A stretch of DNA of 64,000 bases. Source: an uncultured Candidatus Nitrosopumilus sp. GTDB taxonomy: Archaea > Thermoproteota > Nitrososphaeria > Nitrososphaerales > Nitrosopumilaceae. The translations under genes and the position numbers were made by a program. The notes under the pieces were generated by a model. It ran no database searches. It saw only the letters and a list, made by a program, of their open reading frames with translations, and was not told where the DNA came from. The stretch is taken from NCBI GenBank assembly GCA_951812645.1, contig CATOSM010000001.1, forward strand, positions 971,560 to 1,035,559, read 5' to 3'. This document shows positions 1 through 64,000 of this stretch, in pieces (within the stretch, counting starts at the first letter, position 1; each line of letters starts with the position of its first letter).

Positions 1-675
1 CTCCATCATACGTTCTTTCATGCGTTCTTCGATAAAGTCTGCTCTGTCTGATTCATACATAGTACAGTAACTGTTTGCTCTGGCTACCATTTCATCGGTT
101 TTGTCATGCTCTTCAGCAGCTGCACTTTTTTCATCTTCAGACATTTCACACCATGAAGCTAGTTTTCCTCTAGAGTCTTCATCAACATCGTCATGATATT
201 CACGTTTGGTGTGATCTTTGATGTATTCTCTAATTGGTTCCCTATCTTCATCTGTGATGTTTAATCTGATAAAGTCTTTGAGTTTACTATCTCTTGCATA
301 GTCAGACAAATCACAATAGTTTGCTAATCTGTCTGCAAATTGTGCAAGTCTTGGATGGTGCTCAAAGAATTCACGGGTCTCTTCGTTAGAAATGTCACAG
401 AAATGTGCTAGTCTTTCATCAAGATTGTAGTCTCTACCATCTCTGGCATAATCCACATCACCGTCTGATTCTTCATCAGTTGCATCGTCAACTCCTTCTT
501 CCATTTCAGATTCAATTTCTTCGACTTCCTCTTCAATCTCCATTTCAAGATCTTCGATTTCGTCTTCAATTGAGGCATCATCCACACCATCAGTTTGTGC
601 ATATGCAGAACCTGCAGTTACACCAAACACCATGATTAGTGATAAAACAACGCTTAGAAGTTGTGTACTTTTCAT
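1..675 (-). CDS. Acidic secreted protein, 3' end outside the window
   Basis: The reading frame is open from an ATG at 675 to the window edge, about 225 codons, so the C-terminus is missing. The first 25 residues form a signal peptide (MKSTQLLSVVLSLIMVFGVT followed by AGSAYA), implying export. A long Glu/Asp-rich stretch follows at about residues 30-65, then repeated short helices with paired cysteines (HFCDIS, NYCDLS, SWCEMS, SYCTMY) spaced about 35-45 residues apart. This suggests a repeated Cys-containing helical unit. I do not recognise a named family; acidic secreted proteins like this are common in marine thaumarchaea. The start is supported by the signal peptide directly after it. Confidence 0.75.
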   Translation of the reverse strand, partial: MKSTQLLSVVLSLIMVFGVTAGSAYAQTDGVDDASIEDEIEDLEMEIEEEVEEIESEMEEGVDDATDEESDGDVDYARDGRDYNLDERLAHFCDISNEETREFFEHHPRLAQFADRLANYCDLSDYARDSKLKDFIRLNITDEDREPIREYIKDHTKREYHDDVDEDSRGKLASWCEMSEDEKSAAAEEHDKTDEMVARANSYCTMYESDRADFIEERMKERMME

Positions 676-812
676 TGTGATTTTTCAAAGTTTTTGAATA
701 TAAAGGCTATCGGTACAAAGCTCAGTATCTTTTATTACAAATGAGATAATTTTTGACAATTTCACGCCTAGATAATGATAAAAAATGAAAGACTAGTTCA
801 ATGAACTATCTA

Positions 813-1028
813 TCATGGTTTGAAAGGATTCTTTTGTAGGAGATCCCACTTTTTGTGATACCACCTCCCATTTTTGAAAATAGCATGTGTAGAAATACTA
901 AAGACATTGTATTTTTGTAGAAGTTCGCTGTTTTCATCAACGTTGATCTTGACAAAATCTACTTTGCCGTCATACTCATTTGAGTGCTCCTCGATAACAG
1001 GGGATACAGACCTACATGGACCACGCAC
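813..1028 (-). pseudogene. Degenerate thioredoxin remnant
   Basis: The 71 codons align by eye with the intact thioredoxin at 24184-24510: GPCR near the N-terminus, then VDFVKINVDENSELLQKYNV against VKFVKVNVDEANELASKYNV. The first active-site Cys is gone (RGPC instead of CGPC), the Trp before it is gone, and the cis-Pro motif SIPT has become SIST. Upstream codons in frame no longer encode the first beta-alpha unit. A redox function is therefore unlikely. It probably arose by duplication of a thioredoxin gene followed by decay. Confidence 0.7.
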
Positions 1029-1037
1029 AAAGCTGGA

Positions 1038-1234
1038 ATGGCTGCAATGTTTGAAGTCAAAAAAGATAGGATAAAATCAAGATTAGAAAAATCATTTGGA
1101 CCAACACTAGACAGGGTGCAGATGCAATAGTTGTTGCAATATCAAAGAAAATCAAAAAAGCAGTCCAAAGTTCAAAATCAGAACAAGATCTACGTAACAA
1201 GTTGTATTCAATCTTAACTGAAGCGGAAGACTAG
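1038..1234 (+). pseudogene. Small helical protein gene broken by one frameshift
   Basis: From ATG 1038 the frame reads MAAMFEVKKDRIKSRLEKSF and on to GPTLDR, then hits TAG at about 1126. Shifting frame just after GPTLDR restores an open frame, ADAIVVAISKKIKKAVQSSK through LRNKLYSILTEAED, ending at TAG 1232-1234. The joined product would be about 65 residues, charged and helical. I do not recognise the family. The 5' end overlaps, on the opposite strand, the 5' side of the thioredoxin remnant. Confidence 0.55.
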
Positions 1235-1301
1235 GATTTTTTTAGTCCAGTTTTTTTTATTTTTTCAAATAGATAAATACAGAGATGAAGCCCAAATATC
1301 T

Positions 1302-1913
1302 GTGGATACTTTTGATGCAATCAAAGAACGTCGTTCTGTAAAACACTGCGATGCAAATCACAGATTTACCGATGATCAAATTAATCAATTAATGTCATTG
1401 GCAGTTTTGTCACCAACTTCATTTAACATGCAAAACTGGAGATTTGTTTTGGTAAAAGATTCTGAAATTAGAAAACAAATTCGTGCTGCAGCGTGGGACC
1501 AAGGTCAAGTTACTGATGCATCATTGCTTTTGGTAGTTTGTGCAGATTTGAAAGCATGGGAAAATGATCCAGCACAATACTGGGTTAATGCTCCAAAAGA
1601 ATCTCAAGACTTTTTGGTGCCAGCAATGGGACCGTTTTACGAAGGCAAAGACGAATTACAAAGAGATGAGGCAATGCGTTCTTGTGGGATTGCAGCTCAA
1701 ACAGTCATGCTTGCAGCAAAATCAATGGGTTATGATTCTAATCCAATGATAGGTTTTGATCCTAAAAAAGTTGCAGAGATAATCAGGCTTCCAAAAGAGC
1801 ATATAATCACGATGCTAATTGCAGTAGGAAAGCGAACAAAGCCTGCAATGCCTAGAGGGGGGCAGTTACCACTTGACAAAGTTGTTTTTAGGGATAGGTT
1901 TCCACAAGAATAA
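1302..1913 (+). CDS. Nitroreductase-family flavoprotein
   Basis: 203 residues, the usual length for an FMN-dependent nitroreductase-fold oxidoreductase. The N-terminus has the family signature: AIKERRSVKHC for phosphate binding of FMN, and LAVLSPTSFNMQNWRFVLV, the conserved SPT/S-NxQ-W-F segment. GIAAQTVMLAAKSMGYDSNP around residue 130 is the typical second signature. These enzymes reduce nitro groups, quinones or flavins with NAD(P)H; the natural substrate cannot be read from sequence. Start is GTG at 1302. The stop lies only a few bases before the next gene, so co-transcription is likely. Confidence 0.88.
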   Translation: MDTFDAIKERRSVKHCDANHRFTDDQINQLMSLAVLSPTSFNMQNWRFVLVKDSEIRKQIRAAAWDQGQVTDASLLLVVCADLKAWENDPAQYWVNAPKESQDFLVPAMGPFYEGKDELQRDEAMRSCGIAAQTVMLAAKSMGYDSNPMIGFDPKKVAEIIRLPKEHIITMLIAVGKRTKPAMPRGGQLPLDKVVFRDRFPQE

Positions 1914-1922
1914 TGATTGCGA

Positions 1923-2579
1923 ATGAAATCAATTGAATCCCTAAACAAAAAGATTGCAAGATGCAAGAAATGTCCCAGACTATATGTGTATATCAAAGAT
2001 GTTGCAAAAAACAAGGTAAGACGATTCCAAGACCAAAAATATTATGGCAAGCCACTTTCAGGATTTGGTGATGTCAAAGCAGAGTTACTGATTGTTGGAT
2101 TGGCACCTGCTGCACATGGCGGAACAAGGACAGGAAGAATGTTTACAGGGGATTCATCGGGGGACTGGTTAGCAAAAGTGATGCACAGGCATGGATTTGC
2201 ATCTATTCCAACTAGTCAAAGTGTGGATGACGGACTAGCCTTAAAAAATGCGTACATTACTGCAGCAGTAAGATGTGCGCCGCCACAAAACAAGCCAACT
2301 CGCGAAGAGATGGACACCTGTTTTGATTACTTGCGCCAAGAGAAAGAAATTCTAAAAAATATCACAGTGATTTTATGTCTTGGGAAAATTGGATACGATG
2401 CTGCATGCAAGATATACAATGTAAAACCAGAAAAGTTTGGACATAACAAGTTATTCTCGTATGACGGATTCAAAATTTTGACATCATACCATCCATCAAA
2501 ACAAAATACTCAGACAGGCAGGCTAACGTGGAGCCAATGGTCTGCAGTATTTGCAAAAGCAAAAAAATTAACAAGATAG
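1923..2579 (+). CDS. Uracil-DNA glycosylase, family 5 (UDGb type)
   Basis: About 218 residues. Motif A is GLAPAAHGGTRTGRMFTGDS, which in family 5 (UDGb) replaces the catalytic Asp/Asn with Ala, and motif B is the HPSKQN segment near residue 185. Four cysteines at the N-terminal side and middle (KKCPRL, RCAPP) fit the iron-sulfur cluster ligands of family 4/5 enzymes. The protein removes uracil and other deaminated bases from DNA in base excision repair. ATG 1923 is taken as the start; an in-frame TTG at 1917 would add two residues. It lies nine bases after the nitroreductase stop. Confidence 0.85.
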   Translation: MKSIESLNKKIARCKKCPRLYVYIKDVAKNKVRRFQDQKYYGKPLSGFGDVKAELLIVGLAPAAHGGTRTGRMFTGDSSGDWLAKVMHRHGFASIPTSQSVDDGLALKNAYITAAVRCAPPQNKPTREEMDTCFDYLRQEKEILKNITVILCLGKIGYDAACKIYNVKPEKFGHNKLFSYDGFKILTSYHPSKQNTQTGRLTWSQWSAVFAKAKKLTR

Positions 2580-2679
2580 AAGACAGAAGTTTTCTGCGTG
2601 TATCCTTTACTATGCCAAGCAGGTAGGCATTGACATGTAACACGACGAAAGGACGTAAACATCCCAACGTTCTGTCTTC
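2579..2679 (+). ncRNA. Candidate structured RNA
   Basis: An uninterrupted 10-bp stem closes the region: GAAGACAGAA at 2579-2588 with TTCTGTCTTC at 2670-2679. Inside are CCTTT 2604-2608 pairing AAAGG 2648-2652, and ATGCC 2612-2616 pairing GGCAT 2626-2630. Nested pairing of this quality over 101 bases is unlikely by chance. No known family is recognised. The strand is assumed from the preceding gene. It could also be a processed 3' UTR structure of the glycosylase mRNA, since the first base is the last base of its stop codon. Confidence 0.45.
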
Positions 2680-2813
2680 AGTCATCATACGCACTATTGA
2701 ATAATAAGGTAGATCCTAGAAACAATGTAAATTTGTCAAGTTTTTGAGTATTTATCAAATAAATATTAAGAACTAACTTGGAATTCTTTATATTTCGTTT
2801 TTGCATAATATAG

Positions 2814-2952
2814 ATGACGAGGTCTATCAGACCTGCTGAAATTCAAAGAGACGACTTTGAGGAAGTGGGCAGATAAAAAGGAAGACATGAAAAGGGTAGA
2901 AGTATCCAAAATTCGATTTGTCTTCCAGAAAACCTCGTTTCCTATTTCGTAA
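2814..2952 (+). pseudogene. Possible small gene with an early frameshift
   Basis: ATG 2814 begins MTRSIRP and ends at a TAA after about 20 codons. A different frame from about 2822 stays open to TAA 2950-2952 and reads LSDLLKFKETTLRKWADKKE through VEVSKIRFVFQKTSFPIS, which looks protein-like (amphipathic and charged). A one-base change near codon 3 would join ATG to that frame, giving about 45 residues. Support is only the look of the reading frame; it may not be a gene. Confidence 0.25.
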
Positions 2953-2995
2953 CAAAATACAAAGCAATAAAATAATTTTAAAAATAATCTAGAGC

Positions 2996-3787
2996 ATGCA
3001 ATTGAAAATTGGTTGTACCGGATGGAGTTATCAAGGATGGTCTGGAACATTTTATCCTAAAAATCTAAAAAGTTCAGAATGGCTAAAATACTATTCCCAG
3101 CTTTTTGAGATAACAGAGATCAATTCAACATTTTACAAAATTCCTGCACAGGAGCTAGTAAGACGATGGAATGCAGATACTCCAAGACATTTTAGATTTA
3201 CAGCAAAGTTTCCATCAGTGATTACACATGAAAAAAGATTGGACAGGGTAAATTCGGAGGTTTTTTCATTTTTAGCATCGCTTAGTCCAATTCATGAAAA
3301 AATTTCAGCCCTAATACTACAACTACCACCATCATTGTCATTTGAAGAGGCAAAACCAAGATTAGAGCAGCTGTTTGAATTACTGCCAGAAGATTTTGTA
3401 TATCCTATTGAAGGAAGGCATGAATCGTGGTTTTCAGATGAGGCAACATCATATCTCAGACAAAACAGGATTTGTCTTGTCTGGAATGACGTGCAAGGAG
3501 TGGATAATCCAATGCCAATTACGGCAGACTGTCTATACGTTAGATTGATTGGAGACCGTTCCATTCCAGATTCGGAATTTGGCAAAGTTTCTAAAAATAA
3601 AGGGAAATCCATCACAAGTTGGGCGCAAAGACTCCAAGAATCCAAGGATATTCCATTAGCAATGGTGATGGCAAACAACCACTATGAAGGGTTTGGGCCA
3701 CATACTGCAAATTCTTTGAGAATGCAGCTTGGAATGAAAGACTTGATCTGGGATGCAAAAAAACAAAAGACACTGGGAAGTTTTTAG
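2996..3787 (+). CDS. DUF72 (YecE-like) protein
   Basis: 263 residues with the DUF72 signatures: GCTGWSYQGWSGTFYPK at the N-terminus, EINSTFYKIP near residue 40, FRFTAKFPSVITHEKRL, LILQLPPS, PIEGRHESWF and a C-terminal MANNHYEGFGPHTANSLRMQ. The family adopts a TIM-barrel fold and is widespread, but its biochemical role is not settled. The ATG start leaves a normal N-terminus. It is transcribed alone, between a structured intergenic region and a convergent DedA gene. Confidence 0.85.
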   Translation: MQLKIGCTGWSYQGWSGTFYPKNLKSSEWLKYYSQLFEITEINSTFYKIPAQELVRRWNADTPRHFRFTAKFPSVITHEKRLDRVNSEVFSFLASLSPIHEKISALILQLPPSLSFEEAKPRLEQLFELLPEDFVYPIEGRHESWFSDEATSYLRQNRICLVWNDVQGVDNPMPITADCLYVRLIGDRSIPDSEFGKVSKNKGKSITSWAQRLQESKDIPLAMVMANNHYEGFGPHTANSLRMQLGMKDLIWDAKKQKTLGSF

Positions 3788-3795
3788 AAACAGAA

Positions 3796-3870
3796 ATTCT
3801 TCAATTGCCAGGGGAGTGTTGAAGAATCCCTGCGAACGTCCAAAACAAAAGGACGCCATACAGTACAGTG
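3796..3870 (+). terminator. Intergenic region with two competing hairpins, possible terminator
   Basis: ATTCTTCAA (3796-3804) pairs perfectly with TTGAAGAAT (3819-3827). CAGGG (3809-3813) can pair with CCCTG (3828-3832), which excludes the first stem. CGTCC (3837-3841) pairs with GGACG (3851-3855), and T-rich DNA follows before 3883. It lies between the convergent DUF72 and DedA genes, so a bidirectional terminator is the simplest reading. Confidence 0.35.
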
Positions 3871-3882
3871 TGTTTTTAATAT

Positions 3883-4431
3883 TTAAGGCAATGATGGTGT
3901 TACGCTAGCGGTAAGACCAATTGTCTCACCAAAATAATATCCAGCTAAAATTGTTGCAGAGGCCCAAACAGTCGAACCTGCAAAAGTGTAAAGAACAAAC
4001 TTTGGAATCTTCATTTTCAGCAACCCAGCAGGAACGGAGATCATTTCCCTCATTACTGGAATCATTCTTCCCAAGAATACTGCCTTATCACCATATTTTT
4101 CAAACCAAACTTCAACCCGTTCTAATTTTTTCTCATCAACTTTGACATATTTCAAATAACGAAGCAGAACTACACGTCCAAGCTTTAGTGCGATTAGATA
4201 AAGTGCAGATGTTCCAATTGTTGCACCTGTTGCACCAAGAAGGATCATTGGAATTAAACCAAATATCGTAATTCCTTGTTGAGAAGCTAGAAACCCCGCA
4301 GTTGGAAATACGGCAAGTGTAGGAATTGGAGGGACTATAGTTTCAAGCAAGGCTGCTAAAAAAATTCCCTCATAAAGATGACCGCCTAGAAAATCGGCAA
4401 TCCAAACCAAGAGAGAGTCAAAAGGTTCCAT
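3883..4431 (-). CDS. DedA family membrane protein
   Basis: 182 residues with the DedA/VTT layout: two re-entrant hydrophobic segments at about 20-70, the FLGRMIPVMREMISVPAGLL signature (F/G-R-x-x-P-x-x-R) near residue 120, and a last hydrophobic helix. Family members are lipid scramblase or transporter-like membrane proteins needed for envelope homeostasis; the substrate here is unknown. The C-terminus ends soon after the last helix, slightly short for the family. The ATG lies about 125 bases from the divergent secreted gene, so promoters for both must fit in that gap. Confidence 0.85.
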   Translation of the reverse strand: MEPFDSLLVWIADFLGGHLYEGIFLAALLETIVPPIPTLAVFPTAGFLASQQGITIFGLIPMILLGATGATIGTSALYLIALKLGRVVLLRYLKYVKVDEKKLERVEVWFEKYGDKAVFLGRMIPVMREMISVPAGLLKMKIPKFVLYTFAGSTVWASATILAGYYFGETIGLTASVTPSLP

Positions 4432-4557
4432 TTGCTTCTGACACTGAAATCTTACTAAATTATCTTACGAGTTATCACAGCAGGCATATTTTGTGCCTAA
4501 AGATCGGGGTCTAAAGTGGGCAAATGCCTAAGGTGACTTTTTGAAATTCCTTGTTTA

Positions 4558-5263
4558 GTGAAAATAAAAAAGACGGGAATTTTTGCAATGACTGGACTAG
4601 TGAAAATACCAGCGGTAGGAGTTGTAGGAATTCCAGAGCCTAATGCTGCAAAGCCGCAGATGCGTGAGGCAACTGCAACCAATATTGCCCCAGGCCAGCC
4701 AATAACTCCTCCATTGTTAGTTACACATTCCAAAGATGCCATCTTGTTTACTGTCGGAGAGAAAGCTTCTGATGAGCTTCAACAATTAGCAGAGAATCAA
4801 AATGCCAGTCTCCTAATTGAAAAACTAGAAGGCAAATCTGGCGTTATGGATATTGTCAAAGGTTCAGTTGGACACCTAGTCCCTGCAAATGATCCAGTAA
4901 ATACGGATTTGCAATATTCTGAGACCCTTACAGTTTCAGCCGATGGAGAAAATAGACATCTCTCATTTGCAAGCATGCCGGTTTGTACAAATCACAGAAT
5001 TGCTGGAATTGATTCGGTAAAGATTCCATTCTACAAGGAAAAAACAACCCATGCCAAAGCATATGACGTTAGAACTTGAGATGAATACTGAAGATTTTGC
5101 AGACTTGGTTCCTCCATGTGCTGCTGAATCCGGAGTAAGTTCTAGCGACAAAGGAAAGGGAGCTGCCAATCCAGCAATTGCTGAAGATGGAATAATCATT
5201 CCACATCCAGGAATCTTCGGAGGTGATGATTTATCAGAGCTCATGGATGGGATGGCCCAGTAG
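4558..5263 (+). pseudogene. Spondin-domain secreted protein, frameshifted
   Basis: The first frame (GTG 4558 to TGA 5077-5079) carries Spondin_N hallmarks: NIAPGQPITPPLLVTHSKDA, FTVGEKASDELQQLAE, LSFASMPVCTNHRIAGID and KAYDVRT. The expected continuation (usually yDaGTExN) appears one frame over as EMNTEDFADLVPP through IIIPHPGIFGGDDLSELMDG, ending at 5263. Removing one T in the run at about 5075-5078 (AACTTGAG) fuses the two into one protein of about 235 residues. The N-terminus looks like a damaged signal peptide. The protein would be exported; spondin domains are extracellular. It is either a real pseudogene or a base error. Confidence 0.7.
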
Positions 5264-5327
5264 TTAAAATCGACATTGTACGAATGAAATAACCCTTCCA
5301 ACATCACAGTTTGGATTTTTTTATTTT

Positions 5328-6278
5328 TTATGGTTTTAAAAATACTTTTAGAGTATCAGGTTTCTTTGCATGCTCAATTGCCTCAGAATATTTTTCCAGT
5401 GGAAACGTAGAATCAATCATGGAATCAACTGAAACAATGCCAGTAGATAGTGCGTCTATTGCGGGTTTGAACAGCCCACAGCGGGAGCCAACCAAAGTAA
5501 TTTCATTGACTACGGTAGGAGTCAAATCAAGGTTTTCCCGTGATGCAATGGTAGATTTTAGAATTACAGTTCCTCTGGGTTTGATTAATTTCATAGTATC
5601 TGCAAAACCAGAATTGCTTCCGGTGGCTTCAACTACCAGATCAAAGGATTGTTCATCAGAGGGTTCAATGCCAACCTTGATTTTTACTCCAGTGTTTACC
5701 AAACTTTCAAGCTTACTTGAGTGTCTGCCAAAACAAGTAAGGTTAGGACACGTTAATTTTAAAACTCTGACAATTAGTTGGGCCAGTCTTCCATCACCCA
5801 CTACTGCCACACTCCATTTGGGTTCTAATGATATCTGTTCCTTAATTTCAAATGCTGCGGCAAGAGGTTCAACAAATACTGCTTGCTCATCAGTTATGCC
5901 ATCAGGAATTACATGCAGATTTTTCTCAGGCAATGAGAGATATTCTGCAAAGGCACCATCTCTTTTCAAAATTCCAAGGACTGTTCTGTTTGGACAATGC
6001 CTGTCCATTCCTTTTTGACAAGAATCACAGACTCCACATCCGGCATTAATTTCACCTACAACTCTTTTTCCAATCAGTTCGGGATTATCAGATTTCTCTA
6101 CGGTTCCAACAAACTCATGGCCCAAGACTCCGTCATATGCCATGTATCCAGCCAAAATTTCCAAGTCAGTTCCACAAATCCCAGCCAGATTTACACGGAC
6201 TAGTACTTCACCAGGATTTGGATCAGGATAATTGTTATCAAAAGTCATAACTTTGCCATCAAAGCAGGCTGCCTTCAT
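5328..6278 (-). CDS. Zinc-dependent alcohol dehydrogenase-like (MDR) enzyme
   Basis: 316 residues. The catalytic zinc region is AGICGTDLEIL with GHEFVGTV; the structural zinc site is CGVCDSCQKGMDRHC at about residues 83-97; the Rossmann segment is VAVVGDGRLAQLIVRVL. It is a medium-chain dehydrogenase that oxidises or reduces an alcohol or polyol with NAD(P). The nucleotide loop is GDGRLA rather than the common GxGxxG, which is a mild variation. The substrate is unknown. It ends before the spondin-domain pseudogene and starts opposite the glyoxalase-fold pseudogene. Confidence 0.87.
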   Translation of the reverse strand: MKAACFDGKVMTFDNNYPDPNPGEVLVRVNLAGICGTDLEILAGYMAYDGVLGHEFVGTVEKSDNPELIGKRVVGEINAGCGVCDSCQKGMDRHCPNRTVLGILKRDGAFAEYLSLPEKNLHVIPDGITDEQAVFVEPLAAAFEIKEQISLEPKWSVAVVGDGRLAQLIVRVLKLTCPNLTCFGRHSSKLESLVNTGVKIKVGIEPSDEQSFDLVVEATGSNSGFADTMKLIKPRGTVILKSTIASRENLDLTPTVVNEITLVGSRCGLFKPAIDALSTGIVSVDSMIDSTFPLEKYSEAIEHAKKPDTLKVFLKP

Positions 6279-6361
6279 AACGATATCGTCATTTTATTCC
6301 AATTTTAAAATAGTGAAATTCAAAAGATCGGTTTTAAATAATTTAATTAAATAAACACCGC

Positions 6362-6733
6362 ATGCCAGGAATTTCACATTTTGATATTCCAGTAGACAAT
6401 CCTGAAAGAGCACAAAAATTTTAGTGATGTATCTGATTGGAAACTTGAAAAATGGGACGGACCCGTGGATTATTTGATGGCAAAAACTGGAACAGAACAA
6501 CCAGGAATTGATGGAGGAATGTCAAAAAGAATGCCAGGACAGATGGGAATGGCTAATACAATTAGTGTCTCGTCAGCAGATGAATTTGCAAAAAAGATTA
6601 CGGAGGACACTTGCTCATACCAAAGATGCCAATTCTAAAAATAGGATGGTTTGCACAATGCACCGATACTGAAGGAAATATGTTTGGAATATTTGAAGAC
6701 GATAACACGGCCGGGCAGAACCATCTAAATTAA
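6362..6733 (+). pseudogene. VOC (glyoxalase/bleomycin-resistance fold) protein, two frameshifts
   Basis: Three consecutive frames give one recognisable protein: MPGISHFDIPVDNPERAQKF at 6362, then FSDVSDWKLEKWDGPVDYLM and ANTISVSSADEFAKKI in the next frame, then GGHLLIPKMPILKIGWFAQC followed by TDTEGNMFGIFEDD to TAA 6731-6733. The order HFDIPV, GPVDYLM, TDTEGNMFGIFED is typical of VOC superfamily proteins. The breaks fall in the AAAAATTTTAG segment near 6415 and near 6600. The original product was about 123 residues. Confidence 0.75.
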
Positions 6734-6759
6734 TAATCAGACACATCACAAAAGTACAA

Positions 6760-7176
6760 TTGAGTTACAAGTTTCTAGACCATGCAACTGATGCAATAAT
6801 TGAAGTTAATGCAAAAGACATCAAAGAAGCATTTGCAGTTGCTGCAGATGCAGAAATCAACCTAACATTAGATCAAGACAAAGTAGAAGATAAAGGACAG
6901 AAAGAATTCACAGCACATGGAAAGGATTTGCATTATCTCTTGTTTAGTTGGTTAGAAGAGATACCGTTTGTTCTAATTACAGAAGGTTTTGCAATTAGAA
7001 AAATAGAATTCAGTATTGAAAAAAATCATGAATATGAAATCAACGCGATTGCATATGGAGAACCATTAGATGTAGTCAAACACAATTTCAAAGTAGAAAT
7101 CAAAGCCCCAACGTTTTATGATATGGAAATCAGAGAAGATAACGGAGTGTACATGCGATTCTTACTTGATTTGTAA
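6760..7176 (+). CDS. Archease, tRNA-ligase activating protein
   Basis: 138 residues, standard length. It starts SYKFLDHATDAIIEVNAKDI, with the conserved HATDA aspartate. It continues through LLFSWLEEIPFVL and ends with PTFYDMEIREDNGVYMRFLL, where the C-terminal metal-binding acidic residues sit. Archease speeds guanylylation of RtcB, the RNA-splicing ligase that joins tRNA exons. The start is TTG at 6760, with no leader room for a longer start. It is monocistronic here. Confidence 0.92.
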   Translation: MSYKFLDHATDAIIEVNAKDIKEAFAVAADAEINLTLDQDKVEDKGQKEFTAHGKDLHYLLFSWLEEIPFVLITEGFAIRKIEFSIEKNHEYEINAIAYGEPLDVVKHNFKVEIKAPTFYDMEIREDNGVYMRFLLDL

Positions 7177-7255
7177 AGTTTGTGAACAATTCTTTGCAAT
7201 TCCCTAGAAGAAATTATACGTATTTTTTAAAAGACCTGGTTGTAAAACGACCAGT

Positions 7256-8869
7256 ATGAGAGCAAAACTAGGGCTATTTTCTGCATTTTCGTTGATTATT
7301 CTAATGGTTGTTCCTGCCCACGCAGACGTTCTTACAGTGGATATCGACAAAGAATCTTTCACTGCTGATGACAAATTTACACTTTCAGGAACAGTAAGTG
7401 AGCAAAATGGGCTATTGATAACAGCTGCGATGAAAGGACCGTCATCTGAAAAACTAAATAGAAATGCATTTGCTACTGGAGGAACGTTTACTTTTACATC
7501 AATTAATGCAGATGATCTTTTCAAATCAGAAGGAATCTATACCGTTACAGTATTTACAGAAAATCAGCAACCGGTAAACGGAACAGTGCTCAAAATCAGT
7601 TATGATAACGGCATTGCAAGCATGTTACCAGACTTTGAAGTAATTCTAAATCCTATTGGAAATAAACAAGTAGATGAAAACCAGAAATTATCTTTTACAG
7701 CAAGCATAGCAGATTCAGAAGTCACAGACGAGGAATTTAGTTTACAAAATCATCCTAGTGGTGCAAAAATTAACAGAGACACAGGAGTATTTTCTTGGAC
7801 ACCGACTAATTCTCAATCAGGAGGGTATATTTTCGACATTATAGTTAAATCTGGACTGTTGGAAGATAAAGAAACCATTACTGTAACAGTAAATGACAAA
7901 CCAGTTGTAACTGAACCGCCAGTACAAACTACTGAACCAGAGCCTGAACCGGTTTTAGAGCCAGAACCAACAGAGCCAGGATTAGCACCATTTGTGGACG
8001 AAGCAAGGGATCCGCAGAGCTATGTTGACAGATACAACACAGAGGCAGGCTACAAGAAGTGGTTTGACGATAACTTTGCAGAGTATGATTCCATCTACCA
8101 GGCAGTCGGATTGGAGGAGCCACTGCTCATTCCAGCATCATTTGTGGACGAAGCAAGGGATCCGCAGAGCTATGTTGACAGATACAACACAGAGGCAGGC
8201 TACAAGAAGTGGTTTGACGATAACTTTGCAGAGTATGATTCCATCTACCAGGCAGTCGGATTGGAGGAGCCAATTGAATTAGCACCATTTGTTGATCCAA
8301 ACATTGATCCACAATACTATGTTGACAGATATGACAAAGAAACAACATACAAAGAATGGTTTGATAAAGCACATCCTGACATTACCATCTACCAGGCAGT
8401 CGGATTGGAGGAGCCAGAAGTAGTTGAAGAAGAATTTGGGGAGTGCGGAGCAGGTACTGATTTGGTTGATGGAGCATGTGTTATTGTAGATAATTCCAGA
8501 GGAGGATGCCTAATTGCTACTGCAACATATGGCTCGGAGATGGCGCCACAGGTTCAACTACTCAGAGAAATTAGAGATAATCAATTGATGAATACAGAAT
8601 CAGGAATGTCCTTTATGACAGGATTCAGTCAGTTCTACTATTCATTCTCACCACACATTGCAGACATGCAAAGAGAAAACCCAGCATTCAAAGAATTTGT
8701 AAAAATATCAATTACGCCATTACTTTCAACATTGCCCATAATGTCACATGCAGAGACAGAATCTGAAGTATTAGGATATGGAATTGGCGTAATTTTGATG
8801 AATTTGGCAATTTATTTCGGAATACCTGCAGTTGTCATTTTACAGACTAGAAAATACATCAGAATCTAG
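7256..8869 (+). CDS. Secreted cell-surface protein with repeat module and C-terminal membrane anchor
   Basis: 537 residues. A signal peptide covers residues 1-24. An immunoglobulin-like He_PIG domain lies at about 130-215 (NRDTGVFSWTP, ETITVTVND). A Pro/Glu-rich linker follows, then three copies of a 44-residue module beginning FVDEARDPQSYVDRYNTEAG at about 245, 296 and 345; the third is diverged. Near 420 is GGCLIATATYGSEMAPQVQL, the CFI-box motif common in thaumarchaeal surface proteins, and a hydrophobic helix lies close to the C-terminus. The protein is likely anchored outward in the membrane or S-layer. A neighbour 78 bases downstream shares the repeat and He_PIG domain, so the two probably act on the same surface structure. 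Confidence 0.85.
   Translation: MRAKLGLFSAFSLIILMVVPAHADVLTVDIDKESFTADDKFTLSGTVSEQNGLLITAAMKGPSSEKLNRNAFATGGTFTFTSINADDLFKSEGIYTVTVFTENQQPVNGTVLKISYDNGIASMLPDFEVILNPIGNKQVDENQKLSFTASIADSEVTDEEFSLQNHPSGAKINRDTGVFSWTPTNSQSGGYIFDIIVKSGLLEDKETITVTVNDKPVVTEPPVQTTEPEPEPVLEPEPTEPGLAPFVDEARDPQSYVDRYNTEAGYKKWFDDNFAEYDSIYQAVGLEEPLLIPASFVDEARDPQSYVDRYNTEAGYKKWFDDNFAEYDSIYQAVGLEEPIELAPFVDPNIDPQYYVDRYDKETTYKEWFDKAHPDITIYQAVGLEEPEVVEEEFGECGAGTDLVDGACVIVDNSRGGCLIATATYGSEMAPQVQLLREIRDNQLMNTESGMSFMTGFSQFYYSFSPHIADMQRENPAFKEFVKISITPLLSTLPIMSHAETESEVLGYGIGVILMNLAIYFGIPAVVILQTRKYIRI
7991..8414 (+). repeat. Tandem coding repeats, 44-residue module
   Basis: 7991-8121 and 8142-8272 appear base-for-base identical over about 130 bases. 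8288-8414 is a diverged third copy whose last part (ATCTACCAGGCAGTCGGATT) is again identical. A fourth near-identical copy lies in the next gene. Identity at silent positions points to recent duplication or gene conversion. Confidence 0.9.
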
Positions 8870-8946
8870 AAAATCTCCAGATATGGTAAACCTCAATTGA
8901 TGCAATGGGTAGTGAAATTTATTATCTGATTTTTTATTTTTGAGTT

Positions 8947-11559
8947 ATGAAGACTGGTCACGCTTTGAAAAATAAAATAATTTTTGGCCTATTATTCACA
9001 CTTTGTATCGCATCTATTCAATTTGCCTACGCTGAGCCTGAATTTTCTTTCAAATTTGGTACGACAGGCACAGGAGACGATGAATTTGATGGGCCAGCAG
9101 ATGTCATACTAGACAAAAATGGAAAAAACATCTACGTGGTTGACAGCAATAATGACAGAATCAGCGTTTTTGAGGATGATGGAGATGATGATTTCCAATA
9201 CGGTACATTTTGTGATATTGCCGCAATTGGAAATTGTAACGATGATGCGGATGGGGCAGATGATGATGGAGATGGACAGTTTAACAAACCACTGGCAATT
9301 GCAAGAGATCAGTTAGGAAAATTTTACGTGGTTGATTCAGGTAATCAGAGAGTCCAAATATTTGATGACGATGGAGAGTTTCAATCAAAGTTTGGTTCTT
9401 CGGACAGCTCATTAGATGGGTATCTAGGTTCTGCAGAAGGAATCGTAATTCAAGAATCTACAAGAGAGATTCTAGTTTCAAATATTCAGAAAGATTCAAT
9501 TTCAGTCTTTGATTCATCAGGCAATTTCATGTTTGAGTTTGATGGAAATGATGATTTTAAAAATCCGACACATATGATAATTGACAATACAGATCAGATA
9601 CTATACGTATCAGATTCTGGAAATGACAGAATTGTTATTTTTGAACTGGTTACAGGTACCAATTGTCCTGCAGGAACAGATGAAGATGTAGACGGAGTTT
9701 GCTTTGTTGAAGAGTTTGGAACTACAGGTTCGGATGAAGGTGAATTTGATGGGCCAGCAGGACTCGCATATGATTCAGACAATGACTTGCTTTATGTCGC
9801 AGATACAGACAATGATAGAATTCAAGTCTTTGAGATAGTTGAGGGAAATACTTGTCCTGCGGGAACAGATGAGGTTGTAGACGGAGTTTGCTTTGTTGAA
9901 GAGTTTGGAAAAACCGGCAACGGTGATGGGGAATTTAACAAGCCAACGGGAATTGCGCTAGATCAAACTAATGATTTACTTGTAGTGGCAGATTCAGATA
10001 ACGGCAGAGTACAAGTCTTTGAACTCAAATCAGGGCCTGCAGTTTTACTTCCAGATAGACCAGACAGTCTTGAGGCGTCACCAGTTTCTCCAACGTCAAT
10101 AGTACTTTCATGGGTAGAGCCTAACATGCCAGATAACTATCCCGCAATAACAGGATACAAAATAGAATACAAAACTGGTTCTGCCGATTACATTCCAGTT
10201 GTATTAGATAGTGAGAGTACAACCACATCATTTATTCATAAAGGTCTGGATTCAGAAAATACCTACACTTATCGTGTTTATTCAATTAGTTCAGAGGGAA
10301 CAAGTACTACAGCATCGACTACTTCGTCAAAACCAGAACACACGACAACTCCAACGGCACTGACTGCAACAGCAATTTCACCTAGTCAGATTAAGCTCTC
10401 ATGGCAACCACCATCAGAAACTTTTGGACAAACAATTAGCGGTTATCGAATTGTACGTGAAATTACTGCCGATGTATATGATGATACAGTCGGAAGCACT
10501 AATGCAGGAACCACGTCATTTGTAGTATCAAATTTACAAACTGACAAGACATACACATATGCCATCAAGGCAAACGTAGGATTTGGTTCTACTTCAGAAT
10601 CACCAACTGCATCAGCTACACCGCGAAAAGACTCTGTAAATGTAATAGAAGATCCTCCTACATCAACTGCGGTTCAGATAGCAAAATCCTCACCACCAAT
10701 AAAACTAACAGCGACAGTTGTCTCATCAACACAAGTCAACCTGGCATGGGGTGCGCCAGTAGAAGATGGAAACACGCCAATTACAGGTTATAAAATCGAA
10801 GTAAAAAGGGACAATAATTCTTACACGACTCTAGTTGCTGACACAGAAAGTGCAGCTAGAACATATTCACATACAAATCTTGTCACAAATGCAAAATATA
10901 CATACAAAGTTTCAGCAACCAATATTGTAGGCACGAGTGATGCATCAAATGAATTCTCAGCTACACCAAAATCAACAAACGTTCAGATTAGTCCCCTTGG
11001 TAAAATCTCCATAGATGAGGGTAAATTACTACTGTTTACAGTCAAGCTAGTAGATAATTCAGTTGGCAATGTAGTATTTAGTTTGGACAAAAATCCACCT
11101 GCTGGAGCCAAAATTATTTCAAATACAGGCGTATTTTCATGGACACCGTCAGATTCAGACGCAGGTAAAACATACAGCATGGATGTAGTTGCCAAAAAAG
11201 ACGGAATGGAAGATAGGGAGACAGTAACAATTACCGTAAATGATGTAATAACAAGATCACAGCCAATACCCGAACCGGTTTCAGAGCCAGAACCAACAGA
11301 GCCAGGATTAGCATCATTTGTGGATGAAGCAAGGGATCCGCAGAGCTATGTTGACAGATACAACACAGAGGCAGGCTACAAGAAGTGGTTTGACGATAAC
11401 TTTGCAGAGTATGATTCCATCTACCAGGCAGTCGGATTGGAAGAGCCAGCAGTTGAAGAGAAAAAGTTTGGCATATGTGGTACTGGAACAAAACTGATTG
11501 ATGGCGTATGTACAATTGTCAAGATGCCAGAAGTAAAGCCATGGTGGCAGTTCTGGTAA
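8947..11559 (+). CDS. Secreted NHL-repeat / fibronectin type III protein
   Basis: 870 residues. A signal peptide spans residues 1-29. NHL-type beta-propeller repeats run to about 365; each carries a form of LYVADTDNDRIQVFE with F-G-x-x-G-x-G-x-F-x-x-P. Three fibronectin type III domains follow at about 375-670 (PTSIVLSWVEPNMPDNYPAI, QIKLSWQPPSE, QVNLAWGAPVEDGNTPITGY). A He_PIG domain (GVFSWTPSDSDAGKTYS) covers about 680-770, followed by one copy of the 44-residue module and a short Cys-containing tail ending WWQFW. The domains indicate extracellular protein or sugar binding. Calcium-like acidic insertions (about residues 75-110) interrupt the first propeller blade. Confidence 0.88.
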   Translation: MKTGHALKNKIIFGLLFTLCIASIQFAYAEPEFSFKFGTTGTGDDEFDGPADVILDKNGKNIYVVDSNNDRISVFEDDGDDDFQYGTFCDIAAIGNCNDDADGADDDGDGQFNKPLAIARDQLGKFYVVDSGNQRVQIFDDDGEFQSKFGSSDSSLDGYLGSAEGIVIQESTREILVSNIQKDSISVFDSSGNFMFEFDGNDDFKNPTHMIIDNTDQILYVSDSGNDRIVIFELVTGTNCPAGTDEDVDGVCFVEEFGTTGSDEGEFDGPAGLAYDSDNDLLYVADTDNDRIQVFEIVEGNTCPAGTDEVVDGVCFVEEFGKTGNGDGEFNKPTGIALDQTNDLLVVADSDNGRVQVFELKSGPAVLLPDRPDSLEASPVSPTSIVLSWVEPNMPDNYPAITGYKIEYKTGSADYIPVVLDSESTTTSFIHKGLDSENTYTYRVYSISSEGTSTTASTTSSKPEHTTTPTALTATAISPSQIKLSWQPPSETFGQTISGYRIVREITADVYDDTVGSTNAGTTSFVVSNLQTDKTYTYAIKANVGFGSTSESPTASATPRKDSVNVIEDPPTSTAVQIAKSSPPIKLTATVVSSTQVNLAWGAPVEDGNTPITGYKIEVKRDNNSYTTLVADTESAARTYSHTNLVTNAKYTYKVSATNIVGTSDASNEFSATPKSTNVQISPLGKISIDEGKLLLFTVKLVDNSVGNVVFSLDKNPPAGAKIISNTGVFSWTPSDSDAGKTYSMDVVAKKDGMEDRETVTITVNDVITRSQPIPEPVSEPEPTEPGLASFVDEARDPQSYVDRYNTEAGYKKWFDDNFAEYDSIYQAVGLEEPAVEEKKFGICGTGTKLIDGVCTIVKMPEVKPWWQFW
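11317..11448 (+). repeat. Fourth copy of the 44-residue module
   Basis: It is nearly identical in DNA to 7991-8121, with about two visible substitutions (GTGGATGAAG for GTGGACGAAG, and GAAGAG for GAGGAG). Flanking sequence (CCAGAACCAACAGAGCCAGG) is shared too, so the duplicated unit is longer than the protein module. Confidence 0.85.
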
Positions 11560-11586
11560 AAAATTAAAAGCTAAGTTTTAATCACA

Positions 11587-11763
11587 ATGCTTTTTGATAC
11601 TAAACTAATGGGCAAACTAGGAAGAAACCTCAGAATTTGTGGAGATTGTGGAATCGCATATACTTCAGTTAGTTTTACAAGATACATAGACCAGTGCCCA
11701 ATTTGCAAATCAAGAAGATTTGAAGCGATACCCGTCAAAACAGACAAGGAAAAGTCAGCATAG
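11587..11763 (+). CDS. Small zinc-ribbon protein
   Basis: 58 residues. Two CxxC pairs, RICGDCGIAY and QCPICKSRR, form a single zinc ribbon; the N-terminus is MLFDTKLMGKLGRN. The function is unknown; such proteins often bind nucleic acid or ribosomes. It sits between the NHL gene and a thioredoxin, 31 bases before the latter, so co-transcription with thioredoxin is plausible. Confidence 0.75.
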   Translation: MLFDTKLMGKLGRNLRICGDCGIAYTSVSFTRYIDQCPICKSRRFEAIPVKTDKEKSA

Positions 11764-11794
11764 ATTTTTTAGTAGAGCATGTTTTTGATACACA

Positions 11795-12196
11795 TTGTCT
11801 GAAGACCCAGAAATTGCAAGAATTATGCAAAAAAGGATGGAGGAGATGCTCAAACCAAAGCCAGGGCCAAAAATTGAGCCTGGAATCATGGATTTGAATG
11901 ACTCAAACTTTGATCAGATAGTTTCCGCGGAGAATCCAACTTTGGTTGATTTTTGGGCAGAATGGTGCGGTCCATGCAAATCAATGCATCCAATCTTTGA
12001 GAGTCTCTCAAAAAAATATCCAAGCATAAAATTTGCCAGAGTAAATGTTGATCAAAACCAAAACATTTCAATGAAATTTGCCGTACAGTCAATTCCGACA
12101 TTTATCATGTTCAAATCAGGACAAATGGTTGATAAAATGATGGGAGCAGTGGGAGCTCCGGGAATTCATATGATTTGCAAAAAGCATTCTAGCTAG
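11795..12196 (+). CDS. Thioredoxin with N-terminal extension
   Basis: 133 residues. A charged leader of about 30 residues precedes a full thioredoxin fold: LVDFWAEWCGPCKSMHPIFE with the CGPC redox pair, KFARVNVDQN, and the cis-proline SIPTFIMFKSGQ. It serves as a general disulfide reductant. The start is TTG at 11795. The last four bases (CTAG) are shared with the stop of the convergent aIF5B gene, so the 3' ends overlap. One of two intact thioredoxins in the window. Confidence 0.9.
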   Translation: MSEDPEIARIMQKRMEEMLKPKPGPKIEPGIMDLNDSNFDQIVSAENPTLVDFWAEWCGPCKSMHPIFESLSKKYPSIKFARVNVDQNQNISMKFAVQSIPTFIMFKSGQMVDKMMGAVGAPGIHMICKKHSS

Positions 12197-13974
12197 TAAC
12201 CATAAACTGGTTCAATTTCTCTTTGAATTCTTACTATATCGTTGAATACTTCTTGTTCTTCAGGACTGAGCTTGTGCATGAATTTTTGCAAGATCTGTTT
12301 TGCTTCATGTGATGGTGGAAGCGTATAGTATACTTCCTCTTCAGATATTTGTCTGCCAATTGTAACATCTTTCACAGAACATGCAACCTCGTCTCCTGTT
12401 TTTGCTGATGACACAGTCTTTTTGTCGAGTTGAAGTTGGTGGATATATCCAACTTTACGTCCTTTCATGTTCATAAATGGAATTTTATGCTTTAGATTTC
12501 CAACATCTACGCGTACGCCAAAAACTGCAGGGTTGTTGTTTCTGAAAACCATTCCTTTCATAAATGAGAATTTTGAAATCGGTGTAAGTTCACCAAACAT
12601 TGCGTCCTCCTCATTTGCAGAGTCTTCTTCTACCCAAGCATCGTAATCGTCAATTAGACTGTAGATCACTTTGTCCTCAAAGAGCCTAATGTGGCTTGTT
12701 TCTGATTCTTCCTTTGCATCAGGCAGTACTTTGACGTTAAACGCCAGAACGACTCCAAGATGCCTATCATTTTCTTTGATAGCTTTGGCTTCAATCACAT
12801 CTCGCCTATTGACAGGACCAATGTCTGCTTTAGCAACAGGAACTTGAGAGCGCTTTAGCATCTCAGCTATGGCCTCAAGTGAGCCTATTGTATCACATTT
12901 TAGAATAACGCCATTAGTTTCAGTATCAACAAATACGGATTTCATTTCAGATTCAATGAGGCCTGTGTATTTTGCAATCTCCCCATCATTTGATGCAACA
13001 TAAAGAGTACTGCCTGGAAGAACGCCTTCCAGTTCGGGTGATGCGATTTTCAAACCAGCTGCTGCGTCAACTTGAGGTACAGGTTTGAATTTGTCACGTG
13101 GATCGCGCATTTCGTCAAGAGGCTTTGGTAAAAGTAATGCCTTGGGTTTTGTAACAATTACAGAATCACGTTTTGCCACAACGATGCTATTTTCTTTCTT
13201 GATTGAGCCGTCAATTAGAATCACATTTGCAGTCTGTCCCAATCCAACCTCATCTTTTACCTCAAGTACAATGCCACGAGGTTCCTTTTCTTCCTGATCA
13301 AGTCGTTTCTGCAAGTATTGCTGTGTCAGGCCAACTAAAACACTGAGCAGTTCAGGAACTCCAACTCCGGAGCGGGCAGATATTGGAACTATGGCAATTT
13401 CAGACTTGAAATCATCTACACGGTAAAATGCCTCAGATCTGTATCCTAGGATGGACAATGTTCCTACAACATCATAGATTTTTTGATCCAGATCAGTTTG
13501 AATTGATGCGTCCTGTTCTTTGATTGCCTGAGAGATGAACTGGGTTTCTGATTTTCTCCATCCGGAAATCTGATCACATTTGTTTAATGCGACGACAAAC
13601 GGAACTTTTCTGCTTTGCAAAATTTTCAAGCTTTCATTTGTCTGTGGCTGAAATCCGCGATTAACGTCAACTACTAAAATAGCAATATCGGCAGCAGAGC
13701 CACCTCTAGAACGAAGATTTGTAAACACCTCGTGTCCCGGAGTATCAATTACTAGCAGTCCGGGAACTTTGTTTTCAGACTGCTCTAATTTTTTGTAAAG
13801 GGGTCCGCATGTTTCTTTGATTGTTTCAGTAGGAAGAAAGCTTGCACCAATGTGCTGAGTAATTCCGCCTGCCTCTCTACCTTGAACGCCAGTTCCGCGA
13901 ATTCTATCTAACAGAGATGTTTTTCCAGAGTCTACGTGACCAAGAACTGCCACTATGGGCTGACGAATTTGCAA
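12193..13974 (-). CDS. infB: Translation initiation factor aIF5B (IF-2 homologue)
   Basis: 593 residues, normal for the archaeal factor. GTPase motifs are clear: GHVDSGKTSLLDRIRG (P-loop), DTPGHEVF (G3) and NKCD (G4), followed by the beta-barrel domains and the C-terminal domain ending VRIQREIEPVYGY. It promotes subunit joining in translation initiation. It is last in the L7Ae-S28e-L24e-Ndk-aIF5B operon, a typical archaeal order, six bases after ndk. Confidence 0.96.
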   Translation of the reverse strand: MQIRQPIVAVLGHVDSGKTSLLDRIRGTGVQGREAGGITQHIGASFLPTETIKETCGPLYKKLEQSENKVPGLLVIDTPGHEVFTNLRSRGGSAADIAILVVDVNRGFQPQTNESLKILQSRKVPFVVALNKCDQISGWRKSETQFISQAIKEQDASIQTDLDQKIYDVVGTLSILGYRSEAFYRVDDFKSEIAIVPISARSGVGVPELLSVLVGLTQQYLQKRLDQEEKEPRGIVLEVKDEVGLGQTANVILIDGSIKKENSIVVAKRDSVIVTKPKALLLPKPLDEMRDPRDKFKPVPQVDAAAGLKIASPELEGVLPGSTLYVASNDGEIAKYTGLIESEMKSVFVDTETNGVILKCDTIGSLEAIAEMLKRSQVPVAKADIGPVNRRDVIEAKAIKENDRHLGVVLAFNVKVLPDAKEESETSHIRLFEDKVIYSLIDDYDAWVEEDSANEEDAMFGELTPISKFSFMKGMVFRNNNPAVFGVRVDVGNLKHKIPFMNMKGRKVGYIHQLQLDKKTVSSAKTGDEVACSVKDVTIGRQISEEEVYYTLPPSHEAKQILQKFMHKLSPEEQEVFNDIVRIQREIEPVYGY

Positions 13975-13980
13975 ATCAGA

Positions 13981-14382
13981 TCACTCAAATGCTACCCTCG
14001 ATTCGTGATCAAAACTTTCTTGTGAATCCGATGCGTGAATAATATTCTCACTGAAGCCCAATCCAAAGTCACCTCTAATTGAACCAGGATCTGCTTCAAA
14101 GGATTTAGTTGCGCCAATCATTATTCTTGTAGTAGCAATTGCGTTGTTTCCTTCAATGATTGCGGCTACAACGGGGCCTGAAGTGATAAAGGATGTCAGT
14201 TCCCCAAAGAACGGTTTGTCTTTGTGAACGCCGTAAAAATTTTCTGCTTGTGCTTGAGTAAATGTAAACATCTTTAGTTTCAAAAGTTTGAAGCCTTTTC
14301 TTTCGAATCGAGACACGACTTCTCCAACCAGATTTCTAGCTACGGCATCAGGTTTTACAATAAATAGTGATTGTTCAGTCAA
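13981..14382 (-). CDS. ndk: Nucleoside diphosphate kinase
   Basis: 133 residues from TTG 14382, giving MTEQSLFIVKPDAVARNLVG. A longer in-frame start at 14427 would overlap L24e by about 40 bases and add a non-conserved leader, so the shorter form is preferred. The active-site histidine lies in NIIHASDS near residue 115, with GATKSFEADPGSIRGDFG before it. It balances NTP pools by phosphate transfer through phospho-histidine. It lies in the ribosomal operon. Confidence 0.93.
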   Translation of the reverse strand: MTEQSLFIVKPDAVARNLVGEVVSRFERKGFKLLKLKMFTFTQAQAENFYGVHKDKPFFGELTSFITSGPVVAAIIEGNNAIATTRIMIGATKSFEADPGSIRGDFGLGFSENIIHASDSQESFDHESRVAFE

Positions 14383-14384
14383 TT

Positions 14385-14585
14385 CTACTTCTTTCTGATT
14401 CCGCCTTTCACGTATTTTTTTGTCCACTTTAGTTTTCTTGGATCACGTTTTAGGACTAGTGCATTCTTTTTACATTTTGCAGAACAGAACCATAGAACGG
14501 TTCCATCGTTTTTGGCAAGCATGGTACCAGAACCTTTTGCAACTGGTCTGTCACAGAAATTACATGGTTTGACTAAAAGACTCAT
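14385..14585 (-). CDS. rpl24e: Ribosomal protein L24e
   Basis: 66 residues. A zinc ribbon is formed by CNFCDRP and FCSAKCKKNA; the C-terminus is basic (KRDPRKLKWTKKYVKGGIRK), as expected for archaeal L24e of the large subunit. Nine bases follow S28e and two bases precede the ndk start, which indicates tight operon packing. Confidence 0.95.
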   Translation of the reverse strand: MSLLVKPCNFCDRPVAKGSGTMLAKNDGTVLWFCSAKCKKNALVLKRDPRKLKWTKKYVKGGIRKK

Positions 14586-14594
14586 TCATAACGC

Positions 14595-14807
14595 CTACTT
14601 GATTTTCTTTGCTTCCCTCTCAGTTTCTCTCAGCATAAGAATTTCTCCCACTCTAACAGAGCCTTTGACGTTTCTTGTAAGGATTCTTCCTTTATCCTTG
14701 CCGGTAAGGACTTTAACTCTAACTTGAATTACTTCGCCGGCAATGCCGGTTCTACCAACAATCTGAATGATTTCAGATTGAACTACTTCTTCTGCGTTTT
14801 GACTCAT
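14595..14807 (-). CDS. rps28e: Ribosomal protein S28e
   Basis: 70 residues, with [40 protein letters not shown] and the invariant C-terminal [10 protein letters not shown], diagnostic for S28e of the small subunit. The start overlaps the L7Ae stop by four bases, consistent with translational coupling. Confidence 0.96.
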
Positions 14808-15190
14808 TCTTCAGTCTTACCGCCTTTAATTTTAGCGATGGATGATACAACTTGGTCTACAATGTGCTGTGCATCACCTGCATCCAAAATTGCTGCAGCG
14901 GCAGAAGTAATATCAATACCTAATGATTTGCCTAATTCCCCTTTGCTTGGTACAAATGCATATGCTGCACCTTGTTCCTCACATAGAATTGGAAGATGGG
15001 CTACTACCTCTGGCGGTTCAACATCTTCGGCGATTACAATCAGTTTACTAGTACCACGTTCAATTGCCTTGGTTGCTTCGTTTGTTCCTTTCTTGACTTT
15101 ACCACTGGTAGATGATACTCTAACGGCCTCTAAGATTGGATTAACGAGGTCTTCTGGCGTCTCAAATTTAACATAATATGCTTTTCCCAT
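14804..15190 (-). CDS. rpl7ae: Ribosomal protein L7Ae
   Basis: 128 residues. The L7Ae kink-turn-binding core is present: [40 protein letters not shown], and [16 protein letters not shown]. In archaea it is both a ribosomal protein and a component of box C/D, H/ACA and RNase P particles. It is the first gene of the operon running to aIF5B. Confidence 0.96.
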
Positions 15191-15240
15191 ATTTCGTCAC
15201 CCTAGGGGTTCATTCTCCATCCTATCCATCGATGAGTTTG

Positions 15241-15250
15241 GTTTTAAAAG
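15241..15250 (-). promoter_or_regulatory. TATA box for the L7Ae operon
   Basis: CTTTTAAAAC lies about 55 bases upstream of the L7Ae ATG, which would give a transcription start near 15219 and a short leader. The stop codon of the upstream glmM gene lies inside this box. Confidence 0.5.
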
Positions 15251-16614
15251 TGTTGTCGGGAAATTATTGAATTGACTTTTGCAAGATATTCAGACATCAG
15301 AGTATCTAGTTTCTCCTGGCTTTCAGCTTCGGCATATACTCTGACAAGGGGTTCGGTTCCACTGGGTCTAATCATAACCCAATTTTTGGGATCAATTGTG
15401 ATTTTGATGCCATCAGAAGTATCAGAATCAGGAAATTCCCCCTTCAGAGAAGAGATCAATCCTGGTGCTTGCCCTGAAGAACATGGGACTTTGTCTTTGG
15501 CGGTAAAAGATGGAGGCAAGTTGGCAATTTCCTCAGTCAATGGCTTTCCAGATGTTGCCAGCAAATCAAGCATCAGTGCCAAAGTCATACATCCATCTCT
15601 AACTTGGTTGTGCTTACCATACATGAAACCACCGTTTTCTTCAAATCCAATTAACGCATAAGTTGGAACCATCTTTCTTGAAACCTCTACACTTCCAACT
15701 TTGGTTCTAACTACTTTGGAAGCATACTTGTCTGCAAGAACCTCAATGTTAGATCCAGAATTCAAACAGGTTACAACTAGAGAGCCAGGATTCTTTTTTA
15801 GAATATGCTGTGTAAGTACTAGTGCAGATTTATCCCCTGTCAGTATATGCCCATTGTTATCACAAAAAATACTTCTATCACCATCACCATCAAATGCAAT
15901 TCCGACATCTGCATTATTTTCTCGTACTAGCTTTGATAGTTCTGAAAGATTTTGCGGGGTGGGCTCTGATCCACGTCCTGGGAATGCACCGTCAATCTTT
16001 TGATTTACAAGAAATGTTTCACAGTCAAGTAATTCACAAAAATTTGGTGCAGATACTGCTTGTGCACCATTGCCTAAGTCTAAAGCAACTTTGAAATGCT
16101 TTGATTCTATTAGTTTAGAATCAACATGTGAAATAATTCCTTTGAGGTATGTTTGGATTGCTCTATTTTCTGTACCTGTAATCCCCCATTTTGCAGGTTT
16201 TCCTAACCAGCCTTTTTTCAAGTAGATGTCTTCAATAATTAGTTCGTCCTCACGAGAAATCTCGACACCGTCCTTAGCACAAGGCTTGATTCCATTGTAT
16301 TGCGGAGGATTGTGGGATGCGGTGATCATTAATCCACCAGAATATCCTAAACCCTTTACAGCAAATTCCAAACAAGGTGTTGGTACAATTCCTGCAACAT
16401 TGCAGTCAATTCCTATAGAATTAAGAGCGGCACTTACAACCTTGCATATGGCAGGACTGGAAGTTCGTCCGTCATATCCTATCAGTACGGGACCTTTCTC
16501 AAAGTATGTTCCCATTGCAAGGGCCATATCATGAACAAATTCTAATGTAAAATCTTCAGAAAAGACTCCGCGAATTCCATTTGTTCCAAAAAACTTGGCC
16601 ACACTACTGTGCAA
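15244..16614 (-). CDS. glmM: Phosphoglucosamine mutase / phosphomannomutase
   Basis: 456 residues, full length for the alpha-D-phosphohexomutase superfamily. Motifs in order: FGTNGIRGVF at the N-terminus, TASHNPPQYNGIK with the phospho-serine near residue 100, the metal loop DGDGDRS near 245, GFEENGGFMYG for sugar binding, and RPSGTEPLVRVYAE for phosphate at the C-terminus. It interconverts glucosamine-6- and -1-phosphate, or mannose phosphates, for surface glycans. It starts opposite tRNA-Leu with a short gap. Confidence 0.93.
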   Translation of the reverse strand: MHSSVAKFFGTNGIRGVFSEDFTLEFVHDMALAMGTYFEKGPVLIGYDGRTSSPAICKVVSAALNSIGIDCNVAGIVPTPCLEFAVKGLGYSGGLMITASHNPPQYNGIKPCAKDGVEISREDELIIEDIYLKKGWLGKPAKWGITGTENRAIQTYLKGIISHVDSKLIESKHFKVALDLGNGAQAVSAPNFCELLDCETFLVNQKIDGAFPGRGSEPTPQNLSELSKLVRENNADVGIAFDGDGDRSIFCDNNGHILTGDKSALVLTQHILKKNPGSLVVTCLNSGSNIEVLADKYASKVVRTKVGSVEVSRKMVPTYALIGFEENGGFMYGKHNQVRDGCMTLALMLDLLATSGKPLTEEIANLPPSFTAKDKVPCSSGQAPGLISSLKGEFPDSDTSDGIKITIDPKNWVMIRPSGTEPLVRVYAEAESQEKLDTLMSEYLAKVNSIISRQHF

Positions 16615-16649
16615 TAATAGATAAATTTGTGTTTAATGGCAAATCCGTT

Positions 16650-16737
16650 GCGGGAGTCGCCCAGCCTGGTCAAAGGCGTAGGGCTTAGGACCCTATATCT
16701 TAGGATTTCGTGGGTTCAAATCCCACCTCCCGCACCA
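16650..16737 (+). tRNA. tRNA-Leu (anticodon UAG)
   Basis: Acceptor GCGGGAG (16650-16656) pairs with CTCCCGC (16727-16733); discriminator A; CCA is encoded at 16735-16737. The anticodon stem-loop AGGG CTTAGGA CCCT gives TAG. A long variable arm (type II tRNA) and T-loop GTTCAAAT confirm Leu. No intron is seen. Confidence 0.95.
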
Positions 16738-16763
16738 TTTTGATTTTCTGTGAATGATTAATA

Positions 16764-17633
16764 ATGAGAAAATCCTCAGCAAACAAAGTCATGAAAAAGA
16801 CAGCGGTGGGAATTACAGTGGTAGGTAAAGATAGAGAAGGAATTGTAGCTGCATTTACCAATTTTGCATTCTCGAAGGGAGGAAACATTGAGAAAGTAAA
16901 CCAAAATGTAATCAAGGGTCTTTTTGGCATGTATCTTGAGGTATCTTTTGCAGAAACAATTGATGTGAAAAAATTTGATGCAGATATTCAAAGTCTAGCT
17001 AAGAAGGAAAAGATGGATGTCAGTACACGTCACGAAACAAATTCTCAGAAAAACATTGCAGTGCTTGTAACCAAAGAGCCGCTTTGCCTGCAAACAATTC
17101 TAGCTAATGCAAAATCACTCAAAGGAAAGATTTCAGTGATTATCGGCACTCAGAAAACACTAGGACCACTGGCAAAGAAGGCAAAAATTCCATTTGTTAC
17201 AATAGATGAGAAGGTACAAGACAAAGCTGAGGAAAAAATCATCCAGGTATGTAAAAAATACGAAATAGATTTGATCTCACTTGCAAGATACATGAGAATT
17301 CTCAGTCCTAACTTTGTGTGGAGGTATCCGAATAGAATAATCAACATTCATCCGTCATTGCTACCAGCATTTCCAGGAGCTTCTGCATATGCACAGGCAT
17401 TTGAAAGAGGTACAAAGATTGTTGGCGTTACATCACACTATGTGACTGAAAGCTTGGATCAAGGACCAATTATTTTCCAAGATTCTTTCAAAGTAGATCC
17501 AAACGATACATTAGAACAAATGAAATCTAAAGGCCAAAAACTAGAAGCAGACACGCTACTAAAGGCAATGAAGATGCACCTAGAAAATAAACTAGAAGTT
17601 CGTTGGAGAAAAGTTCACATAAAATCAAAGTGA
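16764..17633 (+). CDS. purU: Formyltetrahydrofolate deformylase
   Basis: 289 residues. The N-terminal ACT domain (VGITVVGKDREGIVAAFTNF) is followed by a formyltransferase-type domain with LISLARYMRILSPNFV, INIHPSLLPAFPGASAYAQA and the catalytic Asp in TESLDQGPII. It hydrolyses 10-formyl-tetrahydrofolate to formate and tetrahydrofolate. ATG 16764 is used; an ATG at 16791 just before the ACT domain is also possible. The next gene starts six bases downstream, so they form an operon. Confidence 0.92.
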   Translation: MRKSSANKVMKKTAVGITVVGKDREGIVAAFTNFAFSKGGNIEKVNQNVIKGLFGMYLEVSFAETIDVKKFDADIQSLAKKEKMDVSTRHETNSQKNIAVLVTKEPLCLQTILANAKSLKGKISVIIGTQKTLGPLAKKAKIPFVTIDEKVQDKAEEKIIQVCKKYEIDLISLARYMRILSPNFVWRYPNRIINIHPSLLPAFPGASAYAQAFERGTKIVGVTSHYVTESLDQGPIIFQDSFKVDPNDTLEQMKSKGQKLEADTLLKAMKMHLENKLEVRWRKVHIKSK

Positions 17634-17638
17634 ATTAA

Positions 17639-18361
17639 ATGGTAGATATAAAAACTCAGTTTGATCCAAACATTAGAAGATCAATATTAAAGAAAAAACA
17701 GGTTGCAGTCATTCCAGTAGGCTCAATTGAACAGCATGGACCGCATTTACCAATATCCACTGACTCTGATATCGTAACTGAAGTTGCAAAACAGATATCA
17801 GAAAAATACAACTATCTTTTGTTGCCTACACTAGATTATGGAGTCTCATATGAGCATGCGCCGTTTTTTAACTTAAGCATAAGAGAATCAACCCTAAGAA
17901 CAGTATTGACAGATCTGTGCTCATCACTGTTATCAAATGGCATCAAAACGGTTTTTGTAATTAATGGACACCATGGGAATCTAAAACCAGTCAAAGACCT
18001 AGATGCAAGACTAAAAAAAATCTCAAAGAACAGGCTAAAGGTTTTTCCATTATCCTATTGGCATTTTATGCAAAGAGACTTTGATCATGCAGGATTTGTA
18101 GAGACTTCATTGATGCTAGCGATTTCAAAGAATGTCAAAATGAATTTAGCAAGAAAAGGTCTAAGTACTGAAGGCATGACAAGACAAGAAATTGCAAAGA
18201 TGGGAAAATTAGCAAATCAATCATTTCCAAAAGCTACCAAAAATGGGATTTGGGGTGATCCAAGAAAGGCTACAAAGAAAGACGGGCAGGTGGCTTTAGC
18301 TGAGATCGTAGAAAATCTCGGAAAAAAGTGTCAAACTTGCCTCACTGGGCACAGCTCATAG
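17639..18361 (+). CDS. Creatininase-family amidohydrolase, possibly ArfB
   Basis: 240 residues. Metal ligands of the family are present: PVGSIEQHGPHLPISTDSDI (E, H, D), NGHHGN, and the HAGFVETS segment. In archaea, family members include ArfB, the formamide hydrolase of riboflavin/F420 biosynthesis, which would fit an F420-using thaumarchaeon. That assignment is inference, since creatinine hydrolysis is not expected here. HAGFVET departs slightly from the more usual HAGExET. It is co-directional with purU. Confidence 0.8.
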   Translation: MVDIKTQFDPNIRRSILKKKQVAVIPVGSIEQHGPHLPISTDSDIVTEVAKQISEKYNYLLLPTLDYGVSYEHAPFFNLSIRESTLRTVLTDLCSSLLSNGIKTVFVINGHHGNLKPVKDLDARLKKISKNRLKVFPLSYWHFMQRDFDHAGFVETSLMLAISKNVKMNLARKGLSTEGMTRQEIAKMGKLANQSFPKATKNGIWGDPRKATKKDGQVALAEIVENLGKKCQTCLTGHSS

Positions 18362-18419
18362 TTTTACCAATGGAAATTTAATATAACGCCTCAATATCCA
18401 AGTCAATAAGTGATTATTG

Positions 18420-18656
18420 ATGTCCGTTGATATGGCAGTAAAAGTATTGGATGAGAGTATCAATCAGGTTGTATTGATAAAACTCAAGGGAAACAAGACC
18501 ATCAGAGGCAATCTTTTAGGCTTTGACCAACACATGAACCTGCTACTCGATTCTTCAGAGGAGATTCCTACTGAAGGCGATTCTAAGAGCCTCGGTAGCA
18601 TTGTGGTTAGAGGGGATAACGTAGTAATGATTTCCCCTCCACCGGTACAGAATTAG
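18420..18656 (+). CDS. LSm/Sm-like archaeal protein
   Basis: 78 residues from ATG 18420 (a TTG directly before is in frame). Sm1 motif: [27 protein letters not shown] (written in two parts); Sm2: [16 protein letters not shown]. It forms a ring that binds U-rich RNA. It lies 10 bases before L37e, the classic archaeal LSm-L37e pair. Confidence 0.95.
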
Positions 18657-18666
18657 GTGGGCTGCA

Positions 18667-18834
18667 ATGACTAAAGGTACAACTTCCATGGGTGGTTTTA
18701 CAAAAAAGAAAGTTCACATTAGATGCAGAAGATGTGGCAAGAATTCACTACACAAGCGTCACCACCAATGTGCAAGTTGTGGATTCCCAGAGGCCAAACG
18801 CAGAAAGTATTCCTGGATTAAATGGTATACATAG
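18667..18834 (+). CDS. rpl37e: Ribosomal protein L37e
   Basis: 55 residues. It begins [20 protein letters not shown]. The zinc ribbon is [20 protein letters not shown] and the C-terminus is basic, ending [12 protein letters not shown]. All features are standard for archaeal L37e. The stop codon touches the ATG of the next gene. Confidence 0.95.
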
Positions 18835-19791
18835 ATGCAAGAAATTGTTTTAATTCTTAGCTCATTAGCAGGTGTTGCTACAGCAGCAGCTGTACGTAAA
18901 ATGCCAAGAGACAAAAATCAGTTACTCAGTCTTGGGGCTGGCTCACACATCAAAAGTCAAATCAATTCATTAAAGATTGAAAAAGATATTCTGACCAAAA
19001 CCATTTCAAGATTATATCAAGCGGATTCTGAATTTTCTAGAATTCAAAAGGACAAATTGTTACTAAAATATCAACACCAACTAGGAATTGTATTAGCTAA
19101 ACTAGAGAAACTCGAACAGGCAAGCAATCATCCAGACTTGGGTCCAGTCGGAGACGGTTTGATTACATTGATGGATCAGAAATTATCAAGATTGGATGAT
19201 AGATTATACGAACTGTCATCAAAGATGACAAGTACCAAAGTTGAGACACCGAAAGACAAGAAGCAAGAAACTAAACAAGTTGCAAAACCAAAACCATCCA
19301 ATGTATTCAACCTTGACAAACCAAAAGAGACAAAATTAGAGCCAATTGAAATTCCTGCAACAGAATCAAGACAATCATTTGAATTAACAACGCTAACAAA
19401 CGTTTCAAGAAAGGAACCAAAATTCCCATTATTTGAAAATGAAACAAAACAAGTTGCAAAACCAATGCTAAAACCAAGAGTAATTCAAACAGAACTAGTC
19501 AAGCCAAAAGAGGAAATTATTCGGGAAGCAGTACAGTCAAAACCAAAAGTCGAGGATAGAATTGAGATTGTCCAATCAGTGACACCAAAACCTGAGACCG
19601 GAATTGAGACTAAACCGGATTTGAACAAGGAAGCTGCAAAGATTACCGAACACAAAGCACTTCCAGAACCAATTCAACAAAAACCAACCACATTAGATGA
19701 TGACTTTGATGGTGATGCCTATGATTTAGATAGAATCAAAAGTGACATCATGAAAGCGTTATCAAAGCTTGATCAAGCAGAGGTAGAATGA
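18835..19791 (+). CDS. Coiled-coil protein of unknown function
   Basis: 318 residues. A hydrophobic N-terminal segment (EIVLILSSLAGVATAAAVRK) is followed by a predicted coiled coil at about 35-135 (KIEKDILTKTISRLYQADSE, QHQLGIVLAKLEKLEQASNH). A long Lys/Pro/Glu-rich low-complexity region then runs to about 290, with an acidic conserved-looking C-terminus (DDDFDGDAYDLDRIKSDIMK). It starts at the base after the L37e stop and ends one base before rpiA, so it belongs to the operon. It may be a membrane-tethered scaffold; no family is recognised. Confidence 0.75.
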   Translation: MQEIVLILSSLAGVATAAAVRKMPRDKNQLLSLGAGSHIKSQINSLKIEKDILTKTISRLYQADSEFSRIQKDKLLLKYQHQLGIVLAKLEKLEQASNHPDLGPVGDGLITLMDQKLSRLDDRLYELSSKMTSTKVETPKDKKQETKQVAKPKPSNVFNLDKPKETKLEPIEIPATESRQSFELTTLTNVSRKEPKFPLFENETKQVAKPMLKPRVIQTELVKPKEEIIREAVQSKPKVEDRIEIVQSVTPKPETGIETKPDLNKEAAKITEHKALPEPIQQKPTTLDDDFDGDAYDLDRIKSDIMKALSKLDQAEVE

Positions 19792-20466
19792 TTGGCCTAT
19801 GATGATGCCATCAAGGCATTATCAAATGACGCGTTAAAGTTTGTTAGAGATGATTATGTGATTGGGTTGGGCAGTGGGCGAGCAGCTACTGCGCTTGTAA
19901 AATCACTTGCAAAGTTAATCAAACTAAAAGGTTACAGCATCAAAGGAGTCCCGACGTCATTACAAATCAAATTAACTGCAGAGAAAGGGGGCATACCACT
20001 AGTTGAAGCCGATCAAGTTGGACATATTGATGTCGTATTTGATGGTGCAGACCAAATTGACTCACAAAAGTACGTAATCAAGGGCGGCGGCGGAGCTTTG
20101 TTACGGGAAAATATTTTGTTTGGTCTTGCAAAAAAAGTAATAGTGATGGCAGACAAGACAAAATTTGTAAAAAACTTTACAAGAACTGTTCCAATAGAAA
20201 TTCATCCACTTGCAAGAACAACCGTAGTAGAATCAATAGAAAAACTAGGCGGAAACGCAGAGATACGTACACTTGATAGAGGATATCCGTTCTTTACAGA
20301 AAATGGAAACGTGATTTTGGATTGTGATTTCGGGGTAATCAAAAATCCAAAAACGCTTACTCAAAAAATTAAACAAGCGCCAGGAGTTTTAGAATCAGGA
20401 ATATTCTTGAGAAAGCCAGACGTAATTTACAAGGCCAAAGATAACGGCAAATTTGACATTATCTAA
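19792..20466 (+). CDS. rpiA: Ribose-5-phosphate isomerase A
   Basis: 224 residues, standard length. GLGSGRAATALVKSL, DVVFDGADQID and the catalytic-loop KGGGGALLREN are the three RpiA signatures. It interconverts ribose-5-phosphate and ribulose-5-phosphate for nucleotide and sugar synthesis. The TTG start at 19792 follows the previous stop immediately. Confidence 0.94.
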   Translation: MAYDDAIKALSNDALKFVRDDYVIGLGSGRAATALVKSLAKLIKLKGYSIKGVPTSLQIKLTAEKGGIPLVEADQVGHIDVVFDGADQIDSQKYVIKGGGGALLRENILFGLAKKVIVMADKTKFVKNFTRTVPIEIHPLARTTVVESIEKLGGNAEIRTLDRGYPFFTENGNVILDCDFGVIKNPKTLTQKIKQAPGVLESGIFLRKPDVIYKAKDNGKFDII

Positions 20467-20469
20467 AAA

Positions 20470-21858
20470 CTAGGTTTTCCTCTCTACTAGTTTGCCATGA
20501 CCTAGTCTTCCAACGACCTCAAAGTTTTCAGCCACAAGTTCTCCCCGGACGATGGTTTTTACAGGCCAGCCAGTCAGATTTCTTCCCTCATATACAACAT
20601 AATCGGAAAATCCTCCAAACAGATCAGAGGTTACAGTTTTTTCTTTTTTCAAATCAATCATAGTAACATCAGCATCAGAACCCTTCTCAAGCGTGCCCTT
20701 TTGTGGATACATTCCAAAAATCTGAGCGGCGTTTTGACTGGTAAATCGTACAAACTGCTCCAATGAAATATTCCTCTGATTCACACCGTCGTTTAGCAAA
20801 ATTGGAACGAGTGTACCAATACCAGGAAATCCAGCAAGAGCACTCCAAACATTTTCTCCATCAAGCTTGAGTTTTAATTGATTTGCAACGTGATCAGTTC
20901 CTATTGTGTCAATTTGGTTATTAGATAGTGCATTCCATACTGCCTTTCGATCGTTTTCTGTTCTAATAGGGGGCATAACCTTAGCAAGATAGCCGGATTG
21001 TCTCTCATAAGACAGAGTCAAGTAATGAGGGCATGTTTCCACGAAAATTTTTGTTCCAAGCTTTTTCTCTTCTTGAATTTGTTTTAATGCAAGCTCAGAA
21101 CCAATGTGAACAAAATAGATAACACAGTCATGATCACGTCCAAACTTTGATGCTGTTTTGATTGCTTTTACTTCATACTCAGGAGAACGGCTAGAAGACC
21201 ATGCAGATAAACCGTCTTGATTTTTTTCTTTTGCAGTCTTAATTCCACAGCCACATGACTCATAGTCTTCGGCATGGACTAAGACAGGACAGCCAAGCTT
21301 AGCCGCTGCTTTTACTGTTTGTTCGACTAATTCATCAGTTACATTTACTTCAGCTGCAACAAGACTAGGGGAATTTGGTGGCATGTCCATGTATACGTGA
21401 CCCACTTCACCGCCAAGATTCATGTAAATTTTAAAAGATGTGATTCCTTTCTCAACACACAGATTCATTTCGTTGATTTGTTGTGGCGTAAAGATTGATG
21501 CGTGTATTGCATAATCAACATGGTGATTACCGGATGCAGAATCGAGTTGGGCTTGTAAAGAGTTTGAAAATGGATCACCCAATCGGAGCATTCGCATCAT
21601 AGTTGTTATTCCACCTATTGCTGCAGCGTGAGATTCAGTTTTAGCAGCCTCATTGATTGGAGAATAGACTCCATAGTGAACATGGGTGTCAATTGGGCCA
21701 GGAACTGAAACGAGTCCCGCACCGTTAATTTTATGATCACATGCAGGAATGTCGGCTGTTAATCCAGCAATTTTTCCCTCGTCAATTAAGATGTTTTTCT
21801 CAACCATTCCTTGAGGCAAAATAACGTGCGAATCAACAATTACAGTATCATACGTCAT
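20470..21858 (-). CDS. Dihydroorotase-like cyclic amidohydrolase
   Basis: 462 residues. Metal-binding motifs of the amidohydrolase superfamily: DTHVHYG, the carbamylated-lysine motif FKIYMNLGG, VHAEDYE, FVHIGS and TIGTDHVA, then the C-terminal GSDADVTMIDL beta-sandwich. Class I dihydroorotases, hydantoinases and allantoinases share this layout. Dihydroorotase (pyrimidine synthesis) is the likely role, but dihydropyrimidinase is not excluded. Convergent with rpiA, four bases apart. Confidence 0.85.
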   Translation of the reverse strand: MTYDTVIVDSHVILPQGMVEKNILIDEGKIAGLTADIPACDHKINGAGLVSVPGPIDTHVHYGVYSPINEAAKTESHAAAIGGITTMMRMLRLGDPFSNSLQAQLDSASGNHHVDYAIHASIFTPQQINEMNLCVEKGITSFKIYMNLGGEVGHVYMDMPPNSPSLVAAEVNVTDELVEQTVKAAAKLGCPVLVHAEDYESCGCGIKTAKEKNQDGLSAWSSSRSPEYEVKAIKTASKFGRDHDCVIYFVHIGSELALKQIQEEKKLGTKIFVETCPHYLTLSYERQSGYLAKVMPPIRTENDRKAVWNALSNNQIDTIGTDHVANQLKLKLDGENVWSALAGFPGIGTLVPILLNDGVNQRNISLEQFVRFTSQNAAQIFGMYPQKGTLEKGSDADVTMIDLKKEKTVTSDLFGGFSDYVVYEGRNLTGWPVKTIVRGELVAENFEVVGRLGHGKLVERKT

Positions 21859-21933
21859 CTGAAAACTTTATCTAATCCGGGCTATTATGCGTTGAGAAAA
21901 TGAATAAAAGAACACAGAAAGGAGGTAATCTGT

Positions 21934-22008
21934 GGGCCGGTAGTTTAGGAGTATAATGCCTCGTTCGCAACGAGGAGGTCGAGGGTGCGATTCCCCCCCG
22001 GTCCACCA
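21934..22008 (+). tRNA. tRNA-Ala (anticodon CGC)
   Basis: Acceptor GGGCCGG (21934-21940) pairs CCGGTCC (21998-22004) with one G-U; discriminator A; CCA at 22006-22008. The anticodon arm CCTCG TTCGCAA CGAGG gives CGC. The 3' end is next to an integrase remnant and is repeated in part at 23145-23154, so it served as an integration site. Confidence 0.92.
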
Positions 22009-22049
22009 CTTTGGTGTCCTTTTTATGGTTCCGCGACAATGGTGATCAC

Positions 22050-22443
22050 TTGAAGGTAGCAAAAGAAGAACCATCACATTCCACAGAAGGGTTGGCCCTA
22101 GACTTGTTCTTGCAGGGAATAAAAGCAGATGCTACCAAGAAAAAATACGCAAGGACATTACGAAAGATAGTTTGTGGCATCTTTGAGGATGCTTTGGAGG
22201 GAGATTTTGGGCGAAGAGTCGATCAATTGGCAAGACTGTCAAGGGAGAATCCAAAATGGGCCACAGGCTTGGTTTTGAATCTTTCAAAAAAAGTAAGAGC
22301 GAACAAGGTTACCAAAAGTCATTCCAATTATCTGAATCATCATCATTTGACAGTCATTTCAAACCAATCAAGAAACTCTGACATGAATGACGTTACAGTA
22401 TCATGGAAGCGAATCCATGCAACGTTTCCAGAGATAGACAATG
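22050..22443 (+). pseudogene. Tyrosine integrase remnant, N-terminal part
   Basis: Starting at TTG 22050 the frame encodes a core-binding-like N-terminal domain (GIKADATKKKYARTLRKIVC). It then shows two compensating frameshifts: the segment SSSFDSHFKPIKKL is in another frame near 22335-22382, and the original frame resumes with DMNDVTVSWKRIHATFPEID. The pattern KPIKKLLDMN...WKRI is what I associate with thaumarchaeal tyrosine recombinases. The catalytic domain is absent because an IS fragment begins at 22444. It lies directly after tRNA-Ala. Confidence 0.7.
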
Positions 22444-22725
22444 AACTCATCCTAAAACCCTCCAATACGTCATGATGCATGCCAGATACACAAACCTGAG
22501 ACAGTTGTCACAGTTCCTTTCGTATCTGACTGCCGTCCCGTGAAGCCCGCACTTGAGCCAGGCAAGGAACCGCTCTACGACAAACCTTGTCTTGCCATCC
22601 CTTTTTGGCGGCAACTGATGATGAATCAACTGAAATTTTTTGCAGGTAAATCCCTTCCTGACTGTGTGCTGATTTGATCAGTTTGAAGGGAATCTTCCTC
22701 CAAATTCCCTTTTGCCATACTAAAA
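22444..22725 (-). mobile_element. IS5-type element, internally deleted fragment (copy A)
   Basis: The end AACTCATCCTAAAACCCTCC is shared with the other copies, followed by the transposase C-terminal coding part (GKTRFVVERFLAWLKCGLHG, read on the minus strand). Sequence then jumps to an internal region ending near 22725 without the opposite inverted repeat. Copies B, C, D and F are more complete. Confidence 0.85.
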
Positions 22726-22737
22726 TCAAAATAATCA

Positions 22738-22968
22738 TCATATTACCATTTTTGTTTGTCTGCATCTCAATCTGGCATCTATCATATTTTGATCATAGAG
22801 ATCTTGAGAATTAGCTAGGATAATGCACGAAATTGTGAGAGGTATGAAAATCCAGGATAGCCAAATATGATGCGTAACAGGTATTTTCTGTAAAATGTAG
22901 TCATATTTTTTCATAGAAAGTATAGTAAATGGTAGCGCATAAACACAATTGGCTATATCTTCATACAC
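22738..22968 (-). pseudogene. Membrane protein fragment
   Basis: 76 codons from ATG 22968 with two hydrophobic stretches (CVYALPFTILS and IWLSWIFIPLTISCIILANS), ending against the IS fragment. The frame probably lost its 3' part with the IS deletion. It lies inside the interval bounded by the tRNA-Ala repeats and may be cargo of the lost element. No family is recognised. Confidence 0.4.
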
Positions 22969-23144
22969 CCAATAGATGTGGGAAGTATGTTATTTGGGAT
23001 CAGGGCTTTGCAGAAAAAATATTGGGCCTTTTTCATCAAAATATGGATCAAATATCCCCAGGTAATCTGACTGACATCCTCTTTTAATTCTAATAATATC
23101 ACGTAAAATTCCTATTTATTTTTGATCATTTCTACATTGGGTGG

Positions 23145-23154
23145 CCCGGTCCAC
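23145..23154 (+). repeat. Decayed attachment-like repeat of the tRNA-Ala 3' end
   Basis: CCCGGTCCAC is identical to bases 21997-22006 at the tRNA-Ala 3' end. With the integrase remnant between them, the two copies suggest a former integrated element of about 1.15 kb remaining. Ten bases is short, so chance is possible. Confidence 0.4.
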
Positions 23155-23197
23155 TCTTCCAGAAACTATTATACATAAATGAAAAACATCATTGTAC

Positions 23198-23557
23198 ATG
23201 GAAGGTTTTGACGGCAAAAAAGCTGCACAGGATTACATGTCAAAGCACACATTAGCATTTTCTACACCAGAACTAACTCTAATGAGATTTGCGTTTTGGC
23301 TAGGGGATTCAGTACCAGACCCAAAAAACGAAGGAAAAGGAATTCCAAGAATGATGACGTATTTGGTAGAACAAGATTTTGAACCAGTCCTGATTGATGA
23401 TGAAACATATGTTCCATCAGGGGCAGTCAAAAGCTCAGCAACGGTTGGAAATGCGTACAATGAACAAGTTCCAAATGGCAGTTTTTGTTCTGAATGCGGT
23501 ACGAGTTTATCAGCTACTGCAAAATTCTGCCCCGAATGTGGAACGACCCAAGAATAG
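23198..23557 (+). CDS. Small protein with C-terminal zinc ribbon
   Basis: 119 residues from ATG 23198. The N-terminal part (GKKAAQDYMSKHTLAFSTPE, MRFAFWLGDSVPDPKN) is unrecognised; the C-terminal 30 residues are a double-CxxC zinc ribbon, FCSECGTSLSATAKFCPECG. The preceding in-frame TTG (23192) is less likely. This is one of three adjacent genes ending in the same ribbon type. Confidence 0.75.
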   Translation: MEGFDGKKAAQDYMSKHTLAFSTPELTLMRFAFWLGDSVPDPKNEGKGIPRMMTYLVEQDFEPVLIDDETYVPSGAVKSSATVGNAYNEQVPNGSFCSECGTSLSATAKFCPECGTTQE

Positions 23558-23581
23558 AAAAATAATTTTTAGCCACTAATT

Positions 23582-24115
23582 TTATGCCTTTGTACCGCAC
23601 TTTGTGCAAAACTTTGCGTTTGGTCTAAGTGCTGCGCCACAAGAAGAACACCCATTTCCACTTTGCTGCGGCGCTGTTTGTCTTGGCATCAATGCTGGAT
23701 CTGGCGATGGTAATGTTCCAACATCTCCAAATGCCTCTTGTGCAGAAACAATTCCTGGGGGACTTCCGCCGACAGGGTTTTCTGCAGTTCCGGATCTTGG
23801 CGGTTGGCCCATTCCGCCTGCCATCATTCCTGGTTGGCCCATTCCTGGCATTAGTCCTGGTGATTGCGTGTTTCCAGAACCAGAACCAATTGATTTTTTT
23901 AATTCAAAGATTACTTTGATAGCTAAAAATTCTAATGCAGAGTATGCGACTGTATAATCACCTAATTTTTCAAAGAATTCTTTGTCACTTATTTGGCCTT
24001 TCTTGTACATGTTATTTGTATCAAGGAATGATTCATAGTATCCTTGAGATTCATCAAACAAACTCTGCAGCTTGTCAAAGAGCATGTTTAGTGTATCGAC
24101 TTCGCCAAACGACAT
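23582..24115 (-). CDS. Protein with Gly/Pro/Met-rich linker and C-terminal zinc ribbon
   Basis: 177 residues. An alpha-helical N-terminal half (LFDKLQSLFDESQGYYESFL, AYSALEFLAIKVIFELKKS) is followed by a linker rich in Gly, Pro and Met, and a terminal ribbon CSSCGAALRPNAKFCTKCG. Possibly a DNA- or protein-binding adaptor; function unknown. Convergent with the previous zinc-ribbon gene. Confidence 0.75.
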   Translation of the reverse strand: MSFGEVDTLNMLFDKLQSLFDESQGYYESFLDTNNMYKKGQISDKEFFEKLGDYTVAYSALEFLAIKVIFELKKSIGSGSGNTQSPGLMPGMGQPGMMAGGMGQPPRSGTAENPVGGSPPGIVSAQEAFGDVGTLPSPDPALMPRQTAPQQSGNGCSSCGAALRPNAKFCTKCGTKA

Positions 24116-24183
24116 AATCTCACTCGATTTTTGGAATATTAATTACTTTAGGATCAAAAAAGAGGAAAAACGTGTGTTTGAAT

Positions 24184-24510
24184 TTATGCGAGTGCTCTAT
24201 CAATCATACCCCGATAGGATTCCTTAGATGCAGCACCTACTTGCTGGCTAACTATTTGACCTTTGTTTAAGAGGATTAAAGTTGGAATACTAAAGACATT
24301 GTATTTTGATGCCAATTCGTTGGCCTCATCAACGTTAACCTTGACAAATTTTACTTTGCCATCATAGTCAGCTGCCAGCTCTTCAACTACTGGACCTACC
24401 ATTCTACATGGACCACACCATTCGGCCCAAAAGTCTACAAAGACAGGAATGTCAGAATTTATCACATCGACTTCCCATGATTTTGCATCTGAGATTTGTG
24501 TTACAGCCAT
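24184..24510 (-). CDS. trxA: Thioredoxin
   Basis: 108 residues, canonical. FVDFWAEWCGPCRMVGPVVE contains the CGPC active site, KVKFVKVNVDEANELASKYN follows, then cis-proline FSIPTLILLNKGQ. It is the cytosolic protein disulfide reductant. It is also the closest intact relative in the window of the decayed copy at 813-1028. Confidence 0.95.
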   Translation of the reverse strand: MAVTQISDAKSWEVDVINSDIPVFVDFWAEWCGPCRMVGPVVEELAADYDGKVKFVKVNVDEANELASKYNVFSIPTLILLNKGQIVSQQVGAASKESYRGMIDRALA

Positions 24511-24625
24511 TGTAACGTTATTTTATTGGACGTACCTAAAAACGTTCACCAGAATTAGCACCATATTTTTTGTTGGAAAATTAATTTTGATATATACTTA
24601 AATGACGTTTTGATAAATCTCAGAC

Positions 24626-25366
24626 ATGAGTGAGGATCTTAGGCTTAAAAAATTAAGAGGATCTGGCGGCTATGTAATGGCCACCGTTACAGATGAACAA
24701 CAGATGAAAGGTAATCTAGGCGGTCCTGATCTATTTTTAGCACCAATTGGAAGATTGGATGCAGATAAAATTACCAAATATTTTTGCAATGCATGTGAAA
24801 AAGAATTTGAAGGTTCTCCAAAAATAGAATTTGAAAATCCTAATGAGGAAGTTGCAGAAAATCTAATTCTTGCAGAACGGGGTCAGTACATTTGTAATTC
24901 ATGTAACGCTTCGATTGCAGAATACAGAGATTTCAAAAAAGAAGATGAAGGAGGTGAAGTTGGAAGTGCAAAGCCATTAGAACCACAAGTTGCAAGTACG
25001 CCGCAACCAGAAGCTGCACCACAACAAGTACCAGAGGCTGCAGCTCCAGAACCAACTGTTACACAGCCAGGTCCAGCAACTTCAGTCACGTCAATTGAAG
25101 GAAAAGCAGTATACGATGAAAATGCTAACAAGATTGGAACTGCCAAACAAGTTGGAATTGATTCTACGCAATCTATGGTTTTAGTAATTACTAAAGAAGG
25201 CGGTACCGAAGGGAGTGTATCGTGGAATAGTATTAAAAAAATAGGCGAGGTTGTTCTTTTGGGCACTCCTGAAGCAGCAGGACAGCCAGGAAAATGCCCT
25301 AGCTGTGGATTTGTCAACAAAGAAGGTTCTAAATTCTGTGAAGAGTGTGGAACTAAAATTCGATAG
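24626..25366 (+). CDS. Zinc-finger / PRC-barrel-like / zinc-ribbon protein
   Basis: 246 residues. The N-terminal CxxC pairs (FCNACEKEFEGSP, YICNSCNASI) form a zinc site at about 52-95. A Pro/Gln/Ala linker follows to about 150, then a PRC-barrel-like domain (GKAVYDENANKIGTAKQVGI, SWNSIKKIGEVVLLG), and a C-terminal ribbon CPSCGFVNKEGSKFCEECG. PRC-barrel proteins are abundant in thaumarchaea, and some belong to their cell-division (CdvA) machinery. The role of this one is not known. Confidence 0.8.
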   Translation: MSEDLRLKKLRGSGGYVMATVTDEQQMKGNLGGPDLFLAPIGRLDADKITKYFCNACEKEFEGSPKIEFENPNEEVAENLILAERGQYICNSCNASIAEYRDFKKEDEGGEVGSAKPLEPQVASTPQPEAAPQQVPEAAAPEPTVTQPGPATSVTSIEGKAVYDENANKIGTAKQVGIDSTQSMVLVITKEGGTEGSVSWNSIKKIGEVVLLGTPEAAGQPGKCPSCGFVNKEGSKFCEECGTKIR

Positions 25367-25405
25367 CTGGTAAATTTAATCAATGATGTTAAGGCGATAA
25401 TATAA

Positions 25406-26161
25406 TTGGCAAAAAGATCAATCCCTAAAGGAATAGTAAAAGACATTGTTATTGTCGGAGTAGGAGTTTTAGTTATTTGGATTGGGTTACAAGCAGTATT
25501 TGGAACACAAAATCCATTTTATGTTGTTGCAAGTGGAAGTATGATTCCGGTTTTAAAAGTATATGATGTTTTGATAGTTTCAGGTCATGAGCCATTTGAA
25601 GACATTCAGGTAGACGACATCATTGTGTTTGACAGGCCGTCTGATCATAATCGAGTTATAGTTCATAGAGTGGCGTCAATTATGGAAGAAGATCCGAAAA
25701 CCCTCAGGACAAAAGGAGATGCAAATCCGGCATCGATACCAGGAACTGACTTTCCAATTACAGAAGAAGAATACATTGGAAAGGTAGCATATACGATTCC
25801 TCAAGTAGGATATGTCACACAGTTACTCAAACCGCCAATCAACTATATCATAATTGTAGTAGTGTTCGGAATAATGGTTGCAAAACAAATGATTGGAAAG
25901 AAAAAAGATCAGAAAAAATCATCAGCAGATGATTTGTCAAGTCAGGATACTGCCGAGGAACTGTCAGATATAGATAAAATCCAAAAAGATTCTGAATATT
26001 CAGGACATGTGGAGGGGACAAAAGATACAGAAGAACTAGACGACACAAAGGAGTCTATTGACATATCAGAATCATCAAAAATAGAAGAAAAAATGGAAGG
26101 AATTGAAGAGTCTATAGAAGATAAAACAGGTGAGGATGAAAATCCAAAAAAAGAAGACTGA
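25406..26161 (+). CDS. Signal peptidase I (archaeal S26B)
   Basis: 251 residues. A transmembrane helix at 12-33 is followed by the catalytic serine in ASGSMIPVL (Ser45) and the catalytic histidine in VIVHRVAS (His86), the Ser-His arrangement of archaeal/eukaryotic signal peptidases. A second hydrophobic helix lies at about 148-165, then a long acidic, Lys-rich cytoplasmic tail of about 80 residues. The enzyme removes signal peptides from exported proteins such as those at 7-11 kb. The start is TTG. Confidence 0.92.
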   Translation: MAKRSIPKGIVKDIVIVGVGVLVIWIGLQAVFGTQNPFYVVASGSMIPVLKVYDVLIVSGHEPFEDIQVDDIIVFDRPSDHNRVIVHRVASIMEEDPKTLRTKGDANPASIPGTDFPITEEEYIGKVAYTIPQVGYVTQLLKPPINYIIIVVVFGIMVAKQMIGKKKDQKKSSADDLSSQDTAEELSDIDKIQKDSEYSGHVEGTKDTEELDDTKESIDISESSKIEEKMEGIEESIEDKTGEDENPKKED

Positions 26162-26167
26162 ATTTTT

Positions 26168-26225
26168 CAGGCAAACAGGTTCACATATGCTCTATGGCAA
26201 AGCAACAGATCGTCCTGTTTGCTTG
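26168..26225. repeat. Inverted repeat with 12-base arms
   Basis: CAGGCAAACAGG at 26168-26179 and CCTGTTTGCTTG at 26214-26225 pair at 11 of 12 positions (plus one G-T) around a 34-base loop. It lies just after the signal peptidase stop, so a terminator or processed 3' structure is likely. No transposase is nearby on this side. Confidence 0.45.
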
Positions 26226-26458
26226 GTGATATGATTACGTCAAAATTACTAAAAAAGGATCCTCAGAAATCACAAGTCTCAAGAGTAGTATCATTTATGT
26301 AATATTGAAAATTTGATTTAGAAAAAATAAAAAACTAAGAGTTCTTGTGGATGTCTACCATATGCCAGGAGTTGTGCCATCGGTTTTACATTCTGGTGCG
26401 AATTCATCAATTATCTTGCAGCAATGCCGCCGTACCATGGGGCCATGCAGTCGGATCT
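26226..26458. other. Non-coding stretch before the beta-helix gene
   Basis: No convincing gene is seen. The last 45 bases before the beta-helix stop (CCGTACCATGGGGCCATGCA) are closely matched downstream of its paralogue near 44990-45017, so the duplicated unit extends past the stop codon. Confidence 0.5.
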
Positions 26459-28132
26459 CTAGCTGCAGGTTGCTGAATACGTTACGGATTCCGTGATGGT
26501 GACATCAGGTCCCGTTGCAACGCGGCTAAGGTCAAGCACAAAGCCGACCGATGCAGAACCGGAGGATTCTGAGCCTGGAAGCGCGTTTGGTCCGGTAAAG
26601 TTGGCAGCAGGAAAGTTGATGCCGGCCGAATCAGTTGGGATAGTGCTATAGGATGCCGAACTGGTTACATCAGTGCCGACCTTGGATACGGCACCAGAAA
26701 GGGCAGAGCCGTCAGGCTTTTGCCATCCGCTAGAGGTAAACTTTATTCCCCCAAGGTCCTGGTTGCCGGCATTTTTGATTTGGTTTTGTACGATACTGGA
26801 CGTGGCGCCGTATTTTGCGCCTGCAAAGTCCATGACGTAGGTTCCAAGGGATATGGAGCACACGTCTGATACTTCAAGGTCTGCAATTGACTTTTGTACC
26901 GTCCCTTTTTTATCATCTACCAGTACCTTGAGTTCCGGATCATTATAGTATGGATTGTAGTTTATGTCTCCGGACAATATTTTTGTAAAGTCAGGCTCTG
27001 CTTCTCCGTAATAGTTGTGCGTTGCAACCATCACTCCTACTGCCCTATTGATAATATCAAAGCCTTTTATGTTATCAAAGGTGTTATGGGTAAATCTGTT
27101 TGTGCTGTCAATCTTTGTTGCTTCATCAGTTATATGCAGATGATATTTGGTATTACCCAGTTCGTTTGGAGATACCCCACATTTTCCTGTACAAAAGGCA
27201 ATTCCGTTATTGCCTCCAGAGATGGTGTTGTTACCAACGGTAACATGAGACATGGGCTCTCCTCCCGACAACTTGATAGCTCCTCGCAGGGTATCGTCTT
27301 TGACTCCGTTAAGGAATTCTAGCGTATTGCTTGCATTATGTATGTGATTCTCAAGAACCCTTATGTGCTTACCTGCTCGAAGATCAATTGCGGCGGCAGG
27401 AATATTTGAGAATGTGTTGTCCTGTATCAGGATATTTTCACCGTTAACAAAGTTTATTCCGGCAAATGTCACAGTGTCAATGGTGTTGCCGGTAATTTTG
27501 GAATCCTGCAGGCCGCCTGCGTTTGACTTAAGAGTAATAAAATACATTGCACTCATCAATTTCTTGGCCTTTTGAGTAGCATTCAATCCGGGCTCGTAAA
27601 ATGTTCCAATGTTCTTAAACACGTTATCTGTCACATTCAGGTTTCGTATCAGAGTGTCAGCTGCATTGGACGTATTTATTCCGCCCCCCCTAGTGTCTGC
27701 TAGCGTGTTGTTGTGTATTGTTACATCAGATGCAGTTTTCCAAATGGTTATTGCATAGACTGACGTAGTATTCTTAAACGTGATACCCTTTATGGTAACA
27801 TCATTAGAATATACATAAAGCCTGGATGCTCCGTCAAGGACTACCCTTTCATTTGCAGCAGGCTCTATTGTCAGTGCTTTGTTGACATTTATTCTACCTT
27901 CATCATAAGTTCCAGCTGAGATTGATATGGTATCACCATTAGCTGCTGCCATAATTGCAGACTTTATGGTACGGTGTATAGTAGGATCATCACAAACTGG
28001 TGTCCCACGATCACCATCAGCACATCCTGGATTTACAGTAAGTGTATCAGCATATGCGGAAGGAACCGCAACCAGCACGGCAAGTGCCGCAACCATAAGC
28101 ATCGTATAGTGTAAGGCGGTGAATTTTCTCAT
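26459..28132 (-). CDS. Secreted parallel beta-helix surface protein, copy 1
   Basis: 557 residues from the ATG at 28132, where a signal peptide begins (MRKFTALHYTMLMVAALAVL then VAVPSAYA). The open frame runs on upstream, but without coding character. Residues 50-390 are right-handed beta-helix repeats of the pectate-lyase/NosD kind (ASDVTIHNNTLADTRGGGIN, ITGNTIDTVTFAGINFVNGE). The C-terminal 150 residues form a separate beta domain with two cysteines (VSDVCSISLGTYVMDF, ending SATCS). It is probably a cell-surface carbohydrate-binding or adhesive protein. A paralogue lies at 45018-46688. Composition is more GC-rich than neighbours. Confidence 0.82.
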   Translation of the reverse strand: MRKFTALHYTMLMVAALAVLVAVPSAYADTLTVNPGCADGDRGTPVCDDPTIHRTIKSAIMAAANGDTISISAGTYDEGRINVNKALTIEPAANERVVLDGASRLYVYSNDVTIKGITFKNTTSVYAITIWKTASDVTIHNNTLADTRGGGINTSNAADTLIRNLNVTDNVFKNIGTFYEPGLNATQKAKKLMSAMYFITLKSNAGGLQDSKITGNTIDTVTFAGINFVNGENILIQDNTFSNIPAAAIDLRAGKHIRVLENHIHNASNTLEFLNGVKDDTLRGAIKLSGGEPMSHVTVGNNTISGGNNGIAFCTGKCGVSPNELGNTKYHLHITDEATKIDSTNRFTHNTFDNIKGFDIINRAVGVMVATHNYYGEAEPDFTKILSGDINYNPYYNDPELKVLVDDKKGTVQKSIADLEVSDVCSISLGTYVMDFAGAKYGATSSIVQNQIKNAGNQDLGGIKFTSSGWQKPDGSALSGAVSKVGTDVTSSASYSTIPTDSAGINFPAANFTGPNALPGSESSGSASVGFVLDLSRVATGPDVTITESVTYSATCS

Positions 28133-28477
28133 GGAATACCTGTGATCAGAGGGGTTAATAAACTGTCGGTTCCGCAGAGGCCGTGTGTTTTTGACCCAGC
28201 TGCGATGCATTCCAGATGGGTTTCCCTGTCTGAGATCACCTTTTTTTAAAATAAAAATATCTAAAACTTTTTCAATGTTATGCTTTGAACAATGTGATGA
28301 CTCTTTAATTTTCGATAGGAGTCTAGTTTTTGGTAAAGAGACAGCAGTTGAGATCATGCAAAGGCAATTTTGTAGATAACAGACTTTCTTTAGAAATATC
28401 CGAAATGTTTTCTTTCCAAACAGGAAAATGCTCAGATTAATTCGGTTTTCTTGGATGGAATCCATTTCTCAGAAGGG
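28133..28477. other. Upstream region of beta-helix copy 1
   Basis: About 70 bases directly upstream of the ATG (GGGGTTAATAAACTG, AGAGGCCGT, TTTTTGA, CAT TCC) are conserved in the same order upstream of the paralogue at 46689-46770, so promoter and leader were duplicated with the gene. Beyond about 28230 the similarity ends and no gene is evident until the fragment at 28478. Confidence 0.5.
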
Positions 28478-28530
28478 ATGGTTCAGGATTGTCAAAAGGA
28501 TCTGCTGCTGGAATTTTTGGAAGAATATCC
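28478..28530 (+). pseudogene. Gene fragment interrupted by IS copy B (5' part)
   Basis: The frame ATG GTT CAG ... encodes MVQDCQKDLLLEFLEEYP and runs into the IS at 28531. The continuation on the far side (29395-29448) reads IEYEDIDKPKKIRKKKE and stops. Joining the two with the element removed keeps the frame with no extra base. Codons upstream of 28478 in the same frame also look coding but end at a stop near 28390 with no start. Confidence 0.5.
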
Positions 28531-29394
28531 AACTCATCCTAAAACCGATCATTTTGCAAATAATTCGTGATAACCGGGATCTGACAATGACTCTGCTGAT
28601 ATATCTTTCATGATTCACAAAGAAATGTCAGATGTTCAATGGAACGGTTCTATCACATCTGCCAAAACCTGCAAGAACAGGACATCCAAGATGTGATGAC
28701 AGAAGCACAATCAACGGAATATTGTTTGTCCTAACAACCGGCTGCAGGTGGGCAGACATGTCAGACAGATATGGTTCAAAATCCACTGCGCATCTGAGAT
28801 TCTCAACTGCAGCAAAAGGGAATATGGAAAAGGATTCTGTCAGAACTGATCAAATCTACATACAGACAGGGAAAAATCAACCTGCAAAAAATTTCAGTTG
28901 ATTCATCATCAGTTGCAACCAAAAAGGGGGGACAAAACAGGATATGACGGGTCCAGGAAGATCCTAGGCACAAAGATTCACGCTACAGTAGACAGGACTG
29001 CCAATCCCAATCAGGGCCAGCCCTGCAAATGTCCATGACGGTACAAAATTCATTGGTGTGTCAGAAGACATCTCAACCTGCAGATGATGGTTTGATACGG
29101 CAGATCATCTCAGCGTATACCTACAGGGGATACGATGCGGCATGCATCATAAACTATCTGGGATGCCATGGGATTGACTGTTGCATTCCATACGGGAATA
29201 ATTCAAAGAACATTGCACAAAACAGGAATCAAAAACATCATGGCAAGACAAGGTTTGTCGTAGAACGGTTATTTGCCTGGCTCAAGTGAGGACTTCACGA
29301 GACGGCAGTCAGATACGAAGGGAACTGTGATGACTGTCTCGGGTTTGTGTATCTGGCATGCATCATGACGTATTGTAGGGCTTTAGGATAAGTT
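28531..29394 (+). mobile_element. IS5-type insertion sequence (copy B)
   Basis: Terminal inverted repeats AACTCATCCTAAAACC and, at the other end, GGGCTTTAGGATAAGTT. Inside are an N-terminal transposase frame (GHPRCDDRSTINGILFVLTT, CRWADMSDRYGSKS; DUF4096-like) and a C-terminal DDE frame (GYDAACIINYLGCHGIDCCI, KHHGKTRFVVERLFAWLK). The frames are broken by several indels, and a TGA follows FAWLK, so this copy cannot encode an active transposase. Length is 864 bases. It lies opposite in orientation to copies A, C, D and F. Confidence 0.9.
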
Positions 29395-29448
29395 CATAGA
29401 ATACGAAGACATTGATAAGCCCAAAAAAATACGAAAGAAAAAGGAATA
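29395..29448 (+). pseudogene. Gene fragment interrupted by IS copy B (3' part)
   Basis: Encodes IEYEDIDKPKKIRKKKE and TAA 29446-29448 in continuity with the fragment at 28478-28530. The basic C-terminus is common in nucleic-acid-binding proteins, but the fragment is too short to assign. Confidence 0.5.
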
Positions 29449-29455
29449 ATTTTGA

Positions 29456-29690
29456 TTACTTGTTTTCTTTCTCAAAAATTCTTACAGCTTCTAAATGAGA
29501 ACAATTTGCATTAAGCCCTTTTACGTGATGAAATTTGTAGAAATTTTTGAATCCAAGAAAGTCACAGGAGTCTGATGTAACCATGTATGACTTTGTTTTA
29601 TCGCTAGAAGATTTTACTTGATACAAACCATCTTCAATCTTTACAATATCTCCACTTTCAACTAACTTTTTTGATGGTATTTGTACTCAT
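29456..29690 (-). pseudogene. Small SWIM-like zinc-finger protein, frameshifted at an A-run
   Basis: ATG 29690 begins MSTNTIKK and would stop at once, but shifting frame at the A6 run gives KLVESGDIVKIEDGLYQVKS through ANCSHLEAVRIFEKENK, ending at 29456-29458. The pattern of a single Cys then NCSHLEAV resembles the C-x-H half of SWIM zinc fingers. The start overlaps the stop of the KTSC gene (TAATG), so the two were translated together. Corrected length is about 77 residues. Confidence 0.5.
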
Positions 29691-29896
29691 TAACTAACAC
29701 GTTGATATCTGTATCTTCCCTTTATGTTACTGTGCATGTATGATCCTTTAGATGCTGCACTCATTAGTAATGAATATTCATTTGATGGAACATCAAAGTA
29801 CTGATAGATAGGTCCATCATTGAACTCTACTTCTAAAATACTGGAAGCAGGATCATAGCCTATAGAACAAACATTACTTGATTGTACTCGCTCTCT
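29690..29896 (-). pseudogene. KTSC-domain protein without a start codon
   Basis: The frame reads VQSSNVCSIGYDPASSILEV, EFNDGPIYQYFDVPSNEY and SLLMSAASKGSYMHSNIKGR, then YRYQRVS. This is a nearly complete KTSC domain (V-x-S-S-x-I-G-Y-D ... Y-x-Y-x-x-V-P). No ATG, GTG or TTG exists between the upstream in-frame stop at 29897-29899 and the domain; a frameshift probably separates it from its start. It lies downstream of the GHKL/HExxH gene on the same strand. Confidence 0.6.
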
Positions 29897-29944
29897 TTAC
29901 AATGTCCTTTTGAGGAATTAAAAAATAAAATGTATTTTGTTCAA

Positions 29945-31321
29945 TTATGCTGATTTGGCAGAAATTTTTCCAATAATGTCTGTCAATTCTAGTTCAAACT
30001 CTCTTGAGACATCCCCTGCACCACTGATTGCATGCCCTGATTCATGTAGAAGTGTTCCTGCATAATCTTCCATTTTCTTTAGTTGCTCTCGTTTGATGAC
30101 TACTCTTTTCTTGTCTGGCTCCCACAGTCCTGATGCTTCCATTCCTGATTCCTCTCTTCGCATTGTCTCAGAGATTGCAATTTCTTTGATCATCTTTGGT
30201 TTTCCTCCGATCAAATCAAAGATATCTGATGTTTTATCAAAAATTTCACGCTCTGATGAGGCCAATTCTGATGGTTTTACAAATTTGAATTCAAAACTCT
30301 CATTCCATTCGACATTGTATTGACCTAAATCTCTCATGATGTTCCCTGACATGTCTTGTTCTCCACGTATCTTTTGACTAATTGTTTCAGGCACGACTAT
30401 AACTGATAATCCATCATGTCTTGCATTATCTATTGTCATTGTATCATGTTGTAGTTGTTGGGGAGTAACAAAAACTACTGATGATGTAGCGTTTAGAATC
30501 TTACATGCATGTACTGCAACATCAACATATTTCATCTCGTCATGCTCTGTTCCTTTTTGATATCCTTCTAGATCTTCAACTAACATTCTTGCAACTTTTT
30601 CATCTTTGCTTGATAACAAAATGGATTTTACACGTTCTGTGTATGCAGTTCTTCCAACATGTGTTCGCTCTCGATTAAGCGCCTTTCTCATTGCACTTGT
30701 TAGAGAAGTGATGTTGTATGAAAACAGGAAATTCTCTTCTTCTGCAACTTTGATTCCGTTAATGTAAATCTTTGATGTAGATTCTTTCTTTAGAATTTCC
30801 CCATACTGTGTTTTTTCTAATGCTTTTTCACCAGAGAATTTCAAGAAAAGATTCTTTGCTTTTTCTATATCGTCTTTTGTACATCCTTCAAGAATCACCA
30901 TGGTACCTGCCATTTCTGGTTCTGATGGTGAAGAAATAACTGCATGAAGTGTAACAACATCTTCAAACCCATACTTTGATGATTTATCAATTGTAATGTC
31001 TCCGTATCTTGATTTGATTGTAATGTTGATTTTATGTCTATCAAAAGTTGCTAATGCATCCTTTAGACCAACTCCAAACTTTCCAATTACTAGTTCAGGA
31101 TGTGAAATCTTTTCTTCGTTTTCATTCTGAGTTAGATGCTCATATTTTATTCCACGGCCATAATCCTGAATGACAAAACTATTCTTCTCTTTTTTAATTT
31201 CAATCTCTTTTGTGTTTGTTAGTATTTGTTCATCAATTGCATTTGCAATAATCTCTCTTATCGCATGATACGGTTCCCAATCCTCTAACACTTCCTCTAT
31301 GTTGAGGTCAAATTTTCTCAT
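29945..31321 (-). CDS. GHKL ATPase fused to an HExxH metalloprotease-like domain
   Basis: 458 residues. The N-terminal ATPase carries the Bergerat motifs: N-box IREIIANAIDE (21-31), G1 DYGRGI (53-58) and G2 GKFGVGLKDA (80-89). A middle domain with a conserved-looking RERTHVGRTAY segment follows. The last 35 residues contain LLHESGHAISG (HESGH at 426-430) and, 10 residues on, REFELEL, which could supply the third zinc ligand. ATP-driven MORC/Hsp90-like dimerisation coupled to proteolysis is the inferred mechanism. The upstream gene on the same strand encodes a PD-(D/E)XK-like nuclease, 44 bases away. Such ATPase/nuclease pairs are typical of anti-phage defence. No known named system is recognised. 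Confidence 0.8.
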   Translation of the reverse strand: MRKFDLNIEEVLEDWEPYHAIREIIANAIDEQILTNTKEIEIKKEKNSFVIQDYGRGIKYEHLTQNENEEKISHPELVIGKFGVGLKDALATFDRHKINITIKSRYGDITIDKSSKYGFEDVVTLHAVISSPSEPEMAGTMVILEGCTKDDIEKAKNLFLKFSGEKALEKTQYGEILKKESTSKIYINGIKVAEEENFLFSYNITSLTSAMRKALNRERTHVGRTAYTERVKSILLSSKDEKVARMLVEDLEGYQKGTEHDEMKYVDVAVHACKILNATSSVVFVTPQQLQHDTMTIDNARHDGLSVIVVPETISQKIRGEQDMSGNIMRDLGQYNVEWNESFEFKFVKPSELASSEREIFDKTSDIFDLIGGKPKMIKEIAISETMRREESGMEASGLWEPDKKRVVIKREQLKKMEDYAGTLLHESGHAISGAGDVSREFELELTDIIGKISAKSA

Positions 31322-31365
31322 AATTGAAACTGGTCTCCAATGTTCTTATGTATATTCGTGTCTAG

Positions 31366-32463
31366 TTATTCTTTAGAATCTAAAGATTCAATAATTTCTT
31401 CTAGTTCTTTTTTAATTTCTGTTTCAGTGTCTTTTGTAGTTTCTTTTATGGCCTTTGTTGACTTTTCAATATTAGTGCATTGTGTCTTAATTTTCTTCAT
31501 GTCTCCAATCTTCTTTTGAATTTCTCCTGCTTTTTCTCTGATGAATGTTGGATCAAGTTTCTTTTCCTTGGCAGATACAATTCTTAGTTTTGCTCTTGCC
31601 CATTCGTATGCAATATGAATAATCTCACCATCAATTAAAGAGTCCCCGTCATCATTTTCTATTGCACAAACTAATTGGTTTCCATCATATTCATTAAACC
31701 ATCCAACACTTTTGGGAAGTGCTTTCTTCTTTTTTATTACATACACTCCGTACTCTGCTTCTCTGTTTTGCATTGCTTCTTTCAATTCTTTTTGAATTTC
31801 TGGTAGTGTTATCGTCTCTTTGTTTTTCATCTCAAATACAATCTTTTTACCAATGTCTCCTAATGTTAATACAAAATCCCCCTTCAAGCTTTTTGAAATC
31901 TTCCCTATTTTCTTGCCTGTTCGTTCTAACTTATCTGAATGATTTTTTGCAATCCATTCAAGTCTTTCTTCACATTCATCTTCAAAATCAAATCCCTTTT
32001 GTGTACTTTTTTCAACAACTTCCTCTACTGCAACATTAATTCCCATCTTTTCTCTAATGTCTGAAAAATTTTTTTCAAGTTCTGTACGCAATGAGTACAA
32101 CGGACTTCCTTCTCTGTTAGGATCAAACAACTCTTTGATTACCTTTCCATCTTCTCCAAAATGATCTTTTAGGATATATGAGAATTGGCCATCCTTACCA
32201 AAAACAGATTCAATTTTTTGTTTCATTTTTTCATCCAAGTTATCAAATGCTTTTTCAACATAGTTGACGTTTCCTGCAACACCAATGGATTTCATTGCAA
32301 CTATTCCAATCTTTAATGCATTTTCTAGTTTTTGACCTAGATCATCTGATTCATCTAAATTCTCAAAGTATGATACAATATCATAATCACTTGTCTGAAA
32401 CTCTTCTACGATTACCTGATTGCCTTCTATTGTGATCTTGTTTTCTTGCTCAACCGTAGTCAT
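31366..32463 (-). CDS. PD-(D/E)XK-like nuclease with helical flanks
   Basis: 365 residues. The core at about 155-245 has the fold's order: KGFDFEDECEERLEWIA helix, KGDFVLTLGD (Asp196), KIVFEMKNK (Glu211-x-Lys213) and an R-x-A-E-Y-G-V helix-strand (QNREAEYGVYVIKK). The N-terminal 150 residues and the C-terminal 80 are helical and charged, with coiled-coil character at 325-365. It probably cleaves DNA, or is a degenerate nucleic-acid binder. It is the promoter-proximal gene of the operon with the GHKL/HExxH protein and faces the AbrB gene across 141 bases. Confidence 0.72.
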   Translation of the reverse strand: MTTVEQENKITIEGNQVIVEEFQTSDYDIVSYFENLDESDDLGQKLENALKIGIVAMKSIGVAGNVNYVEKAFDNLDEKMKQKIESVFGKDGQFSYILKDHFGEDGKVIKELFDPNREGSPLYSLRTELEKNFSDIREKMGINVAVEEVVEKSTQKGFDFEDECEERLEWIAKNHSDKLERTGKKIGKISKSLKGDFVLTLGDIGKKIVFEMKNKETITLPEIQKELKEAMQNREAEYGVYVIKKKKALPKSVGWFNEYDGNQLVCAIENDDGDSLIDGEIIHIAYEWARAKLRIVSAKEKKLDPTFIREKAGEIQKKIGDMKKIKTQCTNIEKSTKAIKETTKDTETEIKKELEEIIESLDSKE

Positions 32464-32555
32464 TTTGGAATAATTTGGCGATCTATTAATGACATAAAAT
32501 GGTTCTGTTAACTTGTCGGTAAGACCTTCTGCCTGTTAAGTATCGGTTGATAATG

Positions 32556-32589
32556 TGGTACCATAAAGTTTATTTATAATGTGGTACCA
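32556..32589 (+). promoter_or_regulatory. Two TGGTACCA operators flanking the AbrB TATA box
   Basis: Perfect palindromes TGGTACCA at 32556-32563 and 32582-32589, centres 26 bases apart, enclose TTTATTTATA (about 32569-32578). The second palindrome ends about 15 bases before the ATG at 32605 and covers the expected transcription start. This is the layout of an autorepressor site for the AbrB protein it precedes. Confidence 0.6.
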
Positions 32590-32604
32590 TATTTTGCTAT
32601 AATT

Positions 32605-32799
32605 ATGGTCAAATTACAGAAACATTTAGCTTACACGTATAAAGATAAAAAACACTACAAACATGTTATCACTATACCTGATAGTGTTTTGAATGAATTG
32701 GGTTGGACGAATGGCGAGGATTTAGAAATTAATGCTACTGCAAAAGGTCTAGTATTCTCAAAATCAAAAAAGAAGGATAAAATGCAAAATGCAAAATGA
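32605..32799 (+). CDS. AbrB/SpoVT-type transcriptional regulator
   Basis: 64 residues from ATG 32605 (an in-frame GTG at 32581 lies within the operator). The swapped-hairpin AbrB core is visible: YKHVITIPDSVLNELGWTNG followed by EDLEINATAKGLVFSKSKKK. Such proteins are dimeric DNA binders and often antitoxins or autoregulators of accessory cassettes. It overlaps the next gene's start by 11 bases. The two palindromes upstream are its likely sites. Confidence 0.82.
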   Translation: MVKLQKHLAYTYKDKKHYKHVITIPDSVLNELGWTNGEDLEINATAKGLVFSKSKKKDKMQNAK

Positions 32800-33706
32800 T
32801 CCCCCTACAAGTTTAGAAGAAATACTAAGTTCAGATGAAGCATCATTTAACTATTTAGATAAAATCTGTCTAAATCTCAAATCCAACAGAACTAATCCCT
32901 TACTAGTGTTGTATTATCCAGCAACACCTGATGCTATGATGTCAAATGATGATATGTCTACAGTATACAATGAATTTAGAAGATCTGGGTTTAGTAGAGA
33001 CACAAGACGAGTTAAGGAATTAGATGTTTTAATACACACATTGGGAGGACAAGCTGATGTAGGTTATATGTTAGGACAAATAATTAGGAGTTTTTCTGAT
33101 AAAGTTAATTTTATCATTCCTTTTCATTCTGCCAGTGCAGGAACTTTAACATGTCTTTCTGGAAATAAAATTTTGTTTGCATCGTATGCCTATCTAACTC
33201 CTATTGACGTTTCATTGGGAACAATTCCTTTGATGTCTTTAGATTATTTTACTAACTTTGCAGTAGAATGTAGGCAAAAGGTTGAACAAATGTTTCAAGA
33301 TAATGGGTTTAAAGATTCTAAATCAACAGTTGAAGCTGATTTGCTAGTTCAACTTGCTCAACAAATTGATGGTATAAACATTGGAAGATATTATCGTGAA
33401 AGAACATTAACTGGATATTATGCCCATCGCCTATTGAACGATTATATGTTTGCGGATAGTTCTGAACGAGAAGAATTATCAGCTGCAATTTCACATGATT
33501 TGATTTTTTCATATCCCGCTCATGAATTTTATTTAGATTTTATATTTTCAAAAAATTTAAAATTACCTGAAGAAGAATTACCTGAAGATCAATCTGATGT
33601 TGCAAAAAAGATAGTTAGAATGTTGGACCTATATACAAATCAAAATATTGCGTGTAAAGAAATTGAAAAAGGTTACAGAATGCCTTTTATTAAGATGTAT
33701 GGATAA
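32789..33706 (+). CDS. Clp-fold serine protease of the SDH/SppA type
   Basis: 305 residues. The crotonase/ClpP-like core has LDVLIHTLGGQADVGYMLGQ, then FHSASAGTLTCLSGNKILFA, with the probable nucleophile Ser116, and LTPIDVSLG with a conserved Asp140. This order (HT-GG, S-x-GT, PID) matches the serine dehydrogenase proteinase family related to SppA. No signal peptide or membrane helix is seen, so it acts in the cytoplasm. Target unknown. It is translationally coupled with AbrB upstream and with the 67-codon gene downstream. Confidence 0.75.
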   Translation: MQNDPPTSLEEILSSDEASFNYLDKICLNLKSNRTNPLLVLYYPATPDAMMSNDDMSTVYNEFRRSGFSRDTRRVKELDVLIHTLGGQADVGYMLGQIIRSFSDKVNFIIPFHSASAGTLTCLSGNKILFASYAYLTPIDVSLGTIPLMSLDYFTNFAVECRQKVEQMFQDNGFKDSKSTVEADLLVQLAQQIDGINIGRYYRERTLTGYYAHRLLNDYMFADSSEREELSAAISHDLIFSYPAHEFYLDFIFSKNLKLPEEELPEDQSDVAKKIVRMLDLYTNQNIACKEIEKGYRMPFIKMYG

Positions 33707-33909
33707 TGATAAGCATGGAAGAAAATAATGTGAAAGTTGAAATTCTAAAAAGAATAGCAGAAAATCCCTATGAAAAAATCTCAACTAAAGAGACACAACT
33801 TAGAGATTATCAAAGAAGAGTGACACGAGTTCAATTTACAGAAGGTCATACACGAGGTGAACTTTTACGCATGATTAACTCTTCTATGAGAATTAGAAAG
33901 AAAAGTTAA
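33706..33909 (+). CDS. Small basic protein, third gene of the AbrB-protease cassette
   Basis: 67 residues (ATG 33706; an alternative ATG at 33715). Highly charged, with EILKRIAENPYEKISTKETQ and RDYQRRVTRVQFTEGHTRGE; probably helical. Its ATG overlaps the protease stop (TAATG). It may be a substrate, adaptor or inhibitor of the protease; that is inference from gene order. No family is recognised. Confidence 0.6.
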   Translation: MISMEENNVKVEILKRIAENPYEKISTKETQLRDYQRRVTRVQFTEGHTRGELLRMINSSMRIRKKS

Positions 33910-33916
33910 TTATTTT

Positions 33917-33963
33917 ATGGTACCATAAAGATTATATTCATGTATTGTGTAATTATGATACCA
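33917..33963 (+). promoter_or_regulatory. Second pair of GGTACC-type palindromes
   Basis: ATGGTACCATAAAGATTATA at 33917-33936 repeats the sequence before AbrB (TGGTACCATAAAGTTTAT), and an imperfect TGATACCA at 33956-33963 sits just before the transposase ATG 33965. The arrangement of palindrome, AT-rich element, palindrome is kept, with 38 rather than 26 bases between centres. The same regulator may control both sites, or the repeats may mark the ends of a mobilised cassette. Confidence 0.45.
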
Positions 33964-33964
33964 T

Positions 33965-34946
33965 ATGAACATGCGTGAACAAAAAGGGAAACAAATTGCA
34001 TTGAAATTCGATCTGATCAGAGTTTCAGATCATCATTACAAAGTAAATTCACAAACTTCCAAAAGAGATTATGATGTCGTAAGGATTAACGATAAATGGA
34101 CTTGCAACTGTGCAGACCACAAATTTAGAAAGGTTTGTTGTAAGCATATTCATGCCATTGAAATATCGATCAAGATTAGAGAAGTAAGACAGAAGAACAA
34201 GGTTACTATTTCACCAATCACAATATCAAGTTGCAAGTTCTGTCACGGAATAAACATCAAAAAATTTGGTGTTCGTAGAAACAAATCAGGGAACATTCAA
34301 AGATTTGTGTGTTATGACTGTCAAAAGACATTCTCGATGAATCTAGGATTTGAAAGAATGAAGTCAACCCCTCAGGCCATAACATCTGCATTACAGCTTT
34401 ATTTCACTGGAGAATCATTAAGAAGTGTAACAAAATTCCTCAAGCTTCAAGGCACTAACGTATCCCATGTTATCGTGTACAGTTGGATTACAAAATATAC
34501 AAAACTAATGGAAAAATACATTGACAGAATAGTACCAAACGTAGGCGATGCATGGAACGCTGATGAAATATTCATGAAGATTCACGGTGACCTAAAGTAC
34601 GTCTTTGCATTAATGGATCAAGAGACTCGATACTGGATAGCCCAAGAGGTAGCAGACAGAAAGGAAGGCCATGATGCAAGAGGGTTGTTAAAGAAATCAA
34701 GAGACGTGGCACAAAAGAAACCAAAGGTCTTGATTACTGACGGATTGCCATCATACCATGAGGCCTACAGGAAGGAATACGGGACTGAAGAGAGAGGACA
34801 GAACCCTACACGTCAGACACATCCACCTACAGGTGACATGAACAACAACATTTAGGAGAGATTGAACGGTGAGATTCGAGACCGTGAGAAAGTAATGGGG
34901 AGATTGAAGAAGAAAGACACTTCGATATTAACAGGTTATCAAATCA
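33965..34946 (+). pseudogene. DDE transposase with SWIM zinc finger, stop codon and truncated end
   Basis: The N-terminus has a SWIM finger (WTCNCADHKFRKVCCKHIHA), then a C4 zinc ribbon (CKFCHG, CYDCQKTF), then a DDE integrase core with NADEIFMKIHG (first Asp) and VLITDGLPSYHEAY (second Asp). TAG at 34853-34855 interrupts the frame, which then continues in register as ERLNGEIRDREKVMGRLKKK to TGYQI, where the third acidic residue lies. The gene is cut at about 34940 by an IS5-type fragment. The product is inactive. SWIM-bearing transposases of the IS6/IS240 kind are known from archaea. Confidence 0.75.
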
Positions 34947-35524
34947 CCATCTACAAGTTCTGAGATGTCTTCTGACACATCGATGAATTTTGTACTGTCA
35001 TGGACATTTGCAGGGCTGGCCCTAATTGAAATTGGCATTCCTCTCTTGTCTATTGCAACATGAATCTTTGTGCCCAGGATCTTCTTGAACCCGTCATAAC
35101 CTGTTTTGTCCCCCTATTTTTGGCGGCAACTGATGATGAATCAATTGAAATTTTTTGCAGGTTGATTTTTACCTGTCTGTGTGCAGGTTTGATTGAACTG
35201 GATAGAATCCTTTTCCATATTCCCTTTTGCTGCAGTTGAGAATCTCAGATGCGCAGTGGATTTTGAACCATATCTGTCTGACATGTCTGCCCACCTGCAG
35301 CCGGTTGTTAGGACAAACAATATTCCGTTGATTGTATTTCTGTCATTACATCTTGGCCTTCCAGTTTTTGCAAGTTTTGGCAGGTTTTGGCAGATGTGAT
35401 AGAACTGTGTCCCATTGAATGCCTGACATCTCTTTGTAAATCATGAAAGATGCGTCAGCAGAGTCATTGTCAGATCCCGGTTATCGCGAATTATTTACAA
35501 AATGATCGGTTTTAGGATGAGTTG
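34940..35524 (-). mobile_element. IS5-type element, partial (copy C)
   Basis: It matches copies D and F from the middle of the DDE domain (GTTCTGAGATGTCTTCTGAC) to the right inverted repeat CGGTTTTAGGATGAGTT at 35508-35524. The other third, including the left repeat, is missing. The junction with the SWIM transposase lies where both partners read TATCAAA, which suggests illegitimate recombination at short homology. Coding frames are shifted. Confidence 0.85.
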
Positions 35525-35648
35525 GTCATTGGTTAGGACAAGAAATTTTGATTGTCAAAGAACTGTTAGTCAAAAAATAACAAGCTAGATCGCAAATCTT
35601 GTGCTAGGAGGTTAAGAAAATACGTAACTCGTAGAAAATGAGCAGGGG

Positions 35649-37175
35649 CTAAATTACAGAGTCTTTTGTTTTGAAAACTCGCTTAAAGTAATCAGATGGC
35701 TCTTTTGGTTCTTCAATGTCATTGGTAATTCCAGCCAGGTTCTTTGCCAAGTTCTTTTTGTATCCAACCTGCATCTGTCTTTGAATTTGGATTCTTTGTG
35801 CTTGTGGCGAACCTGCTCCATGCATGGACTCGGTAAGATAACCAACTGCGTTTCTTCCCAAAGTCATGTTTTCAATTAATCTTAAGATTCTCATTCTATT
35901 TTCTACGTCGGTCCCTTTTCTTCCAGCAAGGTATTTTTTGAGTAGCGGTCCTGCTTCTGGATGTCTGAAATCTTTCTCAGAAGGCAGTGTAACTACTAGC
36001 CCACCTGCGATATCTTGTGCCAATCTACTGATTTCATATGGGAATCGTGTAACGTTGTGTTTGCAAACTTGTGCAAGCATGTCATCGTTAAGATATACGC
36101 CAGACTTCATTTTTTGGCCTTGATGTGATGATGCAATTCCTGCGGCAAAGATCGTCTCGTTAAGATGAGTCATTTCAATAATCTTGTCTTTAATGTGAGA
36201 GACCTTAGGAACGCCATTGTAATCTGCAATAGTGGCTGCTGCACCAATTAACACATCGCCAAGACCTGTCTTGCATACATAACTACGTCTATGATAACAC
36301 GTGAATCTCTCCACAAGCATTGATGCAAATTCATATTCGCCATGCATGAAGATTTTATCCCATGGAATGAACACCTTGTCTAAAATAATTAGAGCCTCTT
36401 GACCCCCAAATTTTGCATTACCATCATCAATGTCGCCTTCTTCCATACTTCTTGTGTCACAAGATTGTCTACCGTAAATGTAAGTAACGCCTCTTGTATC
36501 TGCGGGAATTGCGCCCACAATTGCCCAGTCCTTATCAGATTCTGTCAGTCTGATTGTCGGCATCAAGATAATCCAGTGGGAATTGATGCATCCAGTCTGA
36601 TGTGCTTTGGCACCTGAAACATAAACTCCCTTATCGTCAGTTTCTACCACCCTAGTAAACAAATCGGGATCATCTTGTTCAGCAGGTCCTTTGCTTCTGT
36701 CTCCCTTAGGATCAGTCATGGCACCGCCAATTACAAGATTTTCCTTCTGGACCATTTTTACAAATTCCAAGAATCGCTTGTGATAATCAGTTCCATGCTT
36801 TTCATCAATTTCAAATGTCGTAGAATGAAGAGAATTCATTGCATCCATTCCCACACATCTCTGGAAACAGGTTCCAGTGTTTTGTCCAAGTTTTCTTTGC
36901 ATTTTATTTTGTGAGACTAGATCCTCTGCACTTTCTGCAATATGTAAAAATCTGTTAACTTTCAATCCCGTAATTGATGAATCGGCAGAAGCTAGTGCCT
37001 CTTCACGCAAAGCTAAATCATAAGTTTCTGCAACAGCATTGATAGATGGCCTAATCACAGGATGATCTACCGGCTCTTTAACTAATTCTCCAAATAGGTA
37101 AACTTTGAGATCACGACCCCTAAGACTTTCGATGTAATCATCCCCAGTTCTGATTGTCTTTAAGACATTGGCCAT
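35649..37175 (-). CDS. 4-hydroxybutyryl-CoA dehydratase
   Basis: 508 residues, full length for the HpaB/AbfD flavoprotein family. Iron-sulfur ligands appear as TCFQRCVGMDA (Cys103, Cys107) and YHRRSYVCKTG (His near 295, Cys301); FAD-binding segments are intact. It dehydrates 4-hydroxybutyryl-CoA to crotonyl-CoA, an oxygen-tolerant key step of the thaumarchaeal 3-hydroxypropionate/4-hydroxybutyrate cycle. The acyl-CoA synthetase that would make its substrate lies directly upstream on the same strand, the same pairing as described for Nitrosopumilus maritimus. Confidence 0.93.
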   Translation of the reverse strand: MANVLKTIRTGDDYIESLRGRDLKVYLFGELVKEPVDHPVIRPSINAVAETYDLALREEALASADSSITGLKVNRFLHIAESAEDLVSQNKMQRKLGQNTGTCFQRCVGMDAMNSLHSTTFEIDEKHGTDYHKRFLEFVKMVQKENLVIGGAMTDPKGDRSKGPAEQDDPDLFTRVVETDDKGVYVSGAKAHQTGCINSHWIILMPTIRLTESDKDWAIVGAIPADTRGVTYIYGRQSCDTRSMEEGDIDDGNAKFGGQEALIILDKVFIPWDKIFMHGEYEFASMLVERFTCYHRRSYVCKTGLGDVLIGAAATIADYNGVPKVSHIKDKIIEMTHLNETIFAAGIASSHQGQKMKSGVYLNDDMLAQVCKHNVTRFPYEISRLAQDIAGGLVVTLPSEKDFRHPEAGPLLKKYLAGRKGTDVENRMRILRLIENMTLGRNAVGYLTESMHGAGSPQAQRIQIQRQMQVGYKKNLAKNLAGITNDIEEPKEPSDYFKRVFKTKDSVI

Positions 37176-37248
37176 GTAACATTATTCATTTTGATGTTGT
37201 ATAAATATTCTAGATTAATTATAATGAAAATTTAGGAATGGATTGCGA

Positions 37249-39345
37249 TCAGAGTCCGATTCGAACGTCAAGGATTCTGCATCCCCTGCCTTTTTCCATG
37301 ACAAGTACAGGGTTCATATCTAATTCTTTGATCTCTTTAAAGTCTGAAACCAGTTGTGACAGTCTTTGAATGCATTCAGAAAGTTTTGCAGTATCAGATG
37401 GTTTTTCACCTCTGACTCCTTGTAATAATTTTTGAGTTTTTATTGATGCAATCATATCGTCAGCTTCTTTGTCAGTTGCAGGTGCAAGTTTGAACGTCAC
37501 ATCCTTGAGGACTTCAACGTAGATTCCACCCATGCCAAGCATGATTACGGGGCCAAAACCAGGCTCTAGTTTTGATCCTATAATGAGCTCTTTGCCACCT
37601 TTTACCATCTCAACAATTAAGACGCCCTTGACTTCGGCTTTTTTGTTGTAACTTTTTGCGTTTTTGACTATGGTTTTAAAGGCAGATTTAATTTCAGCGT
37701 CGCTTGTTAGATTAACTTTAACGCCACCAGCATCAGATTTGTGAATAATTTGTGGAGATGCGATTTTCATTACGACAGGATAGCCTATTTTCTTTGCAAT
37801 CCTTACAGCTTCTGATTCAGACGTTGCAAGAGCGCTGTTTGGTAAAGGCAGACCGTAAGCCTTGAGAACCTCTTGTCCTTCTTCCTCTAACAGATTCGGT
37901 CTTTTTTCATCTTTAACCTTGTCAAAGATCTCTTGGGCTTTGGCTCTGTTTACCTTGAATTTTGTAATTTTTCCACTTGGTGCTTTTGTCCAATTTGAGA
38001 AGCGAATCATTGCTGCAAGAGTTCGGATTGCGCCCTCAGCATATGCATAGTATGGAACACTTCCTTTAGCAAGGATTTCCCTATTTGTTATTCCCTCATC
38101 TAATCCCATCAAACTTGCAAGCATTGTCTTTTTGTATTTCTTTGACATTTTTACAATGACTTCAGCAAGTTTGTCATAATCCAAGGTTCCAGAAGGAGTG
38201 CACATGGGGATTACGGAACCGACTTTTGGATGTCTTAGGACTCTATCTAGAACATTTTCAAAACGATTAAAATCGGCGTCACCTACAATATCTACCGGAT
38301 TTCTTGAACTTCCCCAAGGGGGAATAACAGAATCGATTTGTTTTCTTACAGAGGCGATGTTTGCCATTTTGATGTTCATTTTTGAGCAGGCATCAGTGGA
38401 AATGATTGCAGGTCCTCCGGCATTTGATACGATTACAAGTTCGCCCTTTGATGGAAGGGGTTGTTTTGAAAATGCAGTGGCATAATCAAAGAGTTCTTCC
38501 ATAGTGTCAACTCTAATTGCTCCAGACTGTCTAAGCAGGGCATCATAGATTTCATCTGAGCCCATTAATGCACCTGTGTGAGACATTGCAGCCTTTGCAC
38601 CTTCAGGACTCCGTCCAGATTTTAAGACCAGGACAGGTTTTTTGAGTTTTTTGGTGATATTTTTACAGACTTTAAGAAATTCTTGGCCATCGCCCATATC
38701 CTCAAGATACATAACGATAACCTCAGTTTGTTTGTGATTTGCAAGAATTTTTAGAACGTCGACCTCGCTCATTACGGCTTTGTTTCCCAAACTGACAACG
38801 GCTGAAAAACCAATACCCTGTGCACTGGCATCTTCTACTAATGCTGCACATATCGCACCGCTTTGTGAGACAAGTGCGATTTTTCCAGACTTTGGCGTGA
38901 CTTTGAGAAATGTGGAATTCATCATTGTCTTTGGATCAAGATTCATGACACCAAGACAATTTGGTCCAATAACTTGCATCCTGTATTTTTTAGCGATATC
39001 TTTTACCTGCTGTTCACGTTTAGCCCCTTCCTCATCGACTTCTTTGAAACCTGCTGTGATGATGATGACGCCCTTGACTTTTTTCTTTCCACATTCTTCT
39101 AAAACAGGAGTGACCAGAGTATTTTTGATTACAATGACTGCAAGATCGATTGGCTTTGGAACATCTAAAACAGATTTGTATGCTTTTTTGTAAAAGACTT
39201 TATCTCTTGATGGACTAATTGGATAGACTGTTCCTTTAAACCCATTCATAATATTAGATGTAATTGTAGCTCCAACACTTCCTCTCTTATCAGATGCACC
39301 AATTACCGCAATAGATTTTGGAGACAAGATTGCAGAATCTGCCAT
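37249..39345 (-). CDS. ADP-forming acyl-CoA synthetase, probably 4-hydroxybutyrate-CoA ligase
   Basis: 698 residues with both halves of the ADP-forming (NDP-forming) family fused. CoA-binding domain: VIGASDKRGSVGATITSNIM. Ligase domain: AMSHTGALMGSD with the phospho-histidine, and PPWGSSRNPVDIVGDADFNR. C-terminal ATP-grasp domain: YPVVMKIASPQIIHKSDAGG and DMNPVLVM. It activates hydroxy acids with production of ADP, a low-energy-cost feature of the thaumarchaeal carbon cycle. Specificity for 4-hydroxybutyrate is inferred from its neighbour. Confidence 0.9.
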   Translation of the reverse strand: MADSAILSPKSIAVIGASDKRGSVGATITSNIMNGFKGTVYPISPSRDKVFYKKAYKSVLDVPKPIDLAVIVIKNTLVTPVLEECGKKKVKGVIIITAGFKEVDEEGAKREQQVKDIAKKYRMQVIGPNCLGVMNLDPKTMMNSTFLKVTPKSGKIALVSQSGAICAALVEDASAQGIGFSAVVSLGNKAVMSEVDVLKILANHKQTEVIVMYLEDMGDGQEFLKVCKNITKKLKKPVLVLKSGRSPEGAKAAMSHTGALMGSDEIYDALLRQSGAIRVDTMEELFDYATAFSKQPLPSKGELVIVSNAGGPAIISTDACSKMNIKMANIASVRKQIDSVIPPWGSSRNPVDIVGDADFNRFENVLDRVLRHPKVGSVIPMCTPSGTLDYDKLAEVIVKMSKKYKKTMLASLMGLDEGITNREILAKGSVPYYAYAEGAIRTLAAMIRFSNWTKAPSGKITKFKVNRAKAQEIFDKVKDEKRPNLLEEEGQEVLKAYGLPLPNSALATSESEAVRIAKKIGYPVVMKIASPQIIHKSDAGGVKVNLTSDAEIKSAFKTIVKNAKSYNKKAEVKGVLIVEMVKGGKELIIGSKLEPGFGPVIMLGMGGIYVEVLKDVTFKLAPATDKEADDMIASIKTQKLLQGVRGEKPSDTAKLSECIQRLSQLVSDFKEIKELDMNPVLVMEKGRGCRILDVRIGL

Positions 39346-39409
39346 GATAAACGGGTTTTAAGATTTTTGTATAATAAAGTTATTCTTGGAAATCTCTGAT
39401 CTGTGATTT

Positions 39410-39765
39410 TTAGCTTCCCAGCATTTTACCTGCCAGGTTTTCCTTTCTAGGAACCCAGATGATTGACAGATTGGAAAATTTGCCTATGATTTCCCAGGCT
39501 TGCCGAGCTAAAGTTCGTAACTGGTCATTGTTTATTGCAAACTCATGATTCAGTTGATTTACGGTGTTTTTAGAATCACTATAAATTATAATTTCATCAG
39601 TGGAATCAGCGTACTTCTTTAACGCTGAAATGATTGCCAGATATTCAGCCTGGTTATTGGTAAGATCAGGTTTTTTTTCATAAAACGATCACCGGTTTCT
39701 TTTACAAAATATCCAAAACCGCTACTTGACCCGCCAGAACCGTCAACGTAAATGCTAGTTGCCAT
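39410..39765 (-). pseudogene. Ribonuclease HI, frameshifted at an A8 run
   Basis: ATG 39765 gives MATSIYVDGSGGSSSGFGYF (first Asp), then the frame breaks at the A8 run around 39675. The next frame supplies KKPDLTNNQAEYLAIISALK (catalytic Glu), IIIYSDSKNTVNQLNHEF (Asp) and SIIWVPRKENLAGKMLGS, ending at 39410. All active-site residues survive, so one base change would restore a functional RNase HI of about 118 residues. The 5' end overlaps the 3' end of the upstream membrane-protein gene. Confidence 0.75.
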
Positions 39766-40198
39766 GTTTATACAACCTTGTCATCTTCACGCTTAGATTT
39801 AGAACTGTCATGTAAATAATTGTAGACAGCCCTTGGGATACAATTGATGCCAAATATGGATCATAGCCCACTGTTAGAAGATAATATTGCAATGCCCATC
39901 GGACAATTGTATAGACGATCTCAGCAACACCCAAGGAAGTGATCAGTTTTTTTAGATCATGTTTTAATTTTGCAGTATCGGTCTTTCCAGATTCTAATCG
40001 ATATTTCTTTCCGTTATCAAGATAAAACAAACCGCTAAAAACAGAAAAATAAACTACATAATCAACAACTGTGGCATATGTTGTGTTTAGATAATCAGCC
40101 TGATCAGATAAAATTTGGGCAGATATGGCTGAGATGGTAATTGATGCTACAAATGCGATAAGGACATTTTTATTTAGTTTTAGACATTCCTGTAACAC
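39755..40198 (-). CDS. Integral membrane protein, unknown
   Basis: 147 residues with four likely membrane segments (about 12-30, 45-60, 87-110, 120-138). The segment between helices two and three is basic (KKYRLESGKTDTAKLKHDLK). No family is recognised. It overlaps the RNase HI gene by 11 bases, so the two may be co-expressed. Confidence 0.65.
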   Translation of the reverse strand: MLQECLKLNKNVLIAFVASITISAISAQILSDQADYLNTTYATVVDYVVYFSVFSGLFYLDNGKKYRLESGKTDTAKLKHDLKKLITSLGVAEIVYTIVRWALQYYLLTVGYDPYLASIVSQGLSTIIYMTVLNLSVKMTRLYKHGN

Positions 40199-40233
40199 AT
40201 AATCAGATTATTTTTGTTACAAATAAACCGAGT

Positions 40234-40518
40234 TTAGTCCAATATTATTTTCAAAAATATGATCAAACCGGCAAGTTCGGCAATGCATACACCCAGCATG
40301 TACGGGAAGATGTCATGCGAGAAGATCATTTCATGAGAAAAGTAACCTATTGCACCAATCACATTGTGTAAAATTAGCATTCCAGCGACGGCAATCATTC
40401 CCAAAGGAAGCTGTGCTTGGGTCTTGCGATACATGTTTCCAAATATGGCAATCAGGATTCCCAATATCCCCATGTTTGCCATTGAGACGATTGACAGGAT
40501 TAGCGAGGTGGGTTCCAT
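40234..40518 (-). CDS. Small membrane protein with three helices
   Basis: 94 residues. Three hydrophobic helices: SLILSIVSMANMGILGILIA, LGMIAVAGMLILHNVIGAIG and FPYMLGVCIAELAGLIIFLK. It follows the winged-helix regulator gene by 25 bases on the same strand, so it may be regulated by it. Archaeal regulator plus small membrane protein pairs are common. Function unknown. Confidence 0.65.
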   Translation of the reverse strand: MEPTSLILSIVSMANMGILGILIAIFGNMYRKTQAQLPLGMIAVAGMLILHNVIGAIGYFSHEMIFSHDIFPYMLGVCIAELAGLIIFLKIILD

Positions 40519-40543
40519 TTAGCGACAAACACCCCTAGATCTT

Positions 40544-40846
40544 TTATTTACTTTTATCCAATTTCTGTTCAATTTCTTCAAATGTCTCCATGTTAACTTC
40601 AAGAAAGGTTGAAAGAAAATACACGATGTTGTATTTTTCTCCAACCCTGTTTATCATGTTGTTTTTCTCCAATACTCGAATATGGTGTTGGATGGCCTTG
40701 TAATCAAGGCCTAATTCTTTGGCTAATTGGTTTGCATTAAGGGGATTTTCCCTCAGTTTTGAAATAATCCTTAATCGATTCAAACCTCCCCGTGAGCCAG
40801 CAAATACAAACCAAACAAGTCTTTTTGCAGCAGGATCGTTGGCCAT
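40544..40846 (-). CDS. ArsR-like winged-helix transcriptional regulator
   Basis: 100 residues. A winged helix covers about 20-75: RLRIISKLRENPLNANQLAK and ELGLDYKAIQHHIRVLEKNN are helices two and three, followed by the wing (INRVGEKYNIVYFLS). The C-terminal helix is probably for dimerisation. No metal-binding Cys/His cluster is seen, so sensing is not through classic ArsR metal sites. It heads a cluster with two membrane-protein genes. Confidence 0.85.
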   Translation of the reverse strand: MANDPAAKRLVWFVFAGSRGGLNRLRIISKLRENPLNANQLAKELGLDYKAIQHHIRVLEKNNMINRVGEKYNIVYFLSTFLEVNMETFEEIEQKLDKSK

Positions 40847-40947
40847 AAGTTATGAAATTCTTCCCCGTTTACCACTAAAAGGTATTCTGGGACGGGTGCA
40901 ATGGAAACTATAAAAAACATAATCAGACAGATTTCAATGAAGCAAAA

Positions 40948-41829
40948 ATGATGCTAAATTATGATGCGCCATTGTATAGGCCGCCATCAGAAGCTAGATC
41001 ATTGATTTTCCAGGTGACATTAGGGTGTTCGTTTAACGAATGTTCCTTTTGTGACATGTATAGATCAAAAGAGTATTCTGAACGGCCATGGGCAGACGTT
41101 AAAGCAGAGATTGACATGATGGCAGGATATCTGCCAGATACAAAGCGAGTATTCCTTGCTGACGGTGATGCGCTGAATCTGGATGCAGAATATATGATAA
41201 AAATTGTAAGATACATTAGAGAAAAATTTCAAAACATTGAGAGAGTTTCTTGCTATGCAATGCCTATGAATATTTTAAAGAAAACGCCAGGTGAACTGAA
41301 ACGGATGAATGAGGCAGGATTGGACATGTTTTATCTAGGAATTGAAAGTGGTTCAGACATTGTTCTAAAAAAGGTGACAAAAGGTGCAGTTGCAAAGACA
41401 ATTATCAGATCAGTCAACAAGGCAAAAGATGCAGGATATGTAATGTCATGCATGGTGATTTTAGGATTGGGTGGAAAGACATATTCCAAGGATCACATCA
41501 AGGGTACTGCAAAAGTACTTAGTGCGTGTTCTCCAAACTATGTTGGTGCATTGACACTGTATTTAGAAAACGGAATCAAGCAGGAATTTGTCGACAAATA
41601 CAGAGGTGAATTTACAAGAATAAATGATGATGAGTCATTGGAGGAGCTGTATGACTTGATTAGTCAGATTGAAACAAAAGAGGAGATTGTGTTCAGAGTG
41701 AATCACGGTTCTAATGCATATAACGTAAAGGGCACATTCCCTCAAGATAAACAAGAAATGCTAGAAAAAGTAGAATGGATGAAGCAGCATCCAGAGACTG
41801 TACGCCCACAGGGATTGCGCGGATTCTAA
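40948..41829 (+). CDS. Radical SAM protein
   Basis: 293 residues. The cluster motif is GCSFNECSFCDMYRSKEYSE (three Cys near 34-42), followed by VFLADGDALNLDAEYM, YLGIESGSD and MVILGLGGKTYS, the standard beta-strand motifs of an Elp3/MiaB-type radical SAM barrel. The substrate cannot be told. It is preceded by an ATG pair (40948 and 40951). Its stop overlaps the stop of the convergent secreted gene. Confidence 0.88.
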   Translation: MMLNYDAPLYRPPSEARSLIFQVTLGCSFNECSFCDMYRSKEYSERPWADVKAEIDMMAGYLPDTKRVFLADGDALNLDAEYMIKIVRYIREKFQNIERVSCYAMPMNILKKTPGELKRMNEAGLDMFYLGIESGSDIVLKKVTKGAVAKTIIRSVNKAKDAGYVMSCMVILGLGGKTYSKDHIKGTAKVLSACSPNYVGALTLYLENGIKQEFVDKYRGEFTRINDDESLEELYDLISQIETKEEIVFRVNHGSNAYNVKGTFPQDKQEMLEKVEWMKQHPETVRPQGLRGF

Positions 41830-42278
41830 ATTAGATTTTCTTGATACAAATGCACTACTTTGAAGATTCTAACCGAATAATTACCATCAAAGATTTTACC
41901 AGCAACTCCGTTTTCAGAATTGAGTACCCTAAACCTGTATTCATAGGTACCGTTTGCACTTACGTCAGTTTGGGCAAAGTGGACAGCGTCATTTTCTTTA
42001 AAAATCTGAATTATTACAGGATAACCTTCTACATGATTTGCAATTTTCCCCTCAACGTATGCCCAGGGCAACGAGTTTTCTTCAGATGAATGGAAAAATA
42101 TCGTTGATTTTTCAAGACCGATCATTCCATTTAATGGAATAACTTTAGTTTGAGATTCGTGCGCATGATCACTGATTGGTATTTGTCCAGAATGCGGATG
42201 TGCAAATGCAGGGTCAATTGAAAATGTCAATAGAAGGGTTAAAGCCAAAACACTTGAAAAAAGGATCTGTTTGTTCAT
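41826..42278 (-). CDS. Small secreted protein with beta-sandwich character
   Basis: 150 residues. A signal peptide (about 1-26, ending PAFA) is followed by HPHSGQIPISDHAHESQTKV, whose clustered histidines may bind copper or zinc, and a domain of alternating beta strands (YVEGKIANHVEGYPVIIQIF, NGTYEYRFRVLNSENGVAGK). Similar N-terminal His clusters occur in thaumarchaeal exported proteins. No family name is assigned. Confidence 0.7.
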   Translation of the reverse strand: MNKQILFSSVLALTLLLTFSIDPAFAHPHSGQIPISDHAHESQTKVIPLNGMIGLEKSTIFFHSSEENSLPWAYVEGKIANHVEGYPVIIQIFKENDAVHFAQTDVSANGTYEYRFRVLNSENGVAGKIFDGNYSVRIFKVVHLYQENLI

Positions 42279-42318
42279 GTTACAGTCTGGGATGGTAGTG
42301 GTTTAAGAATTTTTCAAA

Positions 42319-42570
42319 TTAGAGATTGTCAATTATGGGTTTAAGATTATCCGGAAGGGAAGGCAGTTCTGTATGACTTTCGTTGTTTTCAAGAATTTCA
42401 GGCCCTATTCGTCTGACACGTTGAGTCCCAAGAAGGGTGTCAATATTTCTTTGAATGTCTTTTTCAGATAGAATGGTCTTTAATTTTTCAGTAACGGTTT
42501 CCTCATTTTCATATTTTTTAATTCCATATTGAACGAGGATTGTTTTTTCTTCAGATGAAAATTCGGTCAT
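42319..42570 (-). CDS. Hypothetical protein, 83 residues
   Basis: Charged and probably alpha-helical (FSSEEKTILVQYGIKKYENE, TEKLKTILSEKDIQRNIDTL), perhaps a small winged-helix or BTB-like fold with a short Pro-rich tail. No family is recognised. It stands alone between a secreted gene and a divergent membrane-protein gene. Confidence 0.55.
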   Translation of the reverse strand: MTEFSSEEKTILVQYGIKKYENEETVTEKLKTILSEKDIQRNIDTLLGTQRVRRIGPEILENNESHTELPSLPDNLKPIIDNL

Positions 42571-42651
42571 ACCATGTACAATTTGCCTATGACTAATAAT
42601 CTTTGGTTAATCAAACATAGTTAAAATATGATGGATTGTAAATGAATCTGC

Positions 42652-43134
42652 TTGGCAAGCAAGATACAAGTAATTTCAAATGTTCTTTCAACAAAAAAAT
42701 ATGCGTCAATTGCAACAATTAGCGGTACAGGATTAGGAATAATCTACTATTTCTTAACAATGTCGATGTTGCCAACCCATTTGGATACAACAATCGAGAT
42801 AATTCCTTTGTATATGATTACATCGATTGGATTAACTGTAGGAGTTTCAGCATTGGCTGGAATAAATTTTGCAATGATGGCATTTAGGATGAGGAGGATG
42901 AGCTCTGTTAAATCAAATTCTTCGGCAATGTTAGGAGGAGCATTTGCGGCATTTACTCCAGGATGTCCAGCATGTACTGCGCCGTTGGCGGTAATTTTAG
43001 GTGCAGTTGGAGGACTGTCTTTATTTCCAATGCAAGGATTGGAATTGAAATTTATCTCTGTAGGAGTTTTGATTTTTTCAATCTGGTGGATTGCCAGGGG
43101 ATTACAAAGTAAAGGCTGTTGTAAAATAGGATAA
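42652..43134 (+). CDS. Membrane protein with TPGCPAC motif
   Basis: 160 residues with four hydrophobic helices (about 25-40, 48-75, 100-120, 130-150). FTPGCPACTAPLAVILGAVG between helices two and three is a conserved-looking CxxC embedded at a membrane edge, and the C-terminus has a second Cys pair (SKGCCKIG). It may be redox-active or metal-binding. The start is TTG at 42652; no nearer ATG fits. Confidence 0.65.
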   Translation: MASKIQVISNVLSTKKYASIATISGTGLGIIYYFLTMSMLPTHLDTTIEIIPLYMITSIGLTVGVSALAGINFAMMAFRMRRMSSVKSNSSAMLGGAFAAFTPGCPACTAPLAVILGAVGGLSLFPMQGLELKFISVGVLIFSIWWIARGLQSKGCCKIG

Positions 43135-43147
43135 ACAAGGAAAAATT

Positions 43148-43303
43148 CTATTGTGACAATACCCAATCACATATGATTTTGACTTGCTCCATGAACACTA
43201 CATTTAGTTGAGAGATTTTCTCCCCTAGTTCAGGCATGGTTTCTCTTAACATTTTGTTCTCTTTTTCAAGTTCGATAACTCCTTGTTCTAAGAAGGCCAG
43301 CAT
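43148..43303 (-). CDS. Small coiled-coil protein
   Basis: 51 residues: MLAFLEQGVIELEKENKMLR then ETMPELGEKISQLNVVFMEQ and VKIICDWVLSQ. Heptad-like hydrophobic spacing indicates a coiled coil. The ATG overlaps the 3' end of the NERD nuclease remnant, so it was its downstream partner. Below usual gene-finder length limits. Confidence 0.45.
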   Translation of the reverse strand: MLAFLEQGVIELEKENKMLRETMPELGEKISQLNVVFMEQVKIICDWVLSQ

Positions 43304-44087
43304 GCATCCGCATAGTTTGCCCATGTTTCACACATTTGGCATCTTTTTTGTCCTTGACCACATGCAGTTCCATCATTTGGTTTTTTTGCTTCAAATTCTT
43401 TGCATGTACGATTGCAATTAGGATCTTGATCTAATACATTTTCTTTTTTTTCTATAAATTGATTAGTTGTATCCAAGATAGAAACAAACACTGAACGATA
43501 ATTTTGATTGTATGATAAATTCCCCTTAAGAGATAGCAATACATTGGTTGCTCGAACATCACCCAATTCATTTTGTAATGTAATCCATAATACACAGCCA
43601 GCTCTTTGAGTTTGTTCATGTGGACTCAAATTTCGATTATTTTTTTTTTGGCGTATTCATTGCTCCAATTTTTTACTTCAATCACAAATACTCCCTTTGG
43701 ACAAACAACTGCAACATCCATTTGAGATGATTTGAGATTTTTTCTTCCGTTGTAAGTAACCCAATAGTCTAATTCCATTTCTACACCACACAAAATATGA
43801 TAGTTATCATTTAATTTTGATAGTTCGCCTATAACATCATCTTCTCCGCAAGTTCCAGTACGAATCTTTCCAATTTTTTGTATTGAAATTTATCAACTTG
43901 TCTTTTGTAATGATATCTTTTGACTTCTGAAAAAACTGTTCCAAGCCTTTTTTCCTCTACGTTGTTTTTGCATTTTTCCATAAAATTCCTTTCTGACTCT
44001 ATCCATATCATCAATATTTTGGACCTCTTTTGGTGGCTTGTCTAGAAGACTTCTTTCACTGTCTGCAATTCCATAAATTATGGCCAT
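43288..44087 (-). pseudogene. NERD-domain nuclease, multiply frameshifted
   Basis: Pieces in different frames line up as one protein. N-terminal: MAIIYGIADSERSLLDKPPK; helical: VEEKRLGTVFSEVKRYHYKR; NERD domain: RTGTCGEDDVIGELSKL, MELDYWVTYNGRKN, SSQMDVAVVCPKGVFVIEVK. After an A-run frameshift near 43645, a C-terminal domain with Cys pairs follows (DQDPNCNRTCKEFE, KRCQMCETWANYADACW). NERD domains belong to the PD-(D/E)XK fold (Asp in QMDVAVV, EVK). At least three indels are needed to repair it. Confidence 0.65.
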
Positions 44088-44307
44088 GTGATAATCATGT
44101 TTTATGTTTTTGGAAGTAATAAAACTATCATAAAATTAAGTTCAATTTTTAGAGATCTGAACTTTTCTTGGACGCAATTTAGGATATTCTTTTTTAAAAA
44201 AAACAGAACATACTTGGGATGATAACAAAATGCCAAAAAAATAATTTGATTCAGGACGATTCAGAAAGACATTTCTTTGTATGGATTGATGGATTTGAGA
44301 AACCACC

Positions 44308-44679
44308 ATGACAGTACTAGGGAGTACTGGTAGATTTGAATCTGAACCAGAATTACCAGGACAAGGAAATTTTGCTTTTGTTGATAAAAAATCTAGTCCT
44401 CCTAGAATTACCCCATTTCATTCTAGTTTGATAAGAGAATATAGGCATGAATGGAGTTTGGAACATTTCCGACGTGAAAATTTCTCACAATATCCATCAA
44501 GATTCACATGTATTTTCTTATTTGAAAATGAAAAAGACGCTAGAAAGCATAAAGAATTACAACCAGTACATGTTGAAGGAAGAGTTCTAGTTTAAATGGT
44601 TACAGAAGGATATTACATATTTTCCAAACATGATATTGGATGGTTACAGGCATTATTTTCTAATGTTACAATGATTTAG
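44308..44679 (+). pseudogene. DUF2441-like protein with an in-frame stop
   Basis: 95 residues to TAA 44593-44595, then the same frame continues MVTEGYYIFSKHDIGWLQAL to TAG 44677-44679. The segment SSLIREYRHEWSLEHFRREN followed by FSQYPSRFTCIFLFENEKDA has the R-x-x-x-E...R-x-x-FP-x-PSR-x-x-x-x-F-F pattern I associate with DUF2441, a family suspected to be ADP-ribosyltransferase-like. That assignment is tentative. The 3' end is cut by a transposase remnant. Confidence 0.4.
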
Positions 44680-44935
44680 AAACTTTTACGCCTATTGCAA
44701 CAAATTATTGGCCTGCATTTCCTGCAAGAATTCCTGATTCGTTGTGCCAGGGAAGTACAAAACAGGTACAGGCAGGATTTGCCGTTGAGAGGTTTCCTTG
44801 CATGGCTCAGGTACGGGCTGAGAAGAACCGTGGCAAGGCATGAGAAGAAATGTGGGAACCATCCCGGATTAGTCCTGCCTGGCATGCATCATGGTGTATT
44901 GGAGAGTATTGGGATGGGTCGGTTATGTTTTTCCC
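44680..44935 (+). mobile_element. IS5-family transposase C-terminal remnant, different subfamily
   Basis: The reading GFLAWLRYGLRRTVARHEKK, CGNHPGLVLPGMHHGVLESI aligns with the C-terminus of the copies elsewhere (FFAWLKCGL..AVRYERNCDDCLGFVYLACIM), but with many differences. A frameshift separates RFAVERF from it. No inverted repeats are seen. Confidence 0.65.
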
Positions 44936-45017
44936 AAGTCCGTGACGTATCCTATTGCGGCATCATGGCAAAGAGGGAAAACATACTGCCGTACCTTGGG
45001 GCCGTGCAGTCGGATTC

Positions 45018-46688
45018 CTAGCTGCAGGTTGCAGAATAGGTTACGGATTCCGTGATGGTGACATCGGCACCCGTTGCAACGCGGCTAAGGTCAAGCACAA
45101 AGCCGACCGATGCAGAACCGGAGGATTCTGAGGTTGGAAGCGCGTTTGGTCCGGTAAAGTCGGCAGCATTAAGGGTGATGCCGGCCGTACCAGCGTTGAT
45201 AGTGCTATAGGATGCCGAACTGGTTACATCAGTGCCGACCCTGGATACGGCACCAGAAAGGGCAGAGCCGTCAGGCTTTTGCCATCCGCTAGAGGTAAAC
45301 TTTATTCCCCCAAGGTCCTGGTTGCCGGCATTTTTGATCTGGTTTTGTACAATGCCAGACGTGGCGCCGTATTTTGCGTCATCAAAGTCCATGACGTAGG
45401 TTCCAAGGGATATGGAGCACACGTCTGACACGTCAAGGTCTGCTATTGACTTTTGTACCGTCCCTGTTTTATCTACGAGTACCTGGAGTTCCGGATCATT
45501 ATAGTATGGATTGTAGTTTATGTCTCCGGACAATATTGCCGTAAAGTCAGGCGCTGCCGTCCCGTAATAGTTGTGCGTTGCAACCATCGGACCGAATGCC
45601 TGGTTGATGATATATCTGCCCCCTACACTGTCAAAGGTGTTGCGGGTAAACGTGTTTGTGCTGTCAGTCTTTGTTGTGGTATCAACGATATGCGAAGGAT
45701 TTTTGGCATTTCCCAGTTCTGTTGGAGATACCCCACATGCTCCCGTACAGTAGACAATTCCGTTATTGCCTCCAGTGATGGAGTTGCCGCTAACGGTAAC
45801 ATGGGAGGAATCCTTGGCCCATAACAGAATGGCTCCCTCAGTGACATCTTCTGGAACCCCATTAAGGTACTCTAATGCATTGTTTGCATTGTGTATGTCA
45901 TTGTCAAGAATCTGTATATGGCTGGCACCCAATGCAAGCTGAATTGCAAATGCCGGAAGATTTGAGATTGTGTTGTTTTGCACCAGAATATTTTGAGTAC
46001 CACCCAGGTTTATTCCGGCAAATGTCGCAGTATCAATGATGTTGCCGGTAATGTTGGAATTCTGCAAGCCGCCTAGGTTTGATTTACTAGTCGAGAAATA
46101 CATTGCAGTATGCAGTTTTTTGGCCTTTTGAGTTACATTCAATCCGGGCTCATAAAATGTTCCAATGTTCTCAAACACGTTATCTGTAACAGCCAAGTTT
46201 TGTATCAGAGTGTCAGCTGCATTGGCCGTATTTATTCCGCCCCCCCTAGTGTCTGCTAGCGTGTTGTTGTGTATTGTTACATCAGATGCAGTTTTGCCAA
46301 TGGTTATTGCATAGACTGACGTAGTATTCTTAAACGTGATACCCTTTATGGTAACATCATTAGAATATACATAAAGCCTGGATGCTCCGTCAAGGACTAC
46401 CCTTTCATTTGCAGCAGGCTCTATTGTCAGTGCTTTGTTAACATTTATTCTACCTTCATCATAAGTTCCAGCTGAGATTGATATGGTATCATTTGGATCT
46501 GCGGCTCCAATTGCAGACTTTATGGTACGGTATGTGGCAGGATCATCACAAACTGGTGTATTAGGATCAGCATCATCACATAATGGATCCACATTAAATG
46601 TGGCTGCATATGCGGAAGGAACCGCAACCAGCACGGCCAGTGCCGCAACCATAAACATCGTATATTGTAAGGCGGTGAATTTTCTCAT
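45018..46688 (-). CDS. Secreted parallel beta-helix surface protein, copy 2
   Basis: 556 residues from the ATG at 46688, which begins the signal peptide (MRKFTALQYTMFMVAALAVL). It has the same architecture as copy 1 at 26459-28132. The N-terminal third (INVNKALTIEPAANERVVLD, ASRLYVYSNDVTIKGITFKN) and the C-terminal domain (LGGIKFTSSGWQKPDGSALS) are nearly identical in DNA, while the middle beta-helix coils differ (GTQNILVQNNTISNLPAFAI against GENILIQDNTFSNIPAAAID). Likely cell-surface exposed. Upstream and downstream flanks are also shared. Confidence 0.82.
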   Translation of the reverse strand: MRKFTALQYTMFMVAALAVLVAVPSAYAATFNVDPLCDDADPNTPVCDDPATYRTIKSAIGAADPNDTISISAGTYDEGRINVNKALTIEPAANERVVLDGASRLYVYSNDVTIKGITFKNTTSVYAITIGKTASDVTIHNNTLADTRGGGINTANAADTLIQNLAVTDNVFENIGTFYEPGLNVTQKAKKLHTAMYFSTSKSNLGGLQNSNITGNIIDTATFAGINLGGTQNILVQNNTISNLPAFAIQLALGASHIQILDNDIHNANNALEYLNGVPEDVTEGAILLWAKDSSHVTVSGNSITGGNNGIVYCTGACGVSPTELGNAKNPSHIVDTTTKTDSTNTFTRNTFDSVGGRYIINQAFGPMVATHNYYGTAAPDFTAILSGDINYNPYYNDPELQVLVDKTGTVQKSIADLDVSDVCSISLGTYVMDFDDAKYGATSGIVQNQIKNAGNQDLGGIKFTSSGWQKPDGSALSGAVSRVGTDVTSSASYSTINAGTAGITLNAADFTGPNALPTSESSGSASVGFVLDLSRVATGADVTITESVTYSATCS

Positions 46689-47008
46689 GATATACATGTG
46701 ATCAGTGGGGTTAATAAACTGTTGGTTCTGCAGAGGCCGTTTGTTTTTGATCCAACTCCAATACATTCCATACCATGATCTGTCCGGGATGCAGGCTTTG
46801 TCCCAGGTATGAAATCGTCTCACACCAGGATGTGCCGTACAATGCCCGACACTGTCAAGCGGTGCGGGATTCCACGCTGCACGCATTGTGAATCTGTCGG
46901 TTCTTGAAGTTTCACGGGAATGTACTGTGTTTGGCGATAAACGGATCCCAGACGGTCATCGGAGACTGCCTGAATGGTCGGTTTTGGGATCAGCTCAATG
47001 TATTAGTT
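46689..47008. other. Upstream region of beta-helix copy 2
   Basis: The first 80 bases match the leader of copy 1. The remainder up to 47008 holds no gene I can support. The open frame continuing upstream from the signal peptide (46689-46886) has no protein character and is treated as non-coding. Confidence 0.5.
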
Positions 47009-47074
47009 TTATCTTTTTAATAAATCATACAAGAATGCATCAGATTCTTTATCATCCATTGCGTTTCCATATTG
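47009..47074 (-). pseudogene. Detached 3' end of the winged-helix/nucleotidyltransferase gene
   Basis: Codes for QYGNAMDDKESDAFLYDLLK R and a TAA at 47009-47011. With IS copy D removed it continues the frame of the gene at 47949-50039 directly after SELRN, extending that protein by 21 residues to about 718. Confidence 0.6.
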
Positions 47075-47948
47075 AACTTATCCTAAAACCCTCCAATGCA
47101 TCATGACGCATGCCAGATACACAAATCCAAGACAGTCATCACAGTTCCTTTCGTATCTGACTGCCGTCCCGTCAAGTCCGCACCTGGGCCAGGCAAAGAA
47201 CCGCTCTACGACAAACCCTGTCTTGCCATGATGTCTTTGATTCCTGTTTTGTGCAACGTTCCTTGGGTTCTTTTTGTATGGAATGCAACGGTCAATCCCA
47301 TGGCGTCTCAGATAGCTTCTGATGCATGCCGCATCGTATCCCCTGTCGGCATATGCTGAGATGATCTGCCGTATCAAACCATCATCTGCAGGTTCTGGGA
47401 TGTCTTCTGACACACCAATGAATTTCGTACTGTCATGGACATTTGCAGGGCTGGCCCTGATTGGGATTGGCAGTCCTGTCCTGTCTGCTGCAACATGAAT
47501 CTTTGTGCCTAGGATCTTCCTGAACCCGTCATATCCTGTTTTGTCCCCCCTTTTTTGGCGACAACTGATGATGAATCAACTGAGATTTTTTGCAGGTTGA
47601 TTTTTCCCTGCCTGTGTGCGGATTTTATCAGTCCTGACAGAATCCTTTTCCATATTCCCTTTTGCTGCAGTCCTGAGAATCTCAGATGCGCGATGGGTTT
47701 TGAACCGTAGCTGTCCGGCATGTCTGCCCGCCTGCAGCCGGTTGTTAGGACAAACAATGTTCCGCTGATTGTGTTTCTGTCATTGCATCCTGGCCTTCAG
47801 GTTTTTGCAGGCTTTGGCAGATGTGATAGAACCGTTCCATTGAATGTCTGACATCTCTTTGTGAACCATGAAGGATGCATCGGCATGGTCATTCTTGGAT
47901 CCCGATTGTCATGAATTGTTTACAAAATGATCGGTTTTAGGATGAGTT
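47075..47948 (-). mobile_element. IS5-type insertion sequence (copy D)
   Basis: Ends AACTTATCCTAAAACCCTCC (47075) and CGGTTTTAGGATGAGTT (47948); 874 bases. The minus strand encodes DUF4096-type frame (CRRADMPDSYGSKPIAHLRF, KISVDSSSVVAKKGGTKQDM) and the DDE part (SEDIPEPADDGLIRQIISAY, GIDRCIPYKKNPRNVAQNRN, RHHGKTGFVVERFFAWPRCG). It is the most complete copy, but frames are still separated. It interrupts the gene to its right. Confidence 0.92.
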
Positions 47949-50039
47949 GTTCCTTAATTCACTGACTTGATATCCATTAATATTTCCTATTGAGATATTT
48001 GATAGTTTTACACATATCTTTGTGAATCCAATGGCTGTTAAATTGAATTTAGGGAAATGATCTTTTTCATAATTAGTTGCCACTGCAAGCGTGTGAATGA
48101 CAATATCATCAATTTCTCCTATAGTAGTATAACCAAAATCAAGCAAGTCATCTGAAAATGCTCTTATTTTTGGATCAGATGGTTTTGTTCGGGATGTAAA
48201 TCTCCAATCCAAGTATGTCTTCAGATTTTCAGTATTGATTTCCCATGTAGGTTCAGGGAAGATGGATGATCGAGCTAATTCCAAATAGACTTTACGGCCA
48301 ATACGCTTTTTGATTAGCGTTCCATCTCGTTCTAATGAATCCACACGATTCCGTATCATTTTTTCAGATATGTCAGCACCATAAAGTAATTCGACGATAT
48401 GGTTTAGAGGCTGTATTCCGCCACGTAGTCTATTTTTGATTAAACGATCTAAAACATGGCGCTTTAACTTATCTAGAAAAGGAGCAACAATTCCAGTTTG
48501 TTCATCTAAATAACTTAGTTGTTGAAAAACATCAGTTGTGAAATCCCGTAGATGATTCGTATGTTCTTGTAACAACATTTCTTCCCATACAACAGTCCAA
48601 TCAAACATGCCATGTTGATATTCAGAAGGTTGATGACTGCCACCTTGTACTAATAATTCCATATCTTGAATATCTCCTTCCCTGCTAGCTATAGCCTTTA
48701 AAAGAAAAACGTCCTCATTTCGTAATAATCCGACTTTGAGATTGTCATAATCAATTATATCTGCACGTGAAACCATGGTATGTGAAAGAACTGCAGCATG
48801 CATTATTTTTTTTGTAAATAAATCGATTCTACTACTAGATGGGTGTTCTAAAATATCATCTGGAAGTATCCTAGCGTCTTCTGTAGAAAACTGTTCTACA
48901 GGCTTTCTAGAATAATTTAATTTAGTGACCAATATTGATTTAAGCCTCTCAAAATCGGTTGAGTTTTCAACAACAATATCGCAGTCTTTGGTACTACCTT
49001 TAAGATTCTTGATTCTCATATTTTCTCCACCTATAAGATAAATAGTCATATTTTCTGATAAGTTCTTTTCAATATTGGCAAAAAGACCCGATGTTGCATT
49101 AGGTAAAATATAATTTTCAGATGGAACGTTGTATAATGTAGCTTTTGATACAAACTCTTCCCATGAGAGAAATAACTCGGGATTTTTTAGATTACGTTTT
49201 CGTAAATAACCCTCTATATCTAACCAAGTTGTGGAAATCCCAAAAAGGGCAGACAGTTTACGGAGTTTGATCGTATCAAATTTTTCTTTATGTTTAGCAT
49301 AGAAAACAACAGCAATTATCAAACCAAGTTTGTCTTTTGCCTCATGTGCAGCCATAACAATGTGTATTAAAATATCATGAATGTCTAATGGAAAATCTTG
49401 TTTTACATAATAATCATATGGAGAATTGTATTGAATTCCATAGTCAGAAAACAAAGAATATCCAGTAGTTTGGCCCTCGGTAATTTTTCCAGATAATACT
49501 TTTTTTAATGTTATGGCACCATTTTTGAAAATAACTTGTGCATTAGGTTCATAAAGACTTTCTTGCTCAGTTTTTAAAATTTTTGCAAAAGTTACAAGTT
49601 CTTTATTTGTAGAAGAGATTTGTATTTTATCTGGAATGCGTGATTTTAACGCATCATCCCAATCAAATTCTTTGGTAAGTACACCTATTGACTCAAAATC
49701 GGAAATTGCTCTATAAACAGTACTAGAAGAAAAACCGGTATTAATACAAAGTTGATTAACTGTAAATGGTTCTGTCAATAATGGAAATAGTTGTTCATTT
49801 GAATCATGAAAAAGTCTTTCAATATCGAGTTTTCTTGAAAGAGATAGTAAAAGTTTAGATTTTGCATTGTCTTGGAGTGAAATTATACCATCATTTTTTT
49901 TGATATAGTTTTCTTGAATGAGATTTTTAATATGCTCGTTAAATTGCCATTCTTTTATTTCTACAATGTTCATTAAAGCCTTAGAATCCGAGGTACCGCC
50001 CATCACATGTTTTAGTAAACGCAGTGCTGTAGTATGCAT
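47949..50039 (-). CDS. Winged-helix / nucleotidyltransferase-like protein, 3' end split off by IS copy D
   Basis: 697 native residues, then three codons from the IS end before TAA. The N-terminal 130 residues form one or two winged helices (EPFTVNQLCINTGFSSSTVY RAI). The middle is helical with TWLDIEGYLRKRNL. IYLIGGENMRIKNLKGST followed by KDCDIVV (334-357) has the GG...S-x-K-D-x-D pattern of a minimal nucleotidyltransferase, as in AbiEii/DUF6036-type proteins. Residues 560-625 hold another winged helix. Regulator plus nucleotidyltransferase in one chain suggests a toxin-antitoxin or abortive-infection factor; that is inference. Confidence 0.65.
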
Positions 50040-50196
50040 TTAGTATCATATAACCACATTAGTTTATAAATATTTGTGATTTGGTGATACTAAATATCAT
50101 AGATGTATCTATCTCACAGATCATTAAATACAATATCATCCAGATTTTGTTGATCGATTTTAGTAGAAAAGGGCGTAACAAAGAACGCCCTTTCTC

Positions 50197-50490
50197 TCAC
50201 AAGAAAAGCAGATACATCAATTCGTCTAGTCCAGTACATGTATTTCTCCTCCCACTCCCAGAGACTCGGCAATCGGAGAAATTTTCGTTTAACTTTTTTA
50301 ATGCAATTAACTTTATGTCAAAATTATTTTTCTTCTTCTGATTACATGTAAAATGACATGGAGCTAAATTCTCAAATCCGTGGTCTTTTTCATTATCATT
50401 AGGATGATCAATGGTTCTTTTCAGTCTAGGAATAAATTCTACGAAAGGTTGAAGATCATATAGGCATGTTTGCTTTATCTCCCATGTGGC
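50197..50490 (-). pseudogene. HNH endonuclease-like remnant
   Basis: An open frame without start codon (TAG at 50491-50493) reads WEIKQTCLYDLQPFVEFIPR, LKRTIDHPNDNEKDHGFENL and APCHFTCNQKKKNNFDIKLI. TIDH...ENLAPCHxxCN is the HNH arrangement (Asp-His, Asn-Leu, His/Cys pair). The 5' portion is lost. It lies between the methyltransferase and the winged-helix/nucleotidyltransferase genes. Confidence 0.5.
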
Positions 50491-50501
50491 CTACCATGAT
50501 G

Positions 50502-51287
50502 CTATTTGCCAATTTCTATGAGAATATTCTCATCTTGCCATTGGATGTTTTCCATATCATCGAAGTTATCTGTGATATTTTGTTTGAATGCCTTTAGTGA
50601 TTTTTTAAATTCAGATTCGCTATACAAGTCAAACGTAGAATAATGCTTGTTTTTTGCTTTGTTTGCAAGATCTGTTAGACTGGATGTTCTATTGTGTCCA
50701 AAGACATTGGTATGAATAATTTTCATATCTGCCTTTTTTATGGCATATTGTAATTCATCAAATTCAAACAAACGATCTTCCATTTCAGAAAATAATGGAA
50801 AGTATTGTCCCCAAATATTCCTTGAATTCTGATTTCGTAAACGTGTATAAATAAATGCACGGCCGTCCTCTTTGAGACATTCATAGACTTCTGCCAAAAA
50901 TTTTTGGATATCAAAATGATGTATGGCATTGAATGTGACAATGTAGTCCATCGTGTCACTTTCTAATGGTAGTTTGCTCGCATCGCCGGGTGCAGCACAG
51001 AAATTAAGAATGTCTTGGCTGATCAAGTATTTCTTTAGATGTTTGATCATGCTTTCATTAAAATCGATACAGTGAAGATAACTGCTATCTTCCAGGCATT
51101 TTAAAAGTTCTATAGAATATCTCCCATCCCCACAACCAATATCGGCCATAACAATCTGCGATTTTTTAGACAGTTGATTTTTGATATGCTGGATGTGATC
51201 CGTATCTGTTGTTCGTAATTCCTTGTATTTTGAAGCAATTTTTGAAAAATGGCTGTCTGTTTTTTGCTGGCCTGTGATTTTACTCAA
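50502..51287 (-). CDS. SAM-dependent methyltransferase
   Basis: 261 residues, class I fold. Motif I is VMADIGCGDGRYSIELLKCL (near 47-66). HCIDFNESM supplies the acidic residue for the ribose, then DYIVTFNAIHHF (motif III/IV) and LKEDGRAFIYTRLR. The target is probably a small molecule; C-terminal residues do not reveal it. The TTG start (51287) overlaps the stop of the small upstream frame, which favours coupling. Confidence 0.85.
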   Translation of the reverse strand: MSKITGQQKTDSHFSKIASKYKELRTTDTDHIQHIKNQLSKKSQIVMADIGCGDGRYSIELLKCLEDSSYLHCIDFNESMIKHLKKYLISQDILNFCAAPGDASKLPLESDTMDYIVTFNAIHHFDIQKFLAEVYECLKEDGRAFIYTRLRNQNSRNIWGQYFPLFSEMEDRLFEFDELQYAIKKADMKIIHTNVFGHNRTSSLTDLANKAKNKHYSTFDLYSESEFKKSLKAFKQNITDNFDDMENIQWQDENILIEIGK

Positions 51288-51463
51288 AGCATTCTCCCTA
51301 TTTGCCCATTATCGAATTTCAAACAACCTTGTGAAAGAATAAGATTTTCATGTATGGCATTGCCGTAATCAGCATAACCAAGACATGGTGATCCATCCAT
51401 TGATTGAGCCCAGAAGGACTTAGTCGGGCGGATTCTAAATTGAACAGAGTTCCAAAAAATCAT
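51284..51463 (-). CDS. Small protein upstream of the methyltransferase
   Basis: 59 residues: MIFWNSVQFRIRPTKSFWAQ, SMDGSPCLGYADYGNAIHEN, then LILSQGCLKFDNGQIGRML. Its TGA overlaps the methyltransferase start by four bases, which supports a real gene. The N-terminus may be truncated. No family is recognised. Confidence 0.4.
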   Translation of the reverse strand: MIFWNSVQFRIRPTKSFWAQSMDGSPCLGYADYGNAIHENLILSQGCLKFDNGQIGRML

Positions 51464-51469
51464 TCTGTT

Positions 51470-51592
51470 TTATGATGCCATCTTGGCTATAAACGGGTTT
51501 GCTTTGGATGTGTGAAAAACAGTGGCAAATGTCAATTCTGAAAAATCAGCAATTACGATCCAGCCCTTTGACTTTCCCCCATTCCATATCAT
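51470..51592 (-). pseudogene. Possible decayed gene fragment
   Basis: The frame MIWNGGKSKGWIVIADFSEL then TFATVFHTSKANPFIAKMAS has protein-like composition. Upstream (51593-51695) another frame reads MAVSDGIIESKGNGYA and stops, and may be the same gene before an indel. Beyond this, 51696-51751 shows nothing. Confidence 0.3.
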
Positions 51593-51751
51593 GCTGTTTT
51601 TTACAGACTATGCGTATCCGTTACCTTTTGATTCAATGATTCCATCAGATACTGCCATTTCTTGATTATACAGATCACATTTCGTTCTATTTTGAAATCC
51701 CTGTTATGATATCAAAGAAAAAGAATGCCTCAGGCGTAATCACAGTCCTTA

Positions 51752-52300
51752 TTATGCATACAAATCTTCAATAATGATATTTTTGTTTGTTAATGCATCA
51801 CGAAGTCTCTGTGACAGGGTTTCATCCGTTCGAGTTTTGAAAAATAGGATCTTTATCATCAATTTTCCAATGGTTTTTGCTACATCTCTACAAACTGCAT
51901 CAGCAAGAAAATAATCTAAATCAGATTCAAAGAAACTTTGATGTGACACACTGGCAGGAGAATATGAATAAAAAATATCTTTATCTTGTTTAGCTAATGT
52001 TATAGCAAATCTTCCAAGGGCTCTATGTCCATTAATTGATTTGTTTCTTTTTGCAGATACGGTTTTGAGAACACATGACATGGCTCCCCACATCATTTCA
52101 CCTGCTTTGTGATAATCATTTTCTTTGATGTATTTTTCTGCATTATGACTATAATGTAAAACCATTCCTGCATATTTGTCAGGTTCGTTATCTGCTGTAT
52201 CTATTTTTGCAGACATTGGTCTTGATGGGCTACGAATTGAATCTAAAAACAGCTGATAAGGCTCTGAACAAGGATTCACCCTGTCTAATGAGATTTCCAT
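51752..52300 (-). CDS. HEPN/PaREP1-like helical protein
   Basis: 182 residues, all helical. AGMVLHYSHNAEKYIKENDY followed by HKAGEMMWGAMSCVLKTVSA resembles the PaREP1/HEPN-like pattern (A-x-x-x-I-x-x-G-D-x-x-x-A-G-E-x-x-W-x-A). The R-x4-6-H RNase motif of active HEPN toxins is not evident. It may be the non-catalytic partner of a nucleotidyltransferase. Divergent or isolated next to tRNA-Val. Confidence 0.5.
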   Translation of the reverse strand: MEISLDRVNPCSEPYQLFLDSIRSPSRPMSAKIDTADNEPDKYAGMVLHYSHNAEKYIKENDYHKAGEMMWGAMSCVLKTVSAKRNKSINGHRALGRFAITLAKQDKDIFYSYSPASVSHQSFFESDLDYFLADAVCRDVAKTIGKLMIKILFFKTRTDETLSQRLRDALTNKNIIIEDLYA

Positions 52301-52345
52301 GCTTTAGGCACGAGTGCGTTCCTATTCGAGTCCCAATATAGGGTA

Positions 52346-52420
52346 TGGGCCCACGGGGATTTGAACCCCGGATCTTCGCCGTGTAAGGGCGACGTCATAA
52401 CCGACCTGGACTATGAGCCC
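52346..52420 (-). tRNA. tRNA-Val (anticodon UAC)
   Basis: On the minus strand acceptor GGGCTCA pairs TGGGCCC (one G-U), discriminator A, no encoded CCA. The anticodon arm TCGCC CTTACAC GGCGA gives TAC. The T-loop GTTCAAAT is standard. It is immediately 3' to nothing obviously integrated. Confidence 0.94.
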
Positions 52421-52499
52421 AGAAACCTACCTTGTTAAAATCCATTTAAACTTTGAGACAAGAGAAAATCTAGAAATTTGATAAAAAATTAAGCAAGAT

Positions 52500-53516
52500 A
52501 TGAAGAATTTTGATTTTTTTTCCAGTCCGATTGGATTAGGTCATGTGACTCGAGATATTGCAATAGTGAATAATTTTCAGGATGCTTCAACAAATTTTGT
52601 TACAGGTAGTGGAGCTGCAAAAATTCTAGAAAAACTAAACTACAATGTACAGAACGTATACAATCCACCATCATTTATTGTTGAAAATGGAACTTTGAAA
52701 AATCCTGCAAAATGGTTGTGGAGTTATTACAAATACTATAAGGACTGTAAAAATATTTCAGAGAACATACTGCAAAAAAGTAATTCAAAACTGGTAATCA
52801 GTGATGAGGATTTTGCATCATTGACTGTAGCACATAAAATGAAAATCCCGACTGTTTTAATTACAGATGTATTTGAAACTCGTTTCACCAAAGGCATAGC
52901 GTCGTTTTTTGAAAAAAAGATGAACGAGTCAATGCAAGGGATTATCAAAAAATGTGACGTTGTAATTTTTCCTGAAAATGGAGATGATAAGGATAACATT
53001 AGAAAGACAGGACCGATAGTAAGACAAACAGGTTCGTCAAGGGAGGAATTAAGGAAGAAATTTGGCTTTGAAAAGAAAACCGTAGTCATTTCAATAGGCG
53101 GAACCAGTGCAGGGCTGTTTCTAATTGAAAAAGCACTAGAAACTATTTCAAAAATTAATCAAGACATAGAGGCGGTTTTAGTTTCAGGTCCTGCAGTAGG
53201 TAAAAAATTTGAAAATGTAAAAAATTTAGGGTTTGTTGACAATTTACACGAATTGATATTTGCAGCTGATGTTCTAGTATCATTAGCGGGAAAATCAACC
53301 GTGGATGAGGCCAATGCATATGGAACGCCTGCGATATTCATACCAATCAAAGGACATTTTGAGCAAGAAGACAATGCAAGAGGGCAAGGATTTGAGTATG
53401 AAGATATTAGCAGATTGGAGGAATTGATCCTAGAGAAACTAGAAGAAAAAAGGAGTCAGACAAGAACGGATGGTGCCAAAGTTGCAGCAGGCATCATACA
53501 GAAATTAGCAAGTTGA
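52500..53516 (+). CDS. Glycosyltransferase, MurG/GT28-like
   Basis: 338 residues with two Rossmann-like halves. The N-terminal loop SPIGLGHVTRDIAIVNNF is the GGxGHxxR-type acceptor/nucleotide motif. The C-terminal half has KTVVISIGGTSAGLFLIEKA and VLVSLAGKSTVDEANAYGTP followed by GHFEQEDNA, matching donor binding in UDP-sugar GT-B enzymes. It probably glycosylates lipid or protein for the cell envelope. No obvious signal or membrane helix. Confidence 0.85.
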   Translation: MKNFDFFSSPIGLGHVTRDIAIVNNFQDASTNFVTGSGAAKILEKLNYNVQNVYNPPSFIVENGTLKNPAKWLWSYYKYYKDCKNISENILQKSNSKLVISDEDFASLTVAHKMKIPTVLITDVFETRFTKGIASFFEKKMNESMQGIIKKCDVVIFPENGDDKDNIRKTGPIVRQTGSSREELRKKFGFEKKTVVISIGGTSAGLFLIEKALETISKINQDIEAVLVSGPAVGKKFENVKNLGFVDNLHELIFAADVLVSLAGKSTVDEANAYGTPAIFIPIKGHFEQEDNARGQGFEYEDISRLEELILEKLEEKRSQTRTDGAKVAAGIIQKLAS

Positions 53517-53561
53517 GAATCAAATGCTTAATAGATGGCCAATCGGTTCTGACAAAGTGCT

Positions 53562-54977
53562 ATGACTGGTCTAATAGTTGCCAAGTTTGGAGGCAGTGCC
53601 ATTGGCCCAAACGGTGAAACCATTCCAAAGGTTATCCAAAGAATTACAAATTTGAAAACGGATTCCAAAGTAATTGCAGTTTTTTCAGCCCCATTGACAA
53701 TGCATGAAGGCAAAAAACGCTCATTGACTGATGTAATCTTAGAGCAAGGCAGGAACGCTGAAAACGAGATTAAACCGTCCTTGGACATTGTAAAATCGAC
53801 CTATCAGAAAATTCTAGACATGGTTGATGAGAAAAACAAGGAAAATTGTATCAAAACAGTTGGTTTTCACCTGGAAAAGGCACAAAATGCCTTAGATGAG
53901 GCATTTGAAAGCAAAGAATTTGCAAACGAAGTGCGATCTAAAGCACTGGCATTTTCAGGGGAAATTTTGATGTCACATGTAATGACCCATATTCTCAGAA
54001 GCAATGGAATTAACGCAGAGGCAGTAGAGTATGACGATTGGCCAATTATTACAGACAACAACATAGAGTTTACAAATTTTCTAGCATCAGAATCCAGTGG
54101 AAAAATGGGAAAAGCTGCAGAACTGGTAGAGAAAAATGACGTTGTTACCATTGGAGGGTTCATTGGTAAGACGGCAGACGGAATAACTACAACGTATGAG
54201 CGTGGTGGTTCGGATAGGACTGCAGCGGACTTGGGAATACTATTTCATAAAAAATATGAGTCCAGCATAGATTTTGAAAAAGACAGCTCGGTTGTTTCGG
54301 CAGATCCAAAAATTGTAGATTCTGACCTAAGAGAAGTCATTCAACTGTCATACAATGAAGCAAGGTTATCCGGCATGTTTGGAATGAAAATACTTGATCC
54401 AATTGCAATCAAAGAAATTGTAGAAAATGGAGTAGACATTCCAATTAGAATTACAAACATGAAATATCCAGAAAAAATAACCACGATAAAACGAAATCTG
54501 AAAGAGCAAAAAGGACATCCAATTAAAATTGTCACAGGGAAAGAGAATTGCGCAATTTTTAGAATTGAAACAAGTGCAATTCAGAAACTATTGACGTCGC
54601 TAGAAAAAGACAAGCACTATAGCGAATTTATTATCCTATCACCATTTACAAAAGACGGAATTGAATTTTCAAGAATATTATTTTTAGATGCAGATTATGT
54701 AAAAAGAAATGAGAAATACCTTTTAGGATTTGATTCACTTGCAACAATAACATACAACAGAGGAGTCATCACGCTGATTGGAGATCAGATGTGGAGAGTT
54801 CAACAAGTAGCTTCCAGAACTAGCGCAAAAATTGGCGAGTCGGGATTAAACATATTGAATATGGATGCACAGGAAGAAACTTCAAGAATAATCATCGTAG
54901 TAGAGGATGCAGAAGACAATATTGCAAAAGCCATAAAAGCAATTCATCAAGAAATTTCAAAGATTAATTTTGATTAG
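53562..54977 (+). CDS. lysC: Aspartate kinase
   Basis: 471 residues. It starts LIVAKFGGSAIGPNGE, the KFGGS motif for ATP/aspartate, with VVTIGGFIGKTADGITTTYE and RGGSDRTAADLGILFHKKYE later in the kinase domain. Two ACT domains (about 320-470) would bind the allosteric amino acid (SGLNILNMDAQEETSRIIIV). It phosphorylates aspartate, first step to threonine, methionine and lysine precursors. ATG start; preceded by the glycosyltransferase 45 bases upstream. Confidence 0.94.
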   Translation: MTGLIVAKFGGSAIGPNGETIPKVIQRITNLKTDSKVIAVFSAPLTMHEGKKRSLTDVILEQGRNAENEIKPSLDIVKSTYQKILDMVDEKNKENCIKTVGFHLEKAQNALDEAFESKEFANEVRSKALAFSGEILMSHVMTHILRSNGINAEAVEYDDWPIITDNNIEFTNFLASESSGKMGKAAELVEKNDVVTIGGFIGKTADGITTTYERGGSDRTAADLGILFHKKYESSIDFEKDSSVVSADPKIVDSDLREVIQLSYNEARLSGMFGMKILDPIAIKEIVENGVDIPIRITNMKYPEKITTIKRNLKEQKGHPIKIVTGKENCAIFRIETSAIQKLLTSLEKDKHYSEFIILSPFTKDGIEFSRILFLDADYVKRNEKYLLGFDSLATITYNRGVITLIGDQMWRVQQVASRTSAKIGESGLNILNMDAQEETSRIIIVVEDAEDNIAKAIKAIHQEISKINFD

Positions 54978-54984
54978 TGTAAGA

Positions 54985-55075
54985 GTGGCGTTACGGGCTC
55001 TCACCTGTAAACCGCCATCATGGGTTTATTCTTGGACCTTTATCTAGAGTTAGCCCGGCGTTACCCAAAACACGC
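54985..55075. ncRNA. Candidate structured RNA after aspartate kinase
   Basis: A GC-rich island in AT-rich DNA. CGGGCT (54994-54999) pairs AGCCCG (55052-55057). AAACC (55009-55013) pairs GGTTT (55023-55027), and GGCGTTAC occurs twice (54987 and 55057). It is neither a tRNA nor a recognisable rRNA. It may be an independent ncRNA or the 3' UTR structure of lysC. Strand is unknown. Confidence 0.4.
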
Positions 55076-55127
55076 GATAATATAGATAGGAATTTCTACT
55101 ATTTAGAGCTGATCTATATAGATCTGT

Positions 55128-55334
55128 TCACATGCGCTCAGCTGCAAACCAAAAAACAATTCCAATGCCTAGCAAAGCGTACCACTTGAAATTACGCCTG
55201 TTCATGAAAATATTTGCTGAGGCTGAATCCTCATCTTTGTAAGTGGTTAATCGAATCCTTCGCATTTCAAATGCCTGGCCAACCAAGCCCACTACAAGAA
55301 AAATCATGCCTGCAAAGCCCAAAGTCCATTCCAT
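55128..55334 (-). CDS. Small membrane protein
   Basis: 68 residues with two hydrophobic helices (TLGFAGMIFLVVGLVGQAFE and WYALLGIGIVFWFAAERM) and a charged loop (RRIRLTTYKDEDSASANIFM). Function unknown. Divergent from ilvE. Confidence 0.6.
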   Translation of the reverse strand: MEWTLGFAGMIFLVVGLVGQAFEMRRIRLTTYKDEDSASANIFMNRRNFKWYALLGIGIVFWFAAERM

Positions 55335-55424
55335 AATGAAATTTACGAGTAATCAGATATGTAGTTTGAGGCAAATCAAGAGAAAAGATAATTCTTTAAA
55401 TTAGCATGCATTTTTTGCACTCCT

Positions 55425-56339
55425 ATGAAAGAGGTGGGTAAAATATGGATGAATGGGAAACTGGTGCCATTCAAAGATGCCAAAGTTCACGTATTGACTC
55501 ATGCGCTACACTATTCAACATCAGTTTTTGAGGGAGTCAGGTGTTATAATACTCCAAATGGATCAGCGATTTTTAGACTGCCAGAGCATATTGATAGGTT
55601 TTTCAAATCTGCAAAACTGTATTCAATGAAAATGCAATTCTCTAAAAAAATAATTTCAGATGCAATCATAAAAACAGTCCAAGCAGGCGGACTCAAAGAA
55701 TCCTACATTAGACCGTTAGCATACTACGGATATGGGACGATGGGACTGACTCCAACTACAAACAAAGTAGATGTCTCAATTTCTTGTTGGGAGTGGAAAA
55801 TGGGTGAATCAAAGGCAGGTAAGTTTTCAGGAGCAAAATGCAAAGTATCCAGTTGGGCCAAAATTGATTCAAGATCTCAGCCAATGCAGGCAAAGGCCGC
55901 ATCAAATTATGCAAATGCAGCTCTTGCAAGAATGGAGGCATTGGAAAATGGATACGATGAGGCAATCATGCTGAATTATCATGGTAAAGTTGCAGAAGGA
56001 AGTGCTGAGAACATTTTCATAATAAAAGATGACATTATTCAGACGCCTCCGCTTTCAGCAGGAGGACTGGAAGGCATTACGAGAGACAGTATTATTCAAA
56101 TCATTGAAGAGAACGGGGGTTTTGTAATTGAACGTGATCTAGAACGAGATGATCTGTATAATGCAGATGAGATTTTCATGACAGGTACTGCTGCTGAGGT
56201 AAAATCGGTTATACAAATCGACAGAGTCAAAATCGGTAATGGAAAAATGGGCAACATTACAAAGGCATTACAAAAATCATTTACAGATGTAGTAATGGGC
56301 AGAGATGAAAGATTTTTGCCGTGGTTGACTTTTATCTAA
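55425..56339 (+). CDS. ilvE: Branched-chain amino acid aminotransferase
   Basis: 304 residues, class IV PLP fold. GVRCYNTPNG and SYIRPLAYYGYG bind substrate. The PLP lysine is Lys157 in MQAKAASNYANAALARMEAL, and AEGSAENIFIIKDD with SAGGLEGITRDSII completes the signature. It transfers amino groups between glutamate and leucine, isoleucine or valine keto acids. Transcribed alone. Confidence 0.94.
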   Translation: MKEVGKIWMNGKLVPFKDAKVHVLTHALHYSTSVFEGVRCYNTPNGSAIFRLPEHIDRFFKSAKLYSMKMQFSKKIISDAIIKTVQAGGLKESYIRPLAYYGYGTMGLTPTTNKVDVSISCWEWKMGESKAGKFSGAKCKVSSWAKIDSRSQPMQAKAASNYANAALARMEALENGYDEAIMLNYHGKVAEGSAENIFIIKDDIIQTPPLSAGGLEGITRDSIIQIIEENGGFVIERDLERDDLYNADEIFMTGTAAEVKSVIQIDRVKIGNGKMGNITKALQKSFTDVVMGRDERFLPWLTFI

Positions 56340-56379
56340 AATTCATCTAGTTTTTTACCCGCATCAAAGAGTGAGAATC

Positions 56380-56541
56380 ATGGAATCGTGTGCACCTGGA
56401 GAAACTCAAGAGATCTGCTGGTTTTGTAGAAAAGGCCGTCATGATGACTGTATGAAAGAGATACCCACGCAAGGAAAATCAGATGGACCACATGACTGTA
56501 CATTTGATACAAAACTCATTCCATGCAGATGTCAACACTGA
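56380..56541 (+). CDS. Small Cys-rich protein
   Basis: 53 residues with six cysteines and several histidines: ESCAPGETQEICWFCRKGRH, DDCMKEIPT, DGPHDCTFD, IPCRCQH. It is probably zinc-binding. It lies 26 bases before the methyltransferase gene and is co-directional. No family is recognised. Confidence 0.7.
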   Translation: MESCAPGETQEICWFCRKGRHDDCMKEIPTQGKSDGPHDCTFDTKLIPCRCQH

Positions 56542-56567
56542 ACAATTAGCATCAAATACGGGTTAGC

Positions 56568-57134
56568 TTGAAAAATTCCATGACTTATGATGAGAGATTT
56601 TGGAATCAATATGCAAATGAAAATGAATCTAGATACAATGAAGAATTTGCAAAGTTTGTTAGAGATTTAGCCGTTTCCTTGAGATGTACAAGCGTGTTAG
56701 AAATCGGATGTGGTACAGGGATTGATTTGAGACTATTTAGAGATACATTTCAAATTCACGGCATTGATCTTAATGATCATGCGCTAGATATTGCACAAAA
56801 AAAATTATCATCTGCTAATTTTAAAAAAGGCTCTATAACTGAGCTTCCATTCGAAGACGCTTCAATTGATTTTGTTTTTACACACGGATTGATGAATTAT
56901 CTGGATGATGAGACAGTCCAAAAAGGAGTTGGAGAGATGTTTAGAGTTTCAAAAAAGTGGATAATGAATTGTGAAAAATTTGAAGAGACAGAAAGACAAA
57001 TAGATGAAAAACAAAAATCACGAAACATGAAAAATAAATGGTTAGATTTTAAAGTAAAATTTGTCAGTAATGTGGATATGCATGAAGACATAGAACCTGA
57101 CAAGCCCAGATTTACATTATTGAAAAAAGTGTGA
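56568..57134 (+). CDS. SAM-dependent methyltransferase
   Basis: 188 residues. DERFWNQYANENESRYNEEF at the N-terminus, motif I VLEIGCGTGIDLRLFRD, GIDLNDHALDIAQKKL, and ELPFEDASIDFVFTHGLMNY. The last resembles methyltransferases that act on sugars or small molecules in surface-glycan loci. The start is TTG at 56568. Ends abruptly with a Lys-Val tail. Confidence 0.82.
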   Translation: MKNSMTYDERFWNQYANENESRYNEEFAKFVRDLAVSLRCTSVLEIGCGTGIDLRLFRDTFQIHGIDLNDHALDIAQKKLSSANFKKGSITELPFEDASIDFVFTHGLMNYLDDETVQKGVGEMFRVSKKWIMNCEKFEETERQIDEKQKSRNMKNKWLDFKVKFVSNVDMHEDIEPDKPRFTLLKKV

Positions 57135-57145
57135 AAAGCTTAATC

Positions 57146-57466
57146 TCAAAATATCTTTATTGAGGAATAATTTTTGGCAAAGTTATTGTAAAAATAGCAG
57201 GGGTTGCTTTCAACTTTAATAGTGCCATGATGTTGTTCTATAATATTTTTACAACTTGCAAGACCCAAACCGGTTCCTTTTTGCTTTGTTGCAAATAACG
57301 GTTCAAATATTTTAGGTAGATCATCATCAGAAATCCCTTATCCAGAATCAGTAAACCCCATAACAGCAAGATTTTCTTTAGCATGAAATTCAATCTCAAT
57401 CTTTCCTCCATCAGGCATTGCTTGAATAGAATTTACAATTAGGCTGATAAATGCAGCATACACCTG
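57146..57466 (-). pseudogene. Histidine kinase ATPase domain with a stop codon
   Basis: On the minus strand: VYAAFISLIVNSIQAMPDGG (N-box), KIEIEFHAKENLAVMGFTDS, then GGA TAA GGG, so the DSGxGI motif has a stop at the variable residue. It then continues [20 protein letters not shown] and [20 protein letters not shown] to TGA at 57146. Only the C-terminal HATPase part of a two-component sensor kinase is left. Confidence 0.75.
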
Positions 57467-57561
57467 CTAGATCAGATATTGCATTGCGAGATAAATTTGC
57501 TCGTGGAAATAGAACTCAATTGATAGCATATTTGCCAACTGAACCTGCTTTTGTAGATTAG
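57463..57561 (+). pseudogene. Short 3' gene fragment
   Basis: The plus-strand frame PARSDIALRDKFARGNRTQL then IAYLPTEPAFVD to TAG 57559-57561 looks like a protein C-terminus. It abuts the point where the histidine kinase fragment begins, so a deletion junction lies near 57465. Unassigned. Confidence 0.35.
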
Positions 57562-57689
57562 ATAGTGTGCATAGCATTAACTATAATTAGATTATCTGAA
57601 TAATACGTAATTTTTTTGAAGAAAATAACCCTCTAAGATAGCTTATTTTCAATCATTTCTTTAAAATACATAATTTATAATTCAAAATC

Positions 57690-58877
57690 ATGGAATTTAC
57701 TGTATACACATCAGATGTAAGCAGTTCATTATTCTATATTACACATGTAGACAATATTCCTTCAATAATTTCAAAAGGTATTTTATCTCATAATTCTATT
57801 GAATCTGAAGGATTAGCTCATACTTCAGTATATGACAAACAAATTATTTCTAATCGTAAAAAAAAAGAAATCGAAGGTAAAAGCCTGTGGAACTACGCAA
57901 ATCTGTATTTCCAGCCACGAAATCCAATGCTCTATCGTGTAACTATGGAAAAATCTGTTGATTCTATTGCTGCAATAGCAGTTAGAAAATCCATTATTGA
58001 AGCTTCTGGTGTTTTTATTTCTGATGGAAATGCCGCAAGTAACAACACTAAATTTTATCCTGGGGAGCAGTTTAATCTTGTTGAACCTCAAATACAAAGA
58101 ATGGCTAAACTAAAGTGGTGGTCATGGCATGATTCTACTAAAAGGCAAATAATGGCAGAATGTTTAGTGCCTGAAAAGATCCCTCCTCACCTTATTAATG
58201 CAATTTATGTTAGTAATCATGAAATTGCTAAAAAAATTGACAAATCTATTTCTTCTAACACTCCTGTAATTCCTGAACCTATTATGTTTTTTCAACCTGT
58301 TAAAAAAATTGATCTTACAAATGATCTTTCATTGGTTGAAGGTGATTTGTTTTTCTCCAGAATGCAAACTCTAACTGTTAGTGTTAATTGTAAGGGTGTT
58401 ATGGGGAAAGGATTAGCATCTCGTGCAAAATATCAATTTCCTGATGTTTATGTTCATTATCAAGATCAATGTAAGAAAAAAACACTAAGAATGGGTAAGC
58501 CTGTATTGTATAAACGCGAAAGTCCCTATAAGGAAGAATTTGCAGATGGTCTTAATGTAACATCTACCATAGACAATAGATGGTTTTTGCATTTTCCTAC
58601 AAAGGACGATTGGAAAAATAATAGTAACATCAGTGATATTGAAAAAGGATTACAATGGTTAGTCACTAATTATAAGAAATTAGGAATCACTTCTCTTGCC
58701 ATACCTGCCTTAGGGTGTGGTTTAGGGAATTTAGCATGGAAAGATATGGGTCCAATTCTTTGTAGTTACCTATCCACTATGGATATTCCAGTATGGGTTT
58801 ATCTCCCTGCTGAAAAAAATGTGCCTGAAGAATTTCTTACTAAGGAATTTTTACTTAAAGGCAAAATCACTGGATAA
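57690..58877 (+). CDS. DarT-type DNA ADP-ribosyltransferase fused to a DarG-type macrodomain
   Basis: 395 residues. The N-terminal half (about 10-205) matches DarT (DUF4433): FYITHVDNIPSIISKGILSH, Arg56 in SNRKKKEIEG, LYFQPRNPML (72-81) and the catalytic-type Glu157 in IMAECLVP. The C-terminal half (215-372) matches the DarG macrodomain: VEGDL, SVNCKGVMGKGLASRAKYQF (Lys240), LHFPTKDDWKNNSNISDIEK and PALGCGLGNLAW. DarT adds ADP-ribose to thymidine in single-stranded DNA, and DarG removes it; the pair acts as a toxin-antitoxin and phage defence. Normally they are two proteins. Here the frame is continuous with no internal stop, so toxin and antidote would be made as one chain. Flanked by a histidine kinase remnant and a nuclease. 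Confidence 0.88.
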   Translation: MEFTVYTSDVSSSLFYITHVDNIPSIISKGILSHNSIESEGLAHTSVYDKQIISNRKKKEIEGKSLWNYANLYFQPRNPMLYRVTMEKSVDSIAAIAVRKSIIEASGVFISDGNAASNNTKFYPGEQFNLVEPQIQRMAKLKWWSWHDSTKRQIMAECLVPEKIPPHLINAIYVSNHEIAKKIDKSISSNTPVIPEPIMFFQPVKKIDLTNDLSLVEGDLFFSRMQTLTVSVNCKGVMGKGLASRAKYQFPDVYVHYQDQCKKKTLRMGKPVLYKRESPYKEEFADGLNVTSTIDNRWFLHFPTKDDWKNNSNISDIEKGLQWLVTNYKKLGITSLAIPALGCGLGNLAWKDMGPILCSYLSTMDIPVWVYLPAEKNVPEEFLTKEFLLKGKITG

Positions 58878-58998
58878 TTCAATATGGTTTCAGGAGATAT
58901 AAAAATATCAAAAATAATTATCTGATTTACTTCATGAGGAGGCTCAATTCCCTGAAAATTAATGATCATTTTATTAGTATTCATTATATTATGAAATT

Positions 58999-59714
58999 AT
59001 GAAATTTTGTGCAGAATGTGGTGAGGATCTCAAAAGAAGTATAAAATTTTGCCTTGAATGTGGATTCAATATTGTTCTCTAATTACTAAAGAAACTAAGA
59101 AAGAAGCTATTGTTGAAAATAATATTTCAGAAGAATCTGTATTTGATGATGAAATATTAGAAGAACCCATTGTAGAAAAAACTGCCAAAGAACTTGGAAC
59201 AAATTTAGAAGATATGGTCGAAAAAATCCTTCAAGATAGGGGATTTTCCACTGAAACTAGAACAAAAACTAGAGATTCTTCTGGTCAACTAAACGAGATT
59301 GATATCATTGCAAAGAGAAATAGAATTGTACTTGCAGTAGAGTGTAAAAATTATGCTGAATCAAATAAAGTTGGAATTAAAGAAATACGTGATTTTAGTG
59401 CAAAGCTAGATGATTTAGATGTTAAAAAAGGATTATTTATCACAAATTCTGATTTTTCACAAGATGCAATTGGTTGGGCGACAAATAATCTACAATTAAA
59501 ACAAATTGATTTATGGAATGGCAATAAACTTACAGAGAATTTCCAAGCTACTGTTTTAGGAAGATCAGGTGGACAATTAACAAAAGTTTCTGACTGTCTG
59601 AATCCAAGAGATAGCATTGAAAATTATTCTAAGATTTTATTAAAAAATAAAAATAGTGTGGGAATTGCAAGACGAGATCTTGTCTTTCATCCTTATTACA
59701 TACAACTCATCTGA
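58999..59714 (+). pseudogene. Zinc-ribbon Mrr-like restriction endonuclease, frameshifted
   Basis: ATG 58999 opens MKFCAECGEDLKRSIKFCLE then CGFNIVL and a stop. A shift at about 59070-59080 continues LITKETKKEAIVENNISEES to the nuclease core: TAKELGTNLEDMVEKILQDR, QLNEIDIIAKRNRIVLAVEC followed by KNY (Asp, Glu-x-Lys of PD-(D/E)XK), and ATNNLQLKQIDLWNG. The last residues run into IS-like sequence at 59704. It probably cut foreign or modified DNA. It stands 122 bases downstream of the DarT/macrodomain gene on the same strand. Confidence 0.7.
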
Positions 59715-59880
59715 AAACCCTGCAATACATCAAAAATGGCGCAATGTTAACCAGCCCGGGATAATTTCCCGCGTTTCTTTCACATCTGATTCTTGTTCTG
59801 TGAAACCCGTTTTTCAGCCAGGCAAAGAACCGTTCCGCTACGAATCTTGTCCTGTATGTTTGGAACATGTTGGTATGTGT
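59704..59880 (-). mobile_element. IS5-family transposase C-terminal remnant
   Basis: The left edge AACTCATCTGAAAACCCTGC is a decayed form of the terminal repeat of copies A-F. The minus strand reads YRTRFVAERFFAWLKNGFHR and CERNAGNYPGLVNIAPFLMY. No opposite end is present. Confidence 0.7.
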
Positions 59881-59897
59881 ATTATAACGGCGTAGCA

Positions 59898-60395
59898 ATG
59901 ATTGAGCATGGTTGTGACATAATAACAAGCATGAATGATGTGTGCAGGCATGGAAATTGGTCCAGGACTTTCATAGATGATTGGAAGTACATGGCAGTTG
60001 CCAGCGAAGATGTACCAAGTAATGCAGTACACTGCATGATAATGGAAGATAGAAAGATTGCTACCATTCAGGGGTGCTTTAGTAACACGGTAGATCAGAG
60101 TGATTTTTCTGATACCATGTGCAGATATGGTGATGTATGTATCTATACATCCTCAAATGGCAATCAGATATATGATAGCGGTGATGAACGCGAATGCATA
60201 CTTGATGCAGGAACATCAAAGGAGTATTTACAGGAAATACCAGAAATAATGCAGATGCAGGAATGGCAATTTGTAAAAATCCCAGAAGACAAGACAGAGT
60301 TACCATATCCGATGATAGCATATGTGAATTATTTTTCATTTATGAAGGGCATGACACCACATCACTTTGAGAAATTATTTTCAGAGAACAAATAA
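59898..60395 (+). CDS. Hypothetical protein, possibly 5'-truncated
   Basis: 165 residues from ATG 59898: MIEHGCDIITSMNDVCRHGN, SNAVHCMIMEDRKIATIQGC, with six cysteines and a C-terminal aromatic segment (PMIAYVNYFSFMKGMTPHHF). The frame continues upstream into the IS remnant, so the true N-terminus, possibly with a membrane anchor, may be lost. The Cys content suggests an exported, disulfide-bonded protein. No family recognised. Confidence 0.5.
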   Translation: MIEHGCDIITSMNDVCRHGNWSRTFIDDWKYMAVASEDVPSNAVHCMIMEDRKIATIQGCFSNTVDQSDFSDTMCRYGDVCIYTSSNGNQIYDSGDERECILDAGTSKEYLQEIPEIMQMQEWQFVKIPEDKTELPYPMIAYVNYFSFMKGMTPHHFEKLFSENK

Positions 60396-60550
60396 CATTT
60401 AGGCAAAGCAGTCAAATTACAAGATCACATATGAGCCTAGGACATATTTTCATAATTTAGAGTTACTTGGTAGACAAGTAATAATGTGCAACAAAAAACT
60501 TGTCAGAAACATATCTCTCTCAAGTTTTAGAACAGTACAAAATAATTATT

Positions 60551-61810
60551 TCAGATTATGATATTCACGTATGTTAGATTTTCATCATATATACAAATCT
60601 CTAATGGAACACCAGGGTTTTCAAATAATATCGATTCCTGAATTTTTACATCCCCTCTTACAACCTTAAACGATGACTGTGCATGAGCTTGCGGGATATC
60701 CCAGTTCAATAATGGTAAAATGAATTTACCAACAAACTCAGGATATTTTTCTAAAAAATTATTGGCAGTATCATTGCCATATCCTAAACGTAAATGCTCA
60801 TCAATACTTGAAAATAATCCATCATATGACCAGTCAAAATCTACATCTCTAAGTTCTTCTGCAATTGCATCTAAATCTCGAATTATATCTTTCTCTTCTA
60901 TATATCCTGGATGCTCATCCATTGAAATTATAGATCTGTCTGGATATGGTGGTTGTGGTTCTTCACCAGGTCCTCAATTTGGAAGTATTTGATTGGTACT
61001 GATTTGATAAATCCCATCTCCAACATAATTCATGTAATAGTATATTTCCCAAGGTTGGCCAATTTTTAGATCAAATTTATTGTATGGGTATGTTGGTTCT
61101 GATTCAAGTAGGAATCTAACTTCAATATTATGTAGGTTTTCTATATCATAATGGATGTTTTTGGTAATGTCAAATGTTTTTTTATCCCATTGAGAGTTGT
61201 ACCATTCATGTATAGAGTATTCATCGCTTGGGTTCAACCAAGTTAAATTGTCATTATATCCAACTGAAAAGAATGTTCCATCATGATCATAGGTATTTGA
61301 CTTTTGATATTTGATTATTTCATCTACTTCCCAATCATCTGGATGGTCTGATTCGTTAGTATCATATTTTACATATGTATATGGTACATTAATTGTAAAC
61401 TCCTCACCCACCTTGACATACTGAGGCAAGTCAAATTCATACCAGGGGATGGTTTCAGATATTCCAGATCCCAGATTTCCGCTTGCAGTTGGTGTGTGTG
61501 ACCATCTTTTATTGAGGTCATATGATGTCTGTATTAGGGTATCATTAGAAATTAGATAGCCACGCTCAAAAAGTGCAGATGCAGTAGATGGTAAAACAAA
61601 TACAGCCTCGCCTCTCATGTTAGTATGCTTTACAAGCTTTGCTGTGTTATCTGATTCTGCAAAAACTGCACTTATTATTGTTAAATCAGATATCTCTGCT
61701 GTATCAGTTGCTATACCATTAGTAAAATTAATTGCAAAAAATGAAAAACCTGATACAATTACTATCAATAACATGACTGAAGCTAGAATAATTTTTGTAG
61801 TCTTTTCCAC
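60551..61810 (-). pseudogene. Membrane-anchored extracellular protein with an in-frame TGA
   Basis: ATG 61810 begins a membrane anchor (KIILASVMLLIVIVSGFSFF, residues 6-25) and a beta-rich extracellular domain to STNQILPN, where TGA at 60974-60976 stops it after 278 residues. The same frame resumes at once as GPGEEPQPPYPDRSIISMDE and runs to TAA 60551-60553 (DLDAIAEELRDVDFDWSYDG, NIII). The whole would be about 419 residues. One base change (CGA to TGA would do it) explains the break. Confidence 0.6.
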
Positions 61811-62017
61811 TATAAATAGGGCGAAAATGATGTATTAGAGTATGATCATTAATGGTGCTGGCATTTTGACTGTGGGTTCACTCCGAGCAAATGATATATT
61901 TTTACATCCAAACAGTATGACGTGTTTATCGTTGACTTGCTGATACAGTAAGAATTTACACATTACGAGATTATCTCTCATAGTCAATACCATACATAAT
62001 GACTAATACTGAAGTTT

Positions 62018-62147
62018 TTAATTTAAGTATATTTTTTTACACAAGGGACAACGTAGCATATTTGTATCTTTTTCAAGTACAGTGATTTGTTGGGTGAGAG
62101 CATCATACTTAACAAGAAAGAAGTTTTTGTTAAAACCTGAAATGTAG
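62018..62147 (-). pseudogene. Gene 3' fragment cut by IS copy F
   Basis: The minus-strand frame FYISGFNKNFFLVKYDALTQ then QITVLEKDTNMLRCPLCKKI YLN ends at 62018-62020. It has a coiled-coil segment and a half zinc ribbon (CPLC). No continuation is found on the far side of the IS, so the 5' part was lost by rearrangement. Confidence 0.45.
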
Positions 62148-63096
62148 AACTTATCCTAAAACCCTCCAATACATCATGATGCATGCCAGATACACAAACC
62201 CGAGACAGTCGTCACAGTTCCTTTCGTATCGGACTGCCGTCCCGTAAAGTCCGCACTTGAGCCAGGCAAGGAACCGCTCTACGACAAACCTTGTCTTGCT
62301 ATGATGTTTTTGATTCCTGTTTTGTGCAACGTTTCTTGAGTTCCTTTTGTATGGAATGCAACAGTCAATCCCATGGTATCCCAGATAGTTTCTGATGAAT
62401 GCCGCATCGTATCCCCTGTCGGCATACGCTGAGATGATCTCCCGTATCAAACCATCATCTGCAGGTTCTGAGATGTCTTCTACTCACTTAATTCAGATAT
62501 GATTGTGTTATTATTGTATTATTATTGTATCAAACCATCATCTGCATGTTCTGAGATGTCTTCTGACACACCAATGAATTTTGCACTGTCATGGACATTT
62601 GCAGGGCTGGCCCTGATTGGGATTGGCAGTCCTGTCCTGTCTGCTGCAATGTGTATTTTTGTGCCCAGGATCTTCCTGAGCCCGTCATATCCTGTTTTGT
62701 CCCCCTCCTTTTGGGGGCAACTGATGATGAATCAATTGATATTTTTTGCAGGCTGGTTTTTCCCTGTCTGTGTGCAGGTTTTATCAGTCCTGATAAAATC
62801 CTTTTCCATATTCCCTTTTGTTGCAGTTCTGAGAATCTCAGATACGCGGTGGATTTTGAACCGTATCTGTCTGGCATGTCTGCCCGCCTGCAGCCGGTTG
62901 TTAGGACAAACAATATTACGTTGATTGTGTTTCTGTCATTGCATCTTGGCCTGCCAGTTTTTGCAGATGTGATGCAACCGTGTTCCATTGAACGTCTGAC
63001 ATTTCCTTGTGAATCATGAAAGATACATCGGCAGGGTCATTCTTGGATCCCGATTGTCATGAATTATTTACAAAATGATCGGTTTTAGGATGAGTT
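62148..63096 (-). mobile_element. IS5-type insertion sequence (copy F)
   Basis: Ends AACTTATCCTAAAACCCTCC and CGGTTTTAGGATGAGTT as in copy D. It is 75 bases longer than D because of an internal insertion around 62480-62555. The DDE part (REIISAYADRGYDAAFIRNY, YHGIDCCIPYKRNSRNVAQN) and the DUF4096 part (GRPRCNDRNTINVILFVLTT) are on the minus strand and separated by frameshifts. Confidence 0.92.
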
Positions 63097-63108
63097 GATC
63101 GTAATATC

Positions 63109-63471
63109 TTGTTTGGTGTTGCAGTTATTGCTGTTATTGTTTGTGTAATTGTTTTTGTTCAAACACAAAAAGAACCATTCTTGTTGCATCAAAACAGTGA
63201 CATGCCAGGGGAGATCATACCAGATAACTGGGCAGATGTGTGCAGAGAAGATTTGACTCAAATTAATAGGGGCTGTATATGGGATAATTCACCATTTGAT
63301 GATTGCAGGAGGATGTTAATGCAGGACACACCATGCATACAAACTAGCTACAAACCTACGACTCTTGCAATGTGTCATGAGAAATATGATGCATACAAGC
63401 AAAATGTATTTGGTAGAGGGCCAGTATCATTTGATTCATATTCTAGTGGATTTTGTGATCTGCCAGAATAA
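63109..63471 (+). CDS. Membrane-anchored Cys-rich protein, start cut by IS copy F
   Basis: 120 residues from a TTG at 63109: a membrane helix (LFGVAVIAVIVCVIVFVQT) followed by an extracellular domain with six cysteines (ADVCREDLTQINRGCIWDNS, DDCRRMLMQDTPCIQ, MCHEKYD, GFCDLPE). In frame, the IS end lies four codons upstream. An ATG lies three bases left of the IS (62142-62144), so the element probably went in just after the native start codon. Confidence 0.55.
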   Translation: MFGVAVIAVIVCVIVFVQTQKEPFLLHQNSDMPGEIIPDNWADVCREDLTQINRGCIWDNSPFDDCRRMLMQDTPCIQTSYKPTTLAMCHEKYDAYKQNVFGRGPVSFDSYSSGFCDLPE

Positions 63472-63571
63472 CCAAAACTATTACACAGCAAATGCGGCTG
63501 CCAATACTAGTATTATGTTTTTTTGAAATTATTGCATATTATGATTTATCTGTGATCATCAAGAATCATTA

Positions 63572-63856
63572 ATGACCATACAAAAGGCACGAAAAATAAT
63601 ACAGTACTCGATACAGCACTACACCAAGGTAGCTGACGGCATGGAGGAGTTAATTAAAGATTGGACGTATGAATACGGCGATGAGAACACTCCCAAGGCC
63701 ATGGGACACTCCATATCTGGCATGGCACGGGATTACATCAAAGTATTAAAGATGATAGATTCCCAGCTTGCTCCAAAGTGCAAACACCCAAAAAAAGACC
63801 GCGACAAGACAGCTGACGGACAATGGTATTGCATGAACTGCAATGCCGACCTCTAA
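63572..63856 (+). CDS. Helical protein with C-terminal zinc ribbon
   Basis: 94 residues. Two helices (IQKARKIIQYSIQHYTKVAD, ISGMARDYIKVLKMIDSQLA) followed by CKHPKKDRDKTADGQWYCMN CNADL, a Cys-His-Cys-Cys zinc site. ATG start. Function unknown. Confidence 0.65.
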   Translation: MTIQKARKIIQYSIQHYTKVADGMEELIKDWTYEYGDENTPKAMGHSISGMARDYIKVLKMIDSQLAPKCKHPKKDRDKTADGQWYCMNCNADL

Positions 63857-63934
63857 TTTTTTTTATGCATAATATGGAGAAAAACCCGTTTTAGGATCTA
63901 AAATAATAACATGTAGGTACCAGTATTTTTATAA

Positions 63935-64000
63935 TTGCAAAAAAAAATCTTGGTTTTTCTAGTAATATTTTCTGTTGTAGGTTTTTTTGCAACGCCTGCC
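63935..64000 (+). CDS. Secreted protein, only signal peptide in window
   Basis: A TTG start at 63935 opens MQKKILVFLVIFSVVGFFAT PA, a typical signal peptide, and the frame is open to the window edge. TTTTTATAAT just upstream may be the TATA box, making the message nearly leaderless. Confidence 0.5.
   Translation, partial: MQKKILVFLVIFSVVGFFATPA

Follow-up and report, generated by a model that had tools for sequence, protein, structure and literature searches.

How could a toxin be switched on when its antidote is part of the same polypeptide? The archaeal DNA analysed here (a stretch of 64,000 nucleotides, referred to below as the window) carries a gene in which a DarT-type ADP-ribosyltransferase is followed by a DarG-type macrodomain. 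With toxin and enzymatic antidote in one chain, activation by degrading the antidote alone is impossible. Even for split DarTG the activation step is a matter of proposals: either the antitoxin is degraded, or a phage protein binds directly (PMC11481870). Because the antidote is locked to the toxin, the single-chain form turns DarTG activation into a cleaner problem to study.

Integrity of the reading frame

An earlier note on this DNA had described an uninterrupted 395-codon frame with hallmark motifs of both enzymes. The ORF, its coordinates and every quoted motif are as described, and the frame is intact (Table 1). DNA homology with the genome of a same-genus relative (G009) starts at position 57613, upstream of the gene, and the TATA-like box precedes the ATG at a distance that may be that of a leaderless archaeal mRNA.

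Table 1 Features of the single-chain DarTG locus (window coordinates).
Feature	Position	Strand	Remarks
Single-chain DarTG gene	57690..58877	+	395 codons plus stop; DarT, then DarG-type macrodomain; ORF intact; PDB 7OMU homolog end to end
TATA-like box TTTAAAATA	57660..57668	+	About 26 bases 5' of ATG; sequence read
DarT ADP-ribosyltransferase domain	57732..58286	+	Residues 15-199; Pfam PF14487, E=7.4e-47, profile positions 1-199 of 201
Arg56 codon	57855..57857	+	Invariant in fused family; aligns with conserved Arg of split DarT
Glu157 codon, catalytic glutamate	58158..58160	+	Invariant; matches Glu160 of Thermus DarT (alignment)
Linker	58287..58325	+	About residues 200-212, FFQPVKKIDLTND; FFQP-like motif
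DarG-type macrodomain	58326..58829	+	About residues 213-380; PADLOC DarG, Pfam Macro
Lys305 codon, catalytic lysine of FPTK motif	58602..58604	+	Invariant in fused family; aligns with split-DarG FPTK

The fusion might be an artefact, namely a degraded or mis-assembled operon in which the stop codon between toxin and antitoxin has been lost; the earlier note placed such a loss, if any, at 58290-58340. Consistent with this reading, a run of seven adenines lies within the linker near 58301-58307, and in one relative, from Cyanothece BG0011, a frameshift falls in the linker. Against it, the same frame is open across the run in two contigs of the assembly, the window and contig C5, and it is also open in other genomes from several phyla. 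Three same-genus genomes carry fused orthologs: G009, whose protein is 74% identical to that of the window, G142 and G136. Another occurs in G033, which belongs to the same order but is less closely related (51% identical), and bacterial ones, at 48-54%, come from WOR-3, Poribacteria and cyanobacteria. When the window gene is compared with its same-genus orthologs, dN/dS is 0.21-0.35 in DarT, 0.10-0.31 in the linker and 0.14-0.16 in the macrodomain, ratios that denote purifying selection on all three segments. In addition, a homolog has been crystallised as a single chain (7OMU, see below). Given the conserved frame and the dN/dS values, a lost stop or an indel cannot explain the fusion; as far as sequence allows, the suspected lost stop is excluded, and the probability of a degraded operon is negligible.

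The contig C5 copy merits a separate remark. The assembly (G000) comprises 2.2 Mb in 7 contigs, with a reported contamination of 8.79%. Contig C5 (41.4 kb; L010-L012) is collinear at 99.5% identity with window 35697-64000 and with bases beyond it, and ends in an insertion-sequence-like repeat. A true second gene copy was rejected as less likely in view of the length (40.5 kb) and identity of the collinear stretch; C5 is probably a strain-variant contig and not a separate locus, which fits the reported contamination. The frameshifted Cyanothece sp. BG0011 ortholog (L009:5500-5570) is itself of the fused type, with its linker interrupted at an A-rich run, either by sequencing error or by decay.

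Domain architecture

The assignment of the two halves, made in the earlier note from motifs, holds in profile searches, where both match DarT and macrodomain profiles of Pfam, PADLOC and NCBIfam. The PADLOC DarT profile aligns with residues 13-201 (E=4e-39). In the second half, the PADLOC DarG profile matches residues 215-380 (E=6e-48) and Pfam Macro PF01661 matches residues 232-353 (E=1.1e-9). The NCBIfam scores, 101.5 of 150 bits for DarT and 153 of 250 bits for DarG, fall below the equivalog cut-offs, so that substrate or base specificity could differ.

Alignment with split DarT proteins shows that the DarT2-type catalytic glutamate and the conserved arginine are both present, as Glu157 and Arg56. 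The counterpart of Arg56, counted here among the catalytic residues, is Arg51 in Thermus DarT. The counterpart of Glu157, Glu160 of Thermus aquaticus DarT, is essential for toxicity (PMC5179494). In the macrodomain, Lys305 corresponds to Lys80 of Thermus DarG, which is likewise essential (PMC8501950, PMC7003065).

Three further traits set the fused proteins apart in the alignment. The FFQP-like linker motif is common to them and absent from split DarT and DarG, the macrodomain carries an insert not seen in split DarG, and the chains terminate about 15-20 residues past the macrodomain. The C-terminal DarT-binding domain of DarG is absent from every fused member in the alignment, and of the PADLOC DarG profile the window protein covers only positions 4-152 of 329; the description of a one-piece DarT-DarG lacking the usual toxin-binding domain is thus borne out. 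A Pfam search of the protein returned only DarT and Macro, with neither a NADAR domain nor a toxSAS (alarmone synthetase-like) toxin domain.

Relation to known systems

The closest known protein is bacterial. PDB entry 7OMU, titled 'Thermosipho africanus DarTG in complex with ADP-ribose' and released on 2021-06-23, contains a single 406-residue chain, of which residues 25-404 align with residues 13-389 of the window protein (E=9.3e-132). As in the archaeal protein, DarT is followed by the macrodomain and by no further domain. The entry presumably belongs to a Nature paper of 2021. The crystallised chain differs from the window protein in having Ala at the catalytic Glu position: it reads IMAACLVP where other members have Glu, and the Thermus DarT chain is altered likewise. 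The substitution looks like an inactivating mutation: the toxin half presumably needed disabling, a hint that it is active in the fused context. An AlphaFold model of the window protein (five sequences; mean pLDDT 68.6, pTM 0.53) is too weak to place the macrodomain against the DarT cleft; the best PDB match of this low-confidence model is again 7OMU (383 columns, TM 0.70, rmsd 6.0).

In the open-access literature searched, no description of the fusion was found. The single-chain architecture is nevertheless already known, at least structurally, from 7OMU, and the novelty that the earlier note implied for it does not stand, given this full-length homolog and a fused clade that spans several phyla. 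The window gene adds a further, archaeal protein to the known single-chain DarTG family. Two points described below, that the fused proteins form a single clade and that the sampled archaea have the fused form only, extend knowledge modestly.

Split DarT2-DarG systems (Thermus, M. tuberculosis, enteropathogenic E. coli) share both enzyme domains and the catalytic residues, but are encoded by two genes instead of one ORF, and their DarG carries the C-terminal DarT-binding domain. Identity between the window protein and plasmid-borne split DarT/DarG pairs is about 26-32%. Some split systems have a short DarG that, like the fused chain, consists of the macrodomain without the C-terminal domain (a Klebsiella quasipneumoniae plasmid, L042; cyanobacteria, L058, L060 and L061); in these the genes are separate, and the proteins group with other split DarTG in a neighbouring clade of the DarT tree. 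CapRel also combines toxin and antitoxin in one chain and has no labile separate antitoxin, but its toxin is unrelated, acting by tRNA pyrophosphorylation, and its antitoxin half works by autoinhibition, not by reversal of the toxin's product (PMC9712102). DarT1-NADAR couples ssDNA ADP-ribosylation to enzymatic reversal, but targets guanine and has a NADAR domain in place of the macrodomain (PMC11543638).

Origin and distribution of the fused form

Trees were built separately for the DarT half and for the macrodomain half, each from 15 fused and 21 split proteins, with the root not fixed. In both, all fused proteins lie on one side of a branch, with support of 98/98 for DarT and 100/100 for the macrodomain, and a smaller set agrees. 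The simplest history suggested by a single fused clade in both trees is one old fusion that then spread between phyla, including between bacteria and archaea; since the trees are unrooted, a fused ancestor of the split proteins is formally possible. A recent fusion in this lineage was rejected by both trees. The proximity of macrodomain-only split systems to the fused clade in the DarT tree indicates that loss of the DarG binding domain may have preceded fusion.

DarT is rare in the archaeal phylum, being found in 6 of 398 genomes and in few members of the same genus. Five of the six carry an intact fused gene and the sixth (G241) a truncated fused-type remnant, so that the fused form accounts for every intact DarT gene in the sampled genomes of this phylum. 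In cyanobacteria a DarT match was obtained in 37 of 292 genomes; among the matches read, six are fused; of the rest, those whose partner can be recognised mostly belong to split pairs. A decayed fused-type copy was also seen in G607. In G607 (L065) and G241 (L021) the DarT part survives as fragments, truncated or with stops, and an intact macrodomain is missing. In the viral contigs searched, fused-type members appear only as two N-terminal DarT fragments, both at contig ends (L024 and L025, IMG/VR predicted viral contigs; 53-55% identical).

Genomic neighbourhood and proposed function

Directly downstream of the window gene lies a gene for an Mrr-type restriction endonuclease (59058-59714, + strand), with a weak match to the candidate defence family PDC-S02, and the neighbour of the fused gene in G142 matches another such family, PDC-M41A. 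Two cyanobacterial copies adjoin purL. No constant partner gene was found across the loci read, as expected of a self-contained system.

We consider it likely that the protein is a self-reversing module for ADP-ribosylation of thymidines in ssDNA, which would stop replication whenever the marks are no longer removed fast enough, for instance during virus infection. The N-terminal DarT domain would use NAD+ to place ADP-ribose on ssDNA thymidines, and the C-terminal macrodomain of the same chain would remove it by means of its catalytic lysine. The profile matches, the full-length homolog of solved structure, the invariant Arg56, Glu157 and Lys305 and the purifying selection along the chain speak for this reading. 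As the two activities are tethered 1:1 and the DarT-binding domain is missing, the cell would be protected by reversal and not by sequestration. The macrodomain of enteropathogenic E. coli DarG can, by itself, strip the modification from DNA, and in vivo it abolishes the toxicity of DarT (PMC7003065); hence reversal can suffice and the binding domain is dispensable for protection. Were reversal inhibited or outpaced, the modification would build up until replication is blocked; the most plausible trigger would be a replicating virus that exposes much ssDNA, or a viral factor that binds the macrodomain.

Split DarTG acts in defence (PMC11481870), and this precedent, the patchy distribution and the adjoining Mrr-type nuclease fit a defence role for the fused form. 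The purL-adjacent cyanobacterial copies count against it, as they lie outside a defence island, in a place atypical of mobile defence genes. The same copies, through their shared location, favour a housekeeping function, in which the chain would serve as a reversible DNA-labelling switch, an idea raised in the earlier note, e.g. in control of replication initiation. A tethered, self-reversing enzyme would suit such a task, for which M. tuberculosis offers a precedent, since DarTG there labels the origin of replication and has a role in growth control (PMC12170906). However, the very sparse occurrence within the phylum and the genus, together with the decayed copies in G241 and G607, is unlike that of a core regulator, and we regard this function as unlikely.

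A self-reversing defence module, the reading we prefer, is also to be weighed against activation by a sensor. By analogy to CapRel, whose C-terminal half serves as antitoxin and senses the capsid as well (PMC9712102), a viral factor might bind to the macrodomain half or at the domain interface and thereby switch DarT on; for DarTG, such direct activation has been put forward (PMC11481870). No trigger is known, however, and of the two halves the macrodomain is the slower to evolve, the opposite of what is expected of a sensor engaged in an arms race. Sensing of this type is conceivable, if on the improbable side.

With the two enzymes fused, activation by antitoxin degradation is removed from consideration unless the chain is cut. 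The earlier note had reasoned correctly that labile-antitoxin logic is impossible here without cleavage, the protein being one chain with no binding domain. Its further suggestion, that a protease frees DarT during infection, found no direct support. In G033 a DarT-like ORF (7333-7998; Pfam DarT E=1.6e-4) and then a trypsin-like protease gene (6621-7283) lie downstream of the fused gene (L015, 8002-9285) in the same orientation, possibly as a three-gene operon spanning L015:6621-9285, and this arrangement would accord with release by cleavage. None of the other loci read, however, showed a recognisable protease gene next to the fusion, most flanking ORFs being judged by eye, and the short linker is no less conserved than the domains that it joins. 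Proteolytic release is thus very improbable.

More tentatively, the fused clade may represent a distinct mode of control. Such a tethered write-and-erase enzyme, whose output would depend on how fast its two sites work or on a macrodomain ligand, could provide ammonia-oxidising archaea and cyanobacteria with a virus sensor or a DNA-marking switch that has no labile antitoxin.

Other observations

A macrodomain with about 40% identity to the DarG half (query 217-372) is present in many phiEco32-like phage records (H22-H40), possibly as an eraser of DarT marks. Elsewhere in the window, the genes at 35649-39345 read as two enzymes of the archaeal carbon-fixation cycle, 4-hydroxybutyryl-CoA dehydratase and acyl-CoA synthetase. 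Since the relatives also have small genomes of archaeal size, the host is probably an ammonia-oxidising archaeon. A repeat some 880 bases long occurs in full or partial copies, 85-96% alike, at 22442-22598, 28525-29402, 34937-35525, 47071-47949 and 62147-63097, the last of which contains broken transposase-like ORFs (62151-62988). On the minus strand, 26459-28465 and 45018-46886 encode two large paralogs that look secreted and contain parallel beta-helix-like repeats; their DNA is about 87% alike over part of its length.
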